This document shows, piece by piece, positions 1 through 59,734 of a DNA stretch of 59,734 nucleotides. The notes under the pieces were generated by a model. The model worked only from the letters and a program-made list of their open reading frames with translations. It had not been told where the DNA came from and ran no database searches. The stretch is taken from NCBI GenBank assembly GCA_002753565.1, contig PEAM01000027.1:1-59734 (forward strand), read 5' to 3'. The position numbers and the translations under genes are program-made. Position 1 is the stretch's first letter; each line of letters begins with the position of its first letter. Source of the DNA: Magnetococcales bacterium (GTDB lineage Bacteria; Pseudomonadota; Magnetococcia; Magnetococcales; JADFYX01).

Positions 1-177
1 GAGCCCGAGCCGGTCCCGGAGCCCGAGCCTGTCCCGGAGCCCGAGCCTGTGCCGGAGCCCGAGCCTGTACCGGAGCCTGAGCCTGTACCGGAGCCTGAGC
101 CTGTCCCGGAGCCCGAGCCTGTCCCGGAGCCTGAGCCTGTCCCGGAGCCCGAGCCTGTCCCGGAGCCTGAGCCTGAA
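1..177 (+). repeat. 18-bp minisatellite encoding PEPEPV
   Basis: About ten head-to-tail copies of an 18-bp unit encode Pro-Glu-Pro-Glu-Pro-Val. Copies differ mainly at synonymous third positions (ccc/cct, gtc/gtg/gta). Because the unit is a multiple of three, copy-number change would lengthen or shorten the linker without breaking the frame. The array continues to the left edge of the window, so its full length is unknown. Confidence 0.9.
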
Positions 178-783
178 GTGGCACCTCTTCCTCCGCTGAA
201 GACCACGGAACCATTGGTAAAAGAGGAGCCAAAAAAGAGCCCCGTCAAGGCCGCCAAACCGACCCCCAAGGTCAAACCCAAGCCCATGGCGACTCCGGCT
301 CCCAAAAAACTGGCCAAGAAAAAACCACCGCCACCGCCTCCACCCAAACCGGAAGAGAAAAAACCGGTGGAAAAAGTGGAAGTGAAGGAGAAACCGACGC
401 CAATCGACTTTTCCGAGGCCATTAAGCGGTTGAACCAGGGAAAACAGACAGCCAAGAGTGAGACCACCCAACCAGAAGTTGAACCCCGGGCCTCTCGCTT
501 AACCATCGGCTTGTGGCAGCGCAAACTGACCACTCGGGTACGGAACAACTGGACCAAACCAGGGGGACTGAGGAATGAATATGAGTTGGAAGTTGTGGTA
601 AGGGTGGCGGTGGGACCGGATGGCTCGTTACAAAATGCCCAGATTGTTCGAGGCTCCGGCAACAACGTCTATGATAGTTCGGTGTTACGGGCCATCTATA
701 AAACCACCTCGGTCGATCCTCCCCCCAGAGGGTGCCTGGAGTGTCGCTCCCTGGACTTTATCTTCCGACCTACGGAAGAGTAG
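1..783 (+). CDS. TonB/TolA-like energy-transducer protein, 5' truncated
   Basis: The reading frame is open from the first base, so the gene begins upstream and its N-terminal membrane anchor is not visible. The first ~58 codons are a PEPEPV hexapeptide repeat, followed by Lys/Pro-rich stretches (about residues 75-125 of the visible part). This is the rigid periplasm-spanning linker typical of TonB and TolA. The last ~95 residues look like a TonB/TolA C-terminal domain: a conserved Trp (RNNW), a VVVRVAVGPDG strand, an IVRGSG motif and a DSSVLRAI helix followed by PPP. The family couples inner-membrane proton-motive force to outer-membrane processes. TolA-like and TonB-like roles cannot be separated here, and no ExbB/TolQ partners are in the window. 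glcF starts 21 bp downstream. Confidence 0.75.
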   Translation, partial: EPEPVPEPEPVPEPEPVPEPEPVPEPEPVPEPEPVPEPEPVPEPEPVPEPEPVPEPEPEVAPLPPLKTTEPLVKEEPKKSPVKAAKPTPKVKPKPMATPAPKKLAKKKPPPPPPPKPEEKKPVEKVEVKEKPTPIDFSEAIKRLNQGKQTAKSETTQPEVEPRASRLTIGLWQRKLTTRVRNNWTKPGGLRNEYELEVVVRVAVGPDGSLQNAQIVRGSGNNVYDSSVLRAIYKTTSVDPPPRGCLECRSLDFIFRPTEE

Positions 784-803
784 TCCAACCACGAGCCAAC
801 ACC

Positions 804-2057
804 ATGAATCTCACCAAGACCAAATTCAAGAATGCCGCCCTCTGCACCCACTGCGGATACTGTCTTCCCGTCTGCCCTACCTATCGGGCCGAAAATGAGG
901 AGAGTCTCTCCCCTCGGGGTCGGGTCTCTATTGTTTTGGCCCTTGCTAAGGGAGAGTTGACCCCCAAGCAGAGCAGTGCGGCCCTGGCTTTCTGTCTGGT
1001 CTGCCGGGCCTGTCATGCCGCCTGTCCGGTGGGGGTTCGTCCAGCCAAACTGGTTCTTTCGGCTCGCAACCTCTCGCCGGTGCCCCCCTCCCGGTTTACC
1101 CGTCTTCTCCACGCCATCACCAACCACCATGGCTTAACTTCTTTAGCTGCGGGGGCCATCCGGTTCTATCAAAAACGCGGAATCCAGCGATGGGTTCGGC
1201 GCTGGAAGCTGCTCTATCTTCTGCCTCCCCTCAATCGGTTGGAGCGTCTGATACCGGTCCATCGTCAGGAGCCCATCCCCGCTTTTCCACCCCCTCATCA
1301 GCCGCCGGCCCCGCTACGAGCCGCTCTGCTTTGTGGCTGTATGGCTCGGCTTTTTCACCCTCGTGTCGCCCCGTCGGCGGCTAACCTGCTGCATTTTTCT
1401 GGTATTGACGTGACGGAAATGGCCGGTTTCGGCTGCTGCGGAGCACCCTTCCGAGAGCGGGGAGAGAGGCAGCCATTTATCCAGCAAGCCAAAAAAACCC
1501 TGGATGCCTATCGCAAGGCTGGCAAGGTGGATATCATCCTCTGTGATACCAGCGTTTGCCAGATAACCGTTCGCAGCTATGGGCGGGTGTTGCGTGCCGA
1601 TAAAGAGTATGCGGCACTGGCCCAGGAGTTTTGTGAAAAAATTGACAATCTGGAGAGCTTTTTAGCAAAAAATCTTCTAAAAATGGTACCATCGGGATAT
1701 CAACCAGAAAAGAGCTGTCTAACCTTCCAAGATCACTGTCAGGTGCGCCACGGTATGGATATCCTGGAACCACCCAGAGTGTTGATTCAAAACCTGGCCG
1801 GTCCCCTGCGGGAGCTACCCAGAGGAGACCGTTGTTGTGGTGCTGGTGGGGATTATCAGTTGCACCATCCCGATCTGAGCCATAAAATACGTGAGGATAA
1901 ACTGGATGCGATTGCCGAAAGTCAGGCGCAGACCGTTGTCGGAACCAATTCCGGTTGCTTGCTTAACATCGAGGGAGGCTTGGAAGAGAGAGAAATGGAT
2001 GTGTCGGTAAGACACCTGGCTGAAGTACTCTGGAAACCCCTGTCCCAACTAAAGTAA
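804..2057 (+). CDS. glcF: Glycolate oxidase iron-sulfur subunit-like protein
   Basis: A 417-residue protein, close to the length of GlcF, the Fe-S subunit of membrane-associated glycolate dehydrogenase (GlcDEF) that passes electrons from glycolate oxidation to the respiratory chain. Two 4Fe-4S motifs sit near the N-terminus (CTHCGYCLPVCP at about residues 14-25 and CLVCRACHAACP near 70). Two CCG domains follow, with LLCGC, GFGCCGAPF and RCCGAGGDY. The ATG at 804 was chosen over an upstream in-frame start (732) that lies inside the preceding gene. glcD and glcE are not in the window. It may share a transcript with the TonB-like gene. A related lactate or other 2-hydroxyacid oxidase subunit is the main alternative. 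Confidence 0.85.
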   Translation: MNLTKTKFKNAALCTHCGYCLPVCPTYRAENEESLSPRGRVSIVLALAKGELTPKQSSAALAFCLVCRACHAACPVGVRPAKLVLSARNLSPVPPSRFTRLLHAITNHHGLTSLAAGAIRFYQKRGIQRWVRRWKLLYLLPPLNRLERLIPVHRQEPIPAFPPPHQPPAPLRAALLCGCMARLFHPRVAPSAANLLHFSGIDVTEMAGFGCCGAPFRERGERQPFIQQAKKTLDAYRKAGKVDIILCDTSVCQITVRSYGRVLRADKEYAALAQEFCEKIDNLESFLAKNLLKMVPSGYQPEKSCLTFQDHCQVRHGMDILEPPRVLIQNLAGPLRELPRGDRCCGAGGDYQLHHPDLSHKIREDKLDAIAESQAQTVVGTNSGCLLNIEGGLEEREMDVSVRHLAEVLWKPLSQLK

Positions 2058-2070
2058 AAGAGAGGTACCC

Positions 2071-3123
2071 ATGAACAGAATACGTTTTTTTGCCCTTTTT
2101 GCCGTTGCCCTCACCTTGGGCTTTGCTGCTCTATCCGTTATTCCTGAAGAGGCTGAGGCTCGCCGTTTTGGTGGGGGAAGCTCCTTTGGTTCTCGTGGCT
2201 CCCGAAGCTTTTCCGTCCCCAGACAGGCTACCCCACGCTCGACCATGCAACAAAAACAGACCACCGCTTCCCGACCCGCCAGCGGTGCGGCAGCGGCAGG
2301 CGGTCGCTCCGGTATGGGTGCGGGATTAATGGGCGGCATAGGCGGTCTTCTGCTGGGTGGCATGATCGGCTCCATGCTGTTTGGTGGTGGCGGTGGTGCC
2401 GGTGCGGCTGGTGGCGGAGGTATTGGCTTTCTGGAGATCCTCTTGATTGGCGGTGGCATCTTTTTCCTCATGCGCTGGCTTAAACAGAGAAAAGCGCAAG
2501 CCAACCCAGCCTCCATGCGTACAGTCAGTGGCATGCCTCCGGGTGGCTCCATCGACAGTGGTCCCATGGATTTTTCCTCCATCGAACAGCAACCAGGCCA
2601 CCCCAGCCAACAAGGGGGAGGGGCTATTCCGCTGAACCAACCAGTGGATGAGGTGACCCAAGGGTTGGAGCATATCGCCCAGATGGACCCCTCTTTCCAG
2701 GAAGAGAGCTTTTTGCAAGGGGCCAAGATGGCCTATCAGCAGATCCAAGGCGCCTGGAGTGACTGGAGTGTGGATCGCTTACGCCCCCTTCTTAACGACC
2801 GTATGTGGAACATGGTCGAAGCCCAGGCTGCGGAAAGAAAAGCGGAAGGGGTTCGGGATATCATTGAAAAAATAGAGTTTAAAACCGTTGAAATTACTGA
2901 AGCGTGGCAGGAGTCCGGCGAAAACTGGATTACGGTCCGTCTGTTGGTCAGCATGATTGAATACTCGACGGATATAGCGGGCAAACATCTGGAAGGCTCA
3001 ACGGACACGCCGGTTGAGGTAGAGGAGTATTGGACCTTTACCCGTCCGGTGAATGCCCAGGATCCCAACTGGTTTTTGGCTGCTATCCAACAATCCGGTG
3101 AAGTGGCTCGCGGCAGCCTGTGA
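2071..3123 (+). CDS. Tim44-like domain membrane protein
   Basis: A 350-residue protein with an N-terminal signal/anchor segment (about residues 5-28) ending at AEA. A Ser/Arg/Gly-rich part follows, then a very Gly-rich hydrophobic stretch (about 88-135) able to form one or two membrane helices, ending at a basic LKQRK. The C-terminal ~150 residues resemble the Tim44/MRPL45 fold (QMDPSFQEESFLQGAK, then the WSVDRLRPLL helix and a VEEYWTFTR strand). Bacterial members are inner-membrane proteins of poorly defined function. Its last base pairs overlap the GTG start of mltA by 4 bp, suggesting translational coupling with peptidoglycan turnover. Confidence 0.8.
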   Translation: MNRIRFFALFAVALTLGFAALSVIPEEAEARRFGGGSSFGSRGSRSFSVPRQATPRSTMQQKQTTASRPASGAAAAGGRSGMGAGLMGGIGGLLLGGMIGSMLFGGGGGAGAAGGGGIGFLEILLIGGGIFFLMRWLKQRKAQANPASMRTVSGMPPGGSIDSGPMDFSSIEQQPGHPSQQGGGAIPLNQPVDEVTQGLEHIAQMDPSFQEESFLQGAKMAYQQIQGAWSDWSVDRLRPLLNDRMWNMVEAQAAERKAEGVRDIIEKIEFKTVEITEAWQESGENWITVRLLVSMIEYSTDIAGKHLEGSTDTPVEVEEYWTFTRPVNAQDPNWFLAAIQQSGEVARGSL

Positions 3124-4370
3124 ACCTGTTCTCCGGCTTGAGGCCACGCTCTCTGTTCCATAGGCTGTTTTTCGTCACCCTGCTTGCTCTGCTGGCAGGG
3201 TGCGAAAGCACCCCTTCTCTCTCACCAATGACGGCCTCACTCTCCCCAGAGAACGTGTTGGTCCAGAGCTCCTGGAGGGAGATTGACCAGGCCCTTGAAG
3301 AAGAGAGCTCCCTCGACCGTTGGGCGGATGCTCTTGAGGGCAGTGTGGCCTATTTTGCCAAAAAAAACCCCCAATCAACCTTCCGCTTCGGTAGCGAAAC
3401 GGTGACCGCTCTGGAGATGACCCGTGCCACCCAAAAGCTGGCCAAGATCGCCCGTTTGGGTAATGGCAAAAACTTTCAGGCTTATCTCAAAAAACATTTC
3501 CGGCTTTTTCGTTCCGTCGGCAGCGACCAAAAGGGCGACGTCCTGGTTACCGCCTATTACGAACCCCTCTTGTACGGTTCATACACCCAGAGCAGTCGCT
3601 ACCAATATCCTCTCTACCGACTACCGGATGACCTGTTAAAAATCGATCTCTCTCCCTGGCTGCCAGAGATGGCCAAGAAAAAAATCATCGGCCGCTTTGA
3701 CGGCAAAAAATTAACCCCTTATTACAATCGACAAGAGATCGATTTTGAGCACAAGCTGGCCAACAAAAAGCTGGAGTTGGTCTGGGTCGATAATCTGGCC
3801 GATGTTTTTTTCCTGCAGATTCAAGGTTCTGGTCGTATTCAGCTGGATACGGGCAAGGTTCTCCGGGTGGGTTACCACGGTGCCAACGGCCACCCTTACC
3901 GCTCCATCGGCAAGATTTTAATCGACGAAGGGGCCATCGAAAGGGAGCAGATGAGTCTGCCTGCCTTGAGAAAATGGCTCAGGGAGAACCCCTCGCAACA
4001 AAAGCGGCTATTCAATGCCAACCCCTCTTATGTTTTTTTTCGCACTCTGGACGGTGGACCATATGGCAATATACAGGTGGCGCTAACCCCCGGACGATCC
4101 ATCGCCACCGACCATCGGCTTTTTCCCAAAGGGGCGGCCGGACTGCTCAAAACCACCCTGCCCCGCTTTTCTGCGGATGGCCAACACATTGTCGACTGGC
4201 AGGAGAGCTTTCGCTTTGTGGTCAACCAAGATACCGGCGGCGCCATTCGGGGAGCTGGACGTGTCGATCTTTTTTTGGGGTTTGGTCAAGAGGCTGAACA
4301 GCGGGCCGGGGTAATGAAGCAGTCTGACTCACGGCTCTATTTTCTGGCACCTGTATCCAACAGCGATTGA
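3120..4370 (+). CDS. mltA: Membrane-bound lytic murein transglycosylase A
   Basis: 416 residues starting at GTG, with the 4-bp overlap (GTGA) to the Tim44-like gene. A signal peptide with the lipobox LLAGC (Cys about residue 28) marks it as a lipoprotein. The MltA domain carries TAYYEPLLYGS. The C-terminal 3D (double-psi barrel) domain has ALTPGRSIATD and the active-site motif DTGGAIRGAGRVDLFLGFG, whose Asp is the catalytic acid in characterised MltA. MltA cleaves glycan strands of peptidoglycan to 1,6-anhydromuropeptides at the outer membrane. It ends in a short convergent gap with the TetR gene. Confidence 0.93.
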   Translation: MNLFSGLRPRSLFHRLFFVTLLALLAGCESTPSLSPMTASLSPENVLVQSSWREIDQALEEESSLDRWADALEGSVAYFAKKNPQSTFRFGSETVTALEMTRATQKLAKIARLGNGKNFQAYLKKHFRLFRSVGSDQKGDVLVTAYYEPLLYGSYTQSSRYQYPLYRLPDDLLKIDLSPWLPEMAKKKIIGRFDGKKLTPYYNRQEIDFEHKLANKKLELVWVDNLADVFFLQIQGSGRIQLDTGKVLRVGYHGANGHPYRSIGKILIDEGAIEREQMSLPALRKWLRENPSQQKRLFNANPSYVFFRTLDGGPYGNIQVALTPGRSIATDHRLFPKGAAGLLKTTLPRFSADGQHIVDWQESFRFVVNQDTGGAIRGAGRVDLFLGFGQEAEQRAGVMKQSDSRLYFLAPVSNSD

Positions 4371-4430
4371 GGGCCTCTGTTTATGTAGCTCCCAAGGGGT
4401 AGTACAGACGCAAGGGGTTTCAGGCTTTTT

Positions 4431-5024
4431 CTATGGTTGGGAAAGAATGCCGTTGTGCAGAAGCGAGATGATGTGTTGGGTCAGATGCTCCGGGCTCTCA
4501 TGCTCGACGTGATAGCCGGGAATCAGTTGGCGGACTGGGGACATTTCGAAGTGATACATCACCAGACCTATGGTGGAGACAAACAGCAGGTGGGGGTCCA
4601 AACCGTTGGCAATCTCCTCAATAAAGCCCCCTACATCATCAAAAACAGGCTGATAGATGTGTTCGACCAACAGTTTCATTCGGGTTGGGTCGGCATCAGC
4701 CAGCTCTCGCTGCAGTAGCGAGCGCAAAATCACATCGCTACCAAAGGATTCCACCCAAAAAAGGACAAATCGGTGCAGCCGCGCACGGCTGTCGGCCCCC
4801 TCCTCCAGGAGTGTTGAGAGGTTGCCTACCTTCTTGGCGAAGGCATATTCCAAAGCCTTGAGATGTAACTGCTCTTTGTTGGGAAAATGGTTGTAGAGAG
4901 CGGCGGCAGTGATCCCCACGGCATTGGCAATATCCCGCATGGCAACCCCTTTATAGCCATAGGCGGCAAAGAGAGGCAGGGCTGCTTCGAGAATTTTAAT
5001 ATAGGTCTTTGGCTGTCTAGGCAT
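4431..5024 (-). CDS. TetR/AcrR family transcriptional regulator
   Basis: 197 residues. The N-terminal helix-turn-helix is canonical: ILEAALPLFAAYGYKGVAMRDIA, then VGITAAALYNHFPNKEQLH (about residues 10-55). The C-terminal ligand-binding half is helical and not assignable to a known ligand. It is divergent from nothing obvious, being convergent with mltA and followed on the same strand's upstream side by a receiver-domain gene, so its target is not evident. Regulation of fatty-acid or envelope genes nearby is possible but unsupported. Confidence 0.85.
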   Translation of the reverse strand: MPRQPKTYIKILEAALPLFAAYGYKGVAMRDIANAVGITAAALYNHFPNKEQLHLKALEYAFAKKVGNLSTLLEEGADSRARLHRFVLFWVESFGSDVILRSLLQRELADADPTRMKLLVEHIYQPVFDDVGGFIEEIANGLDPHLLFVSTIGLVMYHFEMSPVRQLIPGYHVEHESPEHLTQHIISLLHNGILSQP

Positions 5025-5118
5025 AGGTTGTGCCGTCTAAGGCGCCCTCTACTCAATCACTTCGGGTTCAAAGAAACATCGAGATCAATCCGACTCGATG
5101 CGTGGAGGTTGGGAGCTG

Positions 5119-5517
5119 TTAGACCAAACCATAATTTTTTAATTTATCCAGCAGCGACTTTTTGGTGATCGGCTTGGTCAGGTAAGCGCTACAACCTCCT
5201 CCTTCAAACGATTCTACAACGGTTTTCAGTGAACTAAGAGCGGTAATCATGATAATGACCGACTCATCTTGAGAGGCGACCCCTCGCTCTTTTTCCATTT
5301 TTCGAATCAGATTGAGCGCCTCTTGTCCATTCATCTCCGGCATCATGATGTCCAAGCAGATCAAATCGAACCGTTTGCCCTGCTCAAAAAAGGTAGTGAC
5401 AGCTTCTACCGCTTTTTTGCCATCCTCCACCAGCTGACACTCGCCCAAGGGGGAGAGAATCCCATTGAGCAAACGCCGGCTGCTAAATTCATCATCGGCG
5501 ATCAGAATATTCATCAA
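5119..5517 (-). CDS. Stand-alone response regulator (CheY-like receiver)
   Basis: 132 residues made of a single REC domain with no output domain. The acidic pair is in NILIADDE (about residues 7-9), the phospho-acceptor Asp in LICLDIMMPEMNG (about 56), the switch Thr in IMITALSS and the conserved Lys in YLTKPITKKS near the C-terminus. Proteins of this type act by protein-protein interaction or in phosphorelays. No histidine kinase is present in the window, so its partner is unknown. Confidence 0.88.
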   Translation of the reverse strand: MMNILIADDEFSSRRLLNGILSPLGECQLVEDGKKAVEAVTTFFEQGKRFDLICLDIMMPEMNGQEALNLIRKMEKERGVASQDESVIIMITALSSLKTVVESFEGGGCSAYLTKPITKKSLLDKLKNYGLV

Positions 5518-5928
5518 GCACGGGTTCCTTACTGATTATGTTGCAGGCCACACACCAACCTAAGAAAAAGTGAGAGCGACAGTGTAACTGAAGGGAGACA
5601 AACAACCAAGTAGCTTCTTGATGACCAGGCCTGTTTAATGTGAAAAACGGTGAATGACGGTCAGAGCGTTCAACCGAACTTAAACAATCTGTAACAGACT
5701 GTATCATTGGGAAAAAAAAGATATTTTGAGTGCTTTATTCATACCAATTTGATATTATTTTGGCAAGATGTGGGATAGAGTTTCGGCGGAAGCTACGCCA
5801 CCCCCCCGACGGTGCCTAAAAAAACCTTTCCCCATCAACCCCTTTAGAACGCAAATAAACAGATCATTTTTCAGGATTTCCATGACGGCCCCATCACAAT
5901 GAATCGGCCCTGAAAATAAGGAGTAGAG
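5518..5928. other. Intergenic region between divergent response regulator and FecR-type gene
   Basis: About 410 bp with no supportable gene. The part around 5700-5760 is AT-rich and could hold promoters for either side, but no convincing pair of -35/-10 hexamers with proper spacing was found. The frames open on either strand here lack coding character. No riboswitch was recognised. Confidence 0.5.
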
Positions 5929-8900
5929 ATGTTTAATTTCCAGCCGCAACCCCTTGATTTCCAAACCACTGACCTACAGAACGCATTGGTCAACCACCCC
6001 CCACTGACCGTAGAAGGGGAAGAGGTAGAGCTGCCCAACAGTGATTTTTTGCTCAGTGGTGACTACACCCGCACGGGAGATGATCTGATCATCACCAACG
6101 GTGCAGGGGAAACCATTCAGGTTGATGGCTATTTTTCAGCACCTACCCCTCCCATCCTGAAAACAGCCGATGGGGCACTGTTGATGCCGCAAACCATCGA
6201 AGCACTTCTAACCCCCACTCCCCAGACCATCCTGGTGGCAGGGCCGGTCATGGTTCCGGCGACTCCCAAGGCCGGCGCCATCGGCAAAGTAGCTCAACTT
6301 CTCGGCAAAGTGACCGCCAAAGGGCCAAACGAGGTAGCCCGCCCTCTTTCTGAGGGAGACCCCCTTTACGAAGGGGAGGTTATTCAAACCGCGGAAGGGG
6401 GGATGGTCAAGCTGCTCTTCCGAGACGATACCGAGTTTCAACTGGGTGAAAAAGGCCGGATGGTTCTGGATAAATATATCTATGACCCCGCCGGTTCGGA
6501 AGGCAACTTTGAAGCAACCGTCACCGTAGGCATCTTCCGTTATGCCAGTGGCGATCTAGCCCACCTGACCGAAGGACAACACTCCCTGATTCGCACCCCC
6601 ACCGCCAACATCGGTATCCGGGGTAGTGAACTGCAAGGAGAGGTCTCCTCAGATGGTAGCACCACGGTAGTTCACACCTCCGGCGTGTTAGACATCAGCG
6701 ATGCCCAGGGGTTGGGTATGGTCACCCTGCTGGAACCTGGAACCGCAACAGCCGTTACTTTCGGAGCCGGCACACCTCAACCCATTTTCCGCCCACCAGA
6801 GACCTTCCTCAACCACCTCAACTCTCAACTCAACATAACCAAAGCCAAGCAGAACCAAGAGAGCGAAGAGAATAAACAGGAAGAAGAGACCAAAGAAGAC
6901 AATGAACCGCCCGAACAACAAGAGAAGAGCGGTGAAGAGACAGAGGGAAAAGAGGCCAGAACAGAAGAGAAGGAAGAGACAAAGGTAACGGAAGAGACAG
7001 AAGAGACGGAGAAGATACAAGCAACAGAAGAGAAGGAAGAGACAGAGACTCTCCTGGTGGATAGGGAGCTACGCGAAAAGATGGTCGAAGAGATCGACCT
7101 TTTGGCAGAGGATGATCCCCTTCTTACCCAACAAGAAGAAGAGAGTTCCGGTGGCTCTACCGATCTTTTCAACTTTGAACAAGAACAGCTGGAGGTAGTC
7201 TCCAACGAGCCTGATAACCACGAGGTCCTTGTCGCCACCATCGATGGACCGACCACCGGCACGGGCAAACAGGAGAGCGCAGGCAGCAGCAGTGACATTT
7301 CCGATAGCGGCAGTGACAGTTCCGATAGCGGCAGTGACAGTTCCAGCAGTAGTGGCAGCTCCAGCAGTAGTGGCAGTGGATCAACTTCACAGACCACCTA
7401 TTCGGGTCTTTTCATAGATAGTGCGGTGGGTGGGGTCAAATATGTTACCTCAAGCGGTTTGAGCGGCTATACCAACGCCGACGGCAGCTACAGTTATAAA
7501 ACGGGTGACACCGTCACCTTCTCCATTGGCGGTGTCTCTCTTGGCTCTACCGTGGCATCGGGTACGGTTACGCCCAACTCTTTTACGGGCTCCAGTTCCG
7601 ACTTTGTCACCAACGTCATCCGTCTGCTGCAATCTCTGGACAGTGACGGTGACCCCACTAACGGTATCACCATCACCGAATCGGTCCGAACCACCATGTC
7701 GGGAGAGACCCTCAATCTGGATGTAGACAGCACCACCTTCTCTTCGGGTGTTTCTACCCTTATCTCAACCGTCAACACAGCCCTCAACACCACCTTATCC
7801 CTGGTGACAGAGCAGGCAGCCTGGGCCCATTTCTCTTCCAGCTTAAGCAGTGCAGGACTGGACGCTTCCATTCCAGCGGGTGTGGCAACCAACCCGGTCA
7901 TTACCAAAGTGACAACCAGTAACAGCGATGGCGCTTTTGTAGAAGGAGATGTCATCTCCATTGTGGTCACCTTCAACGAGGCCGTGACCGTAACCGGCGC
8001 TCCATCCCTCACCCTGGAGACCGGCGATACCGATCGTGAAGCAACCTACTCCTCCCGAGACTCATCCTCAACCGAACTGACCTTTACCTACACGGTACAA
8101 GCCGGAGATACGGCCGCCGACCTGGACTACGCCTCTGCCACTGCACTCTCATTGAATGGCGGCTCCATTGTCGATGGCGATAACGAAGCAGCCTCCCTAT
8201 CCCTGGCCTCTCCTGGCTATAACGGCTCGTTGGGCGCCAAGGCCAATCTGGTGGTAGATACCACCCCGCCGGTTATCACCGACGTCGCCATCCCTGATGA
8301 GGCCATGAAGGTGGGCGATGAGGTGACGGTAACCCTTACGGTTGAGGACGATGGTGGGGATACGTACAGCAACGTGAGCGGCACCATAGGCGGCTATACT
8401 CTTTCCGAGCTAAGCCGAACTGACAGCACCACCTATACCGCCTCCTTTACCGTAACCGAAGGGGGGAGTGATTTTTCGACGGAAGATGATATTTCCGTCA
8501 GCCTTACCCTGGATGACAGTGCAGGTAATACCAGTGACACCTACGAAACAGCCATCTCACAGTCAAAAGACGCCATCGACGGTAATACACCCAGCATCAC
8601 TGGGCTCTCCATCTCTAACGACACCATGGCTGTTGACGATACTGTCGAGGTCACCCTTACCGTCAGTGATGATGGCGGGGATACCTATACCTTGACAGAC
8701 GGTACCATTGGTGGCTTTACCCTGTTCGATTTTTCCCGGACTGACAGCACCACCTATACCGCCTCCTTCACCGTAACCGAAGGGGGTGACGACGTAGAGG
8801 CTGATAGCACTATTCCGGTTAGCCTGACACTAACCGACAGTGCCGGCAACACCAGCACCTACACCACCGATATCGATCAAGATAACGATACCATCGACGC

Positions 8901-10470
8901 CAACTCACCCGAGGCCGCCACCCTGAATCTGGAGAGCGGTTCCGACTCCGGCTCCTCCAACAGCGATCATATCACCAACCAGACCACCTTAACCTTTTCC
9001 GGCACCGCCGAAGCAGATGCCATGTTAAGCATCTCCTACCAAGGGGGGGAATCCAGCCCCACCCAGGTGACGGTAGATGGCAATGGGGATTGGACCCTCA
9101 CCACGGTCACTTTAGATGACGGTGACTACACCATCTCGGTCACCCCCTACGATACCGCCGGCAATGTTGGCACACCTAGCTCCATGAACTTTATTGTCGA
9201 TACCAACGCACCAGACTCCCCCTCGATTCCCGACCTGGAGGAGGTATCAGACTTGGGAGTCTCCAATAGCGACAACCTGACCAGCGACAGCACCCCGATT
9301 CTCAGCGGAACATCCGAGGCCAATTCCGAGATCTCCATCCTCGCCGCTCTTGGCAGTGATATCACCATCCTGGGCACCACAACCGCTGACGAATCGGGTG
9401 ATTGGACCATTGAACTGGATGAACTGGATGAAGGTACTTACGACGATGTCTATGCTGAGGCAACCGATCTGGCTGGGAACGTAGGCAGTGCCGGCCCCAG
9501 CTTATCCTTCGAGATCGATACCACCGCCCCTGAAATCAGCGGTGTCTCTGCCGTCTCAACCGACAGATTTAAAACCATCGGCGACACCATCGACATTACC
9601 GTCACCTTTACCGAGTCCGTTACGGTAACCGGCACCCCCACCCTCACCCTGGAGACCGGTGACGTCGACCGGGAGGCCCTCTTCACCTCCATCGACGAAT
9701 CCGACATGGTTTTAACCTTCACCTACACCATTCAAGCCGGGGATGAGACATCCGATCTGGACTACATCTCCACCTCGGCCCTCTCCTTAAACGAAGGCAG
9801 TATTCAAGACGATGCAGGCAATGAGGCCGACCTCACCCTGGCGACACCAGGGGAGGTGGGATCTTTGGGGGCAAACAGCAAAATTTTTACCCTGGGAGCC
9901 GGTGATTATGCCCTTGGTTTTGATGGCCTTCTCACACCAGCCGACGGTAGCATGGCATCAACCTCCGACGCCTCAACAAGCTATATCGTCCTCTTTGACT
10001 CCCTCCCAGACGCCCCCATCGATCTGTCCAACTTTAGCTCGAACGATAAAATTGCCATCGGAGGAGAGGGAGTATGGAACGGGAAAAATGCTACCGCTTT
10101 TGTCTACACCTATACCGATTCAACATACACTATGGTTGATATTCAAGGCGCCCCAACCATAGATGGTGAACCGATGACTGATGGCTCTTTTACTGGTTAC
10201 TCGTCCGAATCCAGTACGAGCTATAAGACCACCTGGTTTTTGGCGACCAATAATGATGGTGGTGCCGGCGACGTTTTTAAATGGACGGGAGGAACAGGAG
10301 GTGATTTTGATCTCAGTTTTGTCTCCAATTCAGAAGAGCCGACAACCACGCCCCTTGCAACCAATTTTACTCAGATGCCATCCTCCATCGATACCACACT
10401 GACCGATTTTATTGTCATCTCTGCCAGTGATACCTACTACGATGTGGAAGGGCCGGGACCGTATGCTTAG
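5929..10470 (+). CDS. Giant FecR-domain protein with Ser-rich linker and Ig-like repeats
   Basis: 1513 residues with no signal peptide. Residues ~1-110 are an unclassified N-terminal region. A FecR-type domain spans ~119-279 (LLGKVTAKG, LYEGEVIQTAEGGMV, TPTANIGIRGSE). A Glu/Lys/Thr-rich segment (~307-380) and a Ser/Asp/Gly-rich linker (~450-487) follow. A small beta domain (~489-640) leads to about six Ig-like repeats (~654-1310), many closing on VDTTPP-type junctions. The C-terminal ~200 residues are unassigned. This layout is typical of large surface or released adhesins, and the missing Sec signal suggests type I secretion, although no transporter or RTX nonapeptides are visible here. RBS aaggag precedes ATG 5929. 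The stop overlaps the sulfotransferase start. Confidence 0.8.
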   Translation: MFNFQPQPLDFQTTDLQNALVNHPPLTVEGEEVELPNSDFLLSGDYTRTGDDLIITNGAGETIQVDGYFSAPTPPILKTADGALLMPQTIEALLTPTPQTILVAGPVMVPATPKAGAIGKVAQLLGKVTAKGPNEVARPLSEGDPLYEGEVIQTAEGGMVKLLFRDDTEFQLGEKGRMVLDKYIYDPAGSEGNFEATVTVGIFRYASGDLAHLTEGQHSLIRTPTANIGIRGSELQGEVSSDGSTTVVHTSGVLDISDAQGLGMVTLLEPGTATAVTFGAGTPQPIFRPPETFLNHLNSQLNITKAKQNQESEENKQEEETKEDNEPPEQQEKSGEETEGKEARTEEKEETKVTEETEETEKIQATEEKEETETLLVDRELREKMVEEIDLLAEDDPLLTQQEEESSGGSTDLFNFEQEQLEVVSNEPDNHEVLVATIDGPTTGTGKQESAGSSSDISDSGSDSSDSGSDSSSSSGSSSSSGSGSTSQTTYSGLFIDSAVGGVKYVTSSGLSGYTNADGSYSYKTGDTVTFSIGGVSLGSTVASGTVTPNSFTGSSSDFVTNVIRLLQSLDSDGDPTNGITITESVRTTMSGETLNLDVDSTTFSSGVSTLISTVNTALNTTLSLVTEQAAWAHFSSSLSSAGLDASIPAGVATNPVITKVTTSNSDGAFVEGDVISIVVTFNEAVTVTGAPSLTLETGDTDREATYSSRDSSSTELTFTYTVQAGDTAADLDYASATALSLNGGSIVDGDNEAASLSLASPGYNGSLGAKANLVVDTTPPVITDVAIPDEAMKVGDEVTVTLTVEDDGGDTYSNVSGTIGGYTLSELSRTDSTTYTASFTVTEGGSDFSTEDDISVSLTLDDSAGNTSDTYETAISQSKDAIDGNTPSITGLSISNDTMAVDDTVEVTLTVSDDGGDTYTLTDGTIGGFTLFDFSRTDSTTYTASFTVTEGGDDVEADSTIPVSLTLTDSAGNTSTYTTDIDQDNDTIDANSPEAATLNLESGSDSGSSNSDHITNQTTLTFSGTAEADAMLSISYQGGESSPTQVTVDGNGDWTLTTVTLDDGDYTISVTPYDTAGNVGTPSSMNFIVDTNAPDSPSIPDLEEVSDLGVSNSDNLTSDSTPILSGTSEANSEISILAALGSDITILGTTTADESGDWTIELDELDEGTYDDVYAEATDLAGNVGSAGPSLSFEIDTTAPEISGVSAVSTDRFKTIGDTIDITVTFTESVTVTGTPTLTLETGDVDREALFTSIDESDMVLTFTYTIQAGDETSDLDYISTSALSLNEGSIQDDAGNEADLTLATPGEVGSLGANSKIFTLGAGDYALGFDGLLTPADGSMASTSDASTSYIVLFDSLPDAPIDLSNFSSNDKIAIGGEGVWNGKNATAFVYTYTDSTYTMVDIQGAPTIDGEPMTDGSFTGYSSESSTSYKTTWFLATNNDGGAGDVFKWTGGTGGDFDLSFVSNSEEPTTTPLATNFTQMPSSIDTTLTDFIVISASDTYYDVEGPGPYA
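7278..7390 (+). repeat. Ser/Asp/Gly low-complexity coding repeat
   Basis: Short imperfect tandem units (gatagcggcagtgacagttcc and relatives) encode DSGSDSS and SSSSGS runs inside the FecR-type gene. The tract probably forms a flexible linker between the acidic region and the Ig-like part. Repeats of this sort are prone to in-frame length change. Confidence 0.75.
8420..8786 (+). repeat. Pair of near-identical 46-bp segments in successive Ig-like repeats
   Basis: Positions 8420-8465 and 8741-8786 differ at only one base over 46 bp and encode the same TDSTTYTASFTVTEGG segment in two neighbouring Ig-like repeats. Nucleotide identity this high between domains whose flanks have diverged points to recent duplication or gene conversion within the gene. 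Confidence 0.8.
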
Positions 10471-13126
10471 AGAGGGTGAAGCGCAGAGAGTACTCGGAGA
10501 GGCCAGACGACTGCAAGCCAAAGGTTGTCTGGAAGAGGCCCAAAAACTCTGCCGCCCCTTGGCAGAGAACAACCAACCAGAATCCCCACTGGCCCAGGCG
10601 CTACTGGCTGTGGTGCTTCTGCAACAAAACCAATGTGAGGCTGCCGGCTCTTATCTGGAAAAAGCCCAGGCCAGCGCTGCCCTGCTGGATGCTGACGGCT
10701 TGGCGGACCTGGGTGGGGGATATCTTTTGCTGGAGCAGCCACAACAGGCTCTGCCCCCTCTTGAGAAGGCCTTGTTACAGCAGCCAAACCACCCTACCGC
10801 CCAGGCTCGCCTGGGCGTTGCTTTTTTGCAGTTACGACGCAACAGAAAAGCGCTTTATCATCTTGGTACAACCCACCAACTCTACCCAAAAAATCCTGCC
10901 ATTCTAACCAATATGGCTAAAGCCCTTATGGGGCTTGGCCAGTATGAGAAGGCACTGAAACAGGTTGAAAAATCTTTTACCTTGGGCGGCAAGCCCACTC
11001 CGGTGACCCTGGAGGTTCAGGTGGTCTCTCTTCTGGCTCTGCAGCGCAACCAAGAGGCAGAAGAGATGATCTCTGGCCTGCTCCACCAAGAGGAACAGCA
11101 GCCGGATATCCTGCGAATTTGCGGTCTCTTTTTGGCTACCCAGGATCGACACGAAGAGGCACTGCACACCCTGCATCAAGCTCTGAAGAAAAAACCCCAC
11201 GATGTTAAAATCATGGATGAACTGGTGCAAATCTCCCAAAAATTTGGCCGCTACGCTGAGGCCATCCATCTGCTTGGGCGAATGATCAAACTCGAACCAC
11301 ATATCAGCACCCACCGGGCAAAACTCTCCCATCAGCTCTGTGAACAGGGTTCAGTCAACTTAGCCAAAAAAACAGCCGAGCAGGCGCTTGAACTGGCCAA
11401 CGAACAGGATGAACCCCACAACCAGGCAGAAGCCCTCTGTGCATTGGCCTTTATCCTCGCCCAAACAGGCGAAAACACCGAGGCGGAGAGCAGGCTGAGA
11501 GAAGCCCTGGAAAAAGCGCCCCTTTTCCCTCCCGCCCTCTCTGCTCTGGGCCATCTTTTAATGCAACTGGGACGCATTGAAGAGGCTATCGCCTTTTTCA
11601 ATCAGCTAACCTGCCAACAGTTTGTCCACGGTCAGGCGGCCCTGATCAAGGCTCGGGTCTTTCCTGAGAGTACCGCTGATCTTGATAGAATAGAACAGGC
11701 CGCCAGACAACCTGGACTGAGGGGGTCTGTCAGGCACGAAATTCTCATGAGCCTGGCAGCCGCCTGGGAAAAAAAAGGGGACTATCCTAAAGCCTTTTCC
11801 CTGGCCCAACGGGCCAAAGAGCATGCCAGCCGGTTTATCTCCTACGACCCCCAGCTCAACCAACGTAAGGCAGATCGCATCATCCACTGTTTTTCCCAGC
11901 CCTTTATCGACCAGCACAACGGGTTTGGAATCTCTGATAAACGACCGGTTTTTGTGGTGGGCATGCCCCGCTCCGGCACCACTCTGGTAGAGCAGATTCT
12001 CGCCAGCCATCCCGACGTTTATGGTGCGGGGGAGTTGGGGCAGATTCCAAGCCTGATCCAAAGACTCAACTACTGGGAAAACCATGTGGGGTCTGGGCTA
12101 ACCTACCCAGACCTGTTAGGCCAGCTCTCCCAAACCGAAGCCAACTCTCTGGCATTGCAGCTGGTAGCCGACCTGCAACGCTTTGCCCCGGATGCTCAAA
12201 GAGTTGTCGATAAACTACCCCACAATTTTCAACACATCGGACTGATCCACCTGCTTTTTCCCCAAGCAGCCATCATCAATCTGGTTCGAGAACCCCGAGA
12301 TATTGCCATCTCCAACTATTTTACCCTCTACCGGGCGCAGTTTGAGGGGATGGGCTTTGCTTATGACCTGGAACATATTGGTCTTCACATTGCCGACTAT
12401 CAACGAATGATGGCCCATTGGCACCAGCTTTTTCCCGGCAAAATTCTTGATGTCTGTTATGAAGATCTGGTTGATGAGCCAGAAAAGAGTGCCAGAAGAA
12501 TATTAAACCACGTTCAACTACCGTGGAATGAGCGGGTTTTACAGTTTCATCATTTGGACAGGCCGGTTAATACCGCCAGTCTCTGGCAGGTTCGGCAACC
12601 CATCTACACCACATCAAAAAAACGCTGGCGCCGATATGCCGATATGATTGGCCCCTTTGAGACGGGGTTGAAAAAAGGCCAGGAGCGAGGCAACCAACCA
12701 ATCGATACCACGATTCCCCACCCCACTCCGGCTCCTCTGTTTAGTGTGGCAGTCCATCTGCATAAAAAAGGTGGTCTGGATCAGGCTGAAAAGCTCTATC
12801 AACAGATTCTTTCTGCCTACCCCGACCATGCCGGAGCACTGCAGATGCTTGGGGCTATCCACCTGCAAAAAAACCGACCCAACCAAGCCATCCCCCTGCT
12901 AGAGAGAGCCAGCCACATCAGCCCCAACAACAGCCAATGCTTCAACAATCTGGGAGCAGCCTACAGCAAAGCGGGACGATTAACCGAAGCCGAGGCTGCC
13001 TACACCACCGCTTTGAGTCAAAACCCCCAGTATCGGCAATCCCTGCAGGGACTGTATGATGTGTACCGCCGGCTGGGGAGGCCGGATAAGGCCAGCCAGT
13101 TAAAGAACATCGTTCAAAAAAACTGA
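10463..13126 (+). CDS. TPR-repeat sulfotransferase
   Basis: 887 residues. Residues ~1-450 are tandem tetratricopeptide helices. A sulfotransferase domain follows, with the 5'-phosphosulfate loop VGMPRSGTTLVEQIL at ~498-512 and the 3'-phosphate motif LVREPRDIAISNYF at ~606-619, both needed to bind PAPS. Three or so further TPR units occupy the C-terminus (~755-887). The family transfers sulfate from PAPS to an unidentified acceptor, possibly protein or glycan docked on the TPR solenoid. The ATG at 10463 overlaps the FecR-type stop by 8 bp and has ggaagg 11 bp upstream, so an in-frame ATG at 10442 is less likely. Coupled translation suggests the giant protein could be its substrate (inference). 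Confidence 0.82.
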   Translation: MLREGEAQRVLGEARRLQAKGCLEEAQKLCRPLAENNQPESPLAQALLAVVLLQQNQCEAAGSYLEKAQASAALLDADGLADLGGGYLLLEQPQQALPPLEKALLQQPNHPTAQARLGVAFLQLRRNRKALYHLGTTHQLYPKNPAILTNMAKALMGLGQYEKALKQVEKSFTLGGKPTPVTLEVQVVSLLALQRNQEAEEMISGLLHQEEQQPDILRICGLFLATQDRHEEALHTLHQALKKKPHDVKIMDELVQISQKFGRYAEAIHLLGRMIKLEPHISTHRAKLSHQLCEQGSVNLAKKTAEQALELANEQDEPHNQAEALCALAFILAQTGENTEAESRLREALEKAPLFPPALSALGHLLMQLGRIEEAIAFFNQLTCQQFVHGQAALIKARVFPESTADLDRIEQAARQPGLRGSVRHEILMSLAAAWEKKGDYPKAFSLAQRAKEHASRFISYDPQLNQRKADRIIHCFSQPFIDQHNGFGISDKRPVFVVGMPRSGTTLVEQILASHPDVYGAGELGQIPSLIQRLNYWENHVGSGLTYPDLLGQLSQTEANSLALQLVADLQRFAPDAQRVVDKLPHNFQHIGLIHLLFPQAAIINLVREPRDIAISNYFTLYRAQFEGMGFAYDLEHIGLHIADYQRMMAHWHQLFPGKILDVCYEDLVDEPEKSARRILNHVQLPWNERVLQFHHLDRPVNTASLWQVRQPIYTTSKKRWRRYADMIGPFETGLKKGQERGNQPIDTTIPHPTPAPLFSVAVHLHKKGGLDQAEKLYQQILSAYPDHAGALQMLGAIHLQKNRPNQAIPLLERASHISPNNSQCFNNLGAAYSKAGRLTEAEAAYTTALSQNPQYRQSLQGLYDVYRRLGRPDKASQLKNIVQKN

Positions 13127-13484
13127 CCCTCGCCGAACCCCTTACCAAAAATAATTTCAGCTTTTTTGTCACAAATCCTAACGATCTCTCCAACCCACGC
13201 TCCTCCTCGCCTCACCATTTCCAACCTCTTGTAGCCATGAGATAATTCATTCCAGGAAAAATCGCTGTTCCATGGAAACCTTGGAGTTATCGAAACTCAG
13301 GGCCTGTTTCAGCCCTGGTTTGACTCACCTTGGCGCCACCGAAAAAAGGAACTTATTATCAATTTTTTTAATCAAACCATATAAAGGTTTAATTTCAATC
13401 AGATCAACCAAAAGAAGAGGATGAAAGCTGTTCCAGCCTGAGTGCATTGTCACAAACAGGCTGTTGTTGGAGGAGGAGCCGACA
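13127..13484. other. Intergenic region before the fatty-acid operon
   Basis: About 360 bp without a gene. The right half is AT-rich and contains the sigma-E-like promoter candidate listed separately. A weak hairpin (13298-13303 with 13312-13317) lacks a U-tract and is not called as a terminator. Confidence 0.6.
13348..13376 (+). promoter_or_regulatory. Possible sigma-E-type promoter for the fatty-acid operon
   Basis: GGAACTT (13348-13354) matches the sigma-E -35 consensus exactly, and TCAAA (13372-13376) matches its -10 core. The 17-bp T-rich spacer is one base longer than the 16 bp counted in the same way for well-known sigma-E promoters. It would give a ~100-nt leader before the ATG at 13485. 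A rpoE operon lies in the same window. Not tested. Confidence 0.35.
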
Positions 13485-14489
13485 ATGAAAATAACCCAAT
13501 GGATGATTGATCGACTCATCAAATGGCTCATCATGGAGAAGCCTTTTGAAGGGGTTCCACTGTGTAATTTCAGCCGTCTTAGAACCATGATCAAACCAGG
13601 TGATGTGGTGTTGGTGGAAGGGCGGAGCCGCTCAAGCACCATCATCAAAATAGCTACACAAAGCCCCTGGTCTCATGCGGCCCTCTCCATTGGCCCTCTC
13701 AACCAGATAGAAAATCCCCAGACCCGCGCGCTCATTCAACAACACTACCATGGTCCACCCCATCGTCTGCTGATTATCGAGGCTCTGATGGATCGGGGTG
13801 TGGTGGTCTCCGACCTGCAAGAGATGTATGGTCGCCACCATCTGCGCATCTGCCGCCCGGCAGGGCTTTCGGCAGAGGACACCCTGCAGGTGCTGCACTT
13901 TGCCGCCAGCCAGCTGGGGCTTCAGTATGACTTTCGCCACCTCCTCGATTTAACCCGCCATTTGCTTCCCTACCCCCTACTTCCCCGCCGCTGGGGTTCA
14001 CGAATCTATGCCGACTATGAAGCCGCTTTTGACAAGACCGTCTGCTCCTCCATGCTGGCTCGCGCCTTCATGTCGGTTAGCTTTCCCATTGTGCCGCTTC
14101 TAAAACGTACCGACGAGGGGGAGTTGATTCTCTATCGCCGCAACTATCGCATCATGACACCCAGAGATTTTGATGTGTCGCCCTACTTCGACATTGTCAA
14201 ATATCCTCTTCTCAGCGCCAACGACCTTACCGACTATCGAAATCTCCCCTGGGACGCGGCCGGGATGGTCTGCAACAGGGAGGGGGACTGTTTTATTCCC
14301 GGCCTGGAGGAGGAGCCCCTGGGGTTCAACCTCGGCTGGAAGACAGCTCGCCATGGTCTGGGCAGTGTAACCACCAAACTGGGCAGCCTGATGCACCACC
14401 CCTTTATCCCGTTTCCCTGGAAGGTCACTTCCAAAGAGAAACAGGCGCTTCATCCCAACAACAAATCTAGAGATAGAGGAGAGCTATGA
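13485..14489 (+). CDS. YiiX/YaeF-like permuted papain-fold hydrolase
   Basis: 334 residues. The family signature is a His in a PWSHAALSIG motif (His64) and a later Cys in DKTVCSSMLARAF (Cys187). This is the circularly permuted NlpC/P60 (YiiX, C92-like) order, in which His precedes Cys. IKPGDVVLVEG at ~37-46 is also typical. Members cleave amide or ester bonds in lipids or cell-wall peptides, but the substrate here is unknown. aggaggag sits 6 bp before ATG 13485, which rules out the upstream in-frame TTG at 13464. The stop overlaps the acyl-CoA dehydrogenase start by 4 bp, placing it first in the beta-oxidation operon. Confidence 0.75.
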   Translation: MKITQWMIDRLIKWLIMEKPFEGVPLCNFSRLRTMIKPGDVVLVEGRSRSSTIIKIATQSPWSHAALSIGPLNQIENPQTRALIQQHYHGPPHRLLIIEALMDRGVVVSDLQEMYGRHHLRICRPAGLSAEDTLQVLHFAASQLGLQYDFRHLLDLTRHLLPYPLLPRRWGSRIYADYEAAFDKTVCSSMLARAFMSVSFPIVPLLKRTDEGELILYRRNYRIMTPRDFDVSPYFDIVKYPLLSANDLTDYRNLPWDAAGMVCNREGDCFIPGLEEEPLGFNLGWKTARHGLGSVTTKLGSLMHHPFIPFPWKVTSKEKQALHPNNKSRDRGEL

Positions 14490-16963
14490 TGGACACTATC
14501 CTGTGGCTTGTTCCCTGTGGTCTGATTCTCTCTTGGTGGTTGGCCTACCACAACGCTTCTCGGCTGCGCTGGACAGTAGCCTGGGGCGGGCTGATCAGCG
14601 CTATTTTTGTGCTGATTGAGCCGTCCAACCCCATGGAGTGGCCACTCTCTCGCTGGAGCGTGGTGATGGTGTTTGGCTTGCTGGCTCTGTTTGCTCATCT
14701 TCACCGGTTGCGCAGAGATAGCCTGACCCGCCCTATCATGAGGCTGTTCAAAACAGCTCTGCCCACTCTGTCAGCCACCGAAAAAGAGGCCTTGGAGGCG
14801 GGAACCGTCTGGTGGGACCGGCAGCTGTTTGGGGGACAGCCCAACTGGAACCAGCTGCTCTCTTTCTCTTCGCCCAAGCTAACCGAAGAGGAGCAGGCCT
14901 TCCTTGATGGACCGGTTGAGACCCTCTGCAACCTTGTGGATGACTGGCATATTACCGCCGAACGCAAAGATCTTCCGCCCCATGTCTGGAGCTATCTGAA
15001 AAAAGCCGGTTTTTTTGGGCTGGTCATCGACAAACAGTATGGGGGCAAGGGATTTTCTGCCGAGGCTCACTCTGCCATTGTCGCCAAGATAGCCAGCCGA
15101 AGTGTCACCGTCGCTGTGACGGTCATGGTGCCCAACTCTCTGGGTCCGGCCGAACTGCTGCGCCACTACGGCACAGACCGGCAGCGAGACAACTACCTAC
15201 CCCGTTTGGCAGATGGTAGAGAGGTACCCTGTTTTGCCCTCACCGGACCCGAAGCCGGCAGCGATGCCGGCTCCATGCCCGACCGGGGGGTGGTGGTCTA
15301 TCAAGAGCACTTTCAGGGCAAAAAAAAGGTTCTGGGTATCCGACTGAACTGGAACAAGCGCTACATTACCCTGGGTCCGGTTGCCACCGTGTTGGGGCTG
15401 GCATTCAAGCTCTATGACCCAGACCGACTGCTGGGAGACAAAGAGGAGATTGGCATCACCCTGGCATTAATTCCCACCTCCACCCCCCACATCACCATCG
15501 GTAATCGCCATGATCCCCTGGGCATCCCCTTCCAGAACGGCCCAACCCAGGGCCGAGGGGTCTTTATACCCATGGATTGGGTCATTGGTGGTCAGGAACG
15601 GGTGGGGCAAGGGTGGCGCATGTTGATGGACTCTCTGTCGGAAGGTCGGGCCATCTCTCTGCCAGCCCTTAGCACCGGAGCCGCCAAAACCGCCTGCCGG
15701 ATTATCGGCAACTACAGCCGTGTTCGCCAACAGTTCGGCCTGCCCATTGGTCGCTTTGAGGGGGTTGCCGAGGTGATGGGCCAGATGTCCGGTCAGACCT
15801 ATCTGATGGAGGCGGCCCGATCCTTTACCGCCCAGGGGGTGGATCTTGGCGAAAAACCATCGGTTATCTCTGCCCTGACCAAATATCAACTCACCGAACG
15901 GATGCGGTTGGTGGTCAACCATGCCATGGATATCATGGGGGGTGCTGCCATCTGTCGCGGCCCGAAAAACATGCTGGCTCGCATGTATCAATCCATCCCC
16001 ATCGGTATTACCGTTGAGGGGGCCAACATTCTCACCCGTACTCTCATTGTTTTTGGTCAGGGCGCCATTCGGGCGCACCCATTTTTAATTAAAGAGCTAC
16101 ACGCACTAGAGCACACCGACCCCCGCCAAGCCCTGAAACAGTTTGACAGCGCCTTCTTTGGTCATGTGGGGTTTGTGGTCAACACCTTAGCCCGAACCTT
16201 CTGGCTGGCTCTGACATCGGCCCGGTTTCTGAAGGTACCTGGGGACCGTTTTGAACGGCGTTATTTTCAGCAGCTAAGCCGTCTCTCTGCCGCCTTTGCC
16301 CTGGTCTCAGACACCGCTCTGCTCACCCTGGGTGGCAAACTGAAACGTCGGGAGATTCTCTCTGGTCGCATGGCCGATACCTTAAGCCATCTCTATCTGG
16401 GTTCGGCGGTGATGAAACGGTTTCATGATGAGGGGCGCAAAGCGGCTGATCTCCCTCTGCTCCAATGGAGCATGGCCCATAATCTTCATGGTGCAGAGGC
16501 GTCCATCTCCCGCTTTTTAGCCAACTACCCCTACCGACCCATCGCCTGGATACTCAAGGGGCTGATTTTCCCCTGGGGGCGTCGAATGGTTCCTCCCTCG
16601 GATGGGATCACCCTCCAGGCGGCGGCTCTGCTCCTGGCGCCATCGGCGAGTCGGGACCGTCTCACCCATGGCATCTATATGCCCACAGACAAAAAAGAGC
16701 CGATGGCTCTGCTGGAGGAGGCCTGCCGTCAGCGTGTCGCCACCGAGAAGCCGGAACGTTTGGTGCGGGCCTTTGCCAAGGCCAATCCCATGGATAAGGG
16801 GGCCGATCTGATTCAGATGGCGATCAAGGCACGGGTTATCACCAGTATGGAGGGTCGACAGATGATCCAGGCCAGAAAACTCTGCAGCCAGGTGATTCAG
16901 GTCGATGATTTTCCCCACTCACCTCACAACCACAAGGGACACCAATGGGAGGACGCCGCATGA
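14486..16963 (+). CDS. fadE: Acyl-CoA dehydrogenase, FadE type
   Basis: 825 residues, matching the unusually long FadE class (E. coli FadE is ~814) rather than the ~380-residue soluble enzymes. Two or three N-terminal hydrophobic segments (about residues 1-75) suggest a membrane anchor. The dehydrogenase core includes CFALTGPEAGSDAGSM and the flavin/substrate region through MDIMGGAAICRGPKN. It catalyses FAD-dependent formation of trans-2-enoyl-CoA, the first oxidation of beta-oxidation. The start overlaps the upstream hydrolase (ATGATG), and its stop overlaps the thiolase start, so the genes are translationally coupled. Confidence 0.92.
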   Translation: MMDTILWLVPCGLILSWWLAYHNASRLRWTVAWGGLISAIFVLIEPSNPMEWPLSRWSVVMVFGLLALFAHLHRLRRDSLTRPIMRLFKTALPTLSATEKEALEAGTVWWDRQLFGGQPNWNQLLSFSSPKLTEEEQAFLDGPVETLCNLVDDWHITAERKDLPPHVWSYLKKAGFFGLVIDKQYGGKGFSAEAHSAIVAKIASRSVTVAVTVMVPNSLGPAELLRHYGTDRQRDNYLPRLADGREVPCFALTGPEAGSDAGSMPDRGVVVYQEHFQGKKKVLGIRLNWNKRYITLGPVATVLGLAFKLYDPDRLLGDKEEIGITLALIPTSTPHITIGNRHDPLGIPFQNGPTQGRGVFIPMDWVIGGQERVGQGWRMLMDSLSEGRAISLPALSTGAAKTACRIIGNYSRVRQQFGLPIGRFEGVAEVMGQMSGQTYLMEAARSFTAQGVDLGEKPSVISALTKYQLTERMRLVVNHAMDIMGGAAICRGPKNMLARMYQSIPIGITVEGANILTRTLIVFGQGAIRAHPFLIKELHALEHTDPRQALKQFDSAFFGHVGFVVNTLARTFWLALTSARFLKVPGDRFERRYFQQLSRLSAAFALVSDTALLTLGGKLKRREILSGRMADTLSHLYLGSAVMKRFHDEGRKAADLPLLQWSMAHNLHGAEASISRFLANYPYRPIAWILKGLIFPWGRRMVPPSDGITLQAAALLLAPSASRDRLTHGIYMPTDKKEPMALLEEACRQRVATEKPERLVRAFAKANPMDKGADLIQMAIKARVITSMEGRQMIQARKLCSQVIQVDDFPHSPHNHKGHQWEDAA

Positions 16964-18279
16964 ACAGACCAACCCACACCCAAGGGCATCCGAGCCAGAG
17001 ACCGGTCTATGTGGTGGATGGATCTCGCACACCCTTTCTCACCACACGGGGCCGAGCCAACCCCTTCAGCGCTACCGATCTGGCTGTCGCAGCCGGACGC
17101 CCTCTGCTGCTGCGGCAGCCCTTCGAAGCCGATGCTTTGGACGAGGTGATCCTGGGCTGCGTCATTCCCGCCCCAGACGAGGTCAACATTGCTCGGGTAG
17201 CCAGCCTACGCTTGGGGTGCGGCCCCAAAACCCCGGCCTGGACCGTACAGAGAAACTGTGCCTCGGGCATGCAGGCTCTGGATACGGCAGTTCGCAACAT
17301 TCAAGGGGGCCATGCCGGATTGATTCTGGCTGGCGGCGTGGATGCCATGAGCCGGGCGCCGCTACAGTGGCGTCCAGAATTGGTGGAGTGGATGGTCAAC
17401 TGGCGTCTAACCCACGGCTTTTTTGCCAAAATGCGCGCCTTGAGTAAGCTGTCACCCCGCTATTTACGCCCTGTCATCACTCTGCTCAAAGGGTTGACCG
17501 ATCCGACGGTGGGTCTCTCCATGGGCCAGACAGCCGAAGAGTTGGCGCACCGTTTTGATATCTCTCGGCAGGCCATGGACTCTTTCGCTCTAGAGAGCCA
17601 GAACCGACTCAAACAGGCCCAGGAAGAGGGGCTGTTTGAAGAGGAGATTACCCCCCTTTTCAGCCCTCTTGGACCGGTTATCAGCCAAGATCAGGGGCTG
17701 CATCCTAATAGTCAAATGGCCAAACTGGCTAAGCTCAAACCGGTTTTCGATCGCCCCACCGGCCTGTTAACCGCCGGAAACAGTGCCCAGATTACCGATG
17801 GTGCCTGCTGGCTGCTGCTGGCTAGCCAGCAGATGGTCGAACAATGGAACCTCAAGCCACTGGGCCGCATCTCCCCAGCCTCGTGGGCGGGGCTGGACCC
17901 CAGCCAGATGGGTCTGGGACCGGCCCATGCCATCAGTGAACTGCTCTTGAAAGAGAACCTTCCCCTGGAAGAGGTGGCCTATTGGGAGATCAACGAAGCC
18001 TTTGCCGCCCAGGTGATCGCCTGCACCGAGGCCATGGCCAGCCCAGACTATTGCCAGCAGGCGTTAACAGGCCGAACAGAGCCCCTTGGCACCATCCCTC
18101 GGGAGCGGCTCAATGTCGATGGTGGCGCCATCAGCCTGGGCCACCCGGTTGGCGCCAGCGGGGCGAGGATTGTCCTTCACCTGCTCCACACACTACGCCG
18201 CAAACAGGCCAAGCGTGGTGTGGCTGCCCTCTGTATTGGTGGTGGTCAGGGTGGGGCCATGTTGGCCGAAGCGTTATAA
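16960..18279 (+). CDS. fadI: Acetyl-CoA C-acyltransferase (thiolase), FadI-like
   Basis: 439 residues. The acyl-accepting Cys lies in RNCASGMQAL (~92), the catalytic His in GHPVGASGARI (~385), and the second Cys in CIGGGQGGAM near the C-terminus. This completes a thiolase active site. It releases acetyl-CoA from 3-ketoacyl-CoA. The length and pairing with a fused enoyl-CoA hydratase/dehydrogenase resemble FadI-FadJ. The ATG at 16960 forms a 4-bp overlap with the fadE stop and has ggaggac 5 bp upstream; an earlier in-frame ATG at 16945 is less likely. Confidence 0.88.
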   Translation: MNRPTHTQGHPSQRPVYVVDGSRTPFLTTRGRANPFSATDLAVAAGRPLLLRQPFEADALDEVILGCVIPAPDEVNIARVASLRLGCGPKTPAWTVQRNCASGMQALDTAVRNIQGGHAGLILAGGVDAMSRAPLQWRPELVEWMVNWRLTHGFFAKMRALSKLSPRYLRPVITLLKGLTDPTVGLSMGQTAEELAHRFDISRQAMDSFALESQNRLKQAQEEGLFEEEITPLFSPLGPVISQDQGLHPNSQMAKLAKLKPVFDRPTGLLTAGNSAQITDGACWLLLASQQMVEQWNLKPLGRISPASWAGLDPSQMGLGPAHAISELLLKENLPLEEVAYWEINEAFAAQVIACTEAMASPDYCQQALTGRTEPLGTIPRERLNVDGGAISLGHPVGASGARIVLHLLHTLRRKQAKRGVAALCIGGGQGGAMLAEAL

Positions 18280-18290
18280 AGGAGAAGCCC

Positions 18291-20459
18291 ATGTCTACTC
18301 AACTCAACCTTACCCATACCCTGTTTCACGGTCACCACTGGCGCATCGAGATTGACACCCTCTCCATAGCCTGGGTCACCCTGGACAGGGCAGATGGCTC
18401 CTCCAACATTCTCAATCAATCGGTGCTGGAGGAACTGGGGGAGCTTCTGCCTGTTTTAGAGAAGGAGCGCCCAGTCGGAGCCATCTTTCGTTCCGGAAAA
18501 AAGGGGGGGTTTATCGCCGGAGCCGACATCAAGGAGTTTAACCATTTCGCCAGTGTGGCCCAGGCCCGAGATCGGATCCGTTCGGTGCGGCCTCTCTTTT
18601 GTCAACTCGAAGCGCTGCCGTTTCCTACAGTGGCTCAAATCAGCGGTTTCTGTCTGGGTGGTGGGCTGGAGCTGGCTCTGTGCTGTCGCTTTCGGGTGGC
18701 AGAAGATAGTCCCGCTACTCGGCTCGGTTTACCCGAGGTCAAGCTCGGCATTCACCCCGGCTTTGGCGGCACCTACCGTCTGCCCCAACTTATCGGCGAC
18801 CTCAAAGCTCTAAGCCTCATGTTGACCGGAAAAACCCTCTCGGCCAGGCAGGCCAAAAAAATTGGCCTGGTGGATTGGCTGGTGCCGGGTCGACATCTTA
18901 ACCGAACCGCCCTCGCCCTCATTCAAAAAAATCCCCCACCCCACCAGCCACCCTGGATAGACCGTCTGCCCGGCCTGTCTCCCCTACGCTCTGTGGTCGC
19001 CTATTTTCTGCGCAAAAAAATCGAACAAAAAGCCCCCAAGGTCCACTATCCCGCCCCCCATCGGATAATCGATCTATGGCAAGAGAGCCGGTTTTTGTCT
19101 CCCCGTGACGCGTTGGACCAAGAGATTGACTCCATCGCCCATCTTTTTATGGGCAACACCTCCCACAATCTTATCCGGCTGTTTCATCTGGGAGACCGGA
19201 TGAAAAGATTGGGCAAAGGGGGCAACAACCCCACCCAACGACTCCATGTGATCGGAGCCGGCGTAATGGGTGGAGATATTGCCGCCTGGTGTGCCTGGAA
19301 AGGGCTGACGGTTACGCTCCAAGATACCCAGGAGGAGATGATCGCCGGTAGTTTACAGCGGGCCAGGAAGCTCTTTAAAAGAAAAACAAGAGACCGCCGC
19401 CGCATTCAAGCCGCCATGGATCGTCTGATCCCCGACATGAAAGGCTATGGGGTAGCCAAAGCCGATGTGGTCATCGAGGCGATTTTTGAAAACCTCTCGG
19501 CCAAACAGACCCTGCTTTCTGTACTGGAGCCCCAGCTCAAACACGGGGCAATTCTCGCCTCCAACACCTCCAGCATCTGCCTGGAGGAGATGGCCCAGCC
19601 CCTGCAACATCCAGAACGGTTGATCGGCATCCACTTTTTCAACCCGGTCGCCCTCATGCCACTCATCGAGATTGTCGTCGGCAAACAGAGCAGCCAAGAG
19701 GCCATCCAGATCGGCTGCTCCTTTGCCACCGCCATAGGACGCTCTCCGCTGCCGGTTAAGAGTGGCCCCGGCTTTCTGATCAACCGTATTCTCATGCCCT
19801 ATCTTTTCGAAGGGATCCAACTGGTCACCGAAGGGGTCGCCCCCAAAGAGGTCGACCGGGCAGCCCAACAGTTTGGCATGCCCATGGGCCCCCTTGCCCT
19901 GGTGGATGTGGTGGGGCTGGATATCTGTCTCTCTGTGGCAAGAATTCTCAACCCCAACCAGAGCCAACCCCTGCCACCTCTTCTGGAAACCCTGGTTGCC
20001 CAAGGTCATCTGGGCAAAAAAAGTGGTCAGGGTTTTTACACCTACCCAGGCGGGAAAAAAGCGGCTTCACGCCTGAAGGCCAACCGTGCCCTGCCGGAAG
20101 ATGGCAGCCATCGCCTGTTTGGCGCCCTGCTCAATGAAGCGGTCGCCTGTCTGAGTGAAGGGGTGGTGGAGGATGCCGCGCTGCTGGATGCCGGTGTGGT
20201 TTTCGGAACCGGCTACGCCCCTTTCCGAGGTGGCCCCCTGCAGACCATCGCCCAGAGCACAAAAGAGCTGTGGCTGGAGAGATTGCACCAACTACAAACA
20301 GCCCACGGAGACCGTTTCACCCCCCACCCCGGATGGGAAACCTTGAACCTCCCCGTCCCAGCCACCTTTGAGGAGAGCGATAATGAACACAAAAACATTC
20401 GCCATCACCCCCCCGTGGCGGGTCAACACCCTACCGGACTTATTCCGGGAGCGCATTAG
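18291..20459 (+). CDS. fadJ: Fused enoyl-CoA hydratase/3-hydroxyacyl-CoA dehydrogenase, FadJ-like
   Basis: 722 residues. The N-terminal crotonase half has FIAGADIKEF and LGGGLELALCCRFR (oxyanion hole) and PEVKLGIHPGFGGTYRLP. The C-terminal half has the NAD-binding VIGAGVMGGDIAAWCA (~320) and the dehydrogenase motifs HFFNPVALMPLIE and GPGFLINRI. It performs hydration and oxidation steps between FadE and thiolase. aaggag precedes ATG 18291, and the long upstream in-frame extension is a shadow of the thiolase. The C-terminus runs 77 bp into the next gene and its last ~25 residues look non-family, which could reflect a frameshift near the natural stop. Confidence 0.9.
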   Translation: MSTQLNLTHTLFHGHHWRIEIDTLSIAWVTLDRADGSSNILNQSVLEELGELLPVLEKERPVGAIFRSGKKGGFIAGADIKEFNHFASVAQARDRIRSVRPLFCQLEALPFPTVAQISGFCLGGGLELALCCRFRVAEDSPATRLGLPEVKLGIHPGFGGTYRLPQLIGDLKALSLMLTGKTLSARQAKKIGLVDWLVPGRHLNRTALALIQKNPPPHQPPWIDRLPGLSPLRSVVAYFLRKKIEQKAPKVHYPAPHRIIDLWQESRFLSPRDALDQEIDSIAHLFMGNTSHNLIRLFHLGDRMKRLGKGGNNPTQRLHVIGAGVMGGDIAAWCAWKGLTVTLQDTQEEMIAGSLQRARKLFKRKTRDRRRIQAAMDRLIPDMKGYGVAKADVVIEAIFENLSAKQTLLSVLEPQLKHGAILASNTSSICLEEMAQPLQHPERLIGIHFFNPVALMPLIEIVVGKQSSQEAIQIGCSFATAIGRSPLPVKSGPGFLINRILMPYLFEGIQLVTEGVAPKEVDRAAQQFGMPMGPLALVDVVGLDICLSVARILNPNQSQPLPPLLETLVAQGHLGKKSGQGFYTYPGGKKAASRLKANRALPEDGSHRLFGALLNEAVACLSEGVVEDAALLDAGVVFGTGYAPFRGGPLQTIAQSTKELWLERLHQLQTAHGDRFTPHPGWETLNLPVPATFEESDNEHKNIRHHPPVAGQHPTGLIPGAH

Positions 20460-22212
20460 AGAGACCCCCAGCAAATGGGCCTATCGCCGTTTTCATCCGC
20501 CAACCCAAACCTGGGAGTCATTAAGTTGGCTGGAGATGGAACATTTAATGGGTATCTGGCAAAAAGCTCTGAAGGCCGAAGGGTTTAAGCCCGGCGACCG
20601 GGTTGCCATACTGCTTAACAACTGCCCGGAGTGGGTCGCTTTCGATCAGGCCGCCATGGGGTTGGGGTTGGTGGTGGTTCCCCTCTATCTAAATGACAAC
20701 CCAGAGAATATTATCCATATTCTCCAAGACTCCGGCGCCCGTCTGTTGCTGATCAAAGAGGCTCAAACCTGGCAACAACTGGCACCCAAGCGCAAACAGC
20801 TACCCCATCTGGACCGTGTGGTCTGTATGGCTGACTGCCCCAAAAGCCCCAGCGGGGGGCTGTTTGTCCCCGCCTCCCAGTGGCTGCCAGAGCGCTGGGA
20901 AACAGTTGACTATGGCGAGGGAGACCCCAAAAAGCTGGCCACCATCATCTACACCTCAGGAACCACCGGCCCCCCCAAAGGGGTGATGTTGAGCCATAAC
21001 AATATTCTCTCCAACGCCTACAGCGCCCTGCGGCTCATGCCGGCTTTTCGAGAGGATCTTTTTCTCTCCTTTCTCCCCCTCTCCCACGCCCTGGAGAGAA
21101 CTGCCGGCTATTATCTCCCCATGATGGCAGGCTCCACCGTCGCCTTTGCCCGCTCCATTGCTGAGTTGGGAGAAGATATGGCCACCATCAAACCCACCCT
21201 GCTGATCTCGGTTCCGCGGATTTATGAGCGGATTTTGCTCAAAGTCAAGGAGAGGCTGCAAGGGGCTTCTTTTCTGGTTCAATGGCTTTTCTATCTGACA
21301 CAAAAGATTGGCTGGGACCGTTTTCTCCATCAGCAGAACCGGGGAGCTTGGAAACTCTCTTTTCTGCTATGGCCCCTGCTCGATAGAGTGGTTGCCGCCA
21401 AAATACGGGCAAAGATGGGTGGCAACATTCGGGCGGCTGTCTGTGGTGGTGCCCACCTCTCCCAAGAGGTTGCCCACTTTTTCATCGGCCTGGATATCCC
21501 GGTTATTCAAGGTTATGGCCTGACGGAATCCTCCCCGGTCATCAGTGTCAATCCCCTGGAGGAGAACAGCCCGGAGACCGTCGGCCGACCCCTGCCTGGA
21601 TTCGAGACCCGGATTGGCAGCCAGGGGGAGTTGTTGGTAAGAGGGCCTGCGGTGATGATGGGCTATTGGAATAACCGTCAGGCGACCCGTGCTGTCATCG
21701 ACTCGGAAGGTTGGCTCCATACCGGAGACCAGGCCCGCATCGAAAACCACCATATCTGCCTGACCGGCCGACTGAAAGAGATTATTGTGCTGGCCAACGG
21801 CAGAAAAATTCCCCCCTCCGACCTGGAGGCCTCCCTCATGATGGACCCCCTTTTCGAACAGGTTCTGATTGTCGGAGAGAACGCCCCCTACCTATCGGCC
21901 CTCACCGTGTTAAACCCAGACAAATGGCGGGAGCTGGCCCAACAACTCCACCTGGACCCCGCTGCGGTCTATCATCCCGATAGCCCGCAAAGCAAGCAGA
22001 TCCAGCAGATTCTTCTCACCCGCATGGCACGTCTGTTAAAACGGTTTCCCGGTTTTGCCATCATCCGAGAGGTCTCCCCCCTGCTGGAACCCTGGACCGT
22101 AGAGAATGGCCTGATTACGCCAACCCTCAAACCAAGGCGCAATCAGATTCTTAAAACCTTTGCCCAGCAGATTCAGCACATGTATAAAAACCACCCCCTC
22201 TTTTCCGGGTGA
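20383..22212 (+). CDS. Long-chain acyl-CoA synthetase (AMP-forming)
   Basis: 609 residues of the ANL superfamily. The ATP-binding P-loop is IIYTSGTTGPPKGVMLSH (~188-205). Further motifs are the VQGYGLTESSPV region and GWLHTGDQARIENHHICLTGRLKE near the hinge. It activates fatty acids to acyl-CoA, feeding the upstream beta-oxidation enzymes, and may work at the membrane like FadD/FadD15-type enzymes. ATG 20383 has aggagag 6 bp upstream. A TTG at 20368 in frame is less likely. It overlaps the end of fadJ by 77 bp and is the last gene before a terminator-like hairpin. Confidence 0.88.
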   Translation: MNTKTFAITPPWRVNTLPDLFRERIRETPSKWAYRRFHPPTQTWESLSWLEMEHLMGIWQKALKAEGFKPGDRVAILLNNCPEWVAFDQAAMGLGLVVVPLYLNDNPENIIHILQDSGARLLLIKEAQTWQQLAPKRKQLPHLDRVVCMADCPKSPSGGLFVPASQWLPERWETVDYGEGDPKKLATIIYTSGTTGPPKGVMLSHNNILSNAYSALRLMPAFREDLFLSFLPLSHALERTAGYYLPMMAGSTVAFARSIAELGEDMATIKPTLLISVPRIYERILLKVKERLQGASFLVQWLFYLTQKIGWDRFLHQQNRGAWKLSFLLWPLLDRVVAAKIRAKMGGNIRAAVCGGAHLSQEVAHFFIGLDIPVIQGYGLTESSPVISVNPLEENSPETVGRPLPGFETRIGSQGELLVRGPAVMMGYWNNRQATRAVIDSEGWLHTGDQARIENHHICLTGRLKEIIVLANGRKIPPSDLEASLMMDPLFEQVLIVGENAPYLSALTVLNPDKWRELAQQLHLDPAAVYHPDSPQSKQIQQILLTRMARLLKRFPGFAIIREVSPLLEPWTVENGLITPTLKPRRNQILKTFAQQIQHMYKNHPLFSG

Positions 22213-22235
22213 TCCCGCTCAACAGCGACCCAAGG

Positions 22236-22288
22236 CCGCCACCCTCTCTCCCCCGCTCTTTCATGGGGGGAGGCGGTCTGTTTTTTTT
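22236..22288 (+). terminator. Terminator after the fatty-acid operon
   Basis: A GC-rich stem forms from 22248-22254 pairing with 22266-22272, extended by an outer ccgcc/ggcgg pair (22236-22240 and 22272-22276 region, bulged). It is followed by eight T residues at 22281-22288. This placement after the acyl-CoA synthetase stop fits a rho-independent terminator. Confidence 0.6.
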
Positions 22289-22290
22289 AG

Positions 22291-22319
22291 TTGAATGAGA
22301 CTTATTCTTATTCTATAGT
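22291..22319 (+). promoter_or_regulatory. Sigma70 promoter with embedded Fur-like box
   Basis: TTGAAT (22291-22296), a 17-bp spacer and TATAGT (22314-22319) make a good sigma70 promoter for the cation transporter. Inside the spacer, 22295-22311 reads ATGAGACTTATTCTTAT, which differs from the common Fur-box form ATGAGAATTATTCTCAT at only two of 17 positions. A repressor bound there would block RNA polymerase. The site is a sequence match only; the metal and regulator are inferred. Confidence 0.55.
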
Positions 22320-22359
22320 TGCTCTATTTCCCATCCACTCCCAAAAAAGAAAATTGGCC

Positions 22360-23319
22360 ATGCATATCCATACACTCGACCGTTGGCAACACGACCACCA
22401 ATTCCATTTAGAGGCTCAGGAGGGGGAGAGAAGAACCTATTGGGTGGTGCTGTTAACAGCCATCATGATGGTGGTGGAAATTGTCGCGGGCCATCTTTAT
22501 GGCTCCATGGCTCTGCTGGCCGATGGTTGGCATATGGGTACCCATGTTGCGGCGCTGAGCATTACCCTGTTCGCCTATCGCTACACTCGCCAAAATGCCA
22601 GCAACCCCAAGTATAGCTTTGGTACCGGTAAGGTTAACTCTCTTGGTGGCTTTGCCAGCGCAGTCTCCTTGGGCGTGGTGGCCCTGATGATTGGGGCCGA
22701 CTCCCTGCAGCGGCTCTTCTCCCCCGAAAAGATCCATTTTAACGAAGCCATTACCGTTGCCATTGTCGGCCTGATTGTCAATCTGGTCAGTGCCTGGCTT
22801 CTACACGGCAGCCAAGCCCATGATCACCACCATCACCATCACGACCATCAAAAGGGCGATAGCCACCATCACGGCCACCACGACCAGAACCTGCGAGCCG
22901 CTTATCTTCACGTGCTGGCCGATGCCTTGACCTCGGTATTAGCCATTGTCGCCTTGCTGTTTGGCAAATCGTTTGGCTGGATCTGGATGGACGCCGCCAT
23001 GGGGTTGGTGGGGGCTGTGGTTATCTCCCGCTGGTCTATCTCACTCCTAAGGGAGACCAGCAGCCTGCTGTTGGACAGCACCGCCAAGGAGGAGATCACC
23101 ACCCAAATCAGAGAGACCATCGAATCCGATGCCGACAACCGCATTGCCGACCTCCACGTCTGGCGGGTCAGCACCCAACACCATGCCGCCATTCTCTCTT
23201 TGGTAACCCACAACCCTCAAGGGCCGGAACACTACAAAGTGTTGTTAGACCCTATCTCCGGCCTCTCCCACCTTACCGTCGAGGTTAATCAGTGCGAAGG
23301 GGAGAGCTGTCTGCGTTAA
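22360..23319 (+). CDS. Cation diffusion facilitator, DmeF-like, His-rich
   Basis: 319 residues, about six membrane helices. Helix 2 carries LLADGWHMGTH (metal site with D and H) and helix 5 has LHVLADALTSV, the matching DxxxD-type site. A cytoplasmic His-rich loop lies at ~150-180 (HDHHHHHHDHQ and SHHHGHHD), as in DmeF/CzcD-type Co/Ni/Zn exporters. The C-terminal domain includes IADLHVWRVS. The family exports divalent metal by proton antiport. The in-frame TTG at 22291 lies in the promoter, so ATG 22360 is used. The Fur-like box suggests iron-linked control. The 3' end overlaps the convergent mechanosensitive channel gene by 35 bp. Confidence 0.87.
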   Translation: MHIHTLDRWQHDHQFHLEAQEGERRTYWVVLLTAIMMVVEIVAGHLYGSMALLADGWHMGTHVAALSITLFAYRYTRQNASNPKYSFGTGKVNSLGGFASAVSLGVVALMIGADSLQRLFSPEKIHFNEAITVAIVGLIVNLVSAWLLHGSQAHDHHHHHHDHQKGDSHHHGHHDQNLRAAYLHVLADALTSVLAIVALLFGKSFGWIWMDAAMGLVGAVVISRWSISLLRETSSLLLDSTAKEEITTQIRETIESDADNRIADLHVWRVSTQHHAAILSLVTHNPQGPEHYKVLLDPISGLSHLTVEVNQCEGESCLR

Positions 23320-26300
23320 CCTGAAGATCTTCCTCAACCGCCTCTACCTTCTCTTGGGCACGGATAATATGCAGATCCCGCTGGGGAAAAGGAATGGCAA
23401 TCTTGTGACGGGCAAACTCTCGATTAATGGCGGTATTGATCCGATCGACCACAATCCGGCGCAACAGAGGATCGTTGAGGAAAACCCGCAACTCAAAATC
23501 CAGCGAGCTTTCACCGTGGTTGAGAAACAGGGCACGGGTCGGTGGTTCATCAATAATATCCGGGTCGGCAGCGGCGATCTCCAACAGGACAGAGCGGACC
23601 AACTCCACATCGCTGCCGTAGGCCACACCGATAAGGATTTTTTGACGAACCACCGAATCGCTCAAGGTCCAGTTGATCACCTCCTTGGAGATCAAATCCT
23701 TATTGGGCACCAAAATCTCCTGTCGATCCCGGCTTAATACCGTCGTGGAGCGAATGTTGACCTGGGTCACCTCCCCATAGATACCCGCCCCAATACTCAC
23801 CATATCCCCCACCCGAATGGGCCGCTCAATCAGAAGAATAATACCGCTGACAAAGTTGGCGACAATCTCCTGCAGACCAAAGCCCAACCCCACACTCATG
23901 GCAGCAACCACCCAACCCACCTTGCTCAGGTCCATTTGAAGGGTTGCCGTAATCCATACCGCTCCGATCAGAAAAATCAGGTAGCGGGAGATGGTGAGTA
24001 CCGCATAACGCAGCCCATCATCAAAACGTACAAGGGGAAACAGAATGGTCTCATACAGTGCCGACAGATTACGCAGAAGCCAGAGGCTGAAAAGCAAGAT
24101 AGCCACCGAGACCAGCAGGTCGGCAGCAGTGACAAACGTCACCTGTCCCTCAGCATTGGTGGACTGGAACAGGGAGATATCGGTCAATGATTTAATCGCC
24201 CCCTCATTCAATCCCCAATAGTTAGCCACCAAAAACAGCCCCAACCCGACTAAAACCAGGTTCCAGACCTTCAAAAGGTTTTTCAACATCTGAATCCGGC
24301 TTTCGGTTTTGGCTCGGTTTTTCAGCAACTTGGCTTCAACACGGGAGTGGGTGGTTAACTGCCGTATCGCCACCCCAGAGGCTCGACTGATGGCAGAGAG
24401 AACCAAAACAGTCACCAGACTCAGCAACCCATTGGTGGAAAGATAGGTTGCACCAAAGTGGTACCCTGCTCCATCCAAAACCAAGATGGAGGCCATAAAG
24501 GCCGCCGCCAGACGACTGATAGCCGCCCAATATCTTTCCTGTCTGCTCGGCTTGGCATCGGGAAGATGGCTAATGGAGAAAATCTGTTTGATCAGGGGCG
24601 ATCCGGGACGAATCAGCAGATAAATAGCCAGCGCCACCCCCCCCTCAAAGAGCAGAAAGCCTATCCGGGGAAACACCTCAAAATTAAACGGTGGCCGTTG
24701 AAAAATAAGCCAGGGAACCAGACAGGCCAGATAGGTGGTTAAAACCAGCCGGATAGAGAACGAAAACTGTCTGGCCACCCCATGAGAAACCCCAAAAAGA
24801 GAGACCGCCACCCCCTGAGGAGCAAAAAAGGAGCGACTCAACAGCCAGAGGAATAGAAACAGGGCAAAATAGACCAACAGGGCGCTTAATATGGGCCCCA
24901 GAGAGGCCGGAAGATCCAAGTTGGCAACCATGGGGGCTGCCAAGAGAAAAAAGACCGGATTCAGCAGAGAGCCACCCAGCCAGGCCAGAAGGATGGGCAG
25001 GCGTTCAGCCTGCTTGAGCCTCTGCTCTCGCCCTCTTCGGCTCTGTTCTCCCACATACTGGTAGAGCCGAATCCGCAGGCGATAGAGGGTGGTGGGAATG
25101 ACGATAAAAAGCAGGGTTCCGTAGAGGATGGCCGTCCAACTTTTTAAAATCCGGGCAATTCCTTCAATGGTCTCCAGAGAGAGCACCCGTTTCCACCAGT
25201 TCCATAACGAGTACGGTCTGGTTTGACCGCCAATCTCAGAAAAAAGCTGAGGTATCATGGCAACCCCCAAAGGGGGGACATCTTGAATCCAAAAAACCCG
25301 AGAAAGCACATAGCGCTCCAAATCGTTCAACGCCTCTTCCCGCTCCATGGGCATCAGGATCAGCCGCTGACCTTCTGTAATCAGGTCGAAGATGAGATGT
25401 TTCTCTTTGCGGAGCAGATCTCGACGTTGATCGAGCAACAGGTTGCCTTGACGTTGAAACTGGCTCAACTCTTTGCCCTTCAACTGGGCAATAATCGGCT
25501 CAAAATCCGACTGCCATCGATCCCGAAGCTCCATCAACCGGGCATCCAGCTCAATACGACGGGCTTGGAGTTGATTCTGTTGGGCATGGAAAGCCGGACC
25601 GACAATAGCGCCCAACTCCTGACGGCTCTGGATGACCCGATGGTAGGCGGTCTTTAAAATGTCAGCAGCCGGGCCACTGGAGCCGATCTGACTGACCAGG
25701 TTTTCCAGGTTTTTCAGGTCGTCCTTATCCCGGTTGAGCAGTTTTTCCTGATCTGAAATATGGCTTAACAGCCGGGTTTTGGCCTGATTCAGGTCGGCAA
25801 TATTGTTCTGCAGGCGGGCAATTTCACTCTCCCAAAGGGCCAAAATACGCTCTGGGGGGGTTGTGGCACTCTCTACCGCTTTTTGTTTTTCGAGCAGTTG
25901 ATCCTCGGTCAACTTCAACGCCTGCTGCTGGCTTTTTTTCAGAGCGGCTTCGTATAGGGCAAACCGCTGTTCGGTCGCCTCATACTGCAGACGGGCCAGC
26001 TCCAAAGCCAGCTCTCGAAGGGGGGCCGCCTCTTTTTCATCTTCCTGCTCTTTTTCCCACTGGTTGGTCTGCTCCAGGGCAACCCGATCCTCCAGATGCA
26101 GGTTGGCCACCTGCCAAGCCAACAGCCGCTCTTCGACCCCCCCCACACTGACCTCCAGCCCCTTCAGCTTTTTAATCGCCGCCTGGGAGGCCTGCCGACG
26201 CTCCTTGGCTTTGGCAAGAAGCTGGGGAATCTGCTGCATGATTCTGGATCGGCTTTCCGACTCCGCCAAGATAGACTTGACCTCCTCCCCTCGCACCCCC

Positions 26301-26734
26301 AATCTCTCTTTAATCTGTTCAAACTCTTTCAAGTTGGGTGTGGATGGTTGAGTCGGAGATTTGAGACTTTTTTCGGTTTGAAGCGCTTGGCTCAGCTCTT
26401 TTTTTCTCTGTTTCCGATCTTTCGCCTCTCTCTCCAACTGCCAGACCCGACTGACAATCCTCTCCAACTCTGCTACCAGCTCCAACTGTTTTTTCAGCAA
26501 CGGCCTTTTCCGGGCCTCCACCCCCTCCCCAGCCGCATCAGAGGGAATGGCATCCAACTGCTCTTGGACCTCTTTCTGACTGGAGCGAATAGCCTCCAAG
26601 GTGATCTTTTCCTGCTTCCAGAGGGGCAGCGTGGCAACCGGTTTGGCAACCTCCTCTGCCGCCCATAGCCCAGAGAGCGGAGAGAAGAGCGTCACAGCAA
26701 TAACAAGAGCGGGAAAAAAAGAGAAAAAGTGCAT
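23285..26734 (-). CDS. MscK/MscM-type large mechanosensitive channel
   Basis: 1149 residues, in the range of E. coli MscK/MscM (~1100). A signal peptide (about 1-26) is followed by a ~450-residue coiled-coil-rich periplasmic domain with many Gln/Glu/Lys. About eleven hydrophobic helices follow, the last pair forming the MscS-like pore. The MscS core is recognised from LGFGLQEIVANFVSG, then LLIERPIRVGDMV and ILVPNKDLISKEVINWT near the C-terminus. Such channels open on membrane tension to release solutes during osmotic downshock. It lies 30 bp downstream of uppP on the same strand, so the two may be co-transcribed. Confidence 0.92.
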   Translation of the reverse strand: MHFFSFFPALVIAVTLFSPLSGLWAAEEVAKPVATLPLWKQEKITLEAIRSSQKEVQEQLDAIPSDAAGEGVEARKRPLLKKQLELVAELERIVSRVWQLEREAKDRKQRKKELSQALQTEKSLKSPTQPSTPNLKEFEQIKERLGVRGEEVKSILAESESRSRIMQQIPQLLAKAKERRQASQAAIKKLKGLEVSVGGVEERLLAWQVANLHLEDRVALEQTNQWEKEQEDEKEAAPLRELALELARLQYEATEQRFALYEAALKKSQQQALKLTEDQLLEKQKAVESATTPPERILALWESEIARLQNNIADLNQAKTRLLSHISDQEKLLNRDKDDLKNLENLVSQIGSSGPAADILKTAYHRVIQSRQELGAIVGPAFHAQQNQLQARRIELDARLMELRDRWQSDFEPIIAQLKGKELSQFQRQGNLLLDQRRDLLRKEKHLIFDLITEGQRLILMPMEREEALNDLERYVLSRVFWIQDVPPLGVAMIPQLFSEIGGQTRPYSLWNWWKRVLSLETIEGIARILKSWTAILYGTLLFIVIPTTLYRLRIRLYQYVGEQSRRGREQRLKQAERLPILLAWLGGSLLNPVFFLLAAPMVANLDLPASLGPILSALLVYFALFLFLWLLSRSFFAPQGVAVSLFGVSHGVARQFSFSIRLVLTTYLACLVPWLIFQRPPFNFEVFPRIGFLLFEGGVALAIYLLIRPGSPLIKQIFSISHLPDAKPSRQERYWAAISRLAAAFMASILVLDGAGYHFGATYLSTNGLLSLVTVLVLSAISRASGVAIRQLTTHSRVEAKLLKNRAKTESRIQMLKNLLKVWNLVLVGLGLFLVANYWGLNEGAIKSLTDISLFQSTNAEGQVTFVTAADLLVSVAILLFSLWLLRNLSALYETILFPLVRFDDGLRYAVLTISRYLIFLIGAVWITATLQMDLSKVGWVVAAMSVGLGFGLQEIVANFVSGIILLIERPIRVGDMVSIGAGIYGEVTQVNIRSTTVLSRDRQEILVPNKDLISKEVINWTLSDSVVRQKILIGVAYGSDVELVRSVLLEIAAADPDIIDEPPTRALFLNHGESSLDFELRVFLNDPLLRRIVVDRINTAINREFARHKIAIPFPQRDLHIIRAQEKVEAVEEDLQVNADSSPLRTD

Positions 26735-26764
26735 GGTTATTTGTTTTCTTTTAAAAAGAAAGGG

Positions 26765-27568
26765 TTAAGGGATCAGAAAAACAATTAACAGACCCAAGAG
26801 GATACGATAGACCACAAAAAGGGTCATGTTTCGAGATTTGACCCACGCCAGCAGCCAGTGAATCACCCCAAAGGCCGAAAAAAGGGCGACAAAAAAACCC
26901 ACCGCCAAAAAGCTCCATTGGGAGAGAGAGGGTTGGCTCTGCACCAAGGTCATGAACTCCAACCCTCCCGCCAACAACCCAACCGGAATAGCCAGTAGAA
27001 AAGCAAAACGGGCCGCTGTCTCCCGATCAAACCCCAAAAAAAGACCCGCTGTTATGGTTACCCCCGAACGAGAGGCGCCGGGAATCAGGGCAAACACCTG
27101 TCCCATCCCAATCAGCACGGCATCCTTCCAGGTCAACCCCCCCATTACCCTCGAGCCCACCTTGCGGTCCGACAGCCAGAGCACCACCCCAAAAACCATA
27201 GAGGCCGCAGCAATGACCAGAGGGTCTCGACCCAGGGTAGCTACCTGCTCTTTGAAGGCAAGCCCAACCAGCCCCACCGGAATGGTTGCCAACCCCACCC
27301 CCCAGGCCAGATAACCCGAAGGATTATGCTGCAACCCCCCCACACGCAGAGAGCGAAAAAAACCACGCAGCAGATCTTTAAGGTCGGCCCTAAAATAGAA
27401 CAGAACCGCCACCAGAGTACCGGTATTCACCGCCACATCGAAAACCAGCCCCTGATCCTCCCAGCCAAAAAGATGCGGCATCAGGATCAGATGGCCAGAA
27501 GAGCTGATGGGGAGAAATTCTGTCACCCCCTGGACAAGGCCCAGGATTATCGCTTGCAACCACGCCAT
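26765..27568 (-). CDS. uppP: Undecaprenyl-diphosphatase
   Basis: 267 residues, the normal BacA/UppP size, with about eight membrane helices. Family motifs are QGVTEFLPISSSGHL near the N-terminus and PGASRSGVTITAGLFLG in the second half, which form the active site. The enzyme dephosphorylates undecaprenyl diphosphate to recycle the lipid carrier for peptidoglycan and surface polysaccharides and can confer bacitracin resistance. It sits between gspF-like and mscK-like genes with 78-bp and 30-bp gaps. Confidence 0.96.
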   Translation of the reverse strand: MAWLQAIILGLVQGVTEFLPISSSGHLILMPHLFGWEDQGLVFDVAVNTGTLVAVLFYFRADLKDLLRGFFRSLRVGGLQHNPSGYLAWGVGLATIPVGLVGLAFKEQVATLGRDPLVIAAASMVFGVVLWLSDRKVGSRVMGGLTWKDAVLIGMGQVFALIPGASRSGVTITAGLFLGFDRETAARFAFLLAIPVGLLAGGLEFMTLVQSQPSLSQWSFLAVGFFVALFSAFGVIHWLLAWVKSRNMTLFVVYRILLGLLIVFLIP

Positions 27569-27646
27569 CGGCTTTCTGACTCCTCCATTGTTTTATATAC
27601 TGAACCAAAGGCAGACGACCCCCCCTTGGAGGAGGTGGCAGAACCC

Positions 27647-28864
27647 CTAGTAACTCATGTTGCTCACAGATTGATAGATAGGGGCAAAAACCGATAGAAT
27701 GATCCAGGCCAGCAACAACCCCATGGTCAGGGTTAAAATGGGCTCGATCATTGACTGCAACCGGGTGACACTCTCCCGCACCTCCCGATCAAGAAAATAG
27801 CTGGCATTCATCAGGGCCGAAGAGAGCTGCCCCCCCTCCTCTCCGGCCTCCATCAGTTTGGGTAGGGGGGGAGGAAAAACACCCGCCTCCTTGAAGGCGG
27901 CGCTGATGGAGAGACCATGAGAGACCCGAACCACAACCTGCTGCATCCGCTTGAGAACCTCTCGGTTTTCACTCAAACGACCATTGATCTCAATCGCCTC
28001 CAACACCGGAACCCCCGAACGGTACATCAGGGCAAAGTTGGCGGTAAAACGGACCAGGAAGATTTTGTAGATCAAGGGGCCAAAAAACCAAATCCGCAAT
28101 TTAAAACGGTCCACCTTCAAATGAAACGACGGACTAAGCCGACAGAACAGGCGAACGGCAAACAGCCCCAAGACCGGCACCAACAGAAAGCTCCACCACC
28201 AGTTGATTAAAAAATCGGAGAACAGAAGCAGTGCCTGGGTATAAAAAGGGACGCTATCCCCCACCTGAGAGAGAAAACTCATCAGTTGTGGCACCACATA
28301 AACCATCATAAAGGCCCCAACACCCAAAATAACCACGCCGGTAAAGGCGGGATAGCGGATGGCCTGTTTGGCCTGGGATTCCAACTCATCCTCCCACTTC
28401 AGGTTTTCGCCCAGCCCCTGAAACACCTCAACCATTTTCCCGGTTCGCTCCCCTACACGAACCAGGCTGGAGATGAAAGAGGGAAAAACCGAAGGGTAGG
28501 AGCCAAGGGCATCGGAAAGATTTTTCCCGTTTTGGATATCCACCAGAATCGTGGTAATGGCCTCTTGAAATCGAGGCGAGTCCACACTCTCTCGAACCCC
28601 CTCCAAGGCGGTGGGGATGGAGTTGCCCGCCGATAACATCTGCTCCATATGCAGGCAGAAAAGAATCAGGGTTTTACGCTCCACCCGCCGATTGAACAGA
28701 GCACTAAAAAAGGAGAGGGATCGCTCGCCATCCTGTTTGTGGCTGATGAGCAGCAGATCGAGGGAGGTGAGTCGCTGCTCCAGATCCCGTTCATTTTCCG
28801 CCTCCATGGAGCCGTGCCGAATAGAGCCTTGAGGATTGGAGGCCTTATAGTGGTAGTGTGGCAT
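27647..28864 (-). CDS. Type II secretion/type IV pilus inner-membrane platform protein, GspF-like
   Basis: 405 residues with the duplicated T2SSF layout: a soluble N-terminal part (YHYKASNPQGS typical of PilC/GspF), a first helical bundle, membrane helices near ~170 and ~220, a second bundle (FTANFALMYRSGVPVLEAIE) and a last helix near the C-terminus. GspF/PilC is the cytoplasmic-membrane platform that the motor ATPase works on to insert or remove pilins. The ATG is 9 bp after the gspE-like stop, so the two are one unit. No secretin or prepilin peptidase is in the window. Confidence 0.92.
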   Translation of the reverse strand: MPHYHYKASNPQGSIRHGSMEAENERDLEQRLTSLDLLLISHKQDGERSLSFFSALFNRRVERKTLILFCLHMEQMLSAGNSIPTALEGVRESVDSPRFQEAITTILVDIQNGKNLSDALGSYPSVFPSFISSLVRVGERTGKMVEVFQGLGENLKWEDELESQAKQAIRYPAFTGVVILGVGAFMMVYVVPQLMSFLSQVGDSVPFYTQALLLFSDFLINWWWSFLLVPVLGLFAVRLFCRLSPSFHLKVDRFKLRIWFFGPLIYKIFLVRFTANFALMYRSGVPVLEAIEINGRLSENREVLKRMQQVVVRVSHGLSISAAFKEAGVFPPPLPKLMEAGEEGGQLSSALMNASYFLDREVRESVTRLQSMIEPILTLTMGLLLAWIILSVFAPIYQSVSNMSY

Positions 28865-28873
28865 GGATGACTC

Positions 28874-31618
28874 CTAGTTATTGCGTATGTGAGCCGAAGT
28901 ATCCAGAACTCGACCCACCTCATCCAGGGTGGTCTCCCCGGCACGAACCCATTCAAAACCATCCTCCACCATGGACCTGAACCCCTTGGAGAGCGCCAAC
29001 TCACGAAAAGCGGTCAGGGTGGCCCCCTGAGAGACCAGATCATCGAAGGCCTCATCCACCTGCAGCACCTCCATTAATGGAAGCCGACCCTGATAACCGG
29101 TGTGGTAGCAGTTTTCGCAACCGACCGGATGGTAGAGCGTCACCTTCTCCCCGCTCGCCAAGCCTAACAGCTCCGCCTCGGAAGCCGTAACCGGTTGAGG
29201 GGTGCGGCACTTTTTACAGAGTCGTCGCACCAAGCGCTGGGAGAGGATGCTGTTGATGTTTCCTGCAATGAAATCGCTGGAGGCACCCAAATTCATCAGA
29301 CGGGGAATGGCCCCCAGGGTGGAGTTGGCATGGAGAGTGGTAAAGACCAGGTGACCGGTCATTGCCGCCTGTAGCGCCATGTTGGCAGTCTCTTTATCGT
29401 GTACCTCACCAACCAGAATAATATCCGGGTCCTGCCAGAGCAGGGCACGAATACCGGCAGAATAGTCCAGCCCTGCCTCTGGGTTGACCGAGGTCTGGAG
29501 AATAGAGGGCATGGGATACTCCACCGGGTCTTCCATGGTCATGATATTGACCCCCTCCTGGTTGAGGTGGTTGAGCATGGAGTACAACGAAGTGGTTTTG
29601 CCGCTGCCGGTCGGACCGGTTACCAGCACAAGTCCGCCAGGGCGTTTAAGCAGGGTAAACAGAGCATCCAGATTATAGGCCGAGACACCAATCTCCTCTA
29701 ATGAACGAATCTCCTGGCTTAAGTCCAACACCCGCAAAACAATATTTTCGCCATTGATGGTCGGCTGGATGGAGACCCGAAAATTGACCGTCTGTCCCAG
29801 GTAGGGAAAGGAGATCTGTCCGGTCTGGGGAATCCGGGTCTCGGCAATATTAATATCCCCCATCACTTTAATCCGCACCACCAAGCTGGAAAGCAGCTTG
29901 CGGTGTATGGAGTAGATCTGGTGTAAAATGCCATCGATCCGATAGCGAATGCGGACAAAGCCCGCCGTTGGGCCGATATGAATATCGGAGGCGTTGCGTT
30001 TTACCGCATCATGGAGCAGGGCGTTGACCAATCGAACCATGGGGTGGCTGAAGGGATCTTCGGAGGAGTCTGCCAGCGCATCCAGCGCCACCTCTCCAGT
30101 CTCCAACTCCCGCAACACCCCTTCCACAGAGAGCTGGCTGTCATAGAGACGATCGATGGCAGAGGCAATCGCCCGCTCGCCAGCCAAAAGCGGTTTGATC
30201 TGCACCCCCGGCATCTGCCTGGCCAACAGAATATCCAAGGCCGCCACATTCATGGGGTTGGACATGGCGACAGTAAGCACCGCCCCCTCTTCATCATACA
30301 ACAAGGGCAGAATGGAGTGGCGTTGGGCAAAAAACTTGGTGACCCGTGACAGCGCTTCCGGTTGTGGAAGCACTTCGGTTAAATCGACACTCTCGTGGTG
30401 AAGAAGTCCCGCCAGGGTCTCTCGGACCTCCACTTCACTGACCATCCCCATGTCAATTAATACCTTGCCCAGGGTACGACCGCTCCCCTTCTGCTCGGTC
30501 AGGGCTGCCTGAAGTTGATCCTGGGTCAGCAGTTTTTTCTCTAGCAGCACATCACCCAACCGTCGAACCGGCTTGACCGACTCCTCCTCTTTGGTGACCT
30601 CGACAGGTGGTTTGGCTTTAAAGCGTTGAACCATCCCCTCCAGTCGTCGCAACACTCCGCTGGAGCTGAATTGGATCTCATCCGGGCAGGCGTAGTGGTT
30701 GCGTGAAGGGCGGCGGAGTAGCAGGTGGCCATAGAGTAGTTCAGAGCCGCCCTCCTCTCCCCCTGGCATCATCCCTACCCGTTTTTTCAGCTCAGAAACT
30801 GCCACACCATGAAAGCAGACCCCATCCACCACCTCTTCGGCGGGCATCTGATCGGCCAGATCCTCTGGCGCCACCAAGAAGACATCCAGGGTTTGGTCCT
30901 GGTTTAGAAGTCGCAGACTGAGCAGATAGCCTCGGGTACGGGCGACCTCCAGGCGGATATGGTCGAACAGGGAACCGCTCTCGGCTCCGGGCAGAGGGGT
31001 CTTTCGGCTGATTTGTGTCCGGCCCCGCTGAAAAAAGGTCTGGCGCAAGCCATCCGAATGCAGGGTGATGAGCAGAGTAAAATCGTAGCTGACCGAGATC
31101 TCTCGAAGCAGCTCCCGACTCAACAACTGCAGGGACCATATGCCAAAAACCGGTGCCTGCCGCTCCTGCAGTCGCTTCATCCAGGGGGAGACGAGATCGG
31201 GGTTTACCAGCGCAGAAAAAAGAATATTCTCCCGTTTATCCTTGCCTCTCCCTTGGGAGACGGCCCGACGATAGGGGGTTGCCTGAAAAAGCCGCTCCAG
31301 GCGACGGTTGAGAACCTGTTGGCGATTCTCTCCACGCAGGGGAGGAATGCTCTCCCGGCGCAACTCCTCCTCCACCACATCCACCAGAACAAACAGGGGT
31401 GAGCTGTCTCCCTCTTGTCGATTCAAGGCCTCTTCAAAGGCCTGCCACCCCACGGCATCATGACTGAACAGACCTTCCCGTGTGAACGCTCCCCCTTTGA
31501 GCCAACGATAAAAAACAAGCCCCTGGCTGGAGAGTAACAGAAGGCGAGACGCCTGCCGCCTTGCCGGAAGAAAAGAGCGGGGGTTTTCGAACAAAGAGGA
31601 TAATAGAGGCATGGTCAT
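28874..31618 (-). CDS. GspE/PilB-type ATPase with actin-like N-terminal extension and MshEN domain
   Basis: 914 residues, far longer than usual GspE/PilB (~500-570). Residues ~1-330 look like a separate domain (FVLVDVVEEELRRESIP, SALVNPDLVSPW), resembling stand-alone proteins encoded beside MSHA-type pilus ATPases and perhaps GspL/PilM-like. RRLGDVLLEKKLLTQDQL at ~351-368 matches the MshEN c-di-GMP-binding repeat and a second copy follows (TLGKVLIDMGMVSEVEV). The motor has Walker A GPTGSGKTTSL (~667), Asp box, GEVHDKETA and a tetracysteine zinc site (CKKC ~803, CENC ~835). It powers pseudopilus or pilus assembly. An alternative ATG lies two codons downstream. Confidence 0.9.
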   Translation of the reverse strand: MTMPLLSSLFENPRSFLPARRQASRLLLLSSQGLVFYRWLKGGAFTREGLFSHDAVGWQAFEEALNRQEGDSSPLFVLVDVVEEELRRESIPPLRGENRQQVLNRRLERLFQATPYRRAVSQGRGKDKRENILFSALVNPDLVSPWMKRLQERQAPVFGIWSLQLLSRELLREISVSYDFTLLITLHSDGLRQTFFQRGRTQISRKTPLPGAESGSLFDHIRLEVARTRGYLLSLRLLNQDQTLDVFLVAPEDLADQMPAEEVVDGVCFHGVAVSELKKRVGMMPGGEEGGSELLYGHLLLRRPSRNHYACPDEIQFSSSGVLRRLEGMVQRFKAKPPVEVTKEEESVKPVRRLGDVLLEKKLLTQDQLQAALTEQKGSGRTLGKVLIDMGMVSEVEVRETLAGLLHHESVDLTEVLPQPEALSRVTKFFAQRHSILPLLYDEEGAVLTVAMSNPMNVAALDILLARQMPGVQIKPLLAGERAIASAIDRLYDSQLSVEGVLRELETGEVALDALADSSEDPFSHPMVRLVNALLHDAVKRNASDIHIGPTAGFVRIRYRIDGILHQIYSIHRKLLSSLVVRIKVMGDINIAETRIPQTGQISFPYLGQTVNFRVSIQPTINGENIVLRVLDLSQEIRSLEEIGVSAYNLDALFTLLKRPGGLVLVTGPTGSGKTTSLYSMLNHLNQEGVNIMTMEDPVEYPMPSILQTSVNPEAGLDYSAGIRALLWQDPDIILVGEVHDKETANMALQAAMTGHLVFTTLHANSTLGAIPRLMNLGASSDFIAGNINSILSQRLVRRLCKKCRTPQPVTASEAELLGLASGEKVTLYHPVGCENCYHTGYQGRLPLMEVLQVDEAFDDLVSQGATLTAFRELALSKGFRSMVEDGFEWVRAGETTLDEVGRVLDTSAHIRNN

Positions 31619-31746
31619 TCAACCTGATGGTTGGTTATAGAACGTTAAGATTCCCTGTACCGACCTACCGTTCAGATCGGATCAAGCCGTTGGTGGTGCA
31701 GCCAATATTTCTTGAATGAAACATGGTAATCTATTGTGAGAGAGGA

Positions 31747-32481
31747 TTAAAGGAAGTCAATATCAGACTCAATACAGCGGATAAACGACCCCTCCAGGCT
31801 CTGGGCAGGGAAGCGTTCCCGGCACCCTTGAGGAGAGCCGACAAAACGGAGTCGGCCCTTGTGCAAAATTGCCATCCGATCACACAGCTCTTCTACATCC
31901 GTCAACAGGTGGGTACTAAAAAAAAGGCTGCCCCCCTTCCCCTTCAAACGCAAAAGCTCCTGTTTCAACAATACCCGAGCCTTGGGGTCCAGACCGCTCA
32001 TGGGTTCATCCAACAGCAACAGCGGTTTCTCACTGAGCAAACAGCCCATCAAGCCCAGTTTTTGTATCATCCCCTTGGAGTAGGAGCCTACCGATTGATC
32101 CAGAGCAGCCGGATCAAAGTCCAACGCTTCCAATAACCTCTCCACAGCATCTTCTTGAAAGGGGCGGCTGTGGAGCCGCATGAAATAACGCAAAAAGTGC
32201 CGGCCTGATAAAAAAGGCGGTGGTATGAACCGCTCCGGCAGATAGGCCAGAGGTTCTCTGGAACGGGGCAGGCGATGGGTCTGACCCCCGATCTCAATCT
32301 CACCTGCATCCACCTCGATAAAGTCCAGAAGCCCTTTCATCAGGGTAGTTTTCCCCTGGCCATTGGCACCAACCAAGGCAAAAAACTCACCAACCCCAAC
32401 CGTCAGGTCCACCCCCTCCAGTACCTTGTTATCGGCATAGCTTTTAACAACCCCCTTAAAGTCCAACACCGGCTGGGTCAT
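31747..32481 (-). CDS. ABC transporter ATP-binding protein
   Basis: 244 residues, one nucleotide-binding domain. Walker A is GANGQGKTTLM (~38-48), the signature is VGSYSKGMIQKLGLM, and Walker B is LLLLDEPMSGLDP followed by the switch His in FFSTHLL. It resembles the CcmA/NosF class used with ABC-2 type permeases for export or assembly. The likely partner is the permease at 34302-35090, although prepilin 1 and an unknown gene lie between. ATG 32481 was chosen; a TTG six codons upstream has a better purine tract (aaagggg) and cannot be excluded. Confidence 0.9.
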   Translation of the reverse strand: MTQPVLDFKGVVKSYADNKVLEGVDLTVGVGEFFALVGANGQGKTTLMKGLLDFIEVDAGEIEIGGQTHRLPRSREPLAYLPERFIPPPFLSGRHFLRYFMRLHSRPFQEDAVERLLEALDFDPAALDQSVGSYSKGMIQKLGLMGCLLSEKPLLLLDEPMSGLDPKARVLLKQELLRLKGKGGSLFFSTHLLTDVEELCDRMAILHKGRLRFVGSPQGCRERFPAQSLEGSFIRCIESDIDFL

Positions 32482-32513
32482 TGACTGTACGCCTACCAAA
32501 GGCGCCCCTTTTG

Positions 32514-32570
32514 TTCCATGATCACAGTAAAAAACCCGCCTGAAGCGGGTTTTTTACTGTGATCATGGAA
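32514..32570. terminator. Long perfect hairpin, probable bidirectional terminator
   Basis: Two 26-bp arms (32514-32539 and 32545-32570) are perfectly complementary around a 5-base loop. Each arm holds a run of six A or T next to the GC core, so it reads as a terminator on both strands. It lies 14 bp after the prepilin 1 stop on the minus strand and 32 bp before the ABC ATPase start. A 26-bp perfect stem is much longer than termination requires. Confidence 0.8.
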
Positions 32571-32584
32571 GTCACATGAAAAGA

Positions 32585-33436
32585 CTAAAACAGATAGACC
32601 CCACCACAATTGGTTACCTGACTGATAATAGCCCAAACCTTGGGCGGAACCGTAATATCTTTGAGGGACTGGGCGGTGGTCGCCGCCGTGATGATCTCAC
32701 CATTGGCATCAAAGGCATTGGCAGCACAGACATCCCCTACCCCCGAGGTGGGAGAGAGAAAGGAGTCGGCCACACGAATGGAGCCGTTTGCCGGGTTACC
32801 ATCGTCAATCTTGCGGTCAATCTCAGCAATAATCTCCACAGGCAGGTTGGCACCGGTCCAAAGTTGGTTGCTCATGGCGACATCCGATGAGGTGTTGCGT
32901 CCGCTCTGTTCGTTAGCGTAGACAAGCACCATGGAACCATTAAAGGCGTTGCTCATACAGGTTGTGGCGGGACAGGACCACAGGGCAACATCTCCCGCTG
33001 TGGTCGTACCCAGGTTGGCAAGAGGCTTGCCGTCGAAACTACCCGAAACGTAACCGGCTCGGGCCAGATGTTTCCAGGCATAGGCGGTTTCGGCCCCTCG
33101 ATTGGCGGCATCAATCTCTGGCAGAGTCGTATCGGTTCCGGTCATCTTGACACTATAGCCAATACGACGGTTACCATCTCCATTTTCGCCGTTGAGCCCA
33201 GGAATATTTTCCGTGGCAACCGAATAGTCTCCGGGCAGCGCCCGGTAGCGATCTGAAAATCCAAGGACAGCCGCCTTGATGGCATTGCCCTGATCGACCA
33301 CATTATGGGTTCGGGCACTTTTGATCATCTCCTGCCCTTTCAAAACCCCGCCCAACAACAGGCCGATGATGACCACAACAATTGCTATTTCAATGAGGGT
33401 AAAGCCGGCCTGAGAGCCGGTTTTTTGGATAGCCAT
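32585..33436 (-). CDS. Type IV prepilin-like protein (prepilin 1)
   Basis: 283 residues. The class III signal is short and basic, with the prepilin peptidase site and helix G-FTLIEIAIVVVIIGLLLGG at residues ~12-30, including the conserved Glu at +5. The globular part has YRALPGDYSVAT, a motif frequent in a broad family of prepilin-type proteins, and an internal Cys pair (CPATTC). Its role as major or minor pilin is not determinable. ggag lies 8 bp before ATG 33436, whereas the upstream extension to 33511 lacks support. It is closed by the long hairpin at 32514-32570. Confidence 0.9.
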   Translation of the reverse strand: MAIQKTGSQAGFTLIEIAIVVVIIGLLLGGVLKGQEMIKSARTHNVVDQGNAIKAAVLGFSDRYRALPGDYSVATENIPGLNGENGDGNRRIGYSVKMTGTDTTLPEIDAANRGAETAYAWKHLARAGYVSGSFDGKPLANLGTTTAGDVALWSCPATTCMSNAFNGSMVLVYANEQSGRNTSSDVAMSNQLWTGANLPVEIIAEIDRKIDDGNPANGSIRVADSFLSPTSGVGDVCAANAFDANGEIITAATTAQSLKDITVPPKVWAIISQVTNCGGVYLF

Positions 33437-33557
33437 TTTACACACTCCAGAAAAAATACCATAATAACGACTTACTAATCTCCCATAGTAAACTAAAGAT
33501 CTCAACATCAATCAACAAGGGTAAATGAGAATAAAAAGTGCTGTGCAGCGGGTCAAC

Positions 33558-34301
33558 TCATGGGGGGGAGCTGTCAACCATCCTGTTTTCCAGACTTCTC
33601 AACCGCTCACTTAACAGATGAATCTCTTGGGGGGAGGTGACCTCTCCACTGGCGAGCAACCCACCGATAAACAGCCGAGCCTCCTCCAACTCCCCCATCT
33701 CCTCCAGAAGGGTAAACTCCATCTGTTTTACCCAACCAGGAACCCCCGGCCCCGTGGCATGGCGAGCCAGGGCACGGGCATATTTCAAGGCCAGCGGGAG
33801 ATCTTTCAAGCGATGTTTAGCCAAAATAGCCACATGACCCAACCAGGGCCAACGCCGATTGGGGTCCTGCAGAAAAGCCCGATAGACAAACGCCGACATA
33901 ATACGTTGTGTCTGGGCTCTGGGAATATCGGCATAGAAACGGCTGGCAACAAGCAGGGGATAGGCGGCCTCTGGGTCGAGGGCTAAAATCCGGCTTAACC
34001 ATTTTTCCAACAGCAGAGGGTCCAGATCAGTCAAGCGAATACTCACCCCCGACTGATAGTCAAACGCCTGCAGCCAGAGCATCAGGAGCTTAGCCAGGGT
34101 AACCGGCTCCCCCAAGCTGGCAACCAGAAGAACCTTCTCGTTGGGTGGGTTGAAAAGCTGCTCAGGCCTGGCCTTTGGCTCGGGTTGCAGCCCATGAAAA
34201 ACCAGCTGCAAAACCAGTGCAACCCCCATCAAGGCAAAGGCTCCGGTCGGAACATGGGAAAGAGGCCGGTTTTGCCCAACCTTTAACGACCGCCAAACCA
34301 T
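33558..34301 (-). CDS. Membrane-anchored helical protein of unknown function
   Basis: 247 residues. One hydrophobic segment (~20-38, GAFALMGVALVLQLVFHG) follows a short cytoplasmic start, and the remainder is a helical, TPR-like repeat region (LALDPEAAYPLLVASRFY, LPLALKYARALARHA). I do not recognise the family. Its start codon abuts the stop of the ABC permease gene with ggaag upstream, so it is probably translated with the permease. This context suggests an accessory subunit of the ABC exporter or an adaptor between it and the pilin machinery (inference). Confidence 0.65.
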   Translation of the reverse strand: MVWRSLKVGQNRPLSHVPTGAFALMGVALVLQLVFHGLQPEPKARPEQLFNPPNEKVLLVASLGEPVTLAKLLMLWLQAFDYQSGVSIRLTDLDPLLLEKWLSRILALDPEAAYPLLVASRFYADIPRAQTQRIMSAFVYRAFLQDPNRRWPWLGHVAILAKHRLKDLPLALKYARALARHATGPGVPGWVKQMEFTLLEEMGELEEARLFIGGLLASGEVTSPQEIHLLSERLRSLENRMVDSSPP

Positions 34302-35090
34302 CTAGACACTCTTCCGGTAGAGGTCAATGAGTGCGGCCCCACCAAGAAACAGCAGATAGATGGTCCCCTGCCCCACCACAAACAGCAGATCATCCGCTGC
34401 GGCTCCCCCATAGGCCAACCATCGGGACTGGGTAAAACGGTCCAGGCCCGGCAGCAAAAAAGAGAGCGCCCACATCATCTGGTTCATCACCCAGTTGACC
34501 ACCACCTGCTGAGGCATGATCGGCCCCTGGCCCACCAAAATCAGGCTGGTCATAACCCGAGAGAGCAGATAGATGGCAAAAACCACCGTAAAAGCAGCCG
34601 GAACCTGATTGAAGGTAAACAGACAGAACAGACTTAAAGCGACAACAATCAACAGCTCAAAAAAGAGGGAGACCGACCAGATGAAAACTTGATCTGCCGG
34701 GGCATAAAACAGCAGGGTAGCGGCAAAAGAGAGCACCATCAAAAAAGCCAGAGAGGCGTGACCGGCCAGCTTGCCAAAAAAATAGTGACTGCGTGGAACA
34801 GGCAGAGCCAAAATCAGCTCCAACCCTTTATCGTGATACTCCCGAACCTGACTATTCAGCACAAAAAGACAGAGCACCAACACCCCAGCCAGTCGCAAAA
34901 AAGAGCCCAGCAGGGCGCTCTGAATCTCTCTGCTCTCGGTCACAGCAAGGGTTCCGGCAAAGCTGGACAGCAACACACCCACAAACAAAAGCCCCAGGAC
35001 CAGAGGGATTAATCGGGTTTTAACCCCCTCCTGGATAGTCAGCGAAGCGATGGTGTTGATGGGTTGAAGAGAGGAGAAAAAACCAGACAC
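34302..35090 (-). CDS. ABC-2 type transporter permease
   Basis: 262 residues with about six membrane helices and the NosY/ABC-2 pattern: a cytoplasmic amphipathic start, REYHDKGLELILALPVPRSHYFFGKL between early helices, and hydrophobic helices to the end. GTG 35090 has aggag 6 bp upstream. With the ATP-binding protein at 31747-32481 it would make a complete exporter, though the two genes are separated by two others. The substrate is unknown. Confidence 0.85.
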   Translation of the reverse strand: MSGFFSSLQPINTIASLTIQEGVKTRLIPLVLGLLFVGVLLSSFAGTLAVTESREIQSALLGSFLRLAGVLVLCLFVLNSQVREYHDKGLELILALPVPRSHYFFGKLAGHASLAFLMVLSFAATLLFYAPADQVFIWSVSLFFELLIVVALSLFCLFTFNQVPAAFTVVFAIYLLSRVMTSLILVGQGPIMPQQVVVNWVMNQMMWALSFLLPGLDRFTQSRWLAYGGAAADDLLFVVGQGTIYLLFLGGAALIDLYRKSV

Positions 35091-35219
35091 TGAACACTCC
35101 TGAGCCGGTTACCGCCAAGAAAAAAACAGCTGTAAAGAGAAAGGTCCACCGTGCAAAGCCTTGGTACCGCAAACCCAAACCCCACCGAAGAGAAAAGAGC
35201 TACCCCTTGCCATACCGCG

Positions 35220-35933
35220 CTAAAGTGGGACAGCAAAATAGGCGATATTTTTTTCCCCCTCAACCCCCGGATCAAAGTCAGCCCGAACCGCTCCGGTAGT
35301 CAGATGGCCATCATCCAACGCTTGGTCAATCTGGATGGCGATCTCTCGAGGCAGGTTAGAAAATTCGATCACATTAAGAATAGTGGCAGGCAGCCGAACA
35401 TGGGAATGATTCTCCACCAAACCGGTGCCGCTGTTGGCAATCAAAACCACCGCTCCATAGCGGCTGCCAATATGGCTCTGCCCCCCCACCGGAGCAACCC
35501 CATCCCCTACCCCGCCGGTTATGATCCCAGCAGCCGAGAGATGGTCCCGCACACAGAGACTCTCTGATGTCAGCTTGCCCGGCAACCGCAGGTTGTTGAT
35601 CAATCCATTACCAACCCCACTCCCCCCCATTGAAGGGTTGCCCTCAACCGGAAAATGGCAATGGTCTTTTGCCACACCACCTATATCATCCCCGGCCAAA
35701 GGTAGATCACCCGGCAGGTAGTGGTATTTCTCTTTAAAATGGCTCACACCACTGGACAGATCCTGAACCAGAGCCAACAGCTCCTTGGCGTACATGCTCT
35801 GAATCAACGACTGCCCCAGCAAAATACCAGAGCCAAGCAACAGCCCGGCAATCACCATGACAATCGCCATCTCCACCAAGGTTACCCCTTGTTGTGACCA
35901 ACCATCTCTCTTCTTGTTCAGGCTGCTATTCAT
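35220..35933 (-). CDS. Type IV prepilin-like protein (prepilin 2)
   Basis: 237 residues. The prepilin site and helix read G-VTLVEMAIVMVIAGLLLGSG (residues ~17-36) with Glu at +5, although Val replaces the usual Phe at +1. The globular part has YHYLPGDLPLAGDDIGG, the same LPGD signature as prepilin 1, and several Cys. ATG 35933 was chosen over the adjacent GTG at 35936. It follows prepilin 3 with a ~40-bp gap, so they probably share a transcript. Confidence 0.88.
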   Translation of the reverse strand: MNSSLNKKRDGWSQQGVTLVEMAIVMVIAGLLLGSGILLGQSLIQSMYAKELLALVQDLSSGVSHFKEKYHYLPGDLPLAGDDIGGVAKDHCHFPVEGNPSMGGSGVGNGLINNLRLPGKLTSESLCVRDHLSAAGIITGGVGDGVAPVGGQSHIGSRYGAVVLIANSGTGLVENHSHVRLPATILNVIEFSNLPREIAIQIDQALDDGHLTTGAVRADFDPGVEGEKNIAYFAVPL

Positions 35934-35972
35934 CACTTTTCACCGCTAAAAGGCAGTCAGGCATAGTGGGTT

Positions 35973-37292
35973 TTAGTTGGCCCGACTGCAGCGGGTCCCA
36001 CCCAACGATTTTCCCTGAGCAGAGACGGTTATATCATCCCCGCCCTGGCACGCTCTATCCGGCCCCTTGCTAAAAAACTCTTGCCCCTGCCGGTCCCAGA
36101 GATAGGCCTCCCCCCAAGGATCGTTTGCCAAGGCCGACGGGATAAAGGCCACACCGGTAGAGACCCCTTTTAAAAGAGCCAAAGCCCCCTCTCCCTGCTC
36201 ACCACCCTGCTGGTTCTGGCTTAGAAAGTTCAGGCCGATCAGGGGGTCGATAGAGGGGGAAGCTTTATTGAGAGGATCGAGAAAATGGTTCTCTTTATCT
36301 CCACCGAGCTGATTTTCATCCCCGTGAGAGTCCCAGAGGTCACCCAACCGGCCCTCCCCTTCCCGCTCCCCTTTTCCGGGTGGGTTGGTCTGTTGGGGAT
36401 AGTTATCCACATAGGTGATCAGATAGCGGTTAAAACGATCCGCCGCCTTGTTGAGTCTTCTCAGGTCATATTGGGCTGTGGCAATGTCGGAGGAGAGACT
36501 CGGTTGCAAAGAGCGGTTTGTCTGTGTAACCACCCCCTCAACCAGATTGGTGATCCCCATCACCAGAAGGATATCATCAAACGCCCCTCGGACCGTGCCC
36601 TTGTCATCCTTATAATCAGCTCTATCGGTATGATCCCGCTCGACAAACCGATCATCCCCATCACTGTTTTCGCTCTCATCAAGTTCAGGGTTATTCGAAA
36701 CAACCGTCCGAGTCCCTTTTAAGGTGTAGCTACCCAAGCCGTTCCGACCATGGGAGACAACCACCAGAATGGCATCCTGCACACGCCCCGACGCCACGCC
36801 GTTCTGATGGCGGCGGATAACAGTCAGATGTCCCGACTCATCCAGGTTGGGACGATGAGAACGAGGCGTGCCCCACCCCTGCTCTTTGCTATCGTCCAGA
36901 GTATAAGAAAAAAAGTGATCCCACCCATCCAGAACCCCACGCCTTTGCAGGCCCAGGGTGACATAGGGGAGTAGACCGGTCTGAACCAAACAACCACCAT
37001 TGGGTCTGTCGACCCTATCCTCCACCCCATCAAACGGAGTCCCGCCACGCCCCACCTCTACCGTATCGGGACAGGGAAGCCGATTCTCCTGCTGGCTCCG
37101 GCTTAAATAGGTTTTGAAAGCCTGCTCAATACCATCCAGCCGTTTTTGGGTTACCGCCACCGCCGTACGCTCCTTGAGAGCCTGGGTAGTGACAATGCCC
37201 ATGGTCATCAGAATCCCCGACAACAGGATGACCACCGCCATCTGTGCCAGGGTAAAGCCTTGCTCTGTCCGCCAACGCGCCCGGTAAGACAT
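35973..37292 (-). CDS. Large prepilin-like protein with Gln at position +5 (prepilin 3)
   Basis: 439 residues, unusually large for a pilin. Its signal reads EQG-FTLAQMAVVILLSGILM, so the nearly invariant Glu at +5 of the mature protein is Gln. The body includes RLPCPDTVEVGRGG, a motif common in a class of prepilin-type proteins, and a long polar region with Cys near both ends. In type II secretion the large pseudopilin lacking Glu5 is GspK, which caps the pseudopilus tip. A similar tip role is a reasonable inference. It is the first gene after the promoter at 37367-37395. Confidence 0.82.
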   Translation of the reverse strand: MSYRARWRTEQGFTLAQMAVVILLSGILMTMGIVTTQALKERTAVAVTQKRLDGIEQAFKTYLSRSQQENRLPCPDTVEVGRGGTPFDGVEDRVDRPNGGCLVQTGLLPYVTLGLQRRGVLDGWDHFFSYTLDDSKEQGWGTPRSHRPNLDESGHLTVIRRHQNGVASGRVQDAILVVVSHGRNGLGSYTLKGTRTVVSNNPELDESENSDGDDRFVERDHTDRADYKDDKGTVRGAFDDILLVMGITNLVEGVVTQTNRSLQPSLSSDIATAQYDLRRLNKAADRFNRYLITYVDNYPQQTNPPGKGEREGEGRLGDLWDSHGDENQLGGDKENHFLDPLNKASPSIDPLIGLNFLSQNQQGGEQGEGALALLKGVSTGVAFIPSALANDPWGEAYLWDRQGQEFFSKGPDRACQGGDDITVSAQGKSLGGTRCSRAN

Positions 37293-37366
37293 AATCCCTC
37301 AACTTAAAGCCACAAACAAACCCAAAAGATCCCAACTACCCTTAGAGTTGATCCAACCCAAACCTC

Positions 37367-37395
37367 ACTATATCAAACTAAACTGAGCCGGTCAG
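37367..37395 (-). promoter_or_regulatory. Sigma70-like promoter for the prepilin/ABC cluster
   Basis: Read on the minus strand, CTGACC (37395-37390) and TATAGT (37372-37367) are separated by exactly 17 bp. Transcription would begin near 37360, giving a ~70-nt leader before prepilin 3. It lies just downstream of the rpsU terminators. Confidence 0.5.
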
Positions 37396-37400
37396 CGATC

Positions 37401-37420
37401 AAAAAAACCGCCGTGCGGTT
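37401..37420 (-). terminator. Second rpsU terminator
   Basis: On the minus strand a 6-bp stem (37420-37415 with 37411-37406) around a 3-base loop is followed directly by seven T. It backs up the stronger hairpin just upstream. Confidence 0.6.
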
Positions 37421-37427
37421 CGCCACA

Positions 37428-37479
37428 ACAAAAAACAAAAGCACCAAAACCCCAGCGAGAAACCCGCTGAGGTTTTGGT
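37428..37479 (-). terminator. rpsU terminator
   Basis: On the minus strand a 15-bp stem with one mismatch (37479-37465 with 37457-37443) is followed by a T-rich tract down to 37428. It lies about 90 bp after the rpsU stop, the expected place for a rho-independent terminator. Confidence 0.75.
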
Positions 37480-37571
37480 TGTACCGTTTGCTCTATGTCG
37501 TGTAAGGAAATAGACGATCAAAAGGGGTGTTATCCATTAAGAGCAGGAAACACCAACTGATGAGAGCGAGA

Positions 37572-37766
37572 CTATCCGGAAACGGAGCGACGAATCTTCT
37601 TGCGGAGACGGCGTACCGCCTCAGCCTGCTTCCGACGCTTTCTCTCGGAAGGTTTCTCAAAAAATTTGCGCTTTTTCATCTCCCGAAACATACCCTCGCG
37701 GATCATCTTTTTTTTCAGAACCCGAATAGCCTGGTCAACATTGTTATCGTATACGTCTATCCTCAC
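37572..37766 (-). CDS. rpsU: 30S ribosomal protein S21
   Basis: 64 residues, very basic, with the S21 pattern: an N-terminal [41 protein letters not shown] and an Arg/Lys-rich C-terminus. S21 joins the 30S platform late and aids initiation on mRNAs. The start is GTG with aggag 9 bp upstream. It stands alone between the degP terminator and its own tandem terminators, so it is probably monocistronic. Confidence 0.95.
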
Positions 37767-37818
37767 GAAAACACACTCCTAGTCTTGTCTGGATGGCATC
37801 AATATTAGAACTGGGGAC

Positions 37819-37845
37819 ACTATACAATTCTGTCCCAAATAACAA
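37819..37845 (-). promoter_or_regulatory. Possible rpsU promoter
   Basis: On the minus strand TTGTTA (37845-37840) and TATAGT (37824-37819) lie 15 bp apart. The -10 is good, but the spacer is shorter than ideal. It falls between the degP terminator and the rpsU start. Confidence 0.35.
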
Positions 37846-37865
37846 GGAATACCTTACCAATTGTT

Positions 37866-37898
37866 AAAAATAATACCCCGAGGCAACCCAAGCCTCGG
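37866..37898 (-). terminator. degP terminator
   Basis: A perfect 7-bp GC-rich stem (37898-37892 with 37884-37878) around a 7-base loop is followed on the minus strand by a T-rich tract (37877-37866). It lies ~40 bp after the degP stop. Confidence 0.75.
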
Positions 37899-37940
37899 AG
37901 ATCTCCCTATTTAAAACAGCCTGCAACCAGCCCACCCCTC

Positions 37941-39362
37941 TTACTTGTGAGGAATCTGGATGGCCAGAAAATGGGGATCTCCTCCCCGCAACAGCAAGAT
38001 AAGAACATTGCTTCCTGGCTTGATTATTTTGGTCAACTGCTTATAGTCCGACAGGCTTTTGACCGGCCTGCGGTTGATTTCGATGATCACATCCCCCGGA
38101 CGGACCTCCGACTCTCCCGCAACCCCTTTTTTATCCACTTCGGTTACTATCACACCCTGGGTACCGTCCGGTACGTTGAGCCGTTCCATCATTTCAGCCG
38201 TCAGAGGTTGTACCGTCATCCCTATGGAGGTCATCTCGTTTCGGTGAAAACCTCTCACCTCTTTCTTCTCACCCTCTTCAAGAACAGCGACCACCACCCG
38301 AATGGTTTTGATTTTACCATTTCTGATCACCTTCATCGGAACAACTTTCCCCACCTCCGTCTGGGCAACAATAGCAGGCAGCTCCTTCATGTGCTGCACA
38401 TCATGACCATTGAACTGCACAATCACATCCCCCGACATCACCCCTGCCTTCAGAGCAGGGCTGTCTGGCTCAACACTGGCAACCAACGCACCTTTTTTAT
38501 GATCCAGCCCCAGAGCCTTGGCCAACTCCGCCGTGACAGTCTGAATCCGCACACCCAACCAGCCCCGTGTGACCCGACCATCTTTTTTCAACTGCTCCAC
38601 CACCGGTTTGGCCATATTGATGGGAATGGCAAAGCCGATACCCATACTACCCCCGGAACGAGAGAAAATAGCGGTGTTGATCCCGATCACCTCGCCATCC
38701 AGATTAAAGAGGGGACCACCGGAGTTGCCCGGATTGATGGCGGCATCGGTCTGGAGAAAGTTGTCGTACGGTCCGCTACCGATCATCCGCCCCCTGGCAG
38801 AGATGATACCGGCGGTAACCGTGGCATCCAACCCAAACGGATTACCAATAGCCACCACCCAAGAACCAACCTCGGCCTTTTCGGAGTCACCCAGTTTTGC
38901 CACCGGCAGGTCGCCACCGGCTTCAATTTGAATCAGAGCAAGATCGGTCTTGCTGTCCCGCCCGACCACCTTGGCCGGAAACTCTCTCTCATCAAACAGC
39001 CGAACCATAATCTTATCGGCATCGGCCACCACATGGTTATTGGTCAGAATAAACCCCTTGGCGTCGATCAAAACCCCGGAACCCAGGCTGCGAGACTTAA
39101 AGCTCTCTTTGGGTATCTTATCCAGAAAGTGGCGAAAAAACTCCTCGAAAGGGGAGTTACGCAGCCCTTCGGGCATCTCTTTCTCCTCACTGGAGGCGGC
39201 TGTCTGGGTGGTGCTGATATTGACAACGACCGGTTTAAGCTTTTTTACCAGAGGAACCAGATCCGGCAAAGAGGCCGCCTGGAGCTGTCCTGCGGCGAAA
39301 AAGAGCAGACAAAAAACCGTCGCCAGGAAAAAAGGGTTTCCACGCCGAGTTATCTCATTCAT
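37941..39362 (-). CDS. degP: Periplasmic serine protease/chaperone DegP/MucD family
   Basis: 473 residues. An N-terminal signal sequence (about 1-30) is followed by a trypsin-like domain with the triad His in TNNHVVADAD, Asp in DLALIQIE and Ser in NPGNSGGPLF (~220). Two PDZ domains follow (GWLGVRIQ to ~360, then a second with RPGDVIIEINRR). The enzyme degrades or refolds misfolded envelope proteins. It is the last gene of the rpoE-rseA-rseC-degP arrangement, as mucD closes the algU-muc operon in Pseudomonas. A 170-bp gap to rseC holds no clear sigma-E promoter. Confidence 0.94.
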   Translation of the reverse strand: MNEITRRGNPFFLATVFCLLFFAAGQLQAASLPDLVPLVKKLKPVVVNISTTQTAASSEEKEMPEGLRNSPFEEFFRHFLDKIPKESFKSRSLGSGVLIDAKGFILTNNHVVADADKIMVRLFDEREFPAKVVGRDSKTDLALIQIEAGGDLPVAKLGDSEKAEVGSWVVAIGNPFGLDATVTAGIISARGRMIGSGPYDNFLQTDAAINPGNSGGPLFNLDGEVIGINTAIFSRSGGSMGIGFAIPINMAKPVVEQLKKDGRVTRGWLGVRIQTVTAELAKALGLDHKKGALVASVEPDSPALKAGVMSGDVIVQFNGHDVQHMKELPAIVAQTEVGKVVPMKVIRNGKIKTIRVVVAVLEEGEKKEVRGFHRNEMTSIGMTVQPLTAEMMERLNVPDGTQGVIVTEVDKKGVAGESEVRPGDVIIEINRRPVKSLSDYKQLTKIIKPGSNVLILLLRGGDPHFLAIQIPHK

Positions 39363-39532
39363 TGGTATTTCCCTATCTTAATTATGGTCAAACAAGCAGA
39401 AAACAGGTGTACAGGATATCAGAAAAGAAAGGACGGAAGGAAGGGATAAGGGGTTTTCCGAGAACAAAGCTCCGCTCAAAGTCTCAAGGAGAGTAAATCA
39501 ACCGGATAAAAGAGGAGCCCCAATAAAACAAC

Positions 39533-40006
39533 TCAACACCCACCCGTTCGGGAGGCCCCCGTTAAAATCTTGCGAATAACGGGCCTACGGCTATCATCCC
39601 CTTCCAGATGGTCGTTGAATCGGGAGAGCCCAAAAAAGGTAAGCAGCAGCGCTACAACGCCCACCAACCCACCAACGCCCTCGGCCATATCTGGCGCCAC
39701 ACCCAAGCCAACCGCAAGGCTTCGACCAAGAATGCCAAAAAAGATGAGGGAGATGACAGGAAGAAGATAGACAAGAAAAGAGGCTTTTAAAAACTGCTGT
39801 TCAGAGACTTCCAACTCAACACGCTGTCCCACTTGGGCTCCAACCGGATTCATGGCTCGGATACGGGTATCGCGTTTGCCACCACCACCAGAGAGTACCG
39901 TACAGCTCGACTCAGCCTGACAGGAGCCGCACGCACTTTTACGCTGACTGCTCACCATGGCGTATGCACCCTCCACAGCTACAACTAACACCTCTTCACG
40001 TAACAC
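39533..40006 (-). CDS. rseC: RseC/MucC family regulator
   Basis: 157 residues. A Cys cluster near the N-terminus (SACGSCQAESSC, ~25-36) is followed by a pair of membrane helices (FLVYLLPVISLIFFGILG and VGGLVGVVALLLTFFG), the RseC/MucC layout. RseC is an inner-membrane protein linked to sigma-E control and, in related bacteria, to SoxR reduction. The GTG at 40006 has aggag 7 bp upstream, giving the normal family length, whereas the longer reading to 40087 would run into rseA. Confidence 0.85.
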   Translation of the reverse strand: MLREEVLVVAVEGAYAMVSSQRKSACGSCQAESSCTVLSGGGGKRDTRIRAMNPVGAQVGQRVELEVSEQQFLKASFLVYLLPVISLIFFGILGRSLAVGLGVAPDMAEGVGGLVGVVALLLTFFGLSRFNDHLEGDDSRRPVIRKILTGASRTGGC

Positions 40007-40058
40007 GTTAAAACTCCTGAAGGGAGTGAAATGAGGAAGCGTACCGAACGACCCAGGA

Positions 40059-40457
40059 TCAGGTTCGCTCTGTGTCGATCTCCTCAATAGATTGAAGAAT
40101 GGTGGAAATTTCTGTCTCTGAAAGCTCGGTGGCCTGAGCCTCTGGGGTTAATCCCGGTGCTGAAAGCAGAGAGGTCGCCAGGAGAGCCGGTACACCAAAG
40201 TGAATCAGTCGATTACGGAGTCGGTTGTGGGCTGGGGCCATTTTTTCGTTGCTGATGGCCAACATGATGGATCGGGTTAAATCTTCAGGATCACACAGGG
40301 CAAACTGTTCAGAAACCGCACCCTGTACCATAGCCAAATGGCCCATGGTCCGGCAACAATCATCACACTTGAGCAGATGGTTTGTTACTGAACCGACAAT
40401 TACAGATTCCAGTTCACCATCGATAAATGCTGACACCAACTCTGGATTGCAGCTCAT
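40059..40457 (-). CDS. rseA: Anti-sigma-E factor RseA-like
   Basis: 132 residues, shorter than E. coli RseA (216). The N-terminal anti-sigma domain is visible (LVSAFIDGELE at ~8-18, then NHLLKCDDCCRTMGHLAMVQGAV). Its His and Cys residues (HLLKCDDCC) give a zinc-type ZAS-like motif. A moderately hydrophobic stretch near 87-106 could be the membrane segment, leaving a very short periplasmic tail. The family sequesters sigma-E and is destroyed by DegS/RseP-type proteolysis on stress. No RseB gene follows. Confidence 0.8.
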   Translation of the reverse strand: MSCNPELVSAFIDGELESVIVGSVTNHLLKCDDCCRTMGHLAMVQGAVSEQFALCDPEDLTRSIMLAISNEKMAPAHNRLRNRLIHFGVPALLATSLLSAPGLTPEAQATELSETEISTILQSIEEIDTERT

Positions 40458-40478
40458 CTTCCGTCCCCTATTAAAAAA

Positions 40479-40508
40479 ATTCTACCGATTGATCATTTCG
40501 CCTGTCAA
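40479..40508 (-). promoter_or_regulatory. Sigma70 promoter upstream of rseA
   Basis: On the minus strand a perfect TTGACA (40508-40503) and TAGAAT (40484-40479) are 18 bp apart, with a start expected near 40472, only ~15 nt before the rseA ATG at 40457. It lies in the unusually long gap between rpoE and rseA and would allow rseA-rseC-degP to be made independently of rpoE. Confidence 0.6.
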
Positions 40509-40620
40509 TACGGTTATGGACAAGCAAAATAGACGCCACTTCCTCGACAAGGAGATCAATTCTCTTTTTCTCTATCAGTTTTTTTTATTACCCGGCCTAC
40601 GTTAAACGTTTCCCTCCTGT

Positions 40621-41244
40621 TTATCCAGTGTCATCCAGATATTTTTCCATCTTATCGACAATCTCCTGACGTCCTCTGAAAATCCTTGAACGGACGGTAC
40701 CGATGGGGCAGGCCATCTCGGCGGCAATCTCCTCGTAGGAGAACCCCTCCACATCACGCATCATGATGGCTTTCTTCATCAGCGGTGCCAGCGAATTAAT
40801 CGCTCTTTCCAGGTTTCCCAACATCTCTCGTCGTAAGGCCATGCGCTCTGGCGTGTTGTAATCACGCATCTGTGGCGCGACACGGTCAGCCTCTTCCAAC
40901 TCCATGTCGTTAAGGTTGACGCCTCGTCCTGCCGACATCAAATGATTTTTTGCCGTATTGACGGCAATGCGGTACAACCAGGTATAAAAGGCCGAGTCAC
41001 CTCGAAACGTACTCAAGGCACGATAGGCTTTGATCAAAGATTCCTGGGTCAGATCCCTTACTTTGTCTGGATCGGATACCGAGCGCGAAATAACAGAGGC
41101 AATTTTCCCTTGGTAGCGACGAACCAATATTTCAAAAGCCTTCTTGTCACCACTCCTGGCCTGTTCGACAAGCAGCTTATCCCCTTCGTTGATCTTGGAG
41201 GACTCTTCGCTTGCGTTGTTATTATACACTGTAGACACCGCCAT
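40621..41244 (-). CDS. rpoE: RNA polymerase sigma factor RpoE (ECF)
   Basis: 207 residues from ATG 41244. Region 2 is clear (LVEQARSGDKKAFEILVRRY, DLTQESLIKAYRAL, FRGDSAFYTWLYRIAVNTAKN), and region 4 has FSYEEIAAEMACPIGTVRSRIFRGRQ. It directs envelope-stress transcription and is held by RseA. The longer reading to 41292 adds residues not usual in the family. Neither start has a strong Shine-Dalgarno. It is divergent from nadB, as in E. coli. Confidence 0.93.
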   Translation of the reverse strand: MAVSTVYNNNASEESSKINEGDKLLVEQARSGDKKAFEILVRRYQGKIASVISRSVSDPDKVRDLTQESLIKAYRALSTFRGDSAFYTWLYRIAVNTAKNHLMSAGRGVNLNDMELEEADRVAPQMRDYNTPERMALRREMLGNLERAINSLAPLMKKAIMMRDVEGFSYEEIAAEMACPIGTVRSRIFRGRQEIVDKMEKYLDDTG

Positions 41245-41350
41245 TAATAAAAAGTTCAGAAGATGATACCACGCTGTTACAAGGTATCTCATCTCTGCTA
41301 TGATGGTTTACTGATCGCATTGTCGCAACTATTTTTGTTAAGGTTTATAA

Positions 41351-42982
41351 GTGAATACCCATTTTACGCAAAAAAACCATAGCCAAGCCGACTTCTTAAT
41401 CATTGGTGGCGGCATTGCCGGATTTGACCTGGCTCTTCGTCTGGCCCGACACGGTATTGTCGATCTCCTGACCAAAACCATCGCCGGAGAGTCCAACAGT
41501 CGCTATGCCCAGGGAGGGATTGCCGCTGTGTTGGACCCGGAAGATAATCTGGAATCCCACATCAAAGACACCCTGACCGCCGGAGCCGGACTCTGTAACG
41601 AAGAGGTTGTCCGCTTTGTGGTGGAGAACGGCCCCGAGGCCATTCGCCACCTGATCGATATTGGTGTTTCGTTCACCCAGGGTGAAGCGGGGGCCTATCA
41701 CCTGACCAAAGAGGGGGGACACTCTGCTCGCCGGGTGATTCATACCGCCGACGCCACCGGCCTTGCCGTGATGAACACCCTGCAAAAGCAGGTGGACGAA
41801 AACCCCAACATTCGACTCTTCCAAAACCGGGTAGCCATCGATCTGGTTACCGCCCACAAAATGGGCCACTACCCGCCCGGCGAGCCAAACCGCTGTTATG
41901 GTTGCTATGCTTTAAGCCGGGAAACCTCCCGCGTTATCACCCATCAAGCCCGTTTTACCATTTTGGCTACCGGTGGCGCCGGAAAGGTCTATCTTTACAC
42001 CTCCAATCCCGATACCGCCACCGGAGATGGGATTGCCATGGCCTATCGGGCTGGCTGCCATGTTGCCAACATGGAGTTCATGCAGTTTCACCCGACCTGT
42101 CTCTACCATCCCGACGCCAAATCCTTTCTCATTTCAGAGGCGGTCCGGGGTGAGGGCGGCATCCTGATCCGTAAAGATGGCAGCCGTTTTATGGATATCC
42201 ACCACCCCATGGGAGAGCTGGCCCCGCGGGATATCGTCGCCCGAGCCATCGACTTCGAGATGAAACGGTCTGGGGAACCCTGTGTCTTCCTCGATATCAC
42301 CGCTAAAGGGGAGGCGTTCCTTAAAGACCATTTTCCCAACATACTGGCCAAATGTGCCTCTTTGGGGATCGATATTACCACCCAGCCCATTCCTGTCGTC
42401 CCTGCGGCCCACTACATGTGTGGGGGTGTCAAGACCGACCTGACCGGCGCAACAGAAGTGGATGGCCTGTTTGCCATCGGAGAGGTGGCTCACACCGGAC
42501 TGCATGGTGCCAACCGTCTGGCTTCCAACAGTATTCTGGAGTGTCTGGTCTTTGCCCAGTCTGCCTATCGGACCATTGCCGAACGCTTTCAAAACCCCCC
42601 CTGCACCATCCACCCCAACATTCCACCGTGGGACAGCTTCGATACCGACCACAGTGATGAAGCGGTACTCATCTCCCAAAACTGGGATGAAATCCGCCGT
42701 TTTATGGGTAACTATGTCGGCATTGTCCGCTCCAACCGCCGTCTGGCACGGGCCAGAAGACGTATCGAAATGCTGCAGCAGGAGATCAGTGAATATTACT
42801 GGAACAGTAAAATCACCCAAGATCTGATCGAACTACGCAACCTGGCCCTTATCGCCTCCCTGATTATTCGCTCGGCCATTCACCGCCGAGAGAGCCGAGG
42901 TCTCCACTACACCACCAACTATCCCAATCGAGACGATGCCCGCTGCGCCAAAGACACCACTCTCCCCATCAACACCCTTTAG
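41351..42982 (+). CDS. nadB: L-aspartate oxidase
   Basis: 543 residues. The N-terminal FAD-binding fold is FLIIGGGIAGFDLALRLA (~16-33). SRYAQGGIAAVLDPEDNLESH and the TGGAGKVYLYTSNPDTATGDGIAMAYRAG segment are typical of the succinate dehydrogenase/NadB flavoprotein family, and GANRLASNSILECLVF is near 400. It oxidises aspartate to iminoaspartate, the first step of de novo NAD synthesis, with NadA. nadA and nadC are not in the window. The start is GTG, preceded by aagg. Divergence from rpoE is conserved widely in gammaproteobacteria. Confidence 0.95.
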   Translation: MNTHFTQKNHSQADFLIIGGGIAGFDLALRLARHGIVDLLTKTIAGESNSRYAQGGIAAVLDPEDNLESHIKDTLTAGAGLCNEEVVRFVVENGPEAIRHLIDIGVSFTQGEAGAYHLTKEGGHSARRVIHTADATGLAVMNTLQKQVDENPNIRLFQNRVAIDLVTAHKMGHYPPGEPNRCYGCYALSRETSRVITHQARFTILATGGAGKVYLYTSNPDTATGDGIAMAYRAGCHVANMEFMQFHPTCLYHPDAKSFLISEAVRGEGGILIRKDGSRFMDIHHPMGELAPRDIVARAIDFEMKRSGEPCVFLDITAKGEAFLKDHFPNILAKCASLGIDITTQPIPVVPAAHYMCGGVKTDLTGATEVDGLFAIGEVAHTGLHGANRLASNSILECLVFAQSAYRTIAERFQNPPCTIHPNIPPWDSFDTDHSDEAVLISQNWDEIRRFMGNYVGIVRSNRRLARARRRIEMLQQEISEYYWNSKITQDLIELRNLALIASLIIRSAIHRRESRGLHYTTNYPNRDDARCAKDTTLPINTL

Positions 42983-43073
42983 GGAGAGTGTGTCAGGAGT
43001 ATGCACCCTTTATCCAACAACGATCCATCTATCTGGATCAGCTTGTTCAACCAACCTATGAAACGAGGAAACA

Positions 43074-43529
43074 ATGGCCTTCACAATTGGAACCGCAGAA
43101 GTGGTAAAAAGACGGAAAAATATTTTTCTTGGGTTATTCTTCAGTGTTGGGCTGATTCTGCTCACCGGTTTAATGAACGGACTCGATGCTGGCAAATACA
43201 ACGATCTTTTGTTGGCATCTGTCGTCTTCTTTTTGGTTTTTGCCAATATTATCAATGGATTTCGCTACATTCAGTGGCTCAAACTCATTAAAGAACACCG
43301 TATTGAAGAGAGAGATGGGGCGCTGGATTTTTTCAAGGGAGAGAGCAAAAGCACCCTGAAGCCGGAGAATATCCATAAAATCGATCTGCAGCAAAAAAAA
43401 GGCGAGCTGGTTGCCATCACCATCAGGCTCAACATTGGCAACAAGATCCGGCTGGAGGGGTACGATGATATGGACGGTCTGCTGGCTGCCCTGAAAAAAA
43501 TTACCCAAGAGGGAACACTGATCACTTAG
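43074..43529 (+). CDS. Small two-helix membrane protein, unknown
   Basis: 151 residues. Two hydrophobic helices (~16-36 and ~46-66) are followed by a soluble C-terminal domain of alternating strands (ALDFFKGESKSTLKPENIHKIDLQQKKGELVAITIRL), which recalls membrane-proximal PH-like domains. No specific family is recognised. gagga lies 4-5 bp before the ATG. It follows nadB by 91 bp and converges on purN. Confidence 0.65.
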   Translation: MAFTIGTAEVVKRRKNIFLGLFFSVGLILLTGLMNGLDAGKYNDLLLASVVFFLVFANIINGFRYIQWLKLIKEHRIEERDGALDFFKGESKSTLKPENIHKIDLQQKKGELVAITIRLNIGNKIRLEGYDDMDGLLAALKKITQEGTLIT

Positions 43530-43549
43530 GCCGCCATCCATCACCTGGA

Positions 43550-44254
43550 TCAGGGGCTAGGCATGGGTGGGTTGAGCAGAGCGGCGTCGGGCTCTTGGCC
43601 TCCGTCAACAATCTCAACCCGCCCCCCTTCCAGTCGAACACGATTGCGAGCAAAAAGCGCCACCACCAGAGGGTAGATTCGATGCTCCTGCTTTAAAATG
43701 CGTGCCCCCAGGGCGTTGGCATCATCCCCCGGCAGAATGGGAACCACCGCCTGGGCAATGATGGGGCCGGTATCCATCCCCTCATCCACAAAGTGGACCG
43801 TTGCCCCAGAAAATCTTACCCCCGCATCAAGGGCCTTCTGCTGAACATGCAGCCCAGGAAAAGAGGGCAGCAGAGCCGGGTGGATATTGATCAGTCGCTG
43901 GGCGTAGTGACCGACAAAAGTGGGGGTTAAAAGGCGCATGAAGCCGGCCAGACAGACCAGATCAACTCCGGCCTTATCCAACCCATCGATCATGGCACGA
44001 TCAAAAGCCTCTCGACCCTCAAAACGGCTATGATCGATTACCAGGGTGGGTATGCCGCTCTTTTGAGCCCGCTCAAGCCCATAGGCCGTTTCAACGTTAC
44101 TCAGCACAAGAACCACTTCAGCGGCAATCGAGCTGTTTTGGCAGAGATCGATCAGAGCCTGAAGGTTGGAGCCTCCACCGGAGATCAGCACCCCAATACG
44201 CAGGGGACGGGATGGGGAATAATCAGTCAAGGATGGTAACCTGCCCTTCTTCAT
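43550..44254 (-). CDS. purN: Phosphoribosylglycinamide formyltransferase
   Basis: 234 residues. The GAR transformylase core begins [18 protein letters not shown]. The catalytic region has [17 protein letters not shown] (Asn/His) and the folate loop [18 protein letters not shown]. It formylates GAR with 10-formyl-THF in purine synthesis. The ATG at 44254 overlaps the purM stop by 32 bp. A TTG at 44230 with gggcagg upstream overlaps by only 8 bp and would remove eight non-conserved residues, so the start is uncertain. Confidence 0.94.
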
Positions 44255-45284
44255 CAGAGGTTCGCGCCACAACACGGCCAACCTGCCACGCCTGTTCACC
44301 GGCTTGGGTTAGCACCTGCAGGGCCTCCTCGGCCTGCTCAGCCGAAACCACTACAATCATCCCCAAACCACAGTTGAAGGTACGCAACATCTCCTCCTCG
44401 GTAATGTTGCCCAACTGTTGAAGCAGGTTGAAGATTTCTGGACGGGGCCAACGCCCCTTGGAGAGGGTCACCCCCACCGAAGCCGGCAGAATACGGGGGA
44501 TGTTCTCCCAAAACCCACCACCGGTGATATGGACCAAACCTTTTATTTTACACTGTTTAGCCAACGCTAAAAGCGGTTTGACATAGATTCGGGTTGGCGT
44601 CAGCAGCGCCTCCCCCAGGGTGGTGTCACCAAAAGGGGCCTTAAGCCCCGGACCACCCTCACCAAGCACCAAACGGCGGATGAGGGAGTAGCCGTTGGAG
44701 TGTGGCCCAGAAGAGGCCAGACCCAGCACAACATCGCCCTCTTGAATGGTTCGACCATCAATGATCGCACTTTTTTCAACCATACCCACGGCAAAACCGG
44801 CCAGATCAAACTCTCCCGGCTCGTAAAAATCCGGCATCTCTGCCGTCTCTCCGCCGATGAGGGCGCATCCCGATTGCCGACAACCTGCTGCAATCCCTTC
44901 GATAACCGTTGCCGCCTCTTCCGGCTTGAGCTTACCGGTGGCAAAATAGTCGAGAAAAAAGAGCGGCTCCGCCCCTTGAACAATCAGATCGTTGACCGAC
45001 ATCGCCACCAGATCGATACCCACCGTATCCAGCTTACCGGTCAGGAAGGCCAGTTTGAGCTTGGTCCCCACGCCATCGGTTGCCGAAACCAGAACCGGAT
45101 CGGTATATTGGCTCCAGTCTGGATGGAACAGAGCCCCAAAACCACCCAGATCGGTGGCCACCTCTGGTCGATGGGTAGAGGCGACCGCTTTTTGAATTAA
45201 TTGAACTACCCGGTTACCCGCATCGATATCCACACCGGCATCTCGGTAGGTCATGGATGGGGTGTTTTTAGAATCTTTTGCCAT
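44223..45284 (-). CDS. purM: Phosphoribosylformylglycinamidine cyclo-ligase
   Basis: 353 residues. [16 protein letters not shown] at the N-terminus, the [10 protein letters not shown] motif and [25 protein letters not shown] are diagnostic of AIR synthetase. It closes the imidazole ring of AIR using ATP. purM followed by overlapping purN is the standard bacterial pair. ATG 45284 fits the E. coli N-terminus, and the GTG at 45323 is an alternative. Confidence 0.95.
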
Positions 45285-45310
45285 GATATGGAGGAAATTC
45301 CTTTCTCTCT

Positions 45311-45340
45311 TTGGTTTTTTCACGTAAGGCAGGGTACACT
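45311..45340 (+). promoter_or_regulatory. Possible promoter for the DUF2066-type gene
   Basis: TTGGTT (45311-45316) and TACACT (45335-45340) are 18 bp apart in the divergent region between purM and the exported protein gene. This is a moderate match only. Confidence 0.3.
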
Positions 45341-45377
45341 ACTCGGATGGACTGAGAAAAGGAGCTTATTTACAACC

Positions 45378-46517
45378 ATGGTCAACCGACAGCCGATATT
45401 CAAACTATTACAGACCAACAGAGCCGCCCTGCTAGGGATAAGCCTGCTTCTGTTCGGGCTATTCAGCCTCCCCAGCCCGGCCCAGGCGTCGGTCTTTGAG
45501 GTCAAAGAGATTGAGATAGAGATTCCTCTGCAAGGGGCCAACAATCAAGATCCCCGCAAGGTCGGCCTGGCCCGAGCAGAGTCCAAAGCCTTTACCCTGC
45601 TCTTCAACCGTATGTTGACCCAGGCCAACCAAGAGTATAATCGAGATTTTCTCCAGACCCTGCGCCGAGAAAAAGGAAAACTGATCGAGCGAAGTGTTGT
45701 CCGCTCCGAACGGCGACGTCTGCGCACCTTCCAGATGACGGTGGATGTATTTTTCTCCAAAGAGGCCGTCAGCGAAGCCTTTGCCCGGGCCGGACTATCC
45801 CACGGCGAAAGCCTCTACCCCCAAACGCTGCTGGTGGTCAAAGCCGACACCCAGACCAACCTGAACGGATTCCAGTACGCCATCGGCCAGACAGCCCAAG
45901 CCTATGGGATCTCCCTGAGCCACCCTCTGGGAGATATGGACGATATGGTCAACCTGACCTGGGAGAATATTGCCGCCTCCTCTCCCACGTTCCAAAGTTG
46001 GGTTGACTCCCGCTATGGCATCAAACAGATCTGGGCTGTTTTTGTTAAAATGGAGAGTCGAGATGGAGGCCCGGGTCAACCCTCCTACTATACCGCTTCG
46101 GCCCAGCTACTGGAAAAATCTCCTCAAACCGGCCAGAACGCCATCCAGAGCAGCCTGGCAGGCCATTTTGACTCCCCTCGACAGGCCCAGGCCTCTCTTT
46201 TTCCAGCCATTGCCCAGCAGTTGCTGCAACAACTATCCGACCAGTGGATCAGCCAACACTCTGTAGAACCCACCCTGCGCCACCATGTCTCTCTGCGCAT
46301 CGTGCATCATTTCAATTACCTGAAATATGAAAAATTTCTGCACTCTCTTCAGGTTATCCCCGGTATTTCCGGTATGAGCTACCAGACCATCAGGGCTCGG
46401 GAGGTGGTGATCGATATCGACTACCTGGGTTCGGACAACACCCTGTTTTCTGCCATCACCCGACTGGGTGTGCAGGTTCAGTCTGATGTGGGAGGTATGG
46501 TCGTCCATATTTTATAA
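45378..46517 (+). CDS. DUF2066-type exported protein
   Basis: 379 residues. A signal peptide (about 1-36, hydrophobic LLGISLLLFGLFSL, AQAS cleavage) is followed by a domain starting FEVKEIEIEIPLQGAN with LARAESKAFTLLFNRML, as in DUF2066 proteins. The C-terminal part is another mixed alpha/beta domain ending in QVQSDVGGMVVHIL. The function of the family is unknown, but it is often encoded beside purM/purN and an Hda-like gene, as here. aaggag is 13 bp from the ATG. A 55-bp gap leads to the Hda-like gene. Confidence 0.75.
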   Translation: MVNRQPIFKLLQTNRAALLGISLLLFGLFSLPSPAQASVFEVKEIEIEIPLQGANNQDPRKVGLARAESKAFTLLFNRMLTQANQEYNRDFLQTLRREKGKLIERSVVRSERRRLRTFQMTVDVFFSKEAVSEAFARAGLSHGESLYPQTLLVVKADTQTNLNGFQYAIGQTAQAYGISLSHPLGDMDDMVNLTWENIAASSPTFQSWVDSRYGIKQIWAVFVKMESRDGGPGQPSYYTASAQLLEKSPQTGQNAIQSSLAGHFDSPRQAQASLFPAIAQQLLQQLSDQWISQHSVEPTLRHHVSLRIVHHFNYLKYEKFLHSLQVIPGISGMSYQTIRAREVVIDIDYLGSDNTLFSAITRLGVQVQSDVGGMVVHIL

Positions 46518-46572
46518 CCATTCTACCAACCACAACGCTTTTTTGGTAACAGGTTAAAAGGCCGATATCACC

Positions 46573-47304
46573 GTGGAATCCAAGCAATTCATTTTGGAGT
46601 TTCCCCTCACACCGGACTGCTCTTTCGACTCTTTTGTCGCCTGGGGAGAGAACCGCCGGGTTGTCGAAGCGATTCGCCACCTCAAAACCGGCTCCGAACA
46701 TGGCCTGATTCTCACCGGGGAGGCCGGCTGTGGAAAAACCCACCTGCTCAAAGGGGCCGTCAACCATTTCAACACCCCAGAGCCATCCCCCTCCCAACAG
46801 GCCGTCTATCTGGACCTGCCCCTGCTAAAAACCCAACTCAACCCAAAGGATGAGCAGGCTTTCAGCACCCTGTTGGGCCGTTATGGCAATCTGGCGCTGG
46901 TGGCTGTCGACCACCTGGAACAGCTTGAAGGGGAGCCGGCTCTACAGGAGGCGCTGCTGTTTCTCTTCAATCGGGTCCGGGCCTCCCAAGGCAAGCTGCT
47001 CTGCGCCAGCCGTCTGGCCCCTCAGGCCATCTCTTGGCTAAGGGAGGATTTAAGCTCTCGACTGCTCTGGGGAGAGCTACTTACCCTCTCCTCTCCCAAC
47101 GATGCGGAGCTTAAGGAGATTCTCAACAAAATGGCCCGAGACCGTCAGGTAAACCTCAGCCAGGCGTTGATCCACTTTCTCCATCTGCGCCTACCCCGCA
47201 GCATGTCCGCCTATGCCCAGGCCATGGACCAACTCGACCGGGCAGGCATGCAGCTCAAACAGCGCATGACGGTACCCTTTGCCAAAAAAGTGCTCAACCT
47301 ATAA
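46573..47304 (+). CDS. hda: DnaA-family ATPase, Hda-like
   Basis: 243 residues, homologous to the AAA+ part of DnaA without a DNA-binding domain. The N-terminal QFILEFPLTPDCSFDSFV resembles the clamp-contacting start of Hda. Walker A is GEAGCGKTHLL (~50), Walker B is LVAVDHLEQL, and a C-terminal LPRSMSAYAQAMDQLDRA fits the family end. Hda with the DNA-loaded beta clamp stimulates DnaA-ATP hydrolysis to prevent re-initiation. The start is GTG. Confidence 0.82.
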   Translation: MESKQFILEFPLTPDCSFDSFVAWGENRRVVEAIRHLKTGSEHGLILTGEAGCGKTHLLKGAVNHFNTPEPSPSQQAVYLDLPLLKTQLNPKDEQAFSTLLGRYGNLALVAVDHLEQLEGEPALQEALLFLFNRVRASQGKLLCASRLAPQAISWLREDLSSRLLWGELLTLSSPNDAELKEILNKMARDRQVNLSQALIHFLHLRLPRSMSAYAQAMDQLDRAGMQLKQRMTVPFAKKVLNL

Positions 47305-47308
47305 AACC

Positions 47309-48499
47309 ATGAAAAAAATCAAAATCCTCACCTTCACCACCCTCTACCCCCACCCCGGCCACCCAACCCTGGGGGTTTTTGTCGAGGAGCGGTTGCGCCA
47401 TCTCCACGCCTCCAATCAGGTGGATCTTAAAATTGTCGCCCCCCTCCCCTGGTTTTTTCTGACCCATCCTCGCCTCAACCCTTACGCCTGGCAAGGGAGG
47501 CACTGCCCCAAAAAAGAGAGCCGACACGGCCTGGAGATTAACCACCCCCGCTACTTTCTCATCCCCAAAGTGAGCATGAATCTGGCCCCCTTCACTCTGG
47601 CACTCTCAACCCTTCCTCTTCTCAGACGAATGATCGCCGAAGGGTATGATTTCGACCTGATCGACGCCCACTATTTTTACCCCGATGGGGTAGCAGCAGC
47701 CCTCTTGGGTAAAATGCTCAACAAACCGGTGGTGATTACCGCCCGAGGTTCAGACATCAACCAGATCCCCCGCTCTTTTCTTCCCAGGCAGATGATCCGC
47801 CAGGCCGCCAAGGAGGCCAAAGCGATGATCACCGTCTGTGGCGCCCTTAAAAAAAGTCTGGTTGAGGAGATCGGGGTGGAGCCGGAGAAGGTGACGGTAC
47901 TGCGTAACGGGGTGGATCTGAAAAAATTTCACCCCCAAGAGCGTTCCTCTCTGCGCAAACGGTTGGGTATCAACGGCCCAACCCTGCTCTCGGTGGGCTA
48001 TCTTATCGAGCGCAAAGGTCACGATCTGGTCATTGCCGCCCTAACCTCTCTGCCCGGCATGGCCCTGCTGATTGCCGGAGACGGCCCCCTGCGAGAACAA
48101 CTCCAGAGCCAGGCGCAGAGGTTGGGGGTGGCAGATCGGGTCCGGTTTGTCGGTCAGCTCCCCCAGGCCGAGCTGATAGACTATTATGCTGCCGCCGATC
48201 TTTTGGTCCTGGCCTCCAGCCGTGAAGGTTGGGCCAACGTTCTTTTGGAGTCCATGGCCTGCGGAACCCCGGTGGTTGCCTCTCGGGTCTGGGGCACCCC
48301 AGAGGCGGTCTGTTCTGAGGCGGCGGGGGTGCTGATGGATGAACGGTCAGCCGAGGGGGTGGCACAAGGGGTAAAAGCGGTACTGGCATCCAACCCGGAT
48401 CGAGAGGCAACCCGGCGCTATGCCGAGCAGTTCTCCTGGGACAACACCACCCAAGGACAGCTGGACCTCTTCCATACCATCATCGACCCAACAGCATGA
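47309..48499 (+). CDS. Glycosyltransferase family 4
   Basis: 396 residues with a GT-B fold. The N-terminal half has TLYPHPGHPTLGVFVEERLRH, and the donor-binding half has LLSVGYLIERKGHDLVIAAL and VLASSREGWANVLLESMACGTPVVAS, the retaining GT4 EX7E-type motif. The acceptor is unknown. It starts 4 bp after the Hda-like stop and overlaps the next small gene by 4 bp. Together with the convergent glycosyltransferase it suggests exopolysaccharide or glycan synthesis. Confidence 0.87.
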   Translation: MKKIKILTFTTLYPHPGHPTLGVFVEERLRHLHASNQVDLKIVAPLPWFFLTHPRLNPYAWQGRHCPKKESRHGLEINHPRYFLIPKVSMNLAPFTLALSTLPLLRRMIAEGYDFDLIDAHYFYPDGVAAALLGKMLNKPVVITARGSDINQIPRSFLPRQMIRQAAKEAKAMITVCGALKKSLVEEIGVEPEKVTVLRNGVDLKKFHPQERSSLRKRLGINGPTLLSVGYLIERKGHDLVIAALTSLPGMALLIAGDGPLREQLQSQAQRLGVADRVRFVGQLPQAELIDYYAAADLLVLASSREGWANVLLESMACGTPVVASRVWGTPEAVCSEAAGVLMDERSAEGVAQGVKAVLASNPDREATRRYAEQFSWDNTTQGQLDLFHTIIDPTA

Positions 48500-48828
48500 A
48501 CTCCACCCAAATCCGGGGCAGACCCATCCGCCGGATCCACCTTTTCTCCCAAGCGGGGGGCTCTGTGCTGTCGTTCCTCAAAAGGCAGATTATCGGGCTT
48601 TTCAGCCTGATAATCGCCATCATTCTCTCCATTCCCGGCGTGCCTGGACCCGGTTTTATCTTTTTTGGCCTGGCCCTGCTTCTCCTGGAGTTTCCTGGCA
48701 AAAAAGGGCTGTTTCTCACTTTGAAGGATAAACGCCATTTTCGGATAGTGCGGGTACTGCTCTGGAAAAAGCTGACGGTTTTTGTGGTTCTGCCCCGCCA
48801 CGCCAGCAACCCTCAAGAGAGGGCCTGA
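48496..48828 (+). CDS. Small PGPGW-type membrane protein
   Basis: 110 residues. After a ~30-residue start there are two hydrophobic helices joined by SIPGVPGPGFIFFGLALLLLE, resembling the putative transmembrane PGPGW family (although W is F here). Function is unknown. The ATG lies in the 4-bp overlap with the glycosyltransferase stop. The 3' end overlaps the convergent glycosyltransferase by 16 bp. Confidence 0.65.
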   Translation: MNSTQIRGRPIRRIHLFSQAGGSVLSFLKRQIIGLFSLIIAIILSIPGVPGPGFIFFGLALLLLEFPGKKGLFLTLKDKRHFRIVRVLLWKKLTVFVVLPRHASNPQERA

Positions 48829-50015
48829 CGATAGACCCCTTCATAGTGAGAGACCGACTGGCTCCAGTTTCTCTCCTGTTCGACAAAAAGGCGGGCTTTT
48901 TGATGGATGGTGGGCCAGTCGGACTCTTGAGCCAACAGTTGAAGCATCTTATCGGCTAGGGCGGTCGAGCTGCCCGCCTTGAAAAGAAAGCCGGTCTCGC
49001 CCTCCTCAATCAACTCCCGATGGCCTCCCACGTCCGAGGCGGCAACCAACTTGCCACAGGCCATGGCCTCCAGAGGCTTGAGAGGGGTGACCAGATCGGT
49101 CAGACGAATAGCCAGACGGGGGTAGACAAAAATATCCACCAGTTGATAGTACAGTGCCGCCTGATCGTGGGGAACCCGCCCGGTAAAAAGCACCCGATCC
49201 TCCAGCCCCAGCTTGCCAACCAGCTTCTTGATCAACGCCTCATCCGGCCCCCCTCCCACCAGTAACAGCACCACATTCGGCTGGGCCTGACCGATCGCCA
49301 CCATCGCCTCAACCAAAACCGGCAACCCCTCATAGCCATAAAAAGAGCCGATAAAACCCAACACCTTTTTCCCGGCCACCCCCACCTGCTCAGCAAAACC
49401 AGCCGGCATAGTCGGAGCCGTTGAGAAGGTCTCCACGTTGACAGCGTTGGGAATGATGGTGACCTTCTCGGCCGGAATACCACGACCGATAATCTCTTCT
49501 CGCAGCCCCTGACAGATGGTGGTGACACAGCGGGCTCTGTTCACAACCCAACTCTCCATCCAGCGGGTCAGGCGATACCGAGGCCCCCACGCCCGACTGG
49601 TTCCATGACTCACGGCGGCATCTTCCCAAAAAGCCCGGATTTCATACACCACCGGAATACCCCGTCGCGCACCCACCCGCACCGCCGCCACGCCGTTGAG
49701 GGCAGGAGAGTGGGCGTGGAGAATATCCGGCTTGATCTGCTCCACCAACGCATCCAGTCGAGCCTCCAGCGCCCGGATGGCAACCGCCTGCTGCAGCAGG
49801 GGAAGTTTCGCCAGAACACCCCCCTTGGCCTGGGTGCGATGGAAGGTTAAACCAGAGACAACCTCCTGTTGCAGCCCACCGTCATCATGGCGCAATCCGG
49901 TCACCTGATGGGTCTCCCACCCTCTCTTTTTCTGCTCCAGAAGAATAGAGCGGGTGCGGAAGGTGTAGCCGCTTTGCAACGGCAGGGAGTGGTCCAGCAC
50001 ATGAAGTATTCGCAT
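48813..50015 (-). CDS. Glycosyltransferase, exosortase-A-associated type
   Basis: 400 residues. The N-terminus MRILHVLDHSLPLQSGYTF followed by RTRSILLEQKKRGWETHQVT is characteristic of a GT4 subfamily linked to exosortase A/PEP-CTERM exopolysaccharide loci. The donor site has FIGSFYGYEGLPVLVEAM and RLAIRLTDLVTPLKPLEAMACGK. No exosortase or PEP-CTERM protein is in the window, so the partner locus may be elsewhere or absent. An acyltransferase gene lies just upstream on the same strand. Confidence 0.85.
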   Translation of the reverse strand: MRILHVLDHSLPLQSGYTFRTRSILLEQKKRGWETHQVTGLRHDDGGLQQEVVSGLTFHRTQAKGGVLAKLPLLQQAVAIRALEARLDALVEQIKPDILHAHSPALNGVAAVRVGARRGIPVVYEIRAFWEDAAVSHGTSRAWGPRYRLTRWMESWVVNRARCVTTICQGLREEIIGRGIPAEKVTIIPNAVNVETFSTAPTMPAGFAEQVGVAGKKVLGFIGSFYGYEGLPVLVEAMVAIGQAQPNVVLLLVGGGPDEALIKKLVGKLGLEDRVLFTGRVPHDQAALYYQLVDIFVYPRLAIRLTDLVTPLKPLEAMACGKLVAASDVGGHRELIEEGETGFLFKAGSSTALADKMLQLLAQESDWPTIHQKARLFVEQERNWSQSVSHYEGVYRQALS

Positions 50016-50077
50016 TAGAACCTTATCGTCAGATCGTTTCCAGGATTAGTTCAACACCCGATTGTCCACACTCCAAA

Positions 50078-51205
50078 TCACGACCTGCCCCACAAAAGAG
50101 CGATCCCTCTGCCATCCAGGGAGAGGGGCCTTTCGACCAGAAGAAACAGCAGGGCCGAAACCAGGCAACATAGCAGAAAAACCGGCGGCAATAATAGCCA
50201 ATACCAAGAGGAGGCCACCGGTTGGGCGTGAGGAAAAAACCAGGCCAGAACAACAAAGAAGGCTTTAATGGTCAAACCGTGGGTCAGAAAAAAAGAGTAG
50301 CTGAAGTTTCCCACCCAACAGAGAGGCCGCCAAGAGAAAAAATCCGCCAACCACCCCTCCCCCCGCATGGCCGCCGCCGCCAGGGTAAAGGCCGAAACAA
50401 ACAGACAATAGTGGGCAACCTCTCGCCACGGCTCCCAGGGTATCCCCTCCAGCCGAACCCCCACCATCAGACCATAGGTGACCGCCAACAGCAGCAGAGC
50501 AAGACCATTCAGCCCCCTGGTCGAGACAGCAAGCTCCCCCCCTTTTTGATACTCCCAAAGCACCATACCAAACACAAACATGGAGGCTCTAAGCTGCTCC
50601 GGCATAAAAAAGAGAATGGCAAACCAGACACCGACAAAAATCAGCAACCGCTGGGCACGGCCCCTCTCTCTTAGACGAAACAGGAAAACAGTCAGGGGAA
50701 GCAGCACATAGAACATCACCTCCAGACGCAAAGACCACGCGACGGTGATAAACAGGTCATCCGCATAGATAAAGGGGGGCGCGAGGGTCATGTTGGCAAG
50801 AAAAAAAGTCAGATAAGGCCCCATTTCGGTCGGCACCACCTTGTCGGTAGGGACCAGATAGTACAAAAGCAAATAGAGGGGAAAAACCACCATGTAGGTG
50901 GGGTAGATACGGATAAACCTTCTTTTAAAGTAGGGTAGAGCCAAAAAATGAGGGTTGATGGCGATCCCATAGAGCAGATAACCACTCAACAAAAAGAAAA
51001 AATCCACCCCGGTATGACCTAAAAAACCCAAGACTTCCGCAACCATTCGGGTAATGGAATCCTCTGGAAGCCAGTCGGTGATCTGGTCTCGGTAGTGGAC
51101 AAAAAAGACCGCAATGGCAGCCAAGCCACGCATCCCCTCCAAGGCACGGGACCAGCCAGCTTTGACGGAGGAAAATTCGAAGAGTCGAATAAAAAGTTGG
51201 TACAC
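50078..51205 (-). CDS. Acyltransferase family 3 (OafA-like) membrane protein
   Basis: 375 residues with about ten membrane helices. Near the N-terminus RALEGMRGLAAIAVFFVHY carries the conserved Arg and His of the family, and GVDFFFLLSGYLLY follows. Enzymes of this type O-acetylate or acylate surface sugars or lipids. The GTG start at 51205 has only a distant purine tract (aaaggg). Its neighbour, the exosortase-type glycosyltransferase, suggests glycan modification. Confidence 0.85.
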   Translation of the reverse strand: MYQLFIRLFEFSSVKAGWSRALEGMRGLAAIAVFFVHYRDQITDWLPEDSITRMVAEVLGFLGHTGVDFFFLLSGYLLYGIAINPHFLALPYFKRRFIRIYPTYMVVFPLYLLLYYLVPTDKVVPTEMGPYLTFFLANMTLAPPFIYADDLFITVAWSLRLEVMFYVLLPLTVFLFRLRERGRAQRLLIFVGVWFAILFFMPEQLRASMFVFGMVLWEYQKGGELAVSTRGLNGLALLLLAVTYGLMVGVRLEGIPWEPWREVAHYCLFVSAFTLAAAAMRGEGWLADFFSWRPLCWVGNFSYSFFLTHGLTIKAFFVVLAWFFPHAQPVASSWYWLLLPPVFLLCCLVSALLFLLVERPLSLDGRGIALLWGRS

Positions 51206-51261
51206 GCTATTCCAACTACCCTTTCAAGGGGTCATTCCGGGGAGGAACACCTTTTTCATCT

Positions 51262-51495
51262 CTACGCCCCCTTTTTTACCAAGCCAATCACCACCCTCCC
51301 CTCGTGTCTGATTTCGAGGATGTGGTGACCATTGACCGAGCACCAGGCCGGTAGATCGTTAACCAGGCCAGGGTCGGTGGCATGGATCTCTATAACCGCC
51401 CCAACCGCCAACGGGCGAATGGCCTGCTCCGCCCGTAGAATCGGCAAAGGACAGAGGAGATTTTTAGCGTCCAATATCTGGGCAGAGTCAGACAT
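51262..51495 (-). CDS. TusA/SirA-like sulfur carrier
   Basis: 77 residues. The family motif CPLPILRAEQAI (Cys about 15) carries the persulfide. DPGLVNDLPAWCSVNGH is also typical. TusA proteins receive sulfur from a cysteine desulfurase and pass it to tRNA-thiolation, molybdenum cofactor or dissimilatory sulfur pathways. The start overlaps the end of the PP-loop ATPase gene by 8 bp, which points to that enzyme as its partner. Confidence 0.88.
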   Translation of the reverse strand: MSDSAQILDAKNLLCPLPILRAEQAIRPLAVGAVIEIHATDPGLVNDLPAWCSVNGHHILEIRHEGRVVIGLVKKGA

Positions 51496-52567
51496 GCCAC
51501 TCTTTTTCCACCTGATGAGCCGGCATGGGGATCACGGTAAAAGCGTCACTCCCCGTCTCTCCTTCCACCACCATGGTCACCTCACTGCGATTCTTCCCTT
51601 TTCCGTAGCGGGCGGCTATGCGACAGGCCAGAATCAGCCCCTCCTTATCAGGGCTGCCCTCCAACAGGGTGAAGGGTCCGGGGAGGTTTTTGGCACGAAT
51701 GGTCATTCGACCCGCTTTAAAACCGGAAAGAAAATGGTTCTCCGACTCATCCCGCCCGATAATCAGCTTGAAATCACCCCTTGGACGCAGGTGTCGGCCC
51801 GCTTTGAGGAGGACGATATCCTCCATGCTGTAGGCTTTGCTATCACGGAATTGCCATAAATCCTGTAGCTTGCGGGCGTAGTTTTCATCGGTAAGAAAAC
51901 AGCACCCTCCGGCCGGGGTGGGATAGTCGACAATCGAAAACGCTTTAGCCAGCGCCATCTGGGGCTTGCGGCTGCGTCCGGTAAAGTTTTTAAGTTTTTC
52001 CCGGTCAACCCAACCCCGTTTTTCCGGTTCGGTTTCTGGCATATATTGGGCGCACAGGGGGCGCAGCAACCACCCTCTCACCCCGGCATCCCGATCGATA
52101 ACCGGAAAGGTATCCTTGCGCTGGCTCATGGGGCGCTGACCCATCACTTCACCGGTAAAGATGAAGTCATAACCCAACTCTTCTTTCAACTCCCAAGCCT
52201 TGGCAACCATAAAAATTTTGCAGTCCAGACAGGGATTGAGATTTTTTCCGTAGCCATGTTTGGGGTTGGTGACAATGCGGACATAATCTTCGGAGATATC
52301 CACCATATGCAACTTGACACCCAAGGTTTGTGCGGCATGGAGGGCATCGTGGCGAGGCGGTTCCGCCCCTTTTTTAGGGTTGCGAATGGCGCCGGTATGG
52401 CTCTGGATGCAGAAGCCGGTATGAAAGTTGACACACCCCACCTCGATCCCCTGCTCTTGCAACACCCGCACCGCCAAAGTGCTATCCAACCCGCCAGAAA
52501 GCAACCCCAAAGCCCGAACAGGCCGCGTGGCATCCTTGCCTCTCTCTTCACTCATCTCTTCACTCAT
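51488..52567 (-). CDS. PP-loop ATPase related to MnmA/ThiI tRNA thiolases
   Basis: 359 residues. The PP-loop is LGLLSGGLDSTLAVRVL (~17-33). CxxC appears in LNPCLDCKIF (~113), a possible catalytic Cys pair lies in PAGGCCFLTDENYARKL (~220), and the C-terminus has RPRGDFKLIIGRDESEN. The PP-loop adenylates a substrate before sulfur insertion, as in MnmA and ThiI. No THUMP or MnmA C-terminal domain was recognised. Tandem ATG codons (MSEEMSEE) leave the start ambiguous by 12 bp. hemB ends 2 bp upstream. Confidence 0.75.
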   Translation of the reverse strand: MSEEMSEERGKDATRPVRALGLLSGGLDSTLAVRVLQEQGIEVGCVNFHTGFCIQSHTGAIRNPKKGAEPPRHDALHAAQTLGVKLHMVDISEDYVRIVTNPKHGYGKNLNPCLDCKIFMVAKAWELKEELGYDFIFTGEVMGQRPMSQRKDTFPVIDRDAGVRGWLLRPLCAQYMPETEPEKRGWVDREKLKNFTGRSRKPQMALAKAFSIVDYPTPAGGCCFLTDENYARKLQDLWQFRDSKAYSMEDIVLLKAGRHLRPRGDFKLIIGRDESENHFLSGFKAGRMTIRAKNLPGPFTLLEGSPDKEGLILACRIAARYGKGKNRSEVTMVVEGETGSDAFTVIPMPAHQVEKEWHV

Positions 52568-52569
52568 CC

Positions 52570-53547
52570 TTACGCTTCAGAAAGCCAACGGGCCGCATCC
52601 AGGGCGTGGTAGGTGAGAATAAGGTCAGCCCCCGCCCGCTTGAAGCCGGTAAGCGTCTCCAGTACAACCCCCTTTTCGTCAATCCACCCCTTCTGAGCCG
52701 CCGCTTTAACCATGGCGTACTCCCCACTGACATTATAGATGGCCAAAGGGAGCTGAAAATGGTTTTTGAGGTCTCGAAGGATATCCATATAGGCCAGGCC
52801 AGGCTTGACCATCAGCAGGTCTGCCCCCTGCTCCACATCCAACGCCGCTTCCCGCAGGGCCTCTATCCGGTTGGCGGCATCCATTTGGTAGGAACGCCGA
52901 TCACCAAAAGAGGGGGTGTTCTCTGCGGCCTCTCGGAAGGGGCCATAATAGGCGGAAGCGTATTTAACCGCATAAGAGAGTATGGGCACCTCTTCAAAGC
53001 CTGCCGTGTCCAGTGCGCCACGTATGGCTTGAATCATGCCATCCATCATCCCGGATGGGGCGACCATGTCGACACCAGCTTGTGCCTGAACCACCGCCGC
53101 CTCTCCCAGAAGAGTCAAGGTTGCATCGTTATCAACGCTCTCCCCTTTGATGGGTCCACAGTGACCATGGTCGGTATATTCGCAAAAGCAGGTATCGGCA
53201 ATCAGATAGAGGTCGGGAACAGCGGCTTTGATCTGCTCAATGGCCTGCTGCACAATGCCCTCCTGACTGCGAGCATCGCCACCGGTAGCATCTTTTTCGG
53301 CCGGAATACCAAAGAGGATAACCCCCCCCAACCCCAACTCTTGGGCCTGTCGGGCCACTTCGATAGCCTGATCGATGGAGAGTTGATCCACCCCCGGCAT
53401 GGAGAGAACCGGTTTTTTAATCCGTTCTCCTGGCACTAAAAAGAGTGGTAGAATCAGGTCTTCGGGATGCAGATGGTTCTCTCTGACCATGCGGCGAATG
53501 GCAGGATTTTTGCGCAATCGGCGGGGACGGTGTATGATCTGGGCCAT
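52570..53547 (-). CDS. hemB: Porphobilinogen synthase
   Basis: 325 residues. The zinc site is DTCFCEYTDHGHCG (~118-131) with three Cys. The Schiff-base Lys lie in LSYAVKYASAYYGPFREA and LLMVKPGLAYMD. It condenses two 5-aminolevulinate molecules to porphobilinogen in tetrapyrrole synthesis. It leads an apparent operon with the PP-loop and TusA-like genes. On the minus strand upstream, TATAAT occurs near 53596-53601 without a clear -35. Confidence 0.97.
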   Translation of the reverse strand: MAQIIHRPRRLRKNPAIRRMVRENHLHPEDLILPLFLVPGERIKKPVLSMPGVDQLSIDQAIEVARQAQELGLGGVILFGIPAEKDATGGDARSQEGIVQQAIEQIKAAVPDLYLIADTCFCEYTDHGHCGPIKGESVDNDATLTLLGEAAVVQAQAGVDMVAPSGMMDGMIQAIRGALDTAGFEEVPILSYAVKYASAYYGPFREAAENTPSFGDRRSYQMDAANRIEALREAALDVEQGADLLMVKPGLAYMDILRDLKNHFQLPLAIYNVSGEYAMVKAAAQKGWIDEKGVVLETLTGFKRAGADLILTYHALDAARWLSEA

Positions 53548-53764
53548 GAAATTCTCAAGTGGGGGTCATAAGGTTCGAAAAAGATAGAATATTATACTAT
53601 CCTACTGGTAAACAGCCCTCAGCCGGATTATCCTTGGCAACAGGGCAACACTAAACAGAGTCTCGGAAGAGTATATCATATCTTTCCAGGCCAGGGAAAA
53701 CGGTCACGTGGGTTTCTTTACAAATGATCGGTGAGCTTCTCAACTCTGACACATCGTTAAAGAG

Positions 53765-54607
53765 ATGTTTTCAACCATGATTCAATCTATTGGCGACACC
53801 TTGATGGCTGCCGGGAAAACCGACGTAGGTTGCCTTCGAACCCTGAATGAAGACAACCTGCTCATCGATGAGCAACTGGGCCTGTTGATTATTGCCGACG
53901 GGATGGGCGGCCATTCAGCCGGCGAGGTGGCGAGCGCCCAGGTTATCCGATCCATCTGCCACTCGCTTCAAGAGGCCATTAAAACCCCACCCCAAGAGAT
54001 CACCCAGACAGCCCCTCCCCAAGACAACGACACACCTCAAGGGGATGACGAACCCACCATCGACCGAATGCCCAACCCCATCGTCGGTATGATTCGCAGC
54101 GCAGCCAATGCGGCCAATTCAGCCATCAACACCATCAACCGTGCGGAGGATTGTGCCGACGGAACCGGCATGGGATCGACCCTGGTTGGCCTGTGGCTTC
54201 CCTCTTTCAGTGAAGTTCCCGTTATTTTCCATGTGGGTGACAGTCGGCTCTATCATTTTCGCCAGGGAAAAATGACCCAGGTGACCCAAGACCACTCCAT
54301 GTACCAAAGATGGCTTAACATGGGGGGTAAAGGCATGGCCCCCGCCCAGAACATTCTTCTGCAAGCGGTAGGACCCACCGAACATGTCACCCCAGACATC
54401 CATTTTAAAGAGATGGAACAGGGCGATATCATCCTGCTCTGCTCGGATGGACTGACCGGCATGGTCTCTATAGAGGCCATCCAAGACACCTTGGCCACCG
54501 CCCGCAGTGACAACCTGGACAGCGTGGTTGATCAGCTGGTAGAGATGGCCAGAGAGGGAGGCGGTAAAGATAATATCTCCGTTATTGTCGGATATTTTCT
54601 TAAATAG
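53765..54607 (+). CDS. PP2C-family serine/threonine phosphatase
   Basis: 280 residues. PPM motifs occur in order: GCLRTLNEDNLLID, IIADGMGGHSAGEVAS, FHVGDSRLYHFRQGKM, VTQDHSMYQRW, LLCSDGLTGMVS and GGKDNISVIVGYF. All metal-binding Asp are present. A Pro/Asp-rich insert sits at ~75-105. It removes phosphate from Ser/Thr in a partner protein. An ATG four codons later (53777) is an alternative start. The cyclase-FHA gene follows by ~125 bp, suggesting one signalling module. No Ser/Thr kinase is in the window. Confidence 0.9.
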   Translation: MFSTMIQSIGDTLMAAGKTDVGCLRTLNEDNLLIDEQLGLLIIADGMGGHSAGEVASAQVIRSICHSLQEAIKTPPQEITQTAPPQDNDTPQGDDEPTIDRMPNPIVGMIRSAANAANSAINTINRAEDCADGTGMGSTLVGLWLPSFSEVPVIFHVGDSRLYHFRQGKMTQVTQDHSMYQRWLNMGGKGMAPAQNILLQAVGPTEHVTPDIHFKEMEQGDIILLCSDGLTGMVSIEAIQDTLATARSDNLDSVVDQLVEMAREGGGKDNISVIVGYFLK

Positions 54608-54731
54608 TCCCCTCCAAAAACAGATCAAAGAGGGGTTCTCCCCATCCAAAAAATGAGAGCGGGAGAGAGATACTAAACAACGAACCAACACGATGGACAC
54701 CTTCCTACCATCGGAGAGAATTGAGGGTATC

Positions 54732-55628
54732 ATGCCAGTAACCAACTCCTTAGCCATACTGTTTGCAGATATAGCCGGAAGTACCAAACTGTACGAAACA
54801 GTCGGTGACGCCAAAGCCCGCGAACTGACATCAAGCTGTCTTGATCTTCTGTCCCGTATTACCCACGAACACCAAGGGGTGGTCATCAAGACCATCGGTG
54901 ATGAGATCATGTCCACCTTCCCCACCCCAGACTCGGCGGCCGAGGCGTCAGTTCGCATGCAGGAGGAGGTAGAGGAGAGCAGCCCTTCATGGGGCTCCAC
55001 TCTGCACATCCGTATCGGCTTTCACTTTGGCGAGGTCATTGAGGAAGAGGGGGATGTGTTCGGGGATGCGGTCAATCTGGCGGCACGAATGGCGGCCCAG
55101 GCCAAGGGAGACCAGATCATCACCTCCGGGGAAACCCTGGACCAAATGAGTCCGCACCTCTCCTGTGATGGTCGGGAACTTATCAAGGCCCACGTCAAAG
55201 GCAAAGCCGATCCCATTCGAATCTGCGAACTGACCTGGGGCGAAGAGGAGGAGTTGACCATCATGGGAGGGGTGGACAACACCACCCTGACCAACCTCAA
55301 CCACGAGAACGCCTCTCTGACCATCTCCTATGGCGGCAAAGAGAGGGTGATTAATGGATCCAACCCCGGTGTGACCATGGGCCGAGGCAAGACCAACACC
55401 TTTGTGGTGCCCGACAGCATGTCCTCCCGAAACCATGCCAAATTCGAATACCGCCGGGGTCGAATCTACCTCATCGACCAGAGCACCAACGGCACCTTTG
55501 TCACCCCCAACAGCGGAGAGACCTTTTTCATCCATCGGGACGAACATATTCTTCAAGATGCCGGCGTCATCGGGCTGGGTCATGAGGTGACCGCCTCCGA
55601 CTCCCTGGCTATTCACTATCGCTCCTGA
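54732..55628 (+). CDS. Class III nucleotidyl cyclase fused to an FHA domain
   Basis: 298 residues. The cyclase domain (~1-170) has metal Asp residues in LFADIAGSTKLYE and KTIGDEIMSTF, the Lys and Asp normally used to recognise ATP (VIKTIGDE and DVFGDAVNL), and the transition-state Asn/Arg in NLAARMAAQAK. The C-terminal FHA domain (~205-298) has GRGKTNTFVVPD, SSRNHAKFEYR and STNGTFV, the phosphothreonine-binding residues. It is soluble. gaggg lies 4 bp before ATG 54732; an ATG at 54693 is also in frame. It probably makes cAMP in response to phosphoprotein binding (inference). Confidence 0.88.
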   Translation: MPVTNSLAILFADIAGSTKLYETVGDAKARELTSSCLDLLSRITHEHQGVVIKTIGDEIMSTFPTPDSAAEASVRMQEEVEESSPSWGSTLHIRIGFHFGEVIEEEGDVFGDAVNLAARMAAQAKGDQIITSGETLDQMSPHLSCDGRELIKAHVKGKADPIRICELTWGEEEELTIMGGVDNTTLTNLNHENASLTISYGGKERVINGSNPGVTMGRGKTNTFVVPDSMSSRNHAKFEYRRGRIYLIDQSTNGTFVTPNSGETFFIHRDEHILQDAGVIGLGHEVTASDSLAIHYRS

Positions 55629-55655
55629 TCCGCCCTGCTCAACCCGCTCTATTTT

Positions 55656-56540
55656 CTATTTCTCGGCATGAAAGGAAGAGCGAGCCAGAGGGTGACTCTC
55701 TACCCGAAGAAAGCCCATCTCCTCTGCCTCTGTTTTCAGATCATCAAACGCTTCAGGCGTCCAGTACCGCTCAACCGGGTGGTGGGTTGGGCTGGGCCGC
55801 AGATACTGGCCAACGGTCAGATAGACCACCCCAATCCGGCGAAGATCCGCCAACACCGCCATCACCTCCAGAAGAGACTCTCCCAGCCCCAACATCAAAC
55901 CGCTCTTGACCATCACCCCCTCCCCCACCTGAGCCGCCCGCTCCAACACACCCAGAGAGTATGAGTAGTTGCCCGCAGGACGTACCTGAGAATAGAGACG
56001 GGGAACGGTCTCCACATTATGGTTGAACACTTCGGGCTTAACCGCCAACACCTGCTCCAAAGCCCCCTTTTTATCGCGAAAGTCCGGGGTTAGCACTTCG
56101 ATACTGGGCGGATTTTCCTGGTCTCTGAGGGCCTGGATGCAGTCGACAAAGTGGGCAGCCCCACCATCGGCCAGATCATCACGATCCACCGAGGTTACCA
56201 CCACATGCTTCAACTGCATGACCCGACTTGCCGCCGCCAACCGCCTGGGCTCCTCCGGGTCGATGGCTCCGGGCCGACCGGTTGTCACATCGCAAAAGGC
56301 GCAACGTCGGGTACAGATATCACCCAAAATCATAAACGCTGCCGCCCCCTCATGCCAACACTGGCCAACATTGGGACAGGAGGCCGATTCACACACGGTA
56401 TTCAGACCGTGATGCTGAACAATTTGGCGTATGGCGAGATAACCCGGAGAGGTTGGCGCCTTGACCTTCAACCAGCGCGGCTTACCCCTCACCCCCTGCC
56501 GACTGTCCGCCGATTTTAACGGGACTGTGCTGTTGGTCAC
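55656..56540 (-). CDS. lipA: Lipoyl synthase
   Basis: 294 residues. The auxiliary cluster is [13 protein letters not shown] (~52-64), and the radical-SAM CX3CX2C is [13 protein letters not shown] (~77-89). The C-terminal RSSFHAEK carries the RSS(Y/F) motif that ligates the auxiliary cluster. It inserts two sulfurs into octanoyl-protein. The GTG start overlaps the DHH gene stop by 4 bp (GTGA). lipB is not in the window. Confidence 0.96.
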
Positions 56541-57628
56541 GCTTCATCTACTCCAATCTTCAAAAAAAACTTGCGGCGAATTTTCTCATCAAACGCTTTC
56601 CATTTTAACTGGGATAGTTCCGTATCATCCTGACCGGAGAGAAACCCCAAGGGAATTTCAAATCCCCCCGCGTTACTTTTTCCACCACCATAAAAGATCC
56701 CGTTCTCCATCCGACCCAAGGCCTCTTTCAAAAAGCTGTCTGGCCCTAGAGCCACCTCGGTTGTGCGTAAGGAGCCATGGATGGATTCCCCCTCATGAGA
56801 GTGGGTGACGATGCCATAGACGATGGCGGTGTGGGTGGTTGCCTCTGTCAGCAGAAAATCGGCCGCCTGAGGGATAGCATCCCGATCGCTGGAGCGGAGA
56901 TACCCCACCCCCGAAAGACAAAAACCCTCGCGGACTACCCGGTTTTCCAGCGCCAGACGGATCACCTCCATAACCCGATGGCTGCGCTGTTGATGCAAAA
57001 TTTCAACCAGCAGTTCATGATCCAGAAAAGGGTGTAGCTGGGCGGCCGAATTAAAATCCAGCGGAAGGGCCGTAATCATGGAGCCGGTCTCACTGATGAT
57101 TCCGTGCATCAGAGCCGTCGCCAACCGCCGGTGTTCCGGTTTGGAGGTTTTCAGATCCAACCCACCCCTGTCGATATAGTCGGCAAAAATAGAGGCACAA
57201 GCGCCCACAGGCCGGATATCTTGAAAAAGAGGGGTAAGTCGATCTTGAAGGGCATGATGATCCACCACCGCCAGAACCGGCACCCCCACTGCCTCCAAGC
57301 GGTCGACCAGATTGGAGGTGGTCCCCTGGTTGTCGACAAAAATGGAGCCTTGGTACAGATCAGCCGGAATCGGCTCTTTACCCCATTTGGTCAGGCCGAT
57401 ATGCAGTAGGTTGATCATGGCGATATTTTCCTGGTGGCTAATCCGCCCGCCATAGATCAGATCGGTCTCAATGCCCCGCTCTTCGGCAATCAATTGATAG
57501 GCGTACCCACAGGAGATAGCATCAGGGTCAGGAAAATCCTGCAAAACCACCGCATGCCTCTCTCCTTCTCTTCCTTGCAAAAGAGAGAGAAAGGTTGCCG
57601 CTAATTTATCCGAAACATCATCTGTCAT
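56537..57628 (-). CDS. DHH-family phosphoesterase, NrnA-like
   Basis: 363 residues. DHH motifs: [16 protein letters not shown] (DPD form of motif I), FVDNQGT and [11 protein letters not shown], then [19 protein letters not shown] and a C-terminal [15 protein letters not shown] that matches the DHHA1 substrate-binding GGGH-like region. Members hydrolyse nanoRNA, pAp or c-di-AMP-derived dinucleotides. The exact substrate is unknown. aaggag is 9 bp before ATG 57628, which displaces a TTG nine bases upstream. It is coupled to lipA by a 4-bp overlap. Confidence 0.85.
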
Positions 57629-57839
57629 CGTCTCCAACTCCTTGCCAAGCTACCGTGGTGCCATCCACCTACCCCTTTTAGTAAGTATGGGATTGACTAT
57701 ACCCCCCCGCCATTGTTATTTCTAGTCGATCTTGTCTTTTATTTTCGTTAACTTACCACAAAATGACCAGGCCACAACCCTGAGACGCGCTCTTTTCAAG
57801 GGCTGGACAGGCCACTATTTTTGCCAAGGGAGAGAAACT

Positions 57840-58703
57840 GTGAAAAAACAGCACACCCGCATCGCAATCCCATTCCCCCTGTTTGCCATCCTTCTTGCCT
57901 CTCTCCTGATCAGCGGCTGCCTGGGTAGCACCAACCGACGTGAACTGGCTCGGGAAATAGCGGAAAACGGCTCCCTTCGAGGCGAGATCATCCGTACCGA
58001 TCTCTTCAATCTGCTCTCCTACTCCCGCCTGGCCCGCCCCGACCAACCCCTGACCGTCTACATCGAGGGAGATGGTCAAGCCTGGATCAATCGTCACACC
58101 CGCTCCAAAGATCCCACTCCACGCATCCCTGTAGCACTCAAGCTGGCTGTCTTGGATTTTGCGCCCAACGTAGCCTACCTGGGCCGCCCCTGCCAGTTTG
58201 TGCAGAGGGATGACCGTCGAAACTGTCGAGGTGAATTTTGGTCCCAAGAGCGGTTTTCCGAGCCGGTCATCTCCGCCACCAACCAAGCCATAGACCAGCT
58301 CAAAAAAAGAGCCCAGGCCACTTCCATCCATCTGGTGGGTTTTTCCGGTGGCGGGGCGGTCGCAGTATTGGCTGCTGCTCAACGCTCTGACGTCAAGAGT
58401 ATTCGCACCCTGGCCGGTAATCTAGATCACCAAGCCTTTACCCAATTTCATGGCGTCTCTCCCCTGACAGGCTCATGGAACCCCATGGATGTGGTCGAAA
58501 AGATCAAAACCATCCCCCAACTCCACTTTTCCGGGTCATCCGATACCACCGTCCCCACCTCCATTGCCCAGAGCTTTATCGATGCCCAGGGGAAAACAGG
58601 GTGTGCCGGGCTGATTATCCAGAAAAAAATGGACCACAACGGTGAGTGGGAAGCTCTCTGGCCCGAACTGGTGGAACAGCCTCTTCCCAATTGTGGATGG
58701 TAG
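57840..58703 (+). CDS. Lipoprotein alpha/beta hydrolase
   Basis: 287 residues starting at GTG with gggagag upstream. The signal peptide carries the lipobox LLISGC (~26), so it is probably anchored in the outer or inner membrane. The nucleophile elbow is HLVGFSGGGAVAVLAA (Ser about 169). A later Asp (SGSSDTTVPTSIAQ) and His (KKMDHNGEWEALW) complete a plausible triad. The substrate is unknown. The in-frame reading from 57732 adds residues before a normal lipoprotein signal and is rejected. Confidence 0.8.
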   Translation: MKKQHTRIAIPFPLFAILLASLLISGCLGSTNRRELAREIAENGSLRGEIIRTDLFNLLSYSRLARPDQPLTVYIEGDGQAWINRHTRSKDPTPRIPVALKLAVLDFAPNVAYLGRPCQFVQRDDRRNCRGEFWSQERFSEPVISATNQAIDQLKKRAQATSIHLVGFSGGGAVAVLAAAQRSDVKSIRTLAGNLDHQAFTQFHGVSPLTGSWNPMDVVEKIKTIPQLHFSGSSDTTVPTSIAQSFIDAQGKTGCAGLIIQKKMDHNGEWEALWPELVEQPLPNCGW

Positions 58704-58965
58704 GCAATCTTTTTTGCCGACAGAATGGATTTCACACTTGCCCCGTAATAGCCGTTCTGATAAGCTCAACATTCTTTAATTGCTAAAGATTTTTTTTAAA
58801 ATGGGTAGCCTCATGATCAACACGATTAGAAGATTCTCTACGCCTCTGTTTGTGCTTTCATGTTCTGCCAAACCACCCCCACCTCTTTCAAAGCCAACCA
58901 ACGGGATTGATCAGGCCACGGTTTCATGGCTTGGCGCTGTTCTCTAAAGTACGGGAGAAATAACA
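58704..58965. other. Intergenic region before the second TetR gene
   Basis: A ~260-bp AT-rich stretch with several T and A runs. No terminator, promoter pair or convincing gene was found. A 48-codon frame at 58801-58947 was considered and not called. Confidence 0.5.
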
Positions 58966-59568
58966 ATGGCCAGACGAACAGATCACTCTCGCGATGAACT
59001 CTTCGATTTGGTGTTGAACGCATCGCAACAAATCATCGAACTCGAAGGGGTCTCAGCCTTGACGGCCCGCCGCATAGCCAGCCGCATCGGTTACTCTCCC
59101 GGCACCCTCTATAACCTCTTCGATAACATTGATGAAATCGTACTCCATCTCAACGCCCGCACCTTGGACGATCTCTACCAGCAGATTTTCGAGAAGGTTG
59201 ACCAAAGTACAGGCCGGGCCAAACTAGACCGGATGATCACAGCCTATCTTCAGTTTACCCAACCCACCAACCAAAGATGGAACCTGCTGTTTGAACACCG
59301 TCACCCTAACAATCAAACGCTTCCAGATTGGTATCAAGAGAGACTGGTGCGTCTGTTGGATCTCATCGCAACAATCCTGCAAAGCCTGCTGCCTGGCTGC
59401 GGAGAGAGAGAGATCAACCACAGCGCCCGAGTGTTATGGTGCAGCCTACACGGCATCTGCTCTCAAGCCGGAGAGAACCATCTCGATGGCGTCAACGCCA
59501 GAACAAAAGACGAAATGGCCCGATCCCTCATCTACAACTATGTCTCCGGGCTCAAACGGGCCGGCTAG
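58966..59568 (+). CDS. TetR family transcriptional regulator
   Basis: 200 residues. The HTH is SQQIIELEGVSALTARRIAS, followed by RIGYSPGTLYNLFDNIDEI, with the typical Tyr/Phe residues. The C-terminal half (RWNLLFEHRHP, LWCSLHGICSQA) resembles the WHG-containing TetR C-terminal domains. The ATG has gggag 10 bp upstream. No neighbouring target is apparent. Confidence 0.87.
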   Translation: MARRTDHSRDELFDLVLNASQQIIELEGVSALTARRIASRIGYSPGTLYNLFDNIDEIVLHLNARTLDDLYQQIFEKVDQSTGRAKLDRMITAYLQFTQPTNQRWNLLFEHRHPNNQTLPDWYQERLVRLLDLIATILQSLLPGCGEREINHSARVLWCSLHGICSQAGENHLDGVNARTKDEMARSLIYNYVSGLKRAG

Positions 59569-59642
59569 CAGGGGGTATAATCCGACCCCTTTCAAGGAGA
59601 GGGGTGGTGGGGGTGGGAGGGGGACTCTAACTAATAAAAAAA

Positions 59643-59717
59643 TGGCTGGGCCGCCAGGATTCGAACCTGGGTATACCGGAATCAAAATCCGGGGCCTTAC
59701 CGCTTGGCGACGGCCCA
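59643..59717 (-). tRNA. tRNA-Gln (anticodon TTG)
   Basis: Read on the minus strand, the gene starts TGGGCCG and pairs with CGGCCCA at the 3' end, followed by the discriminator G and an encoded CCA. The anticodon arm is CCGGA-TTTTGAT-TCCGG, giving anticodon TTG, and the T arm has GGTTCGAATCC. All four arms are present. A T-run follows the CCA (about 59635-59641 on the plus strand as A), which may help terminate transcription. Confidence 0.95.
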
Positions 59718-59734
59718 TCACACTTTCTCAAGAG

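Follow-up and report, generated by a model that had tools for sequence, protein, structure and literature searches.

An ABC-2 exporter encoded among the genes of an MSHA-like filament in a Magnetococcales genome

A link between an ABC exporter and a pilin is already known from Myxococcus xanthus, in which the genes of an accessory protein (PilG), an ATPase (PilH) and a permease (PilI) are transcribed with pilA; PilGHI is described as essential for pilin translocation and is needed for piliation, and pilin export has been proposed (PMC3546991, PMC3724824, PMC3924187). The other close reference is the MSHA-type pilus of Vibrio and others, the loci of which normally lack a prepilin peptidase (PMC6668835). 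In the open-licence literature searched, no description was found of an ABC exporter in MSHA-like loci, nor of exporter integration in the MSHA branch, split operons, a conserved terminator-like element or a fused motor.

The window, i.e., the whole stretch of 59,734 nucleotides that was analysed, was contig 92 of a Magnetococcales genome of 3.87 Mb and 99% completeness. Eight genes proposed by a sequence-only reading were all found on the minus strand and in the order given there, namely prepilin 3, prepilin 2, ABC-2 permease, X247 (an anchored protein), prepilin 1, ABC ATPase, motor ATPase E and platform protein F, with intergenic gaps of 36, 129, 0, 121, 85, 128 and 9 nt. As that reading had noted, a prepilin gene separates the exporter genes, with prepilin 1 placed between X247 and the ABC ATPase, and the 0-nt gap is the one at which the X247 gene abuts the permease gene. 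Upstream of prepilin 3, an rpsU gene (bS21; 37443-37778) absent from the earlier reading was assigned by reading, and a strong terminator-like hairpin follows it, just upstream of prepilin 3. A promoter-like site 3' of this terminator and 5' of prepilin 3 (37367..37395, minus strand; CTGACC-17-TATAGT with TG) was weak, matching 9 of 12 consensus positions, and such counts are near chance.

The layout was unlike that of genus mates, in which the order is N-E-F-I-J-K-permease-X247-prepilin 1-ABC ATPase. The names I, J and K were given by position, and I also by fold: N is a TPR protein, I is PilM/GspL-like (∼540 aa), J is a conserved protein of ∼210 aa with an N-terminal transmembrane segment (TM), and K is conserved and 150–240 aa long. 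In genus mates, the ABC ATPase is immediately followed by fatty-acid genes (FadE and FadA), which in the window (13464-20459 and 23285-27568) lie ∼7 kb beyond the locus in the opposite orientation; judging by these positions, the locus seems to have moved inside a syntenic region. Farther away, positions 5929-10470 encode a 1513-aa protein with repeated Ig-like segments (VTLTVSDDGGDTY), possibly a large surface adhesin.

The three prepilins differed in how well they matched known profiles. Prepilin 1 (32585..33436, minus strand) scored 25.1 bits against N_methyl, over the cut-off, and had the leader G^FTLIE; ATG 33436 was a better start than TTG 33511 and gives a protein of 283 aa with an 11-residue leader. 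It is a class III prepilin, present as tandem copies in Thiotrichales loci, and is a candidate major pilin. Prepilin 2 (35220..35936, minus strand; 238 aa; G^VTLVE) also exceeded the N_methyl cut-off (22.9 vs. 21.2 bits). Prepilin 3 (35973..37292, minus strand; 439 aa) fell under the Pfam cut-off and was recognized by a clear class III leader, G^FTLAQ, devoid of Glu5. It carried an LPCPD motif, shared with minor-pilin genes of locus L138, and a degenerate GspG-like C-terminus (NDPWGEAYLWDRQGQEFFSKGPD...DDI), with a GspG profile score of 30 bits, far under the cut-off of 88.85. These features make it a candidate minor or tip pilin.

The permease (34302..35090, minus strand; 262 aa) matched ABC2_membrane_4 (PF12730) at 28.3 bits, barely above the cut-off of 27, and hydropathy revealed six TM-like segments. 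The ABC ATPase (31747..32499, minus strand; 250 aa) was assigned with a much higher score (ABC_tran, PF00005, 72.8 bits) and had Walker A (GANGQGKTT), signature (YSKGM), Walker B (LLLDEP) and H-loop (STH) motifs. Identity to genus mates was 65–66% for the permease and 67–69% for the ATPase. X247 (33558..34301, minus strand; 247 aa) had no family match in Pfam, NCBIfam, PHROGs or PADLOC, and was found to belong to a conserved family, A1, with relatives at 60–64% identity in Magnetococcales MAGs. It is bitopic: a TM at the N-terminus precedes a domain modeled entirely as helices (AF2 pLDDT 91.5). PDB sequence and fold searches gave no strong match, only weak and mostly TPR-like ones, and assignment to a known fold family was dropped. 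Positive residues precede the TM and suggest that the N-terminus is cytoplasmic and the domain periplasmic; a periplasmic TPR-like helical repeat domain is thus predicted. X247 is predicted from its gene neighborhood to be the partner of the permease.

The motor ATPase E (28874..31618, minus strand; 914 aa) was a fusion of an actin-like PilM/GspL-type domain (approximately residues 1–330), an MshE-type c-di-GMP motif, MshEN and an ATPase domain (T2SSE, 389 bits). Both MshE-type signatures were well over their cut-offs (64 bits vs. 38 for the c-di-GMP MshE-related motif, and 54 vs. 23.1 for MshEN), and residues 351–492 matched MshE 5htl (E 1.7e-14). The model of the N-terminal domain (pLDDT 88) matched PilM 5eou (E 2.5e-10) and the cytoplasmic domains of GspL. 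Platform protein F (27647..28864, minus strand; 405 aa), a GspF/PilC/MshG-like inner-membrane protein, matched T2SSF (PF00482) at 172 bits; the libraries used held no MshG-specific profile. In the window and in three other genomes (G016, G011 and G023), E has an N-terminal domain that resembles the one of the separate I protein, and fusions of a PilM/GspL-like domain with an MshE-type ATPase occur in several Magnetococcales families (window 28874-31618, L163:2195-4993, L055:13622-16342 and L054:2-2755). No J was found in G011, which has a fused E. In G016, J was present on another contig, so the fused motor there may be an additional one. The natural PilM-PilB/MshE fusion points directly to the motor ATPase as the site at which the actin-like PilM domain works.

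The catalytic part of E was nearest to that of G016, a member of another family (61% identity, grouped at 100/100), and a clade of the window E with genus-mate E proteins was rejected (p-AU 3.7e-5). X247 grouped with the genus in the tree, and permease, X247 and ABC ATPase were 60–69% identical to genus mates. On this phylogenetic evidence, the E-F motor is from another lineage, while the permease, X247 and ABC ATPase are vertical with the genus. The suggestion of the earlier reading that two operons had recombined thus holds for the E-F motor and fails for the exporter and X247 genes. A stronger form of it, in which two unrelated operons were joined here by chance or recently recombined and share no function, would account for the differing lineages (AU p = 3.7e-5) and for a layout unlike that of genus mates, yet G016 shares the pairing of the ABC ATPase with a fused E-F, and gene order in distant taxa, described next, also speaks against it.

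X247 was found in 30 of 61 relatives, all of one order, the Magnetococcales, and was absent or undetected in about half of the genomes of this order that were searched. A genome scan also revealed the family in many gammaproteobacterial MAGs (Thioploca, Thiomargarita, Parabeggiatoa, Ectothiorhodospiraceae and Methylococcaceae), as well as in one betaproteobacterial and one deltaproteobacterial MAG, for which, as single MAGs, binning errors are possible. Two public MAG records titled Klebsiella pneumoniae (L140 and L153) carry the locus, and their titles look wrong. Synteny was counted over 99 X247 loci, a locus being eligible for a count if it had enough flank, and the counts are minimum values, as some genes are masked by spurious ORFs that overlap them. 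The permease was directly 5' of X247 in 72 of 93 eligible loci, and the next 3 kb downstream contained a prepilin in 64 of 78. An ABC ATPase was downstream in 43 of 67, with about a third showing none, and E, F or I was upstream in 40 of 55, about a quarter of loci with enough flank having none of these within 10 kb. Thiotrichales loci kept permease-X247-prepilin, with the motor not nearby. An MshL-like secretin and an ExeA-like ATPase join the set in relatives. Overall, in several proteobacterial groups the permease, X247, prepilin and ABC ATPase genes recurred in synteny with genes of filament motor, alignment and secretin type. Relatives in which the ABC and prepilin genes are unlinked, which would have spoken against a single system, were looked for, and this is not what the relatives show; the interleaving was kept across the order as well as in Gammaproteobacteria. 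This conservation excludes a chance association of exporter and filament, and the idea, raised in the earlier reading, that an ABC exporter and a pilus make up a single machine is strongly supported.

A profile search across the phylum (398 genomes) revealed two strong homologues of X247 from outside the order, one in G354 and one in G094. In both, a gene run of MshL-type secretin, permease and X247 was separate from the ABC ATPase, which lay at a second locus, immediately downstream of F-I-J and a K-like gene. E was upstream of F in G094, and no E was recognized upstream of F at L189. Each genome had a single GspF match, and the ABC ATPase was the only one per genome to pass E 1e-30 to that of the window. 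If the exporter were not part of the filament machine, the placement of its two halves in two filament operons would be difficult to account for. Such a split, with both halves among filament genes, together with synteny in distant taxa, is at odds with a chance joining of unrelated operons without shared function, a reading that we consider highly improbable and that conservation has largely refuted. The exporter and the filament very probably function together.

Between prepilin 1 and the ABC ATPase, positions 32514-32570 (minus strand) contained a 26-bp inverted repeat predicted to fold into a hairpin with a GC core and a T run. The hairpin was present in a single copy in the genome, and its interpretation as a mobile repeat was dropped. 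A terminator-like GC hairpin with a T run was found at this junction in 30 of 54 loci, compared to 0.6 expected from mononucleotide shuffles, which exclude chance, and in 0–5 cases at six other junctions. This suggests that transcription is attenuated or ends past prepilin 1, which would be abundantly expressed. Since the hairpin is a conserved terminator-like element, the proposal of the earlier reading that at least two transcripts exist is plausible.

The local absence of a secretin, a prepilin peptidase and a GspG equivalog, noted in the earlier reading, was borne out. Elsewhere, on contigs C7, C20, C24, C25, C76 and C78 of the host genome (G000; L068-L076), there were six secretins, one prepilin peptidase and five further PilB/PilT-type ATPase matches. 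The only peptidase of the genome must serve several filament systems. The lack of a secretin and a peptidase in the locus was thus dropped as proof of a new kind of system, also because MSH loci normally lack a peptidase. Genus mates have a dedicated secretin, for which identity between G001 and G003 is 64%, as well as another secretin of 800–830 aa. The dedicated secretin was not found in the host genome, in which the best match was only 37% identical, nor were separate I and J genes. Against the MshL profile (cut-off 250.2 bits), the relatives' secretins scored 237–244 bits and the unlinked secretin on C76 scored 264; the latter was not accepted as the system's own, its size matching the other secretin of genus mates. 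Because J, the dedicated secretin and a separate I are missing from the genome, the window copy may be reduced or partly non-functional.

Gene linkage and the example of PilGHI in Myxococcus point to a pilin-handling step, and by this analogy we give about even chances to an MSHA-like filament equipped with an ABC-2/X247 module for handling pilin within the inner membrane. All three prepilins would be matured by the single unlinked prepilin peptidase, with prepilin 1, as the putative major pilin, overproduced through a leaky terminator ahead of the ABC ATPase. A permease dimer, X247 and the ABC ATPase would assemble in the inner membrane into a single complex, from which the TPR-like domain of X247 would extend into the periplasm, and ATP hydrolysis by this complex would drive pilin insertion, extraction or delivery to the assembly platform, comparable to what is proposed for PilGHI. 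The fused E, c-di-GMP-gated via MshEN, would polymerize the pilins together with F. Because the dedicated secretin was not found, the filament might exit by a secretin borrowed from another system or might remain a short pseudopilus. Counting against pilin handling, ABC-2 exporters carry many substrates (lipids, glycans and peptides), and in canonical MSHA, T4aP and T2SS pilins are inserted without such an exporter.

In one alternative there is also a single machine, but its exporter moves a small cargo (a glycan, lipid or peptide) that becomes a decoration of the pilin or leaves the cell together with the filament, and X247 serves as the periplasmic acceptor. The permease falls in general ABC-2 families, the ATPase resembles those of drug and Nod-factor exporters, and L183, the weakest X247-like match, has a prepilin and a membrane protein of 586 aa nearby. 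We nevertheless regard cargo export as unlikely, given that no glycosyltransferase, ligase or peptide-precursor gene was a recurrent neighbor among the families profiled, some ORFs being unassigned, and that prepilin 1 and the ABC ATPase remain paired even when inverted, as a pair, at L128 and L150.

In gammaproteobacterial loci, a divergent sensor histidine kinase gene (∼560 aa) lay between the prepilin and the permease, and in many of them a class III adenylate cyclase gene (∼415 aa) lay between X247 and prepilin 1 (kinase and cyclase positions L138:7434-9110; L149:996-2678 and 4279-5526; L151:7445-9136 and 10738-11985); neither was present in the window. The ABC module could, on the strength of these genes inside many gammaproteobacterial loci, be a regulator or energy transducer (cf. 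FtsEX, GldAFG) that gates assembly within one machine. Genuine export is the function of many ABC-2 systems of similar size, and kinase and cyclase genes were not seen in most Magnetococcales loci, which makes gating quite unlikely. Under the pilin-handling reading, and with somewhat less than even confidence, the locus could represent a distinct, widespread proteobacterial branch of the type IV filament superfamily outside current classifications, in which a c-di-GMP-gated GspE-type motor would be combined with an obligatory ABC-2/X247 pilin pump. The analysis also defines unnamed families (X247 and the I, J and K subunits) that were missed by domain libraries.

The locus resembles the MSHA-type pilus in its MshE-type ATPase with c-di-GMP motif and MshEN, its platform protein F, assigned at the level of the T2SSF family, and its lack of a prepilin peptidase (PMC6668835), and relatives of the window hold MshL-type secretin, ExeA-like MshM and TPR MshN-like genes in one region. 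It differs from that pilus in having an ABC-2 exporter and X247 and in lacking MshL and MshM within the locus; no ExeA-like match was found in the window, whereas one is present beside the locus in some relatives. As MshL and MshM are missing locally and the relatives' secretins are just below the MshL cut-off, the locus is MSH-like yet is not filed as MSH. Type II secretion systems share GspE and GspF homologues with it, and the N-terminal domain of E has the fold of the cytoplasmic part of GspL/PilM, but equivalog cut-offs were not reached for E (487 of 630 bits), F (281 of 424) or GspG (30 of 88.85). For the type IVa pilus, the PilB equivalog cut-off was not reached either (479 of 675.65 bits). 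As in Myxococcus pilAGHI, an ABC-2 ATPase, a permease and a third protein are encoded with pilin genes, a likeness by gene composition, although PilGHI serves a T4aP and the window system is MSHA-like, and the gene order differs, with a prepilin between X247 and the ATPase in the window. To our knowledge, why Myxococcus needs PilGHI for pili has been unexplained since 1998, and a second setting with an exporter beside a pilin makes this question testable by comparison and gene removal.
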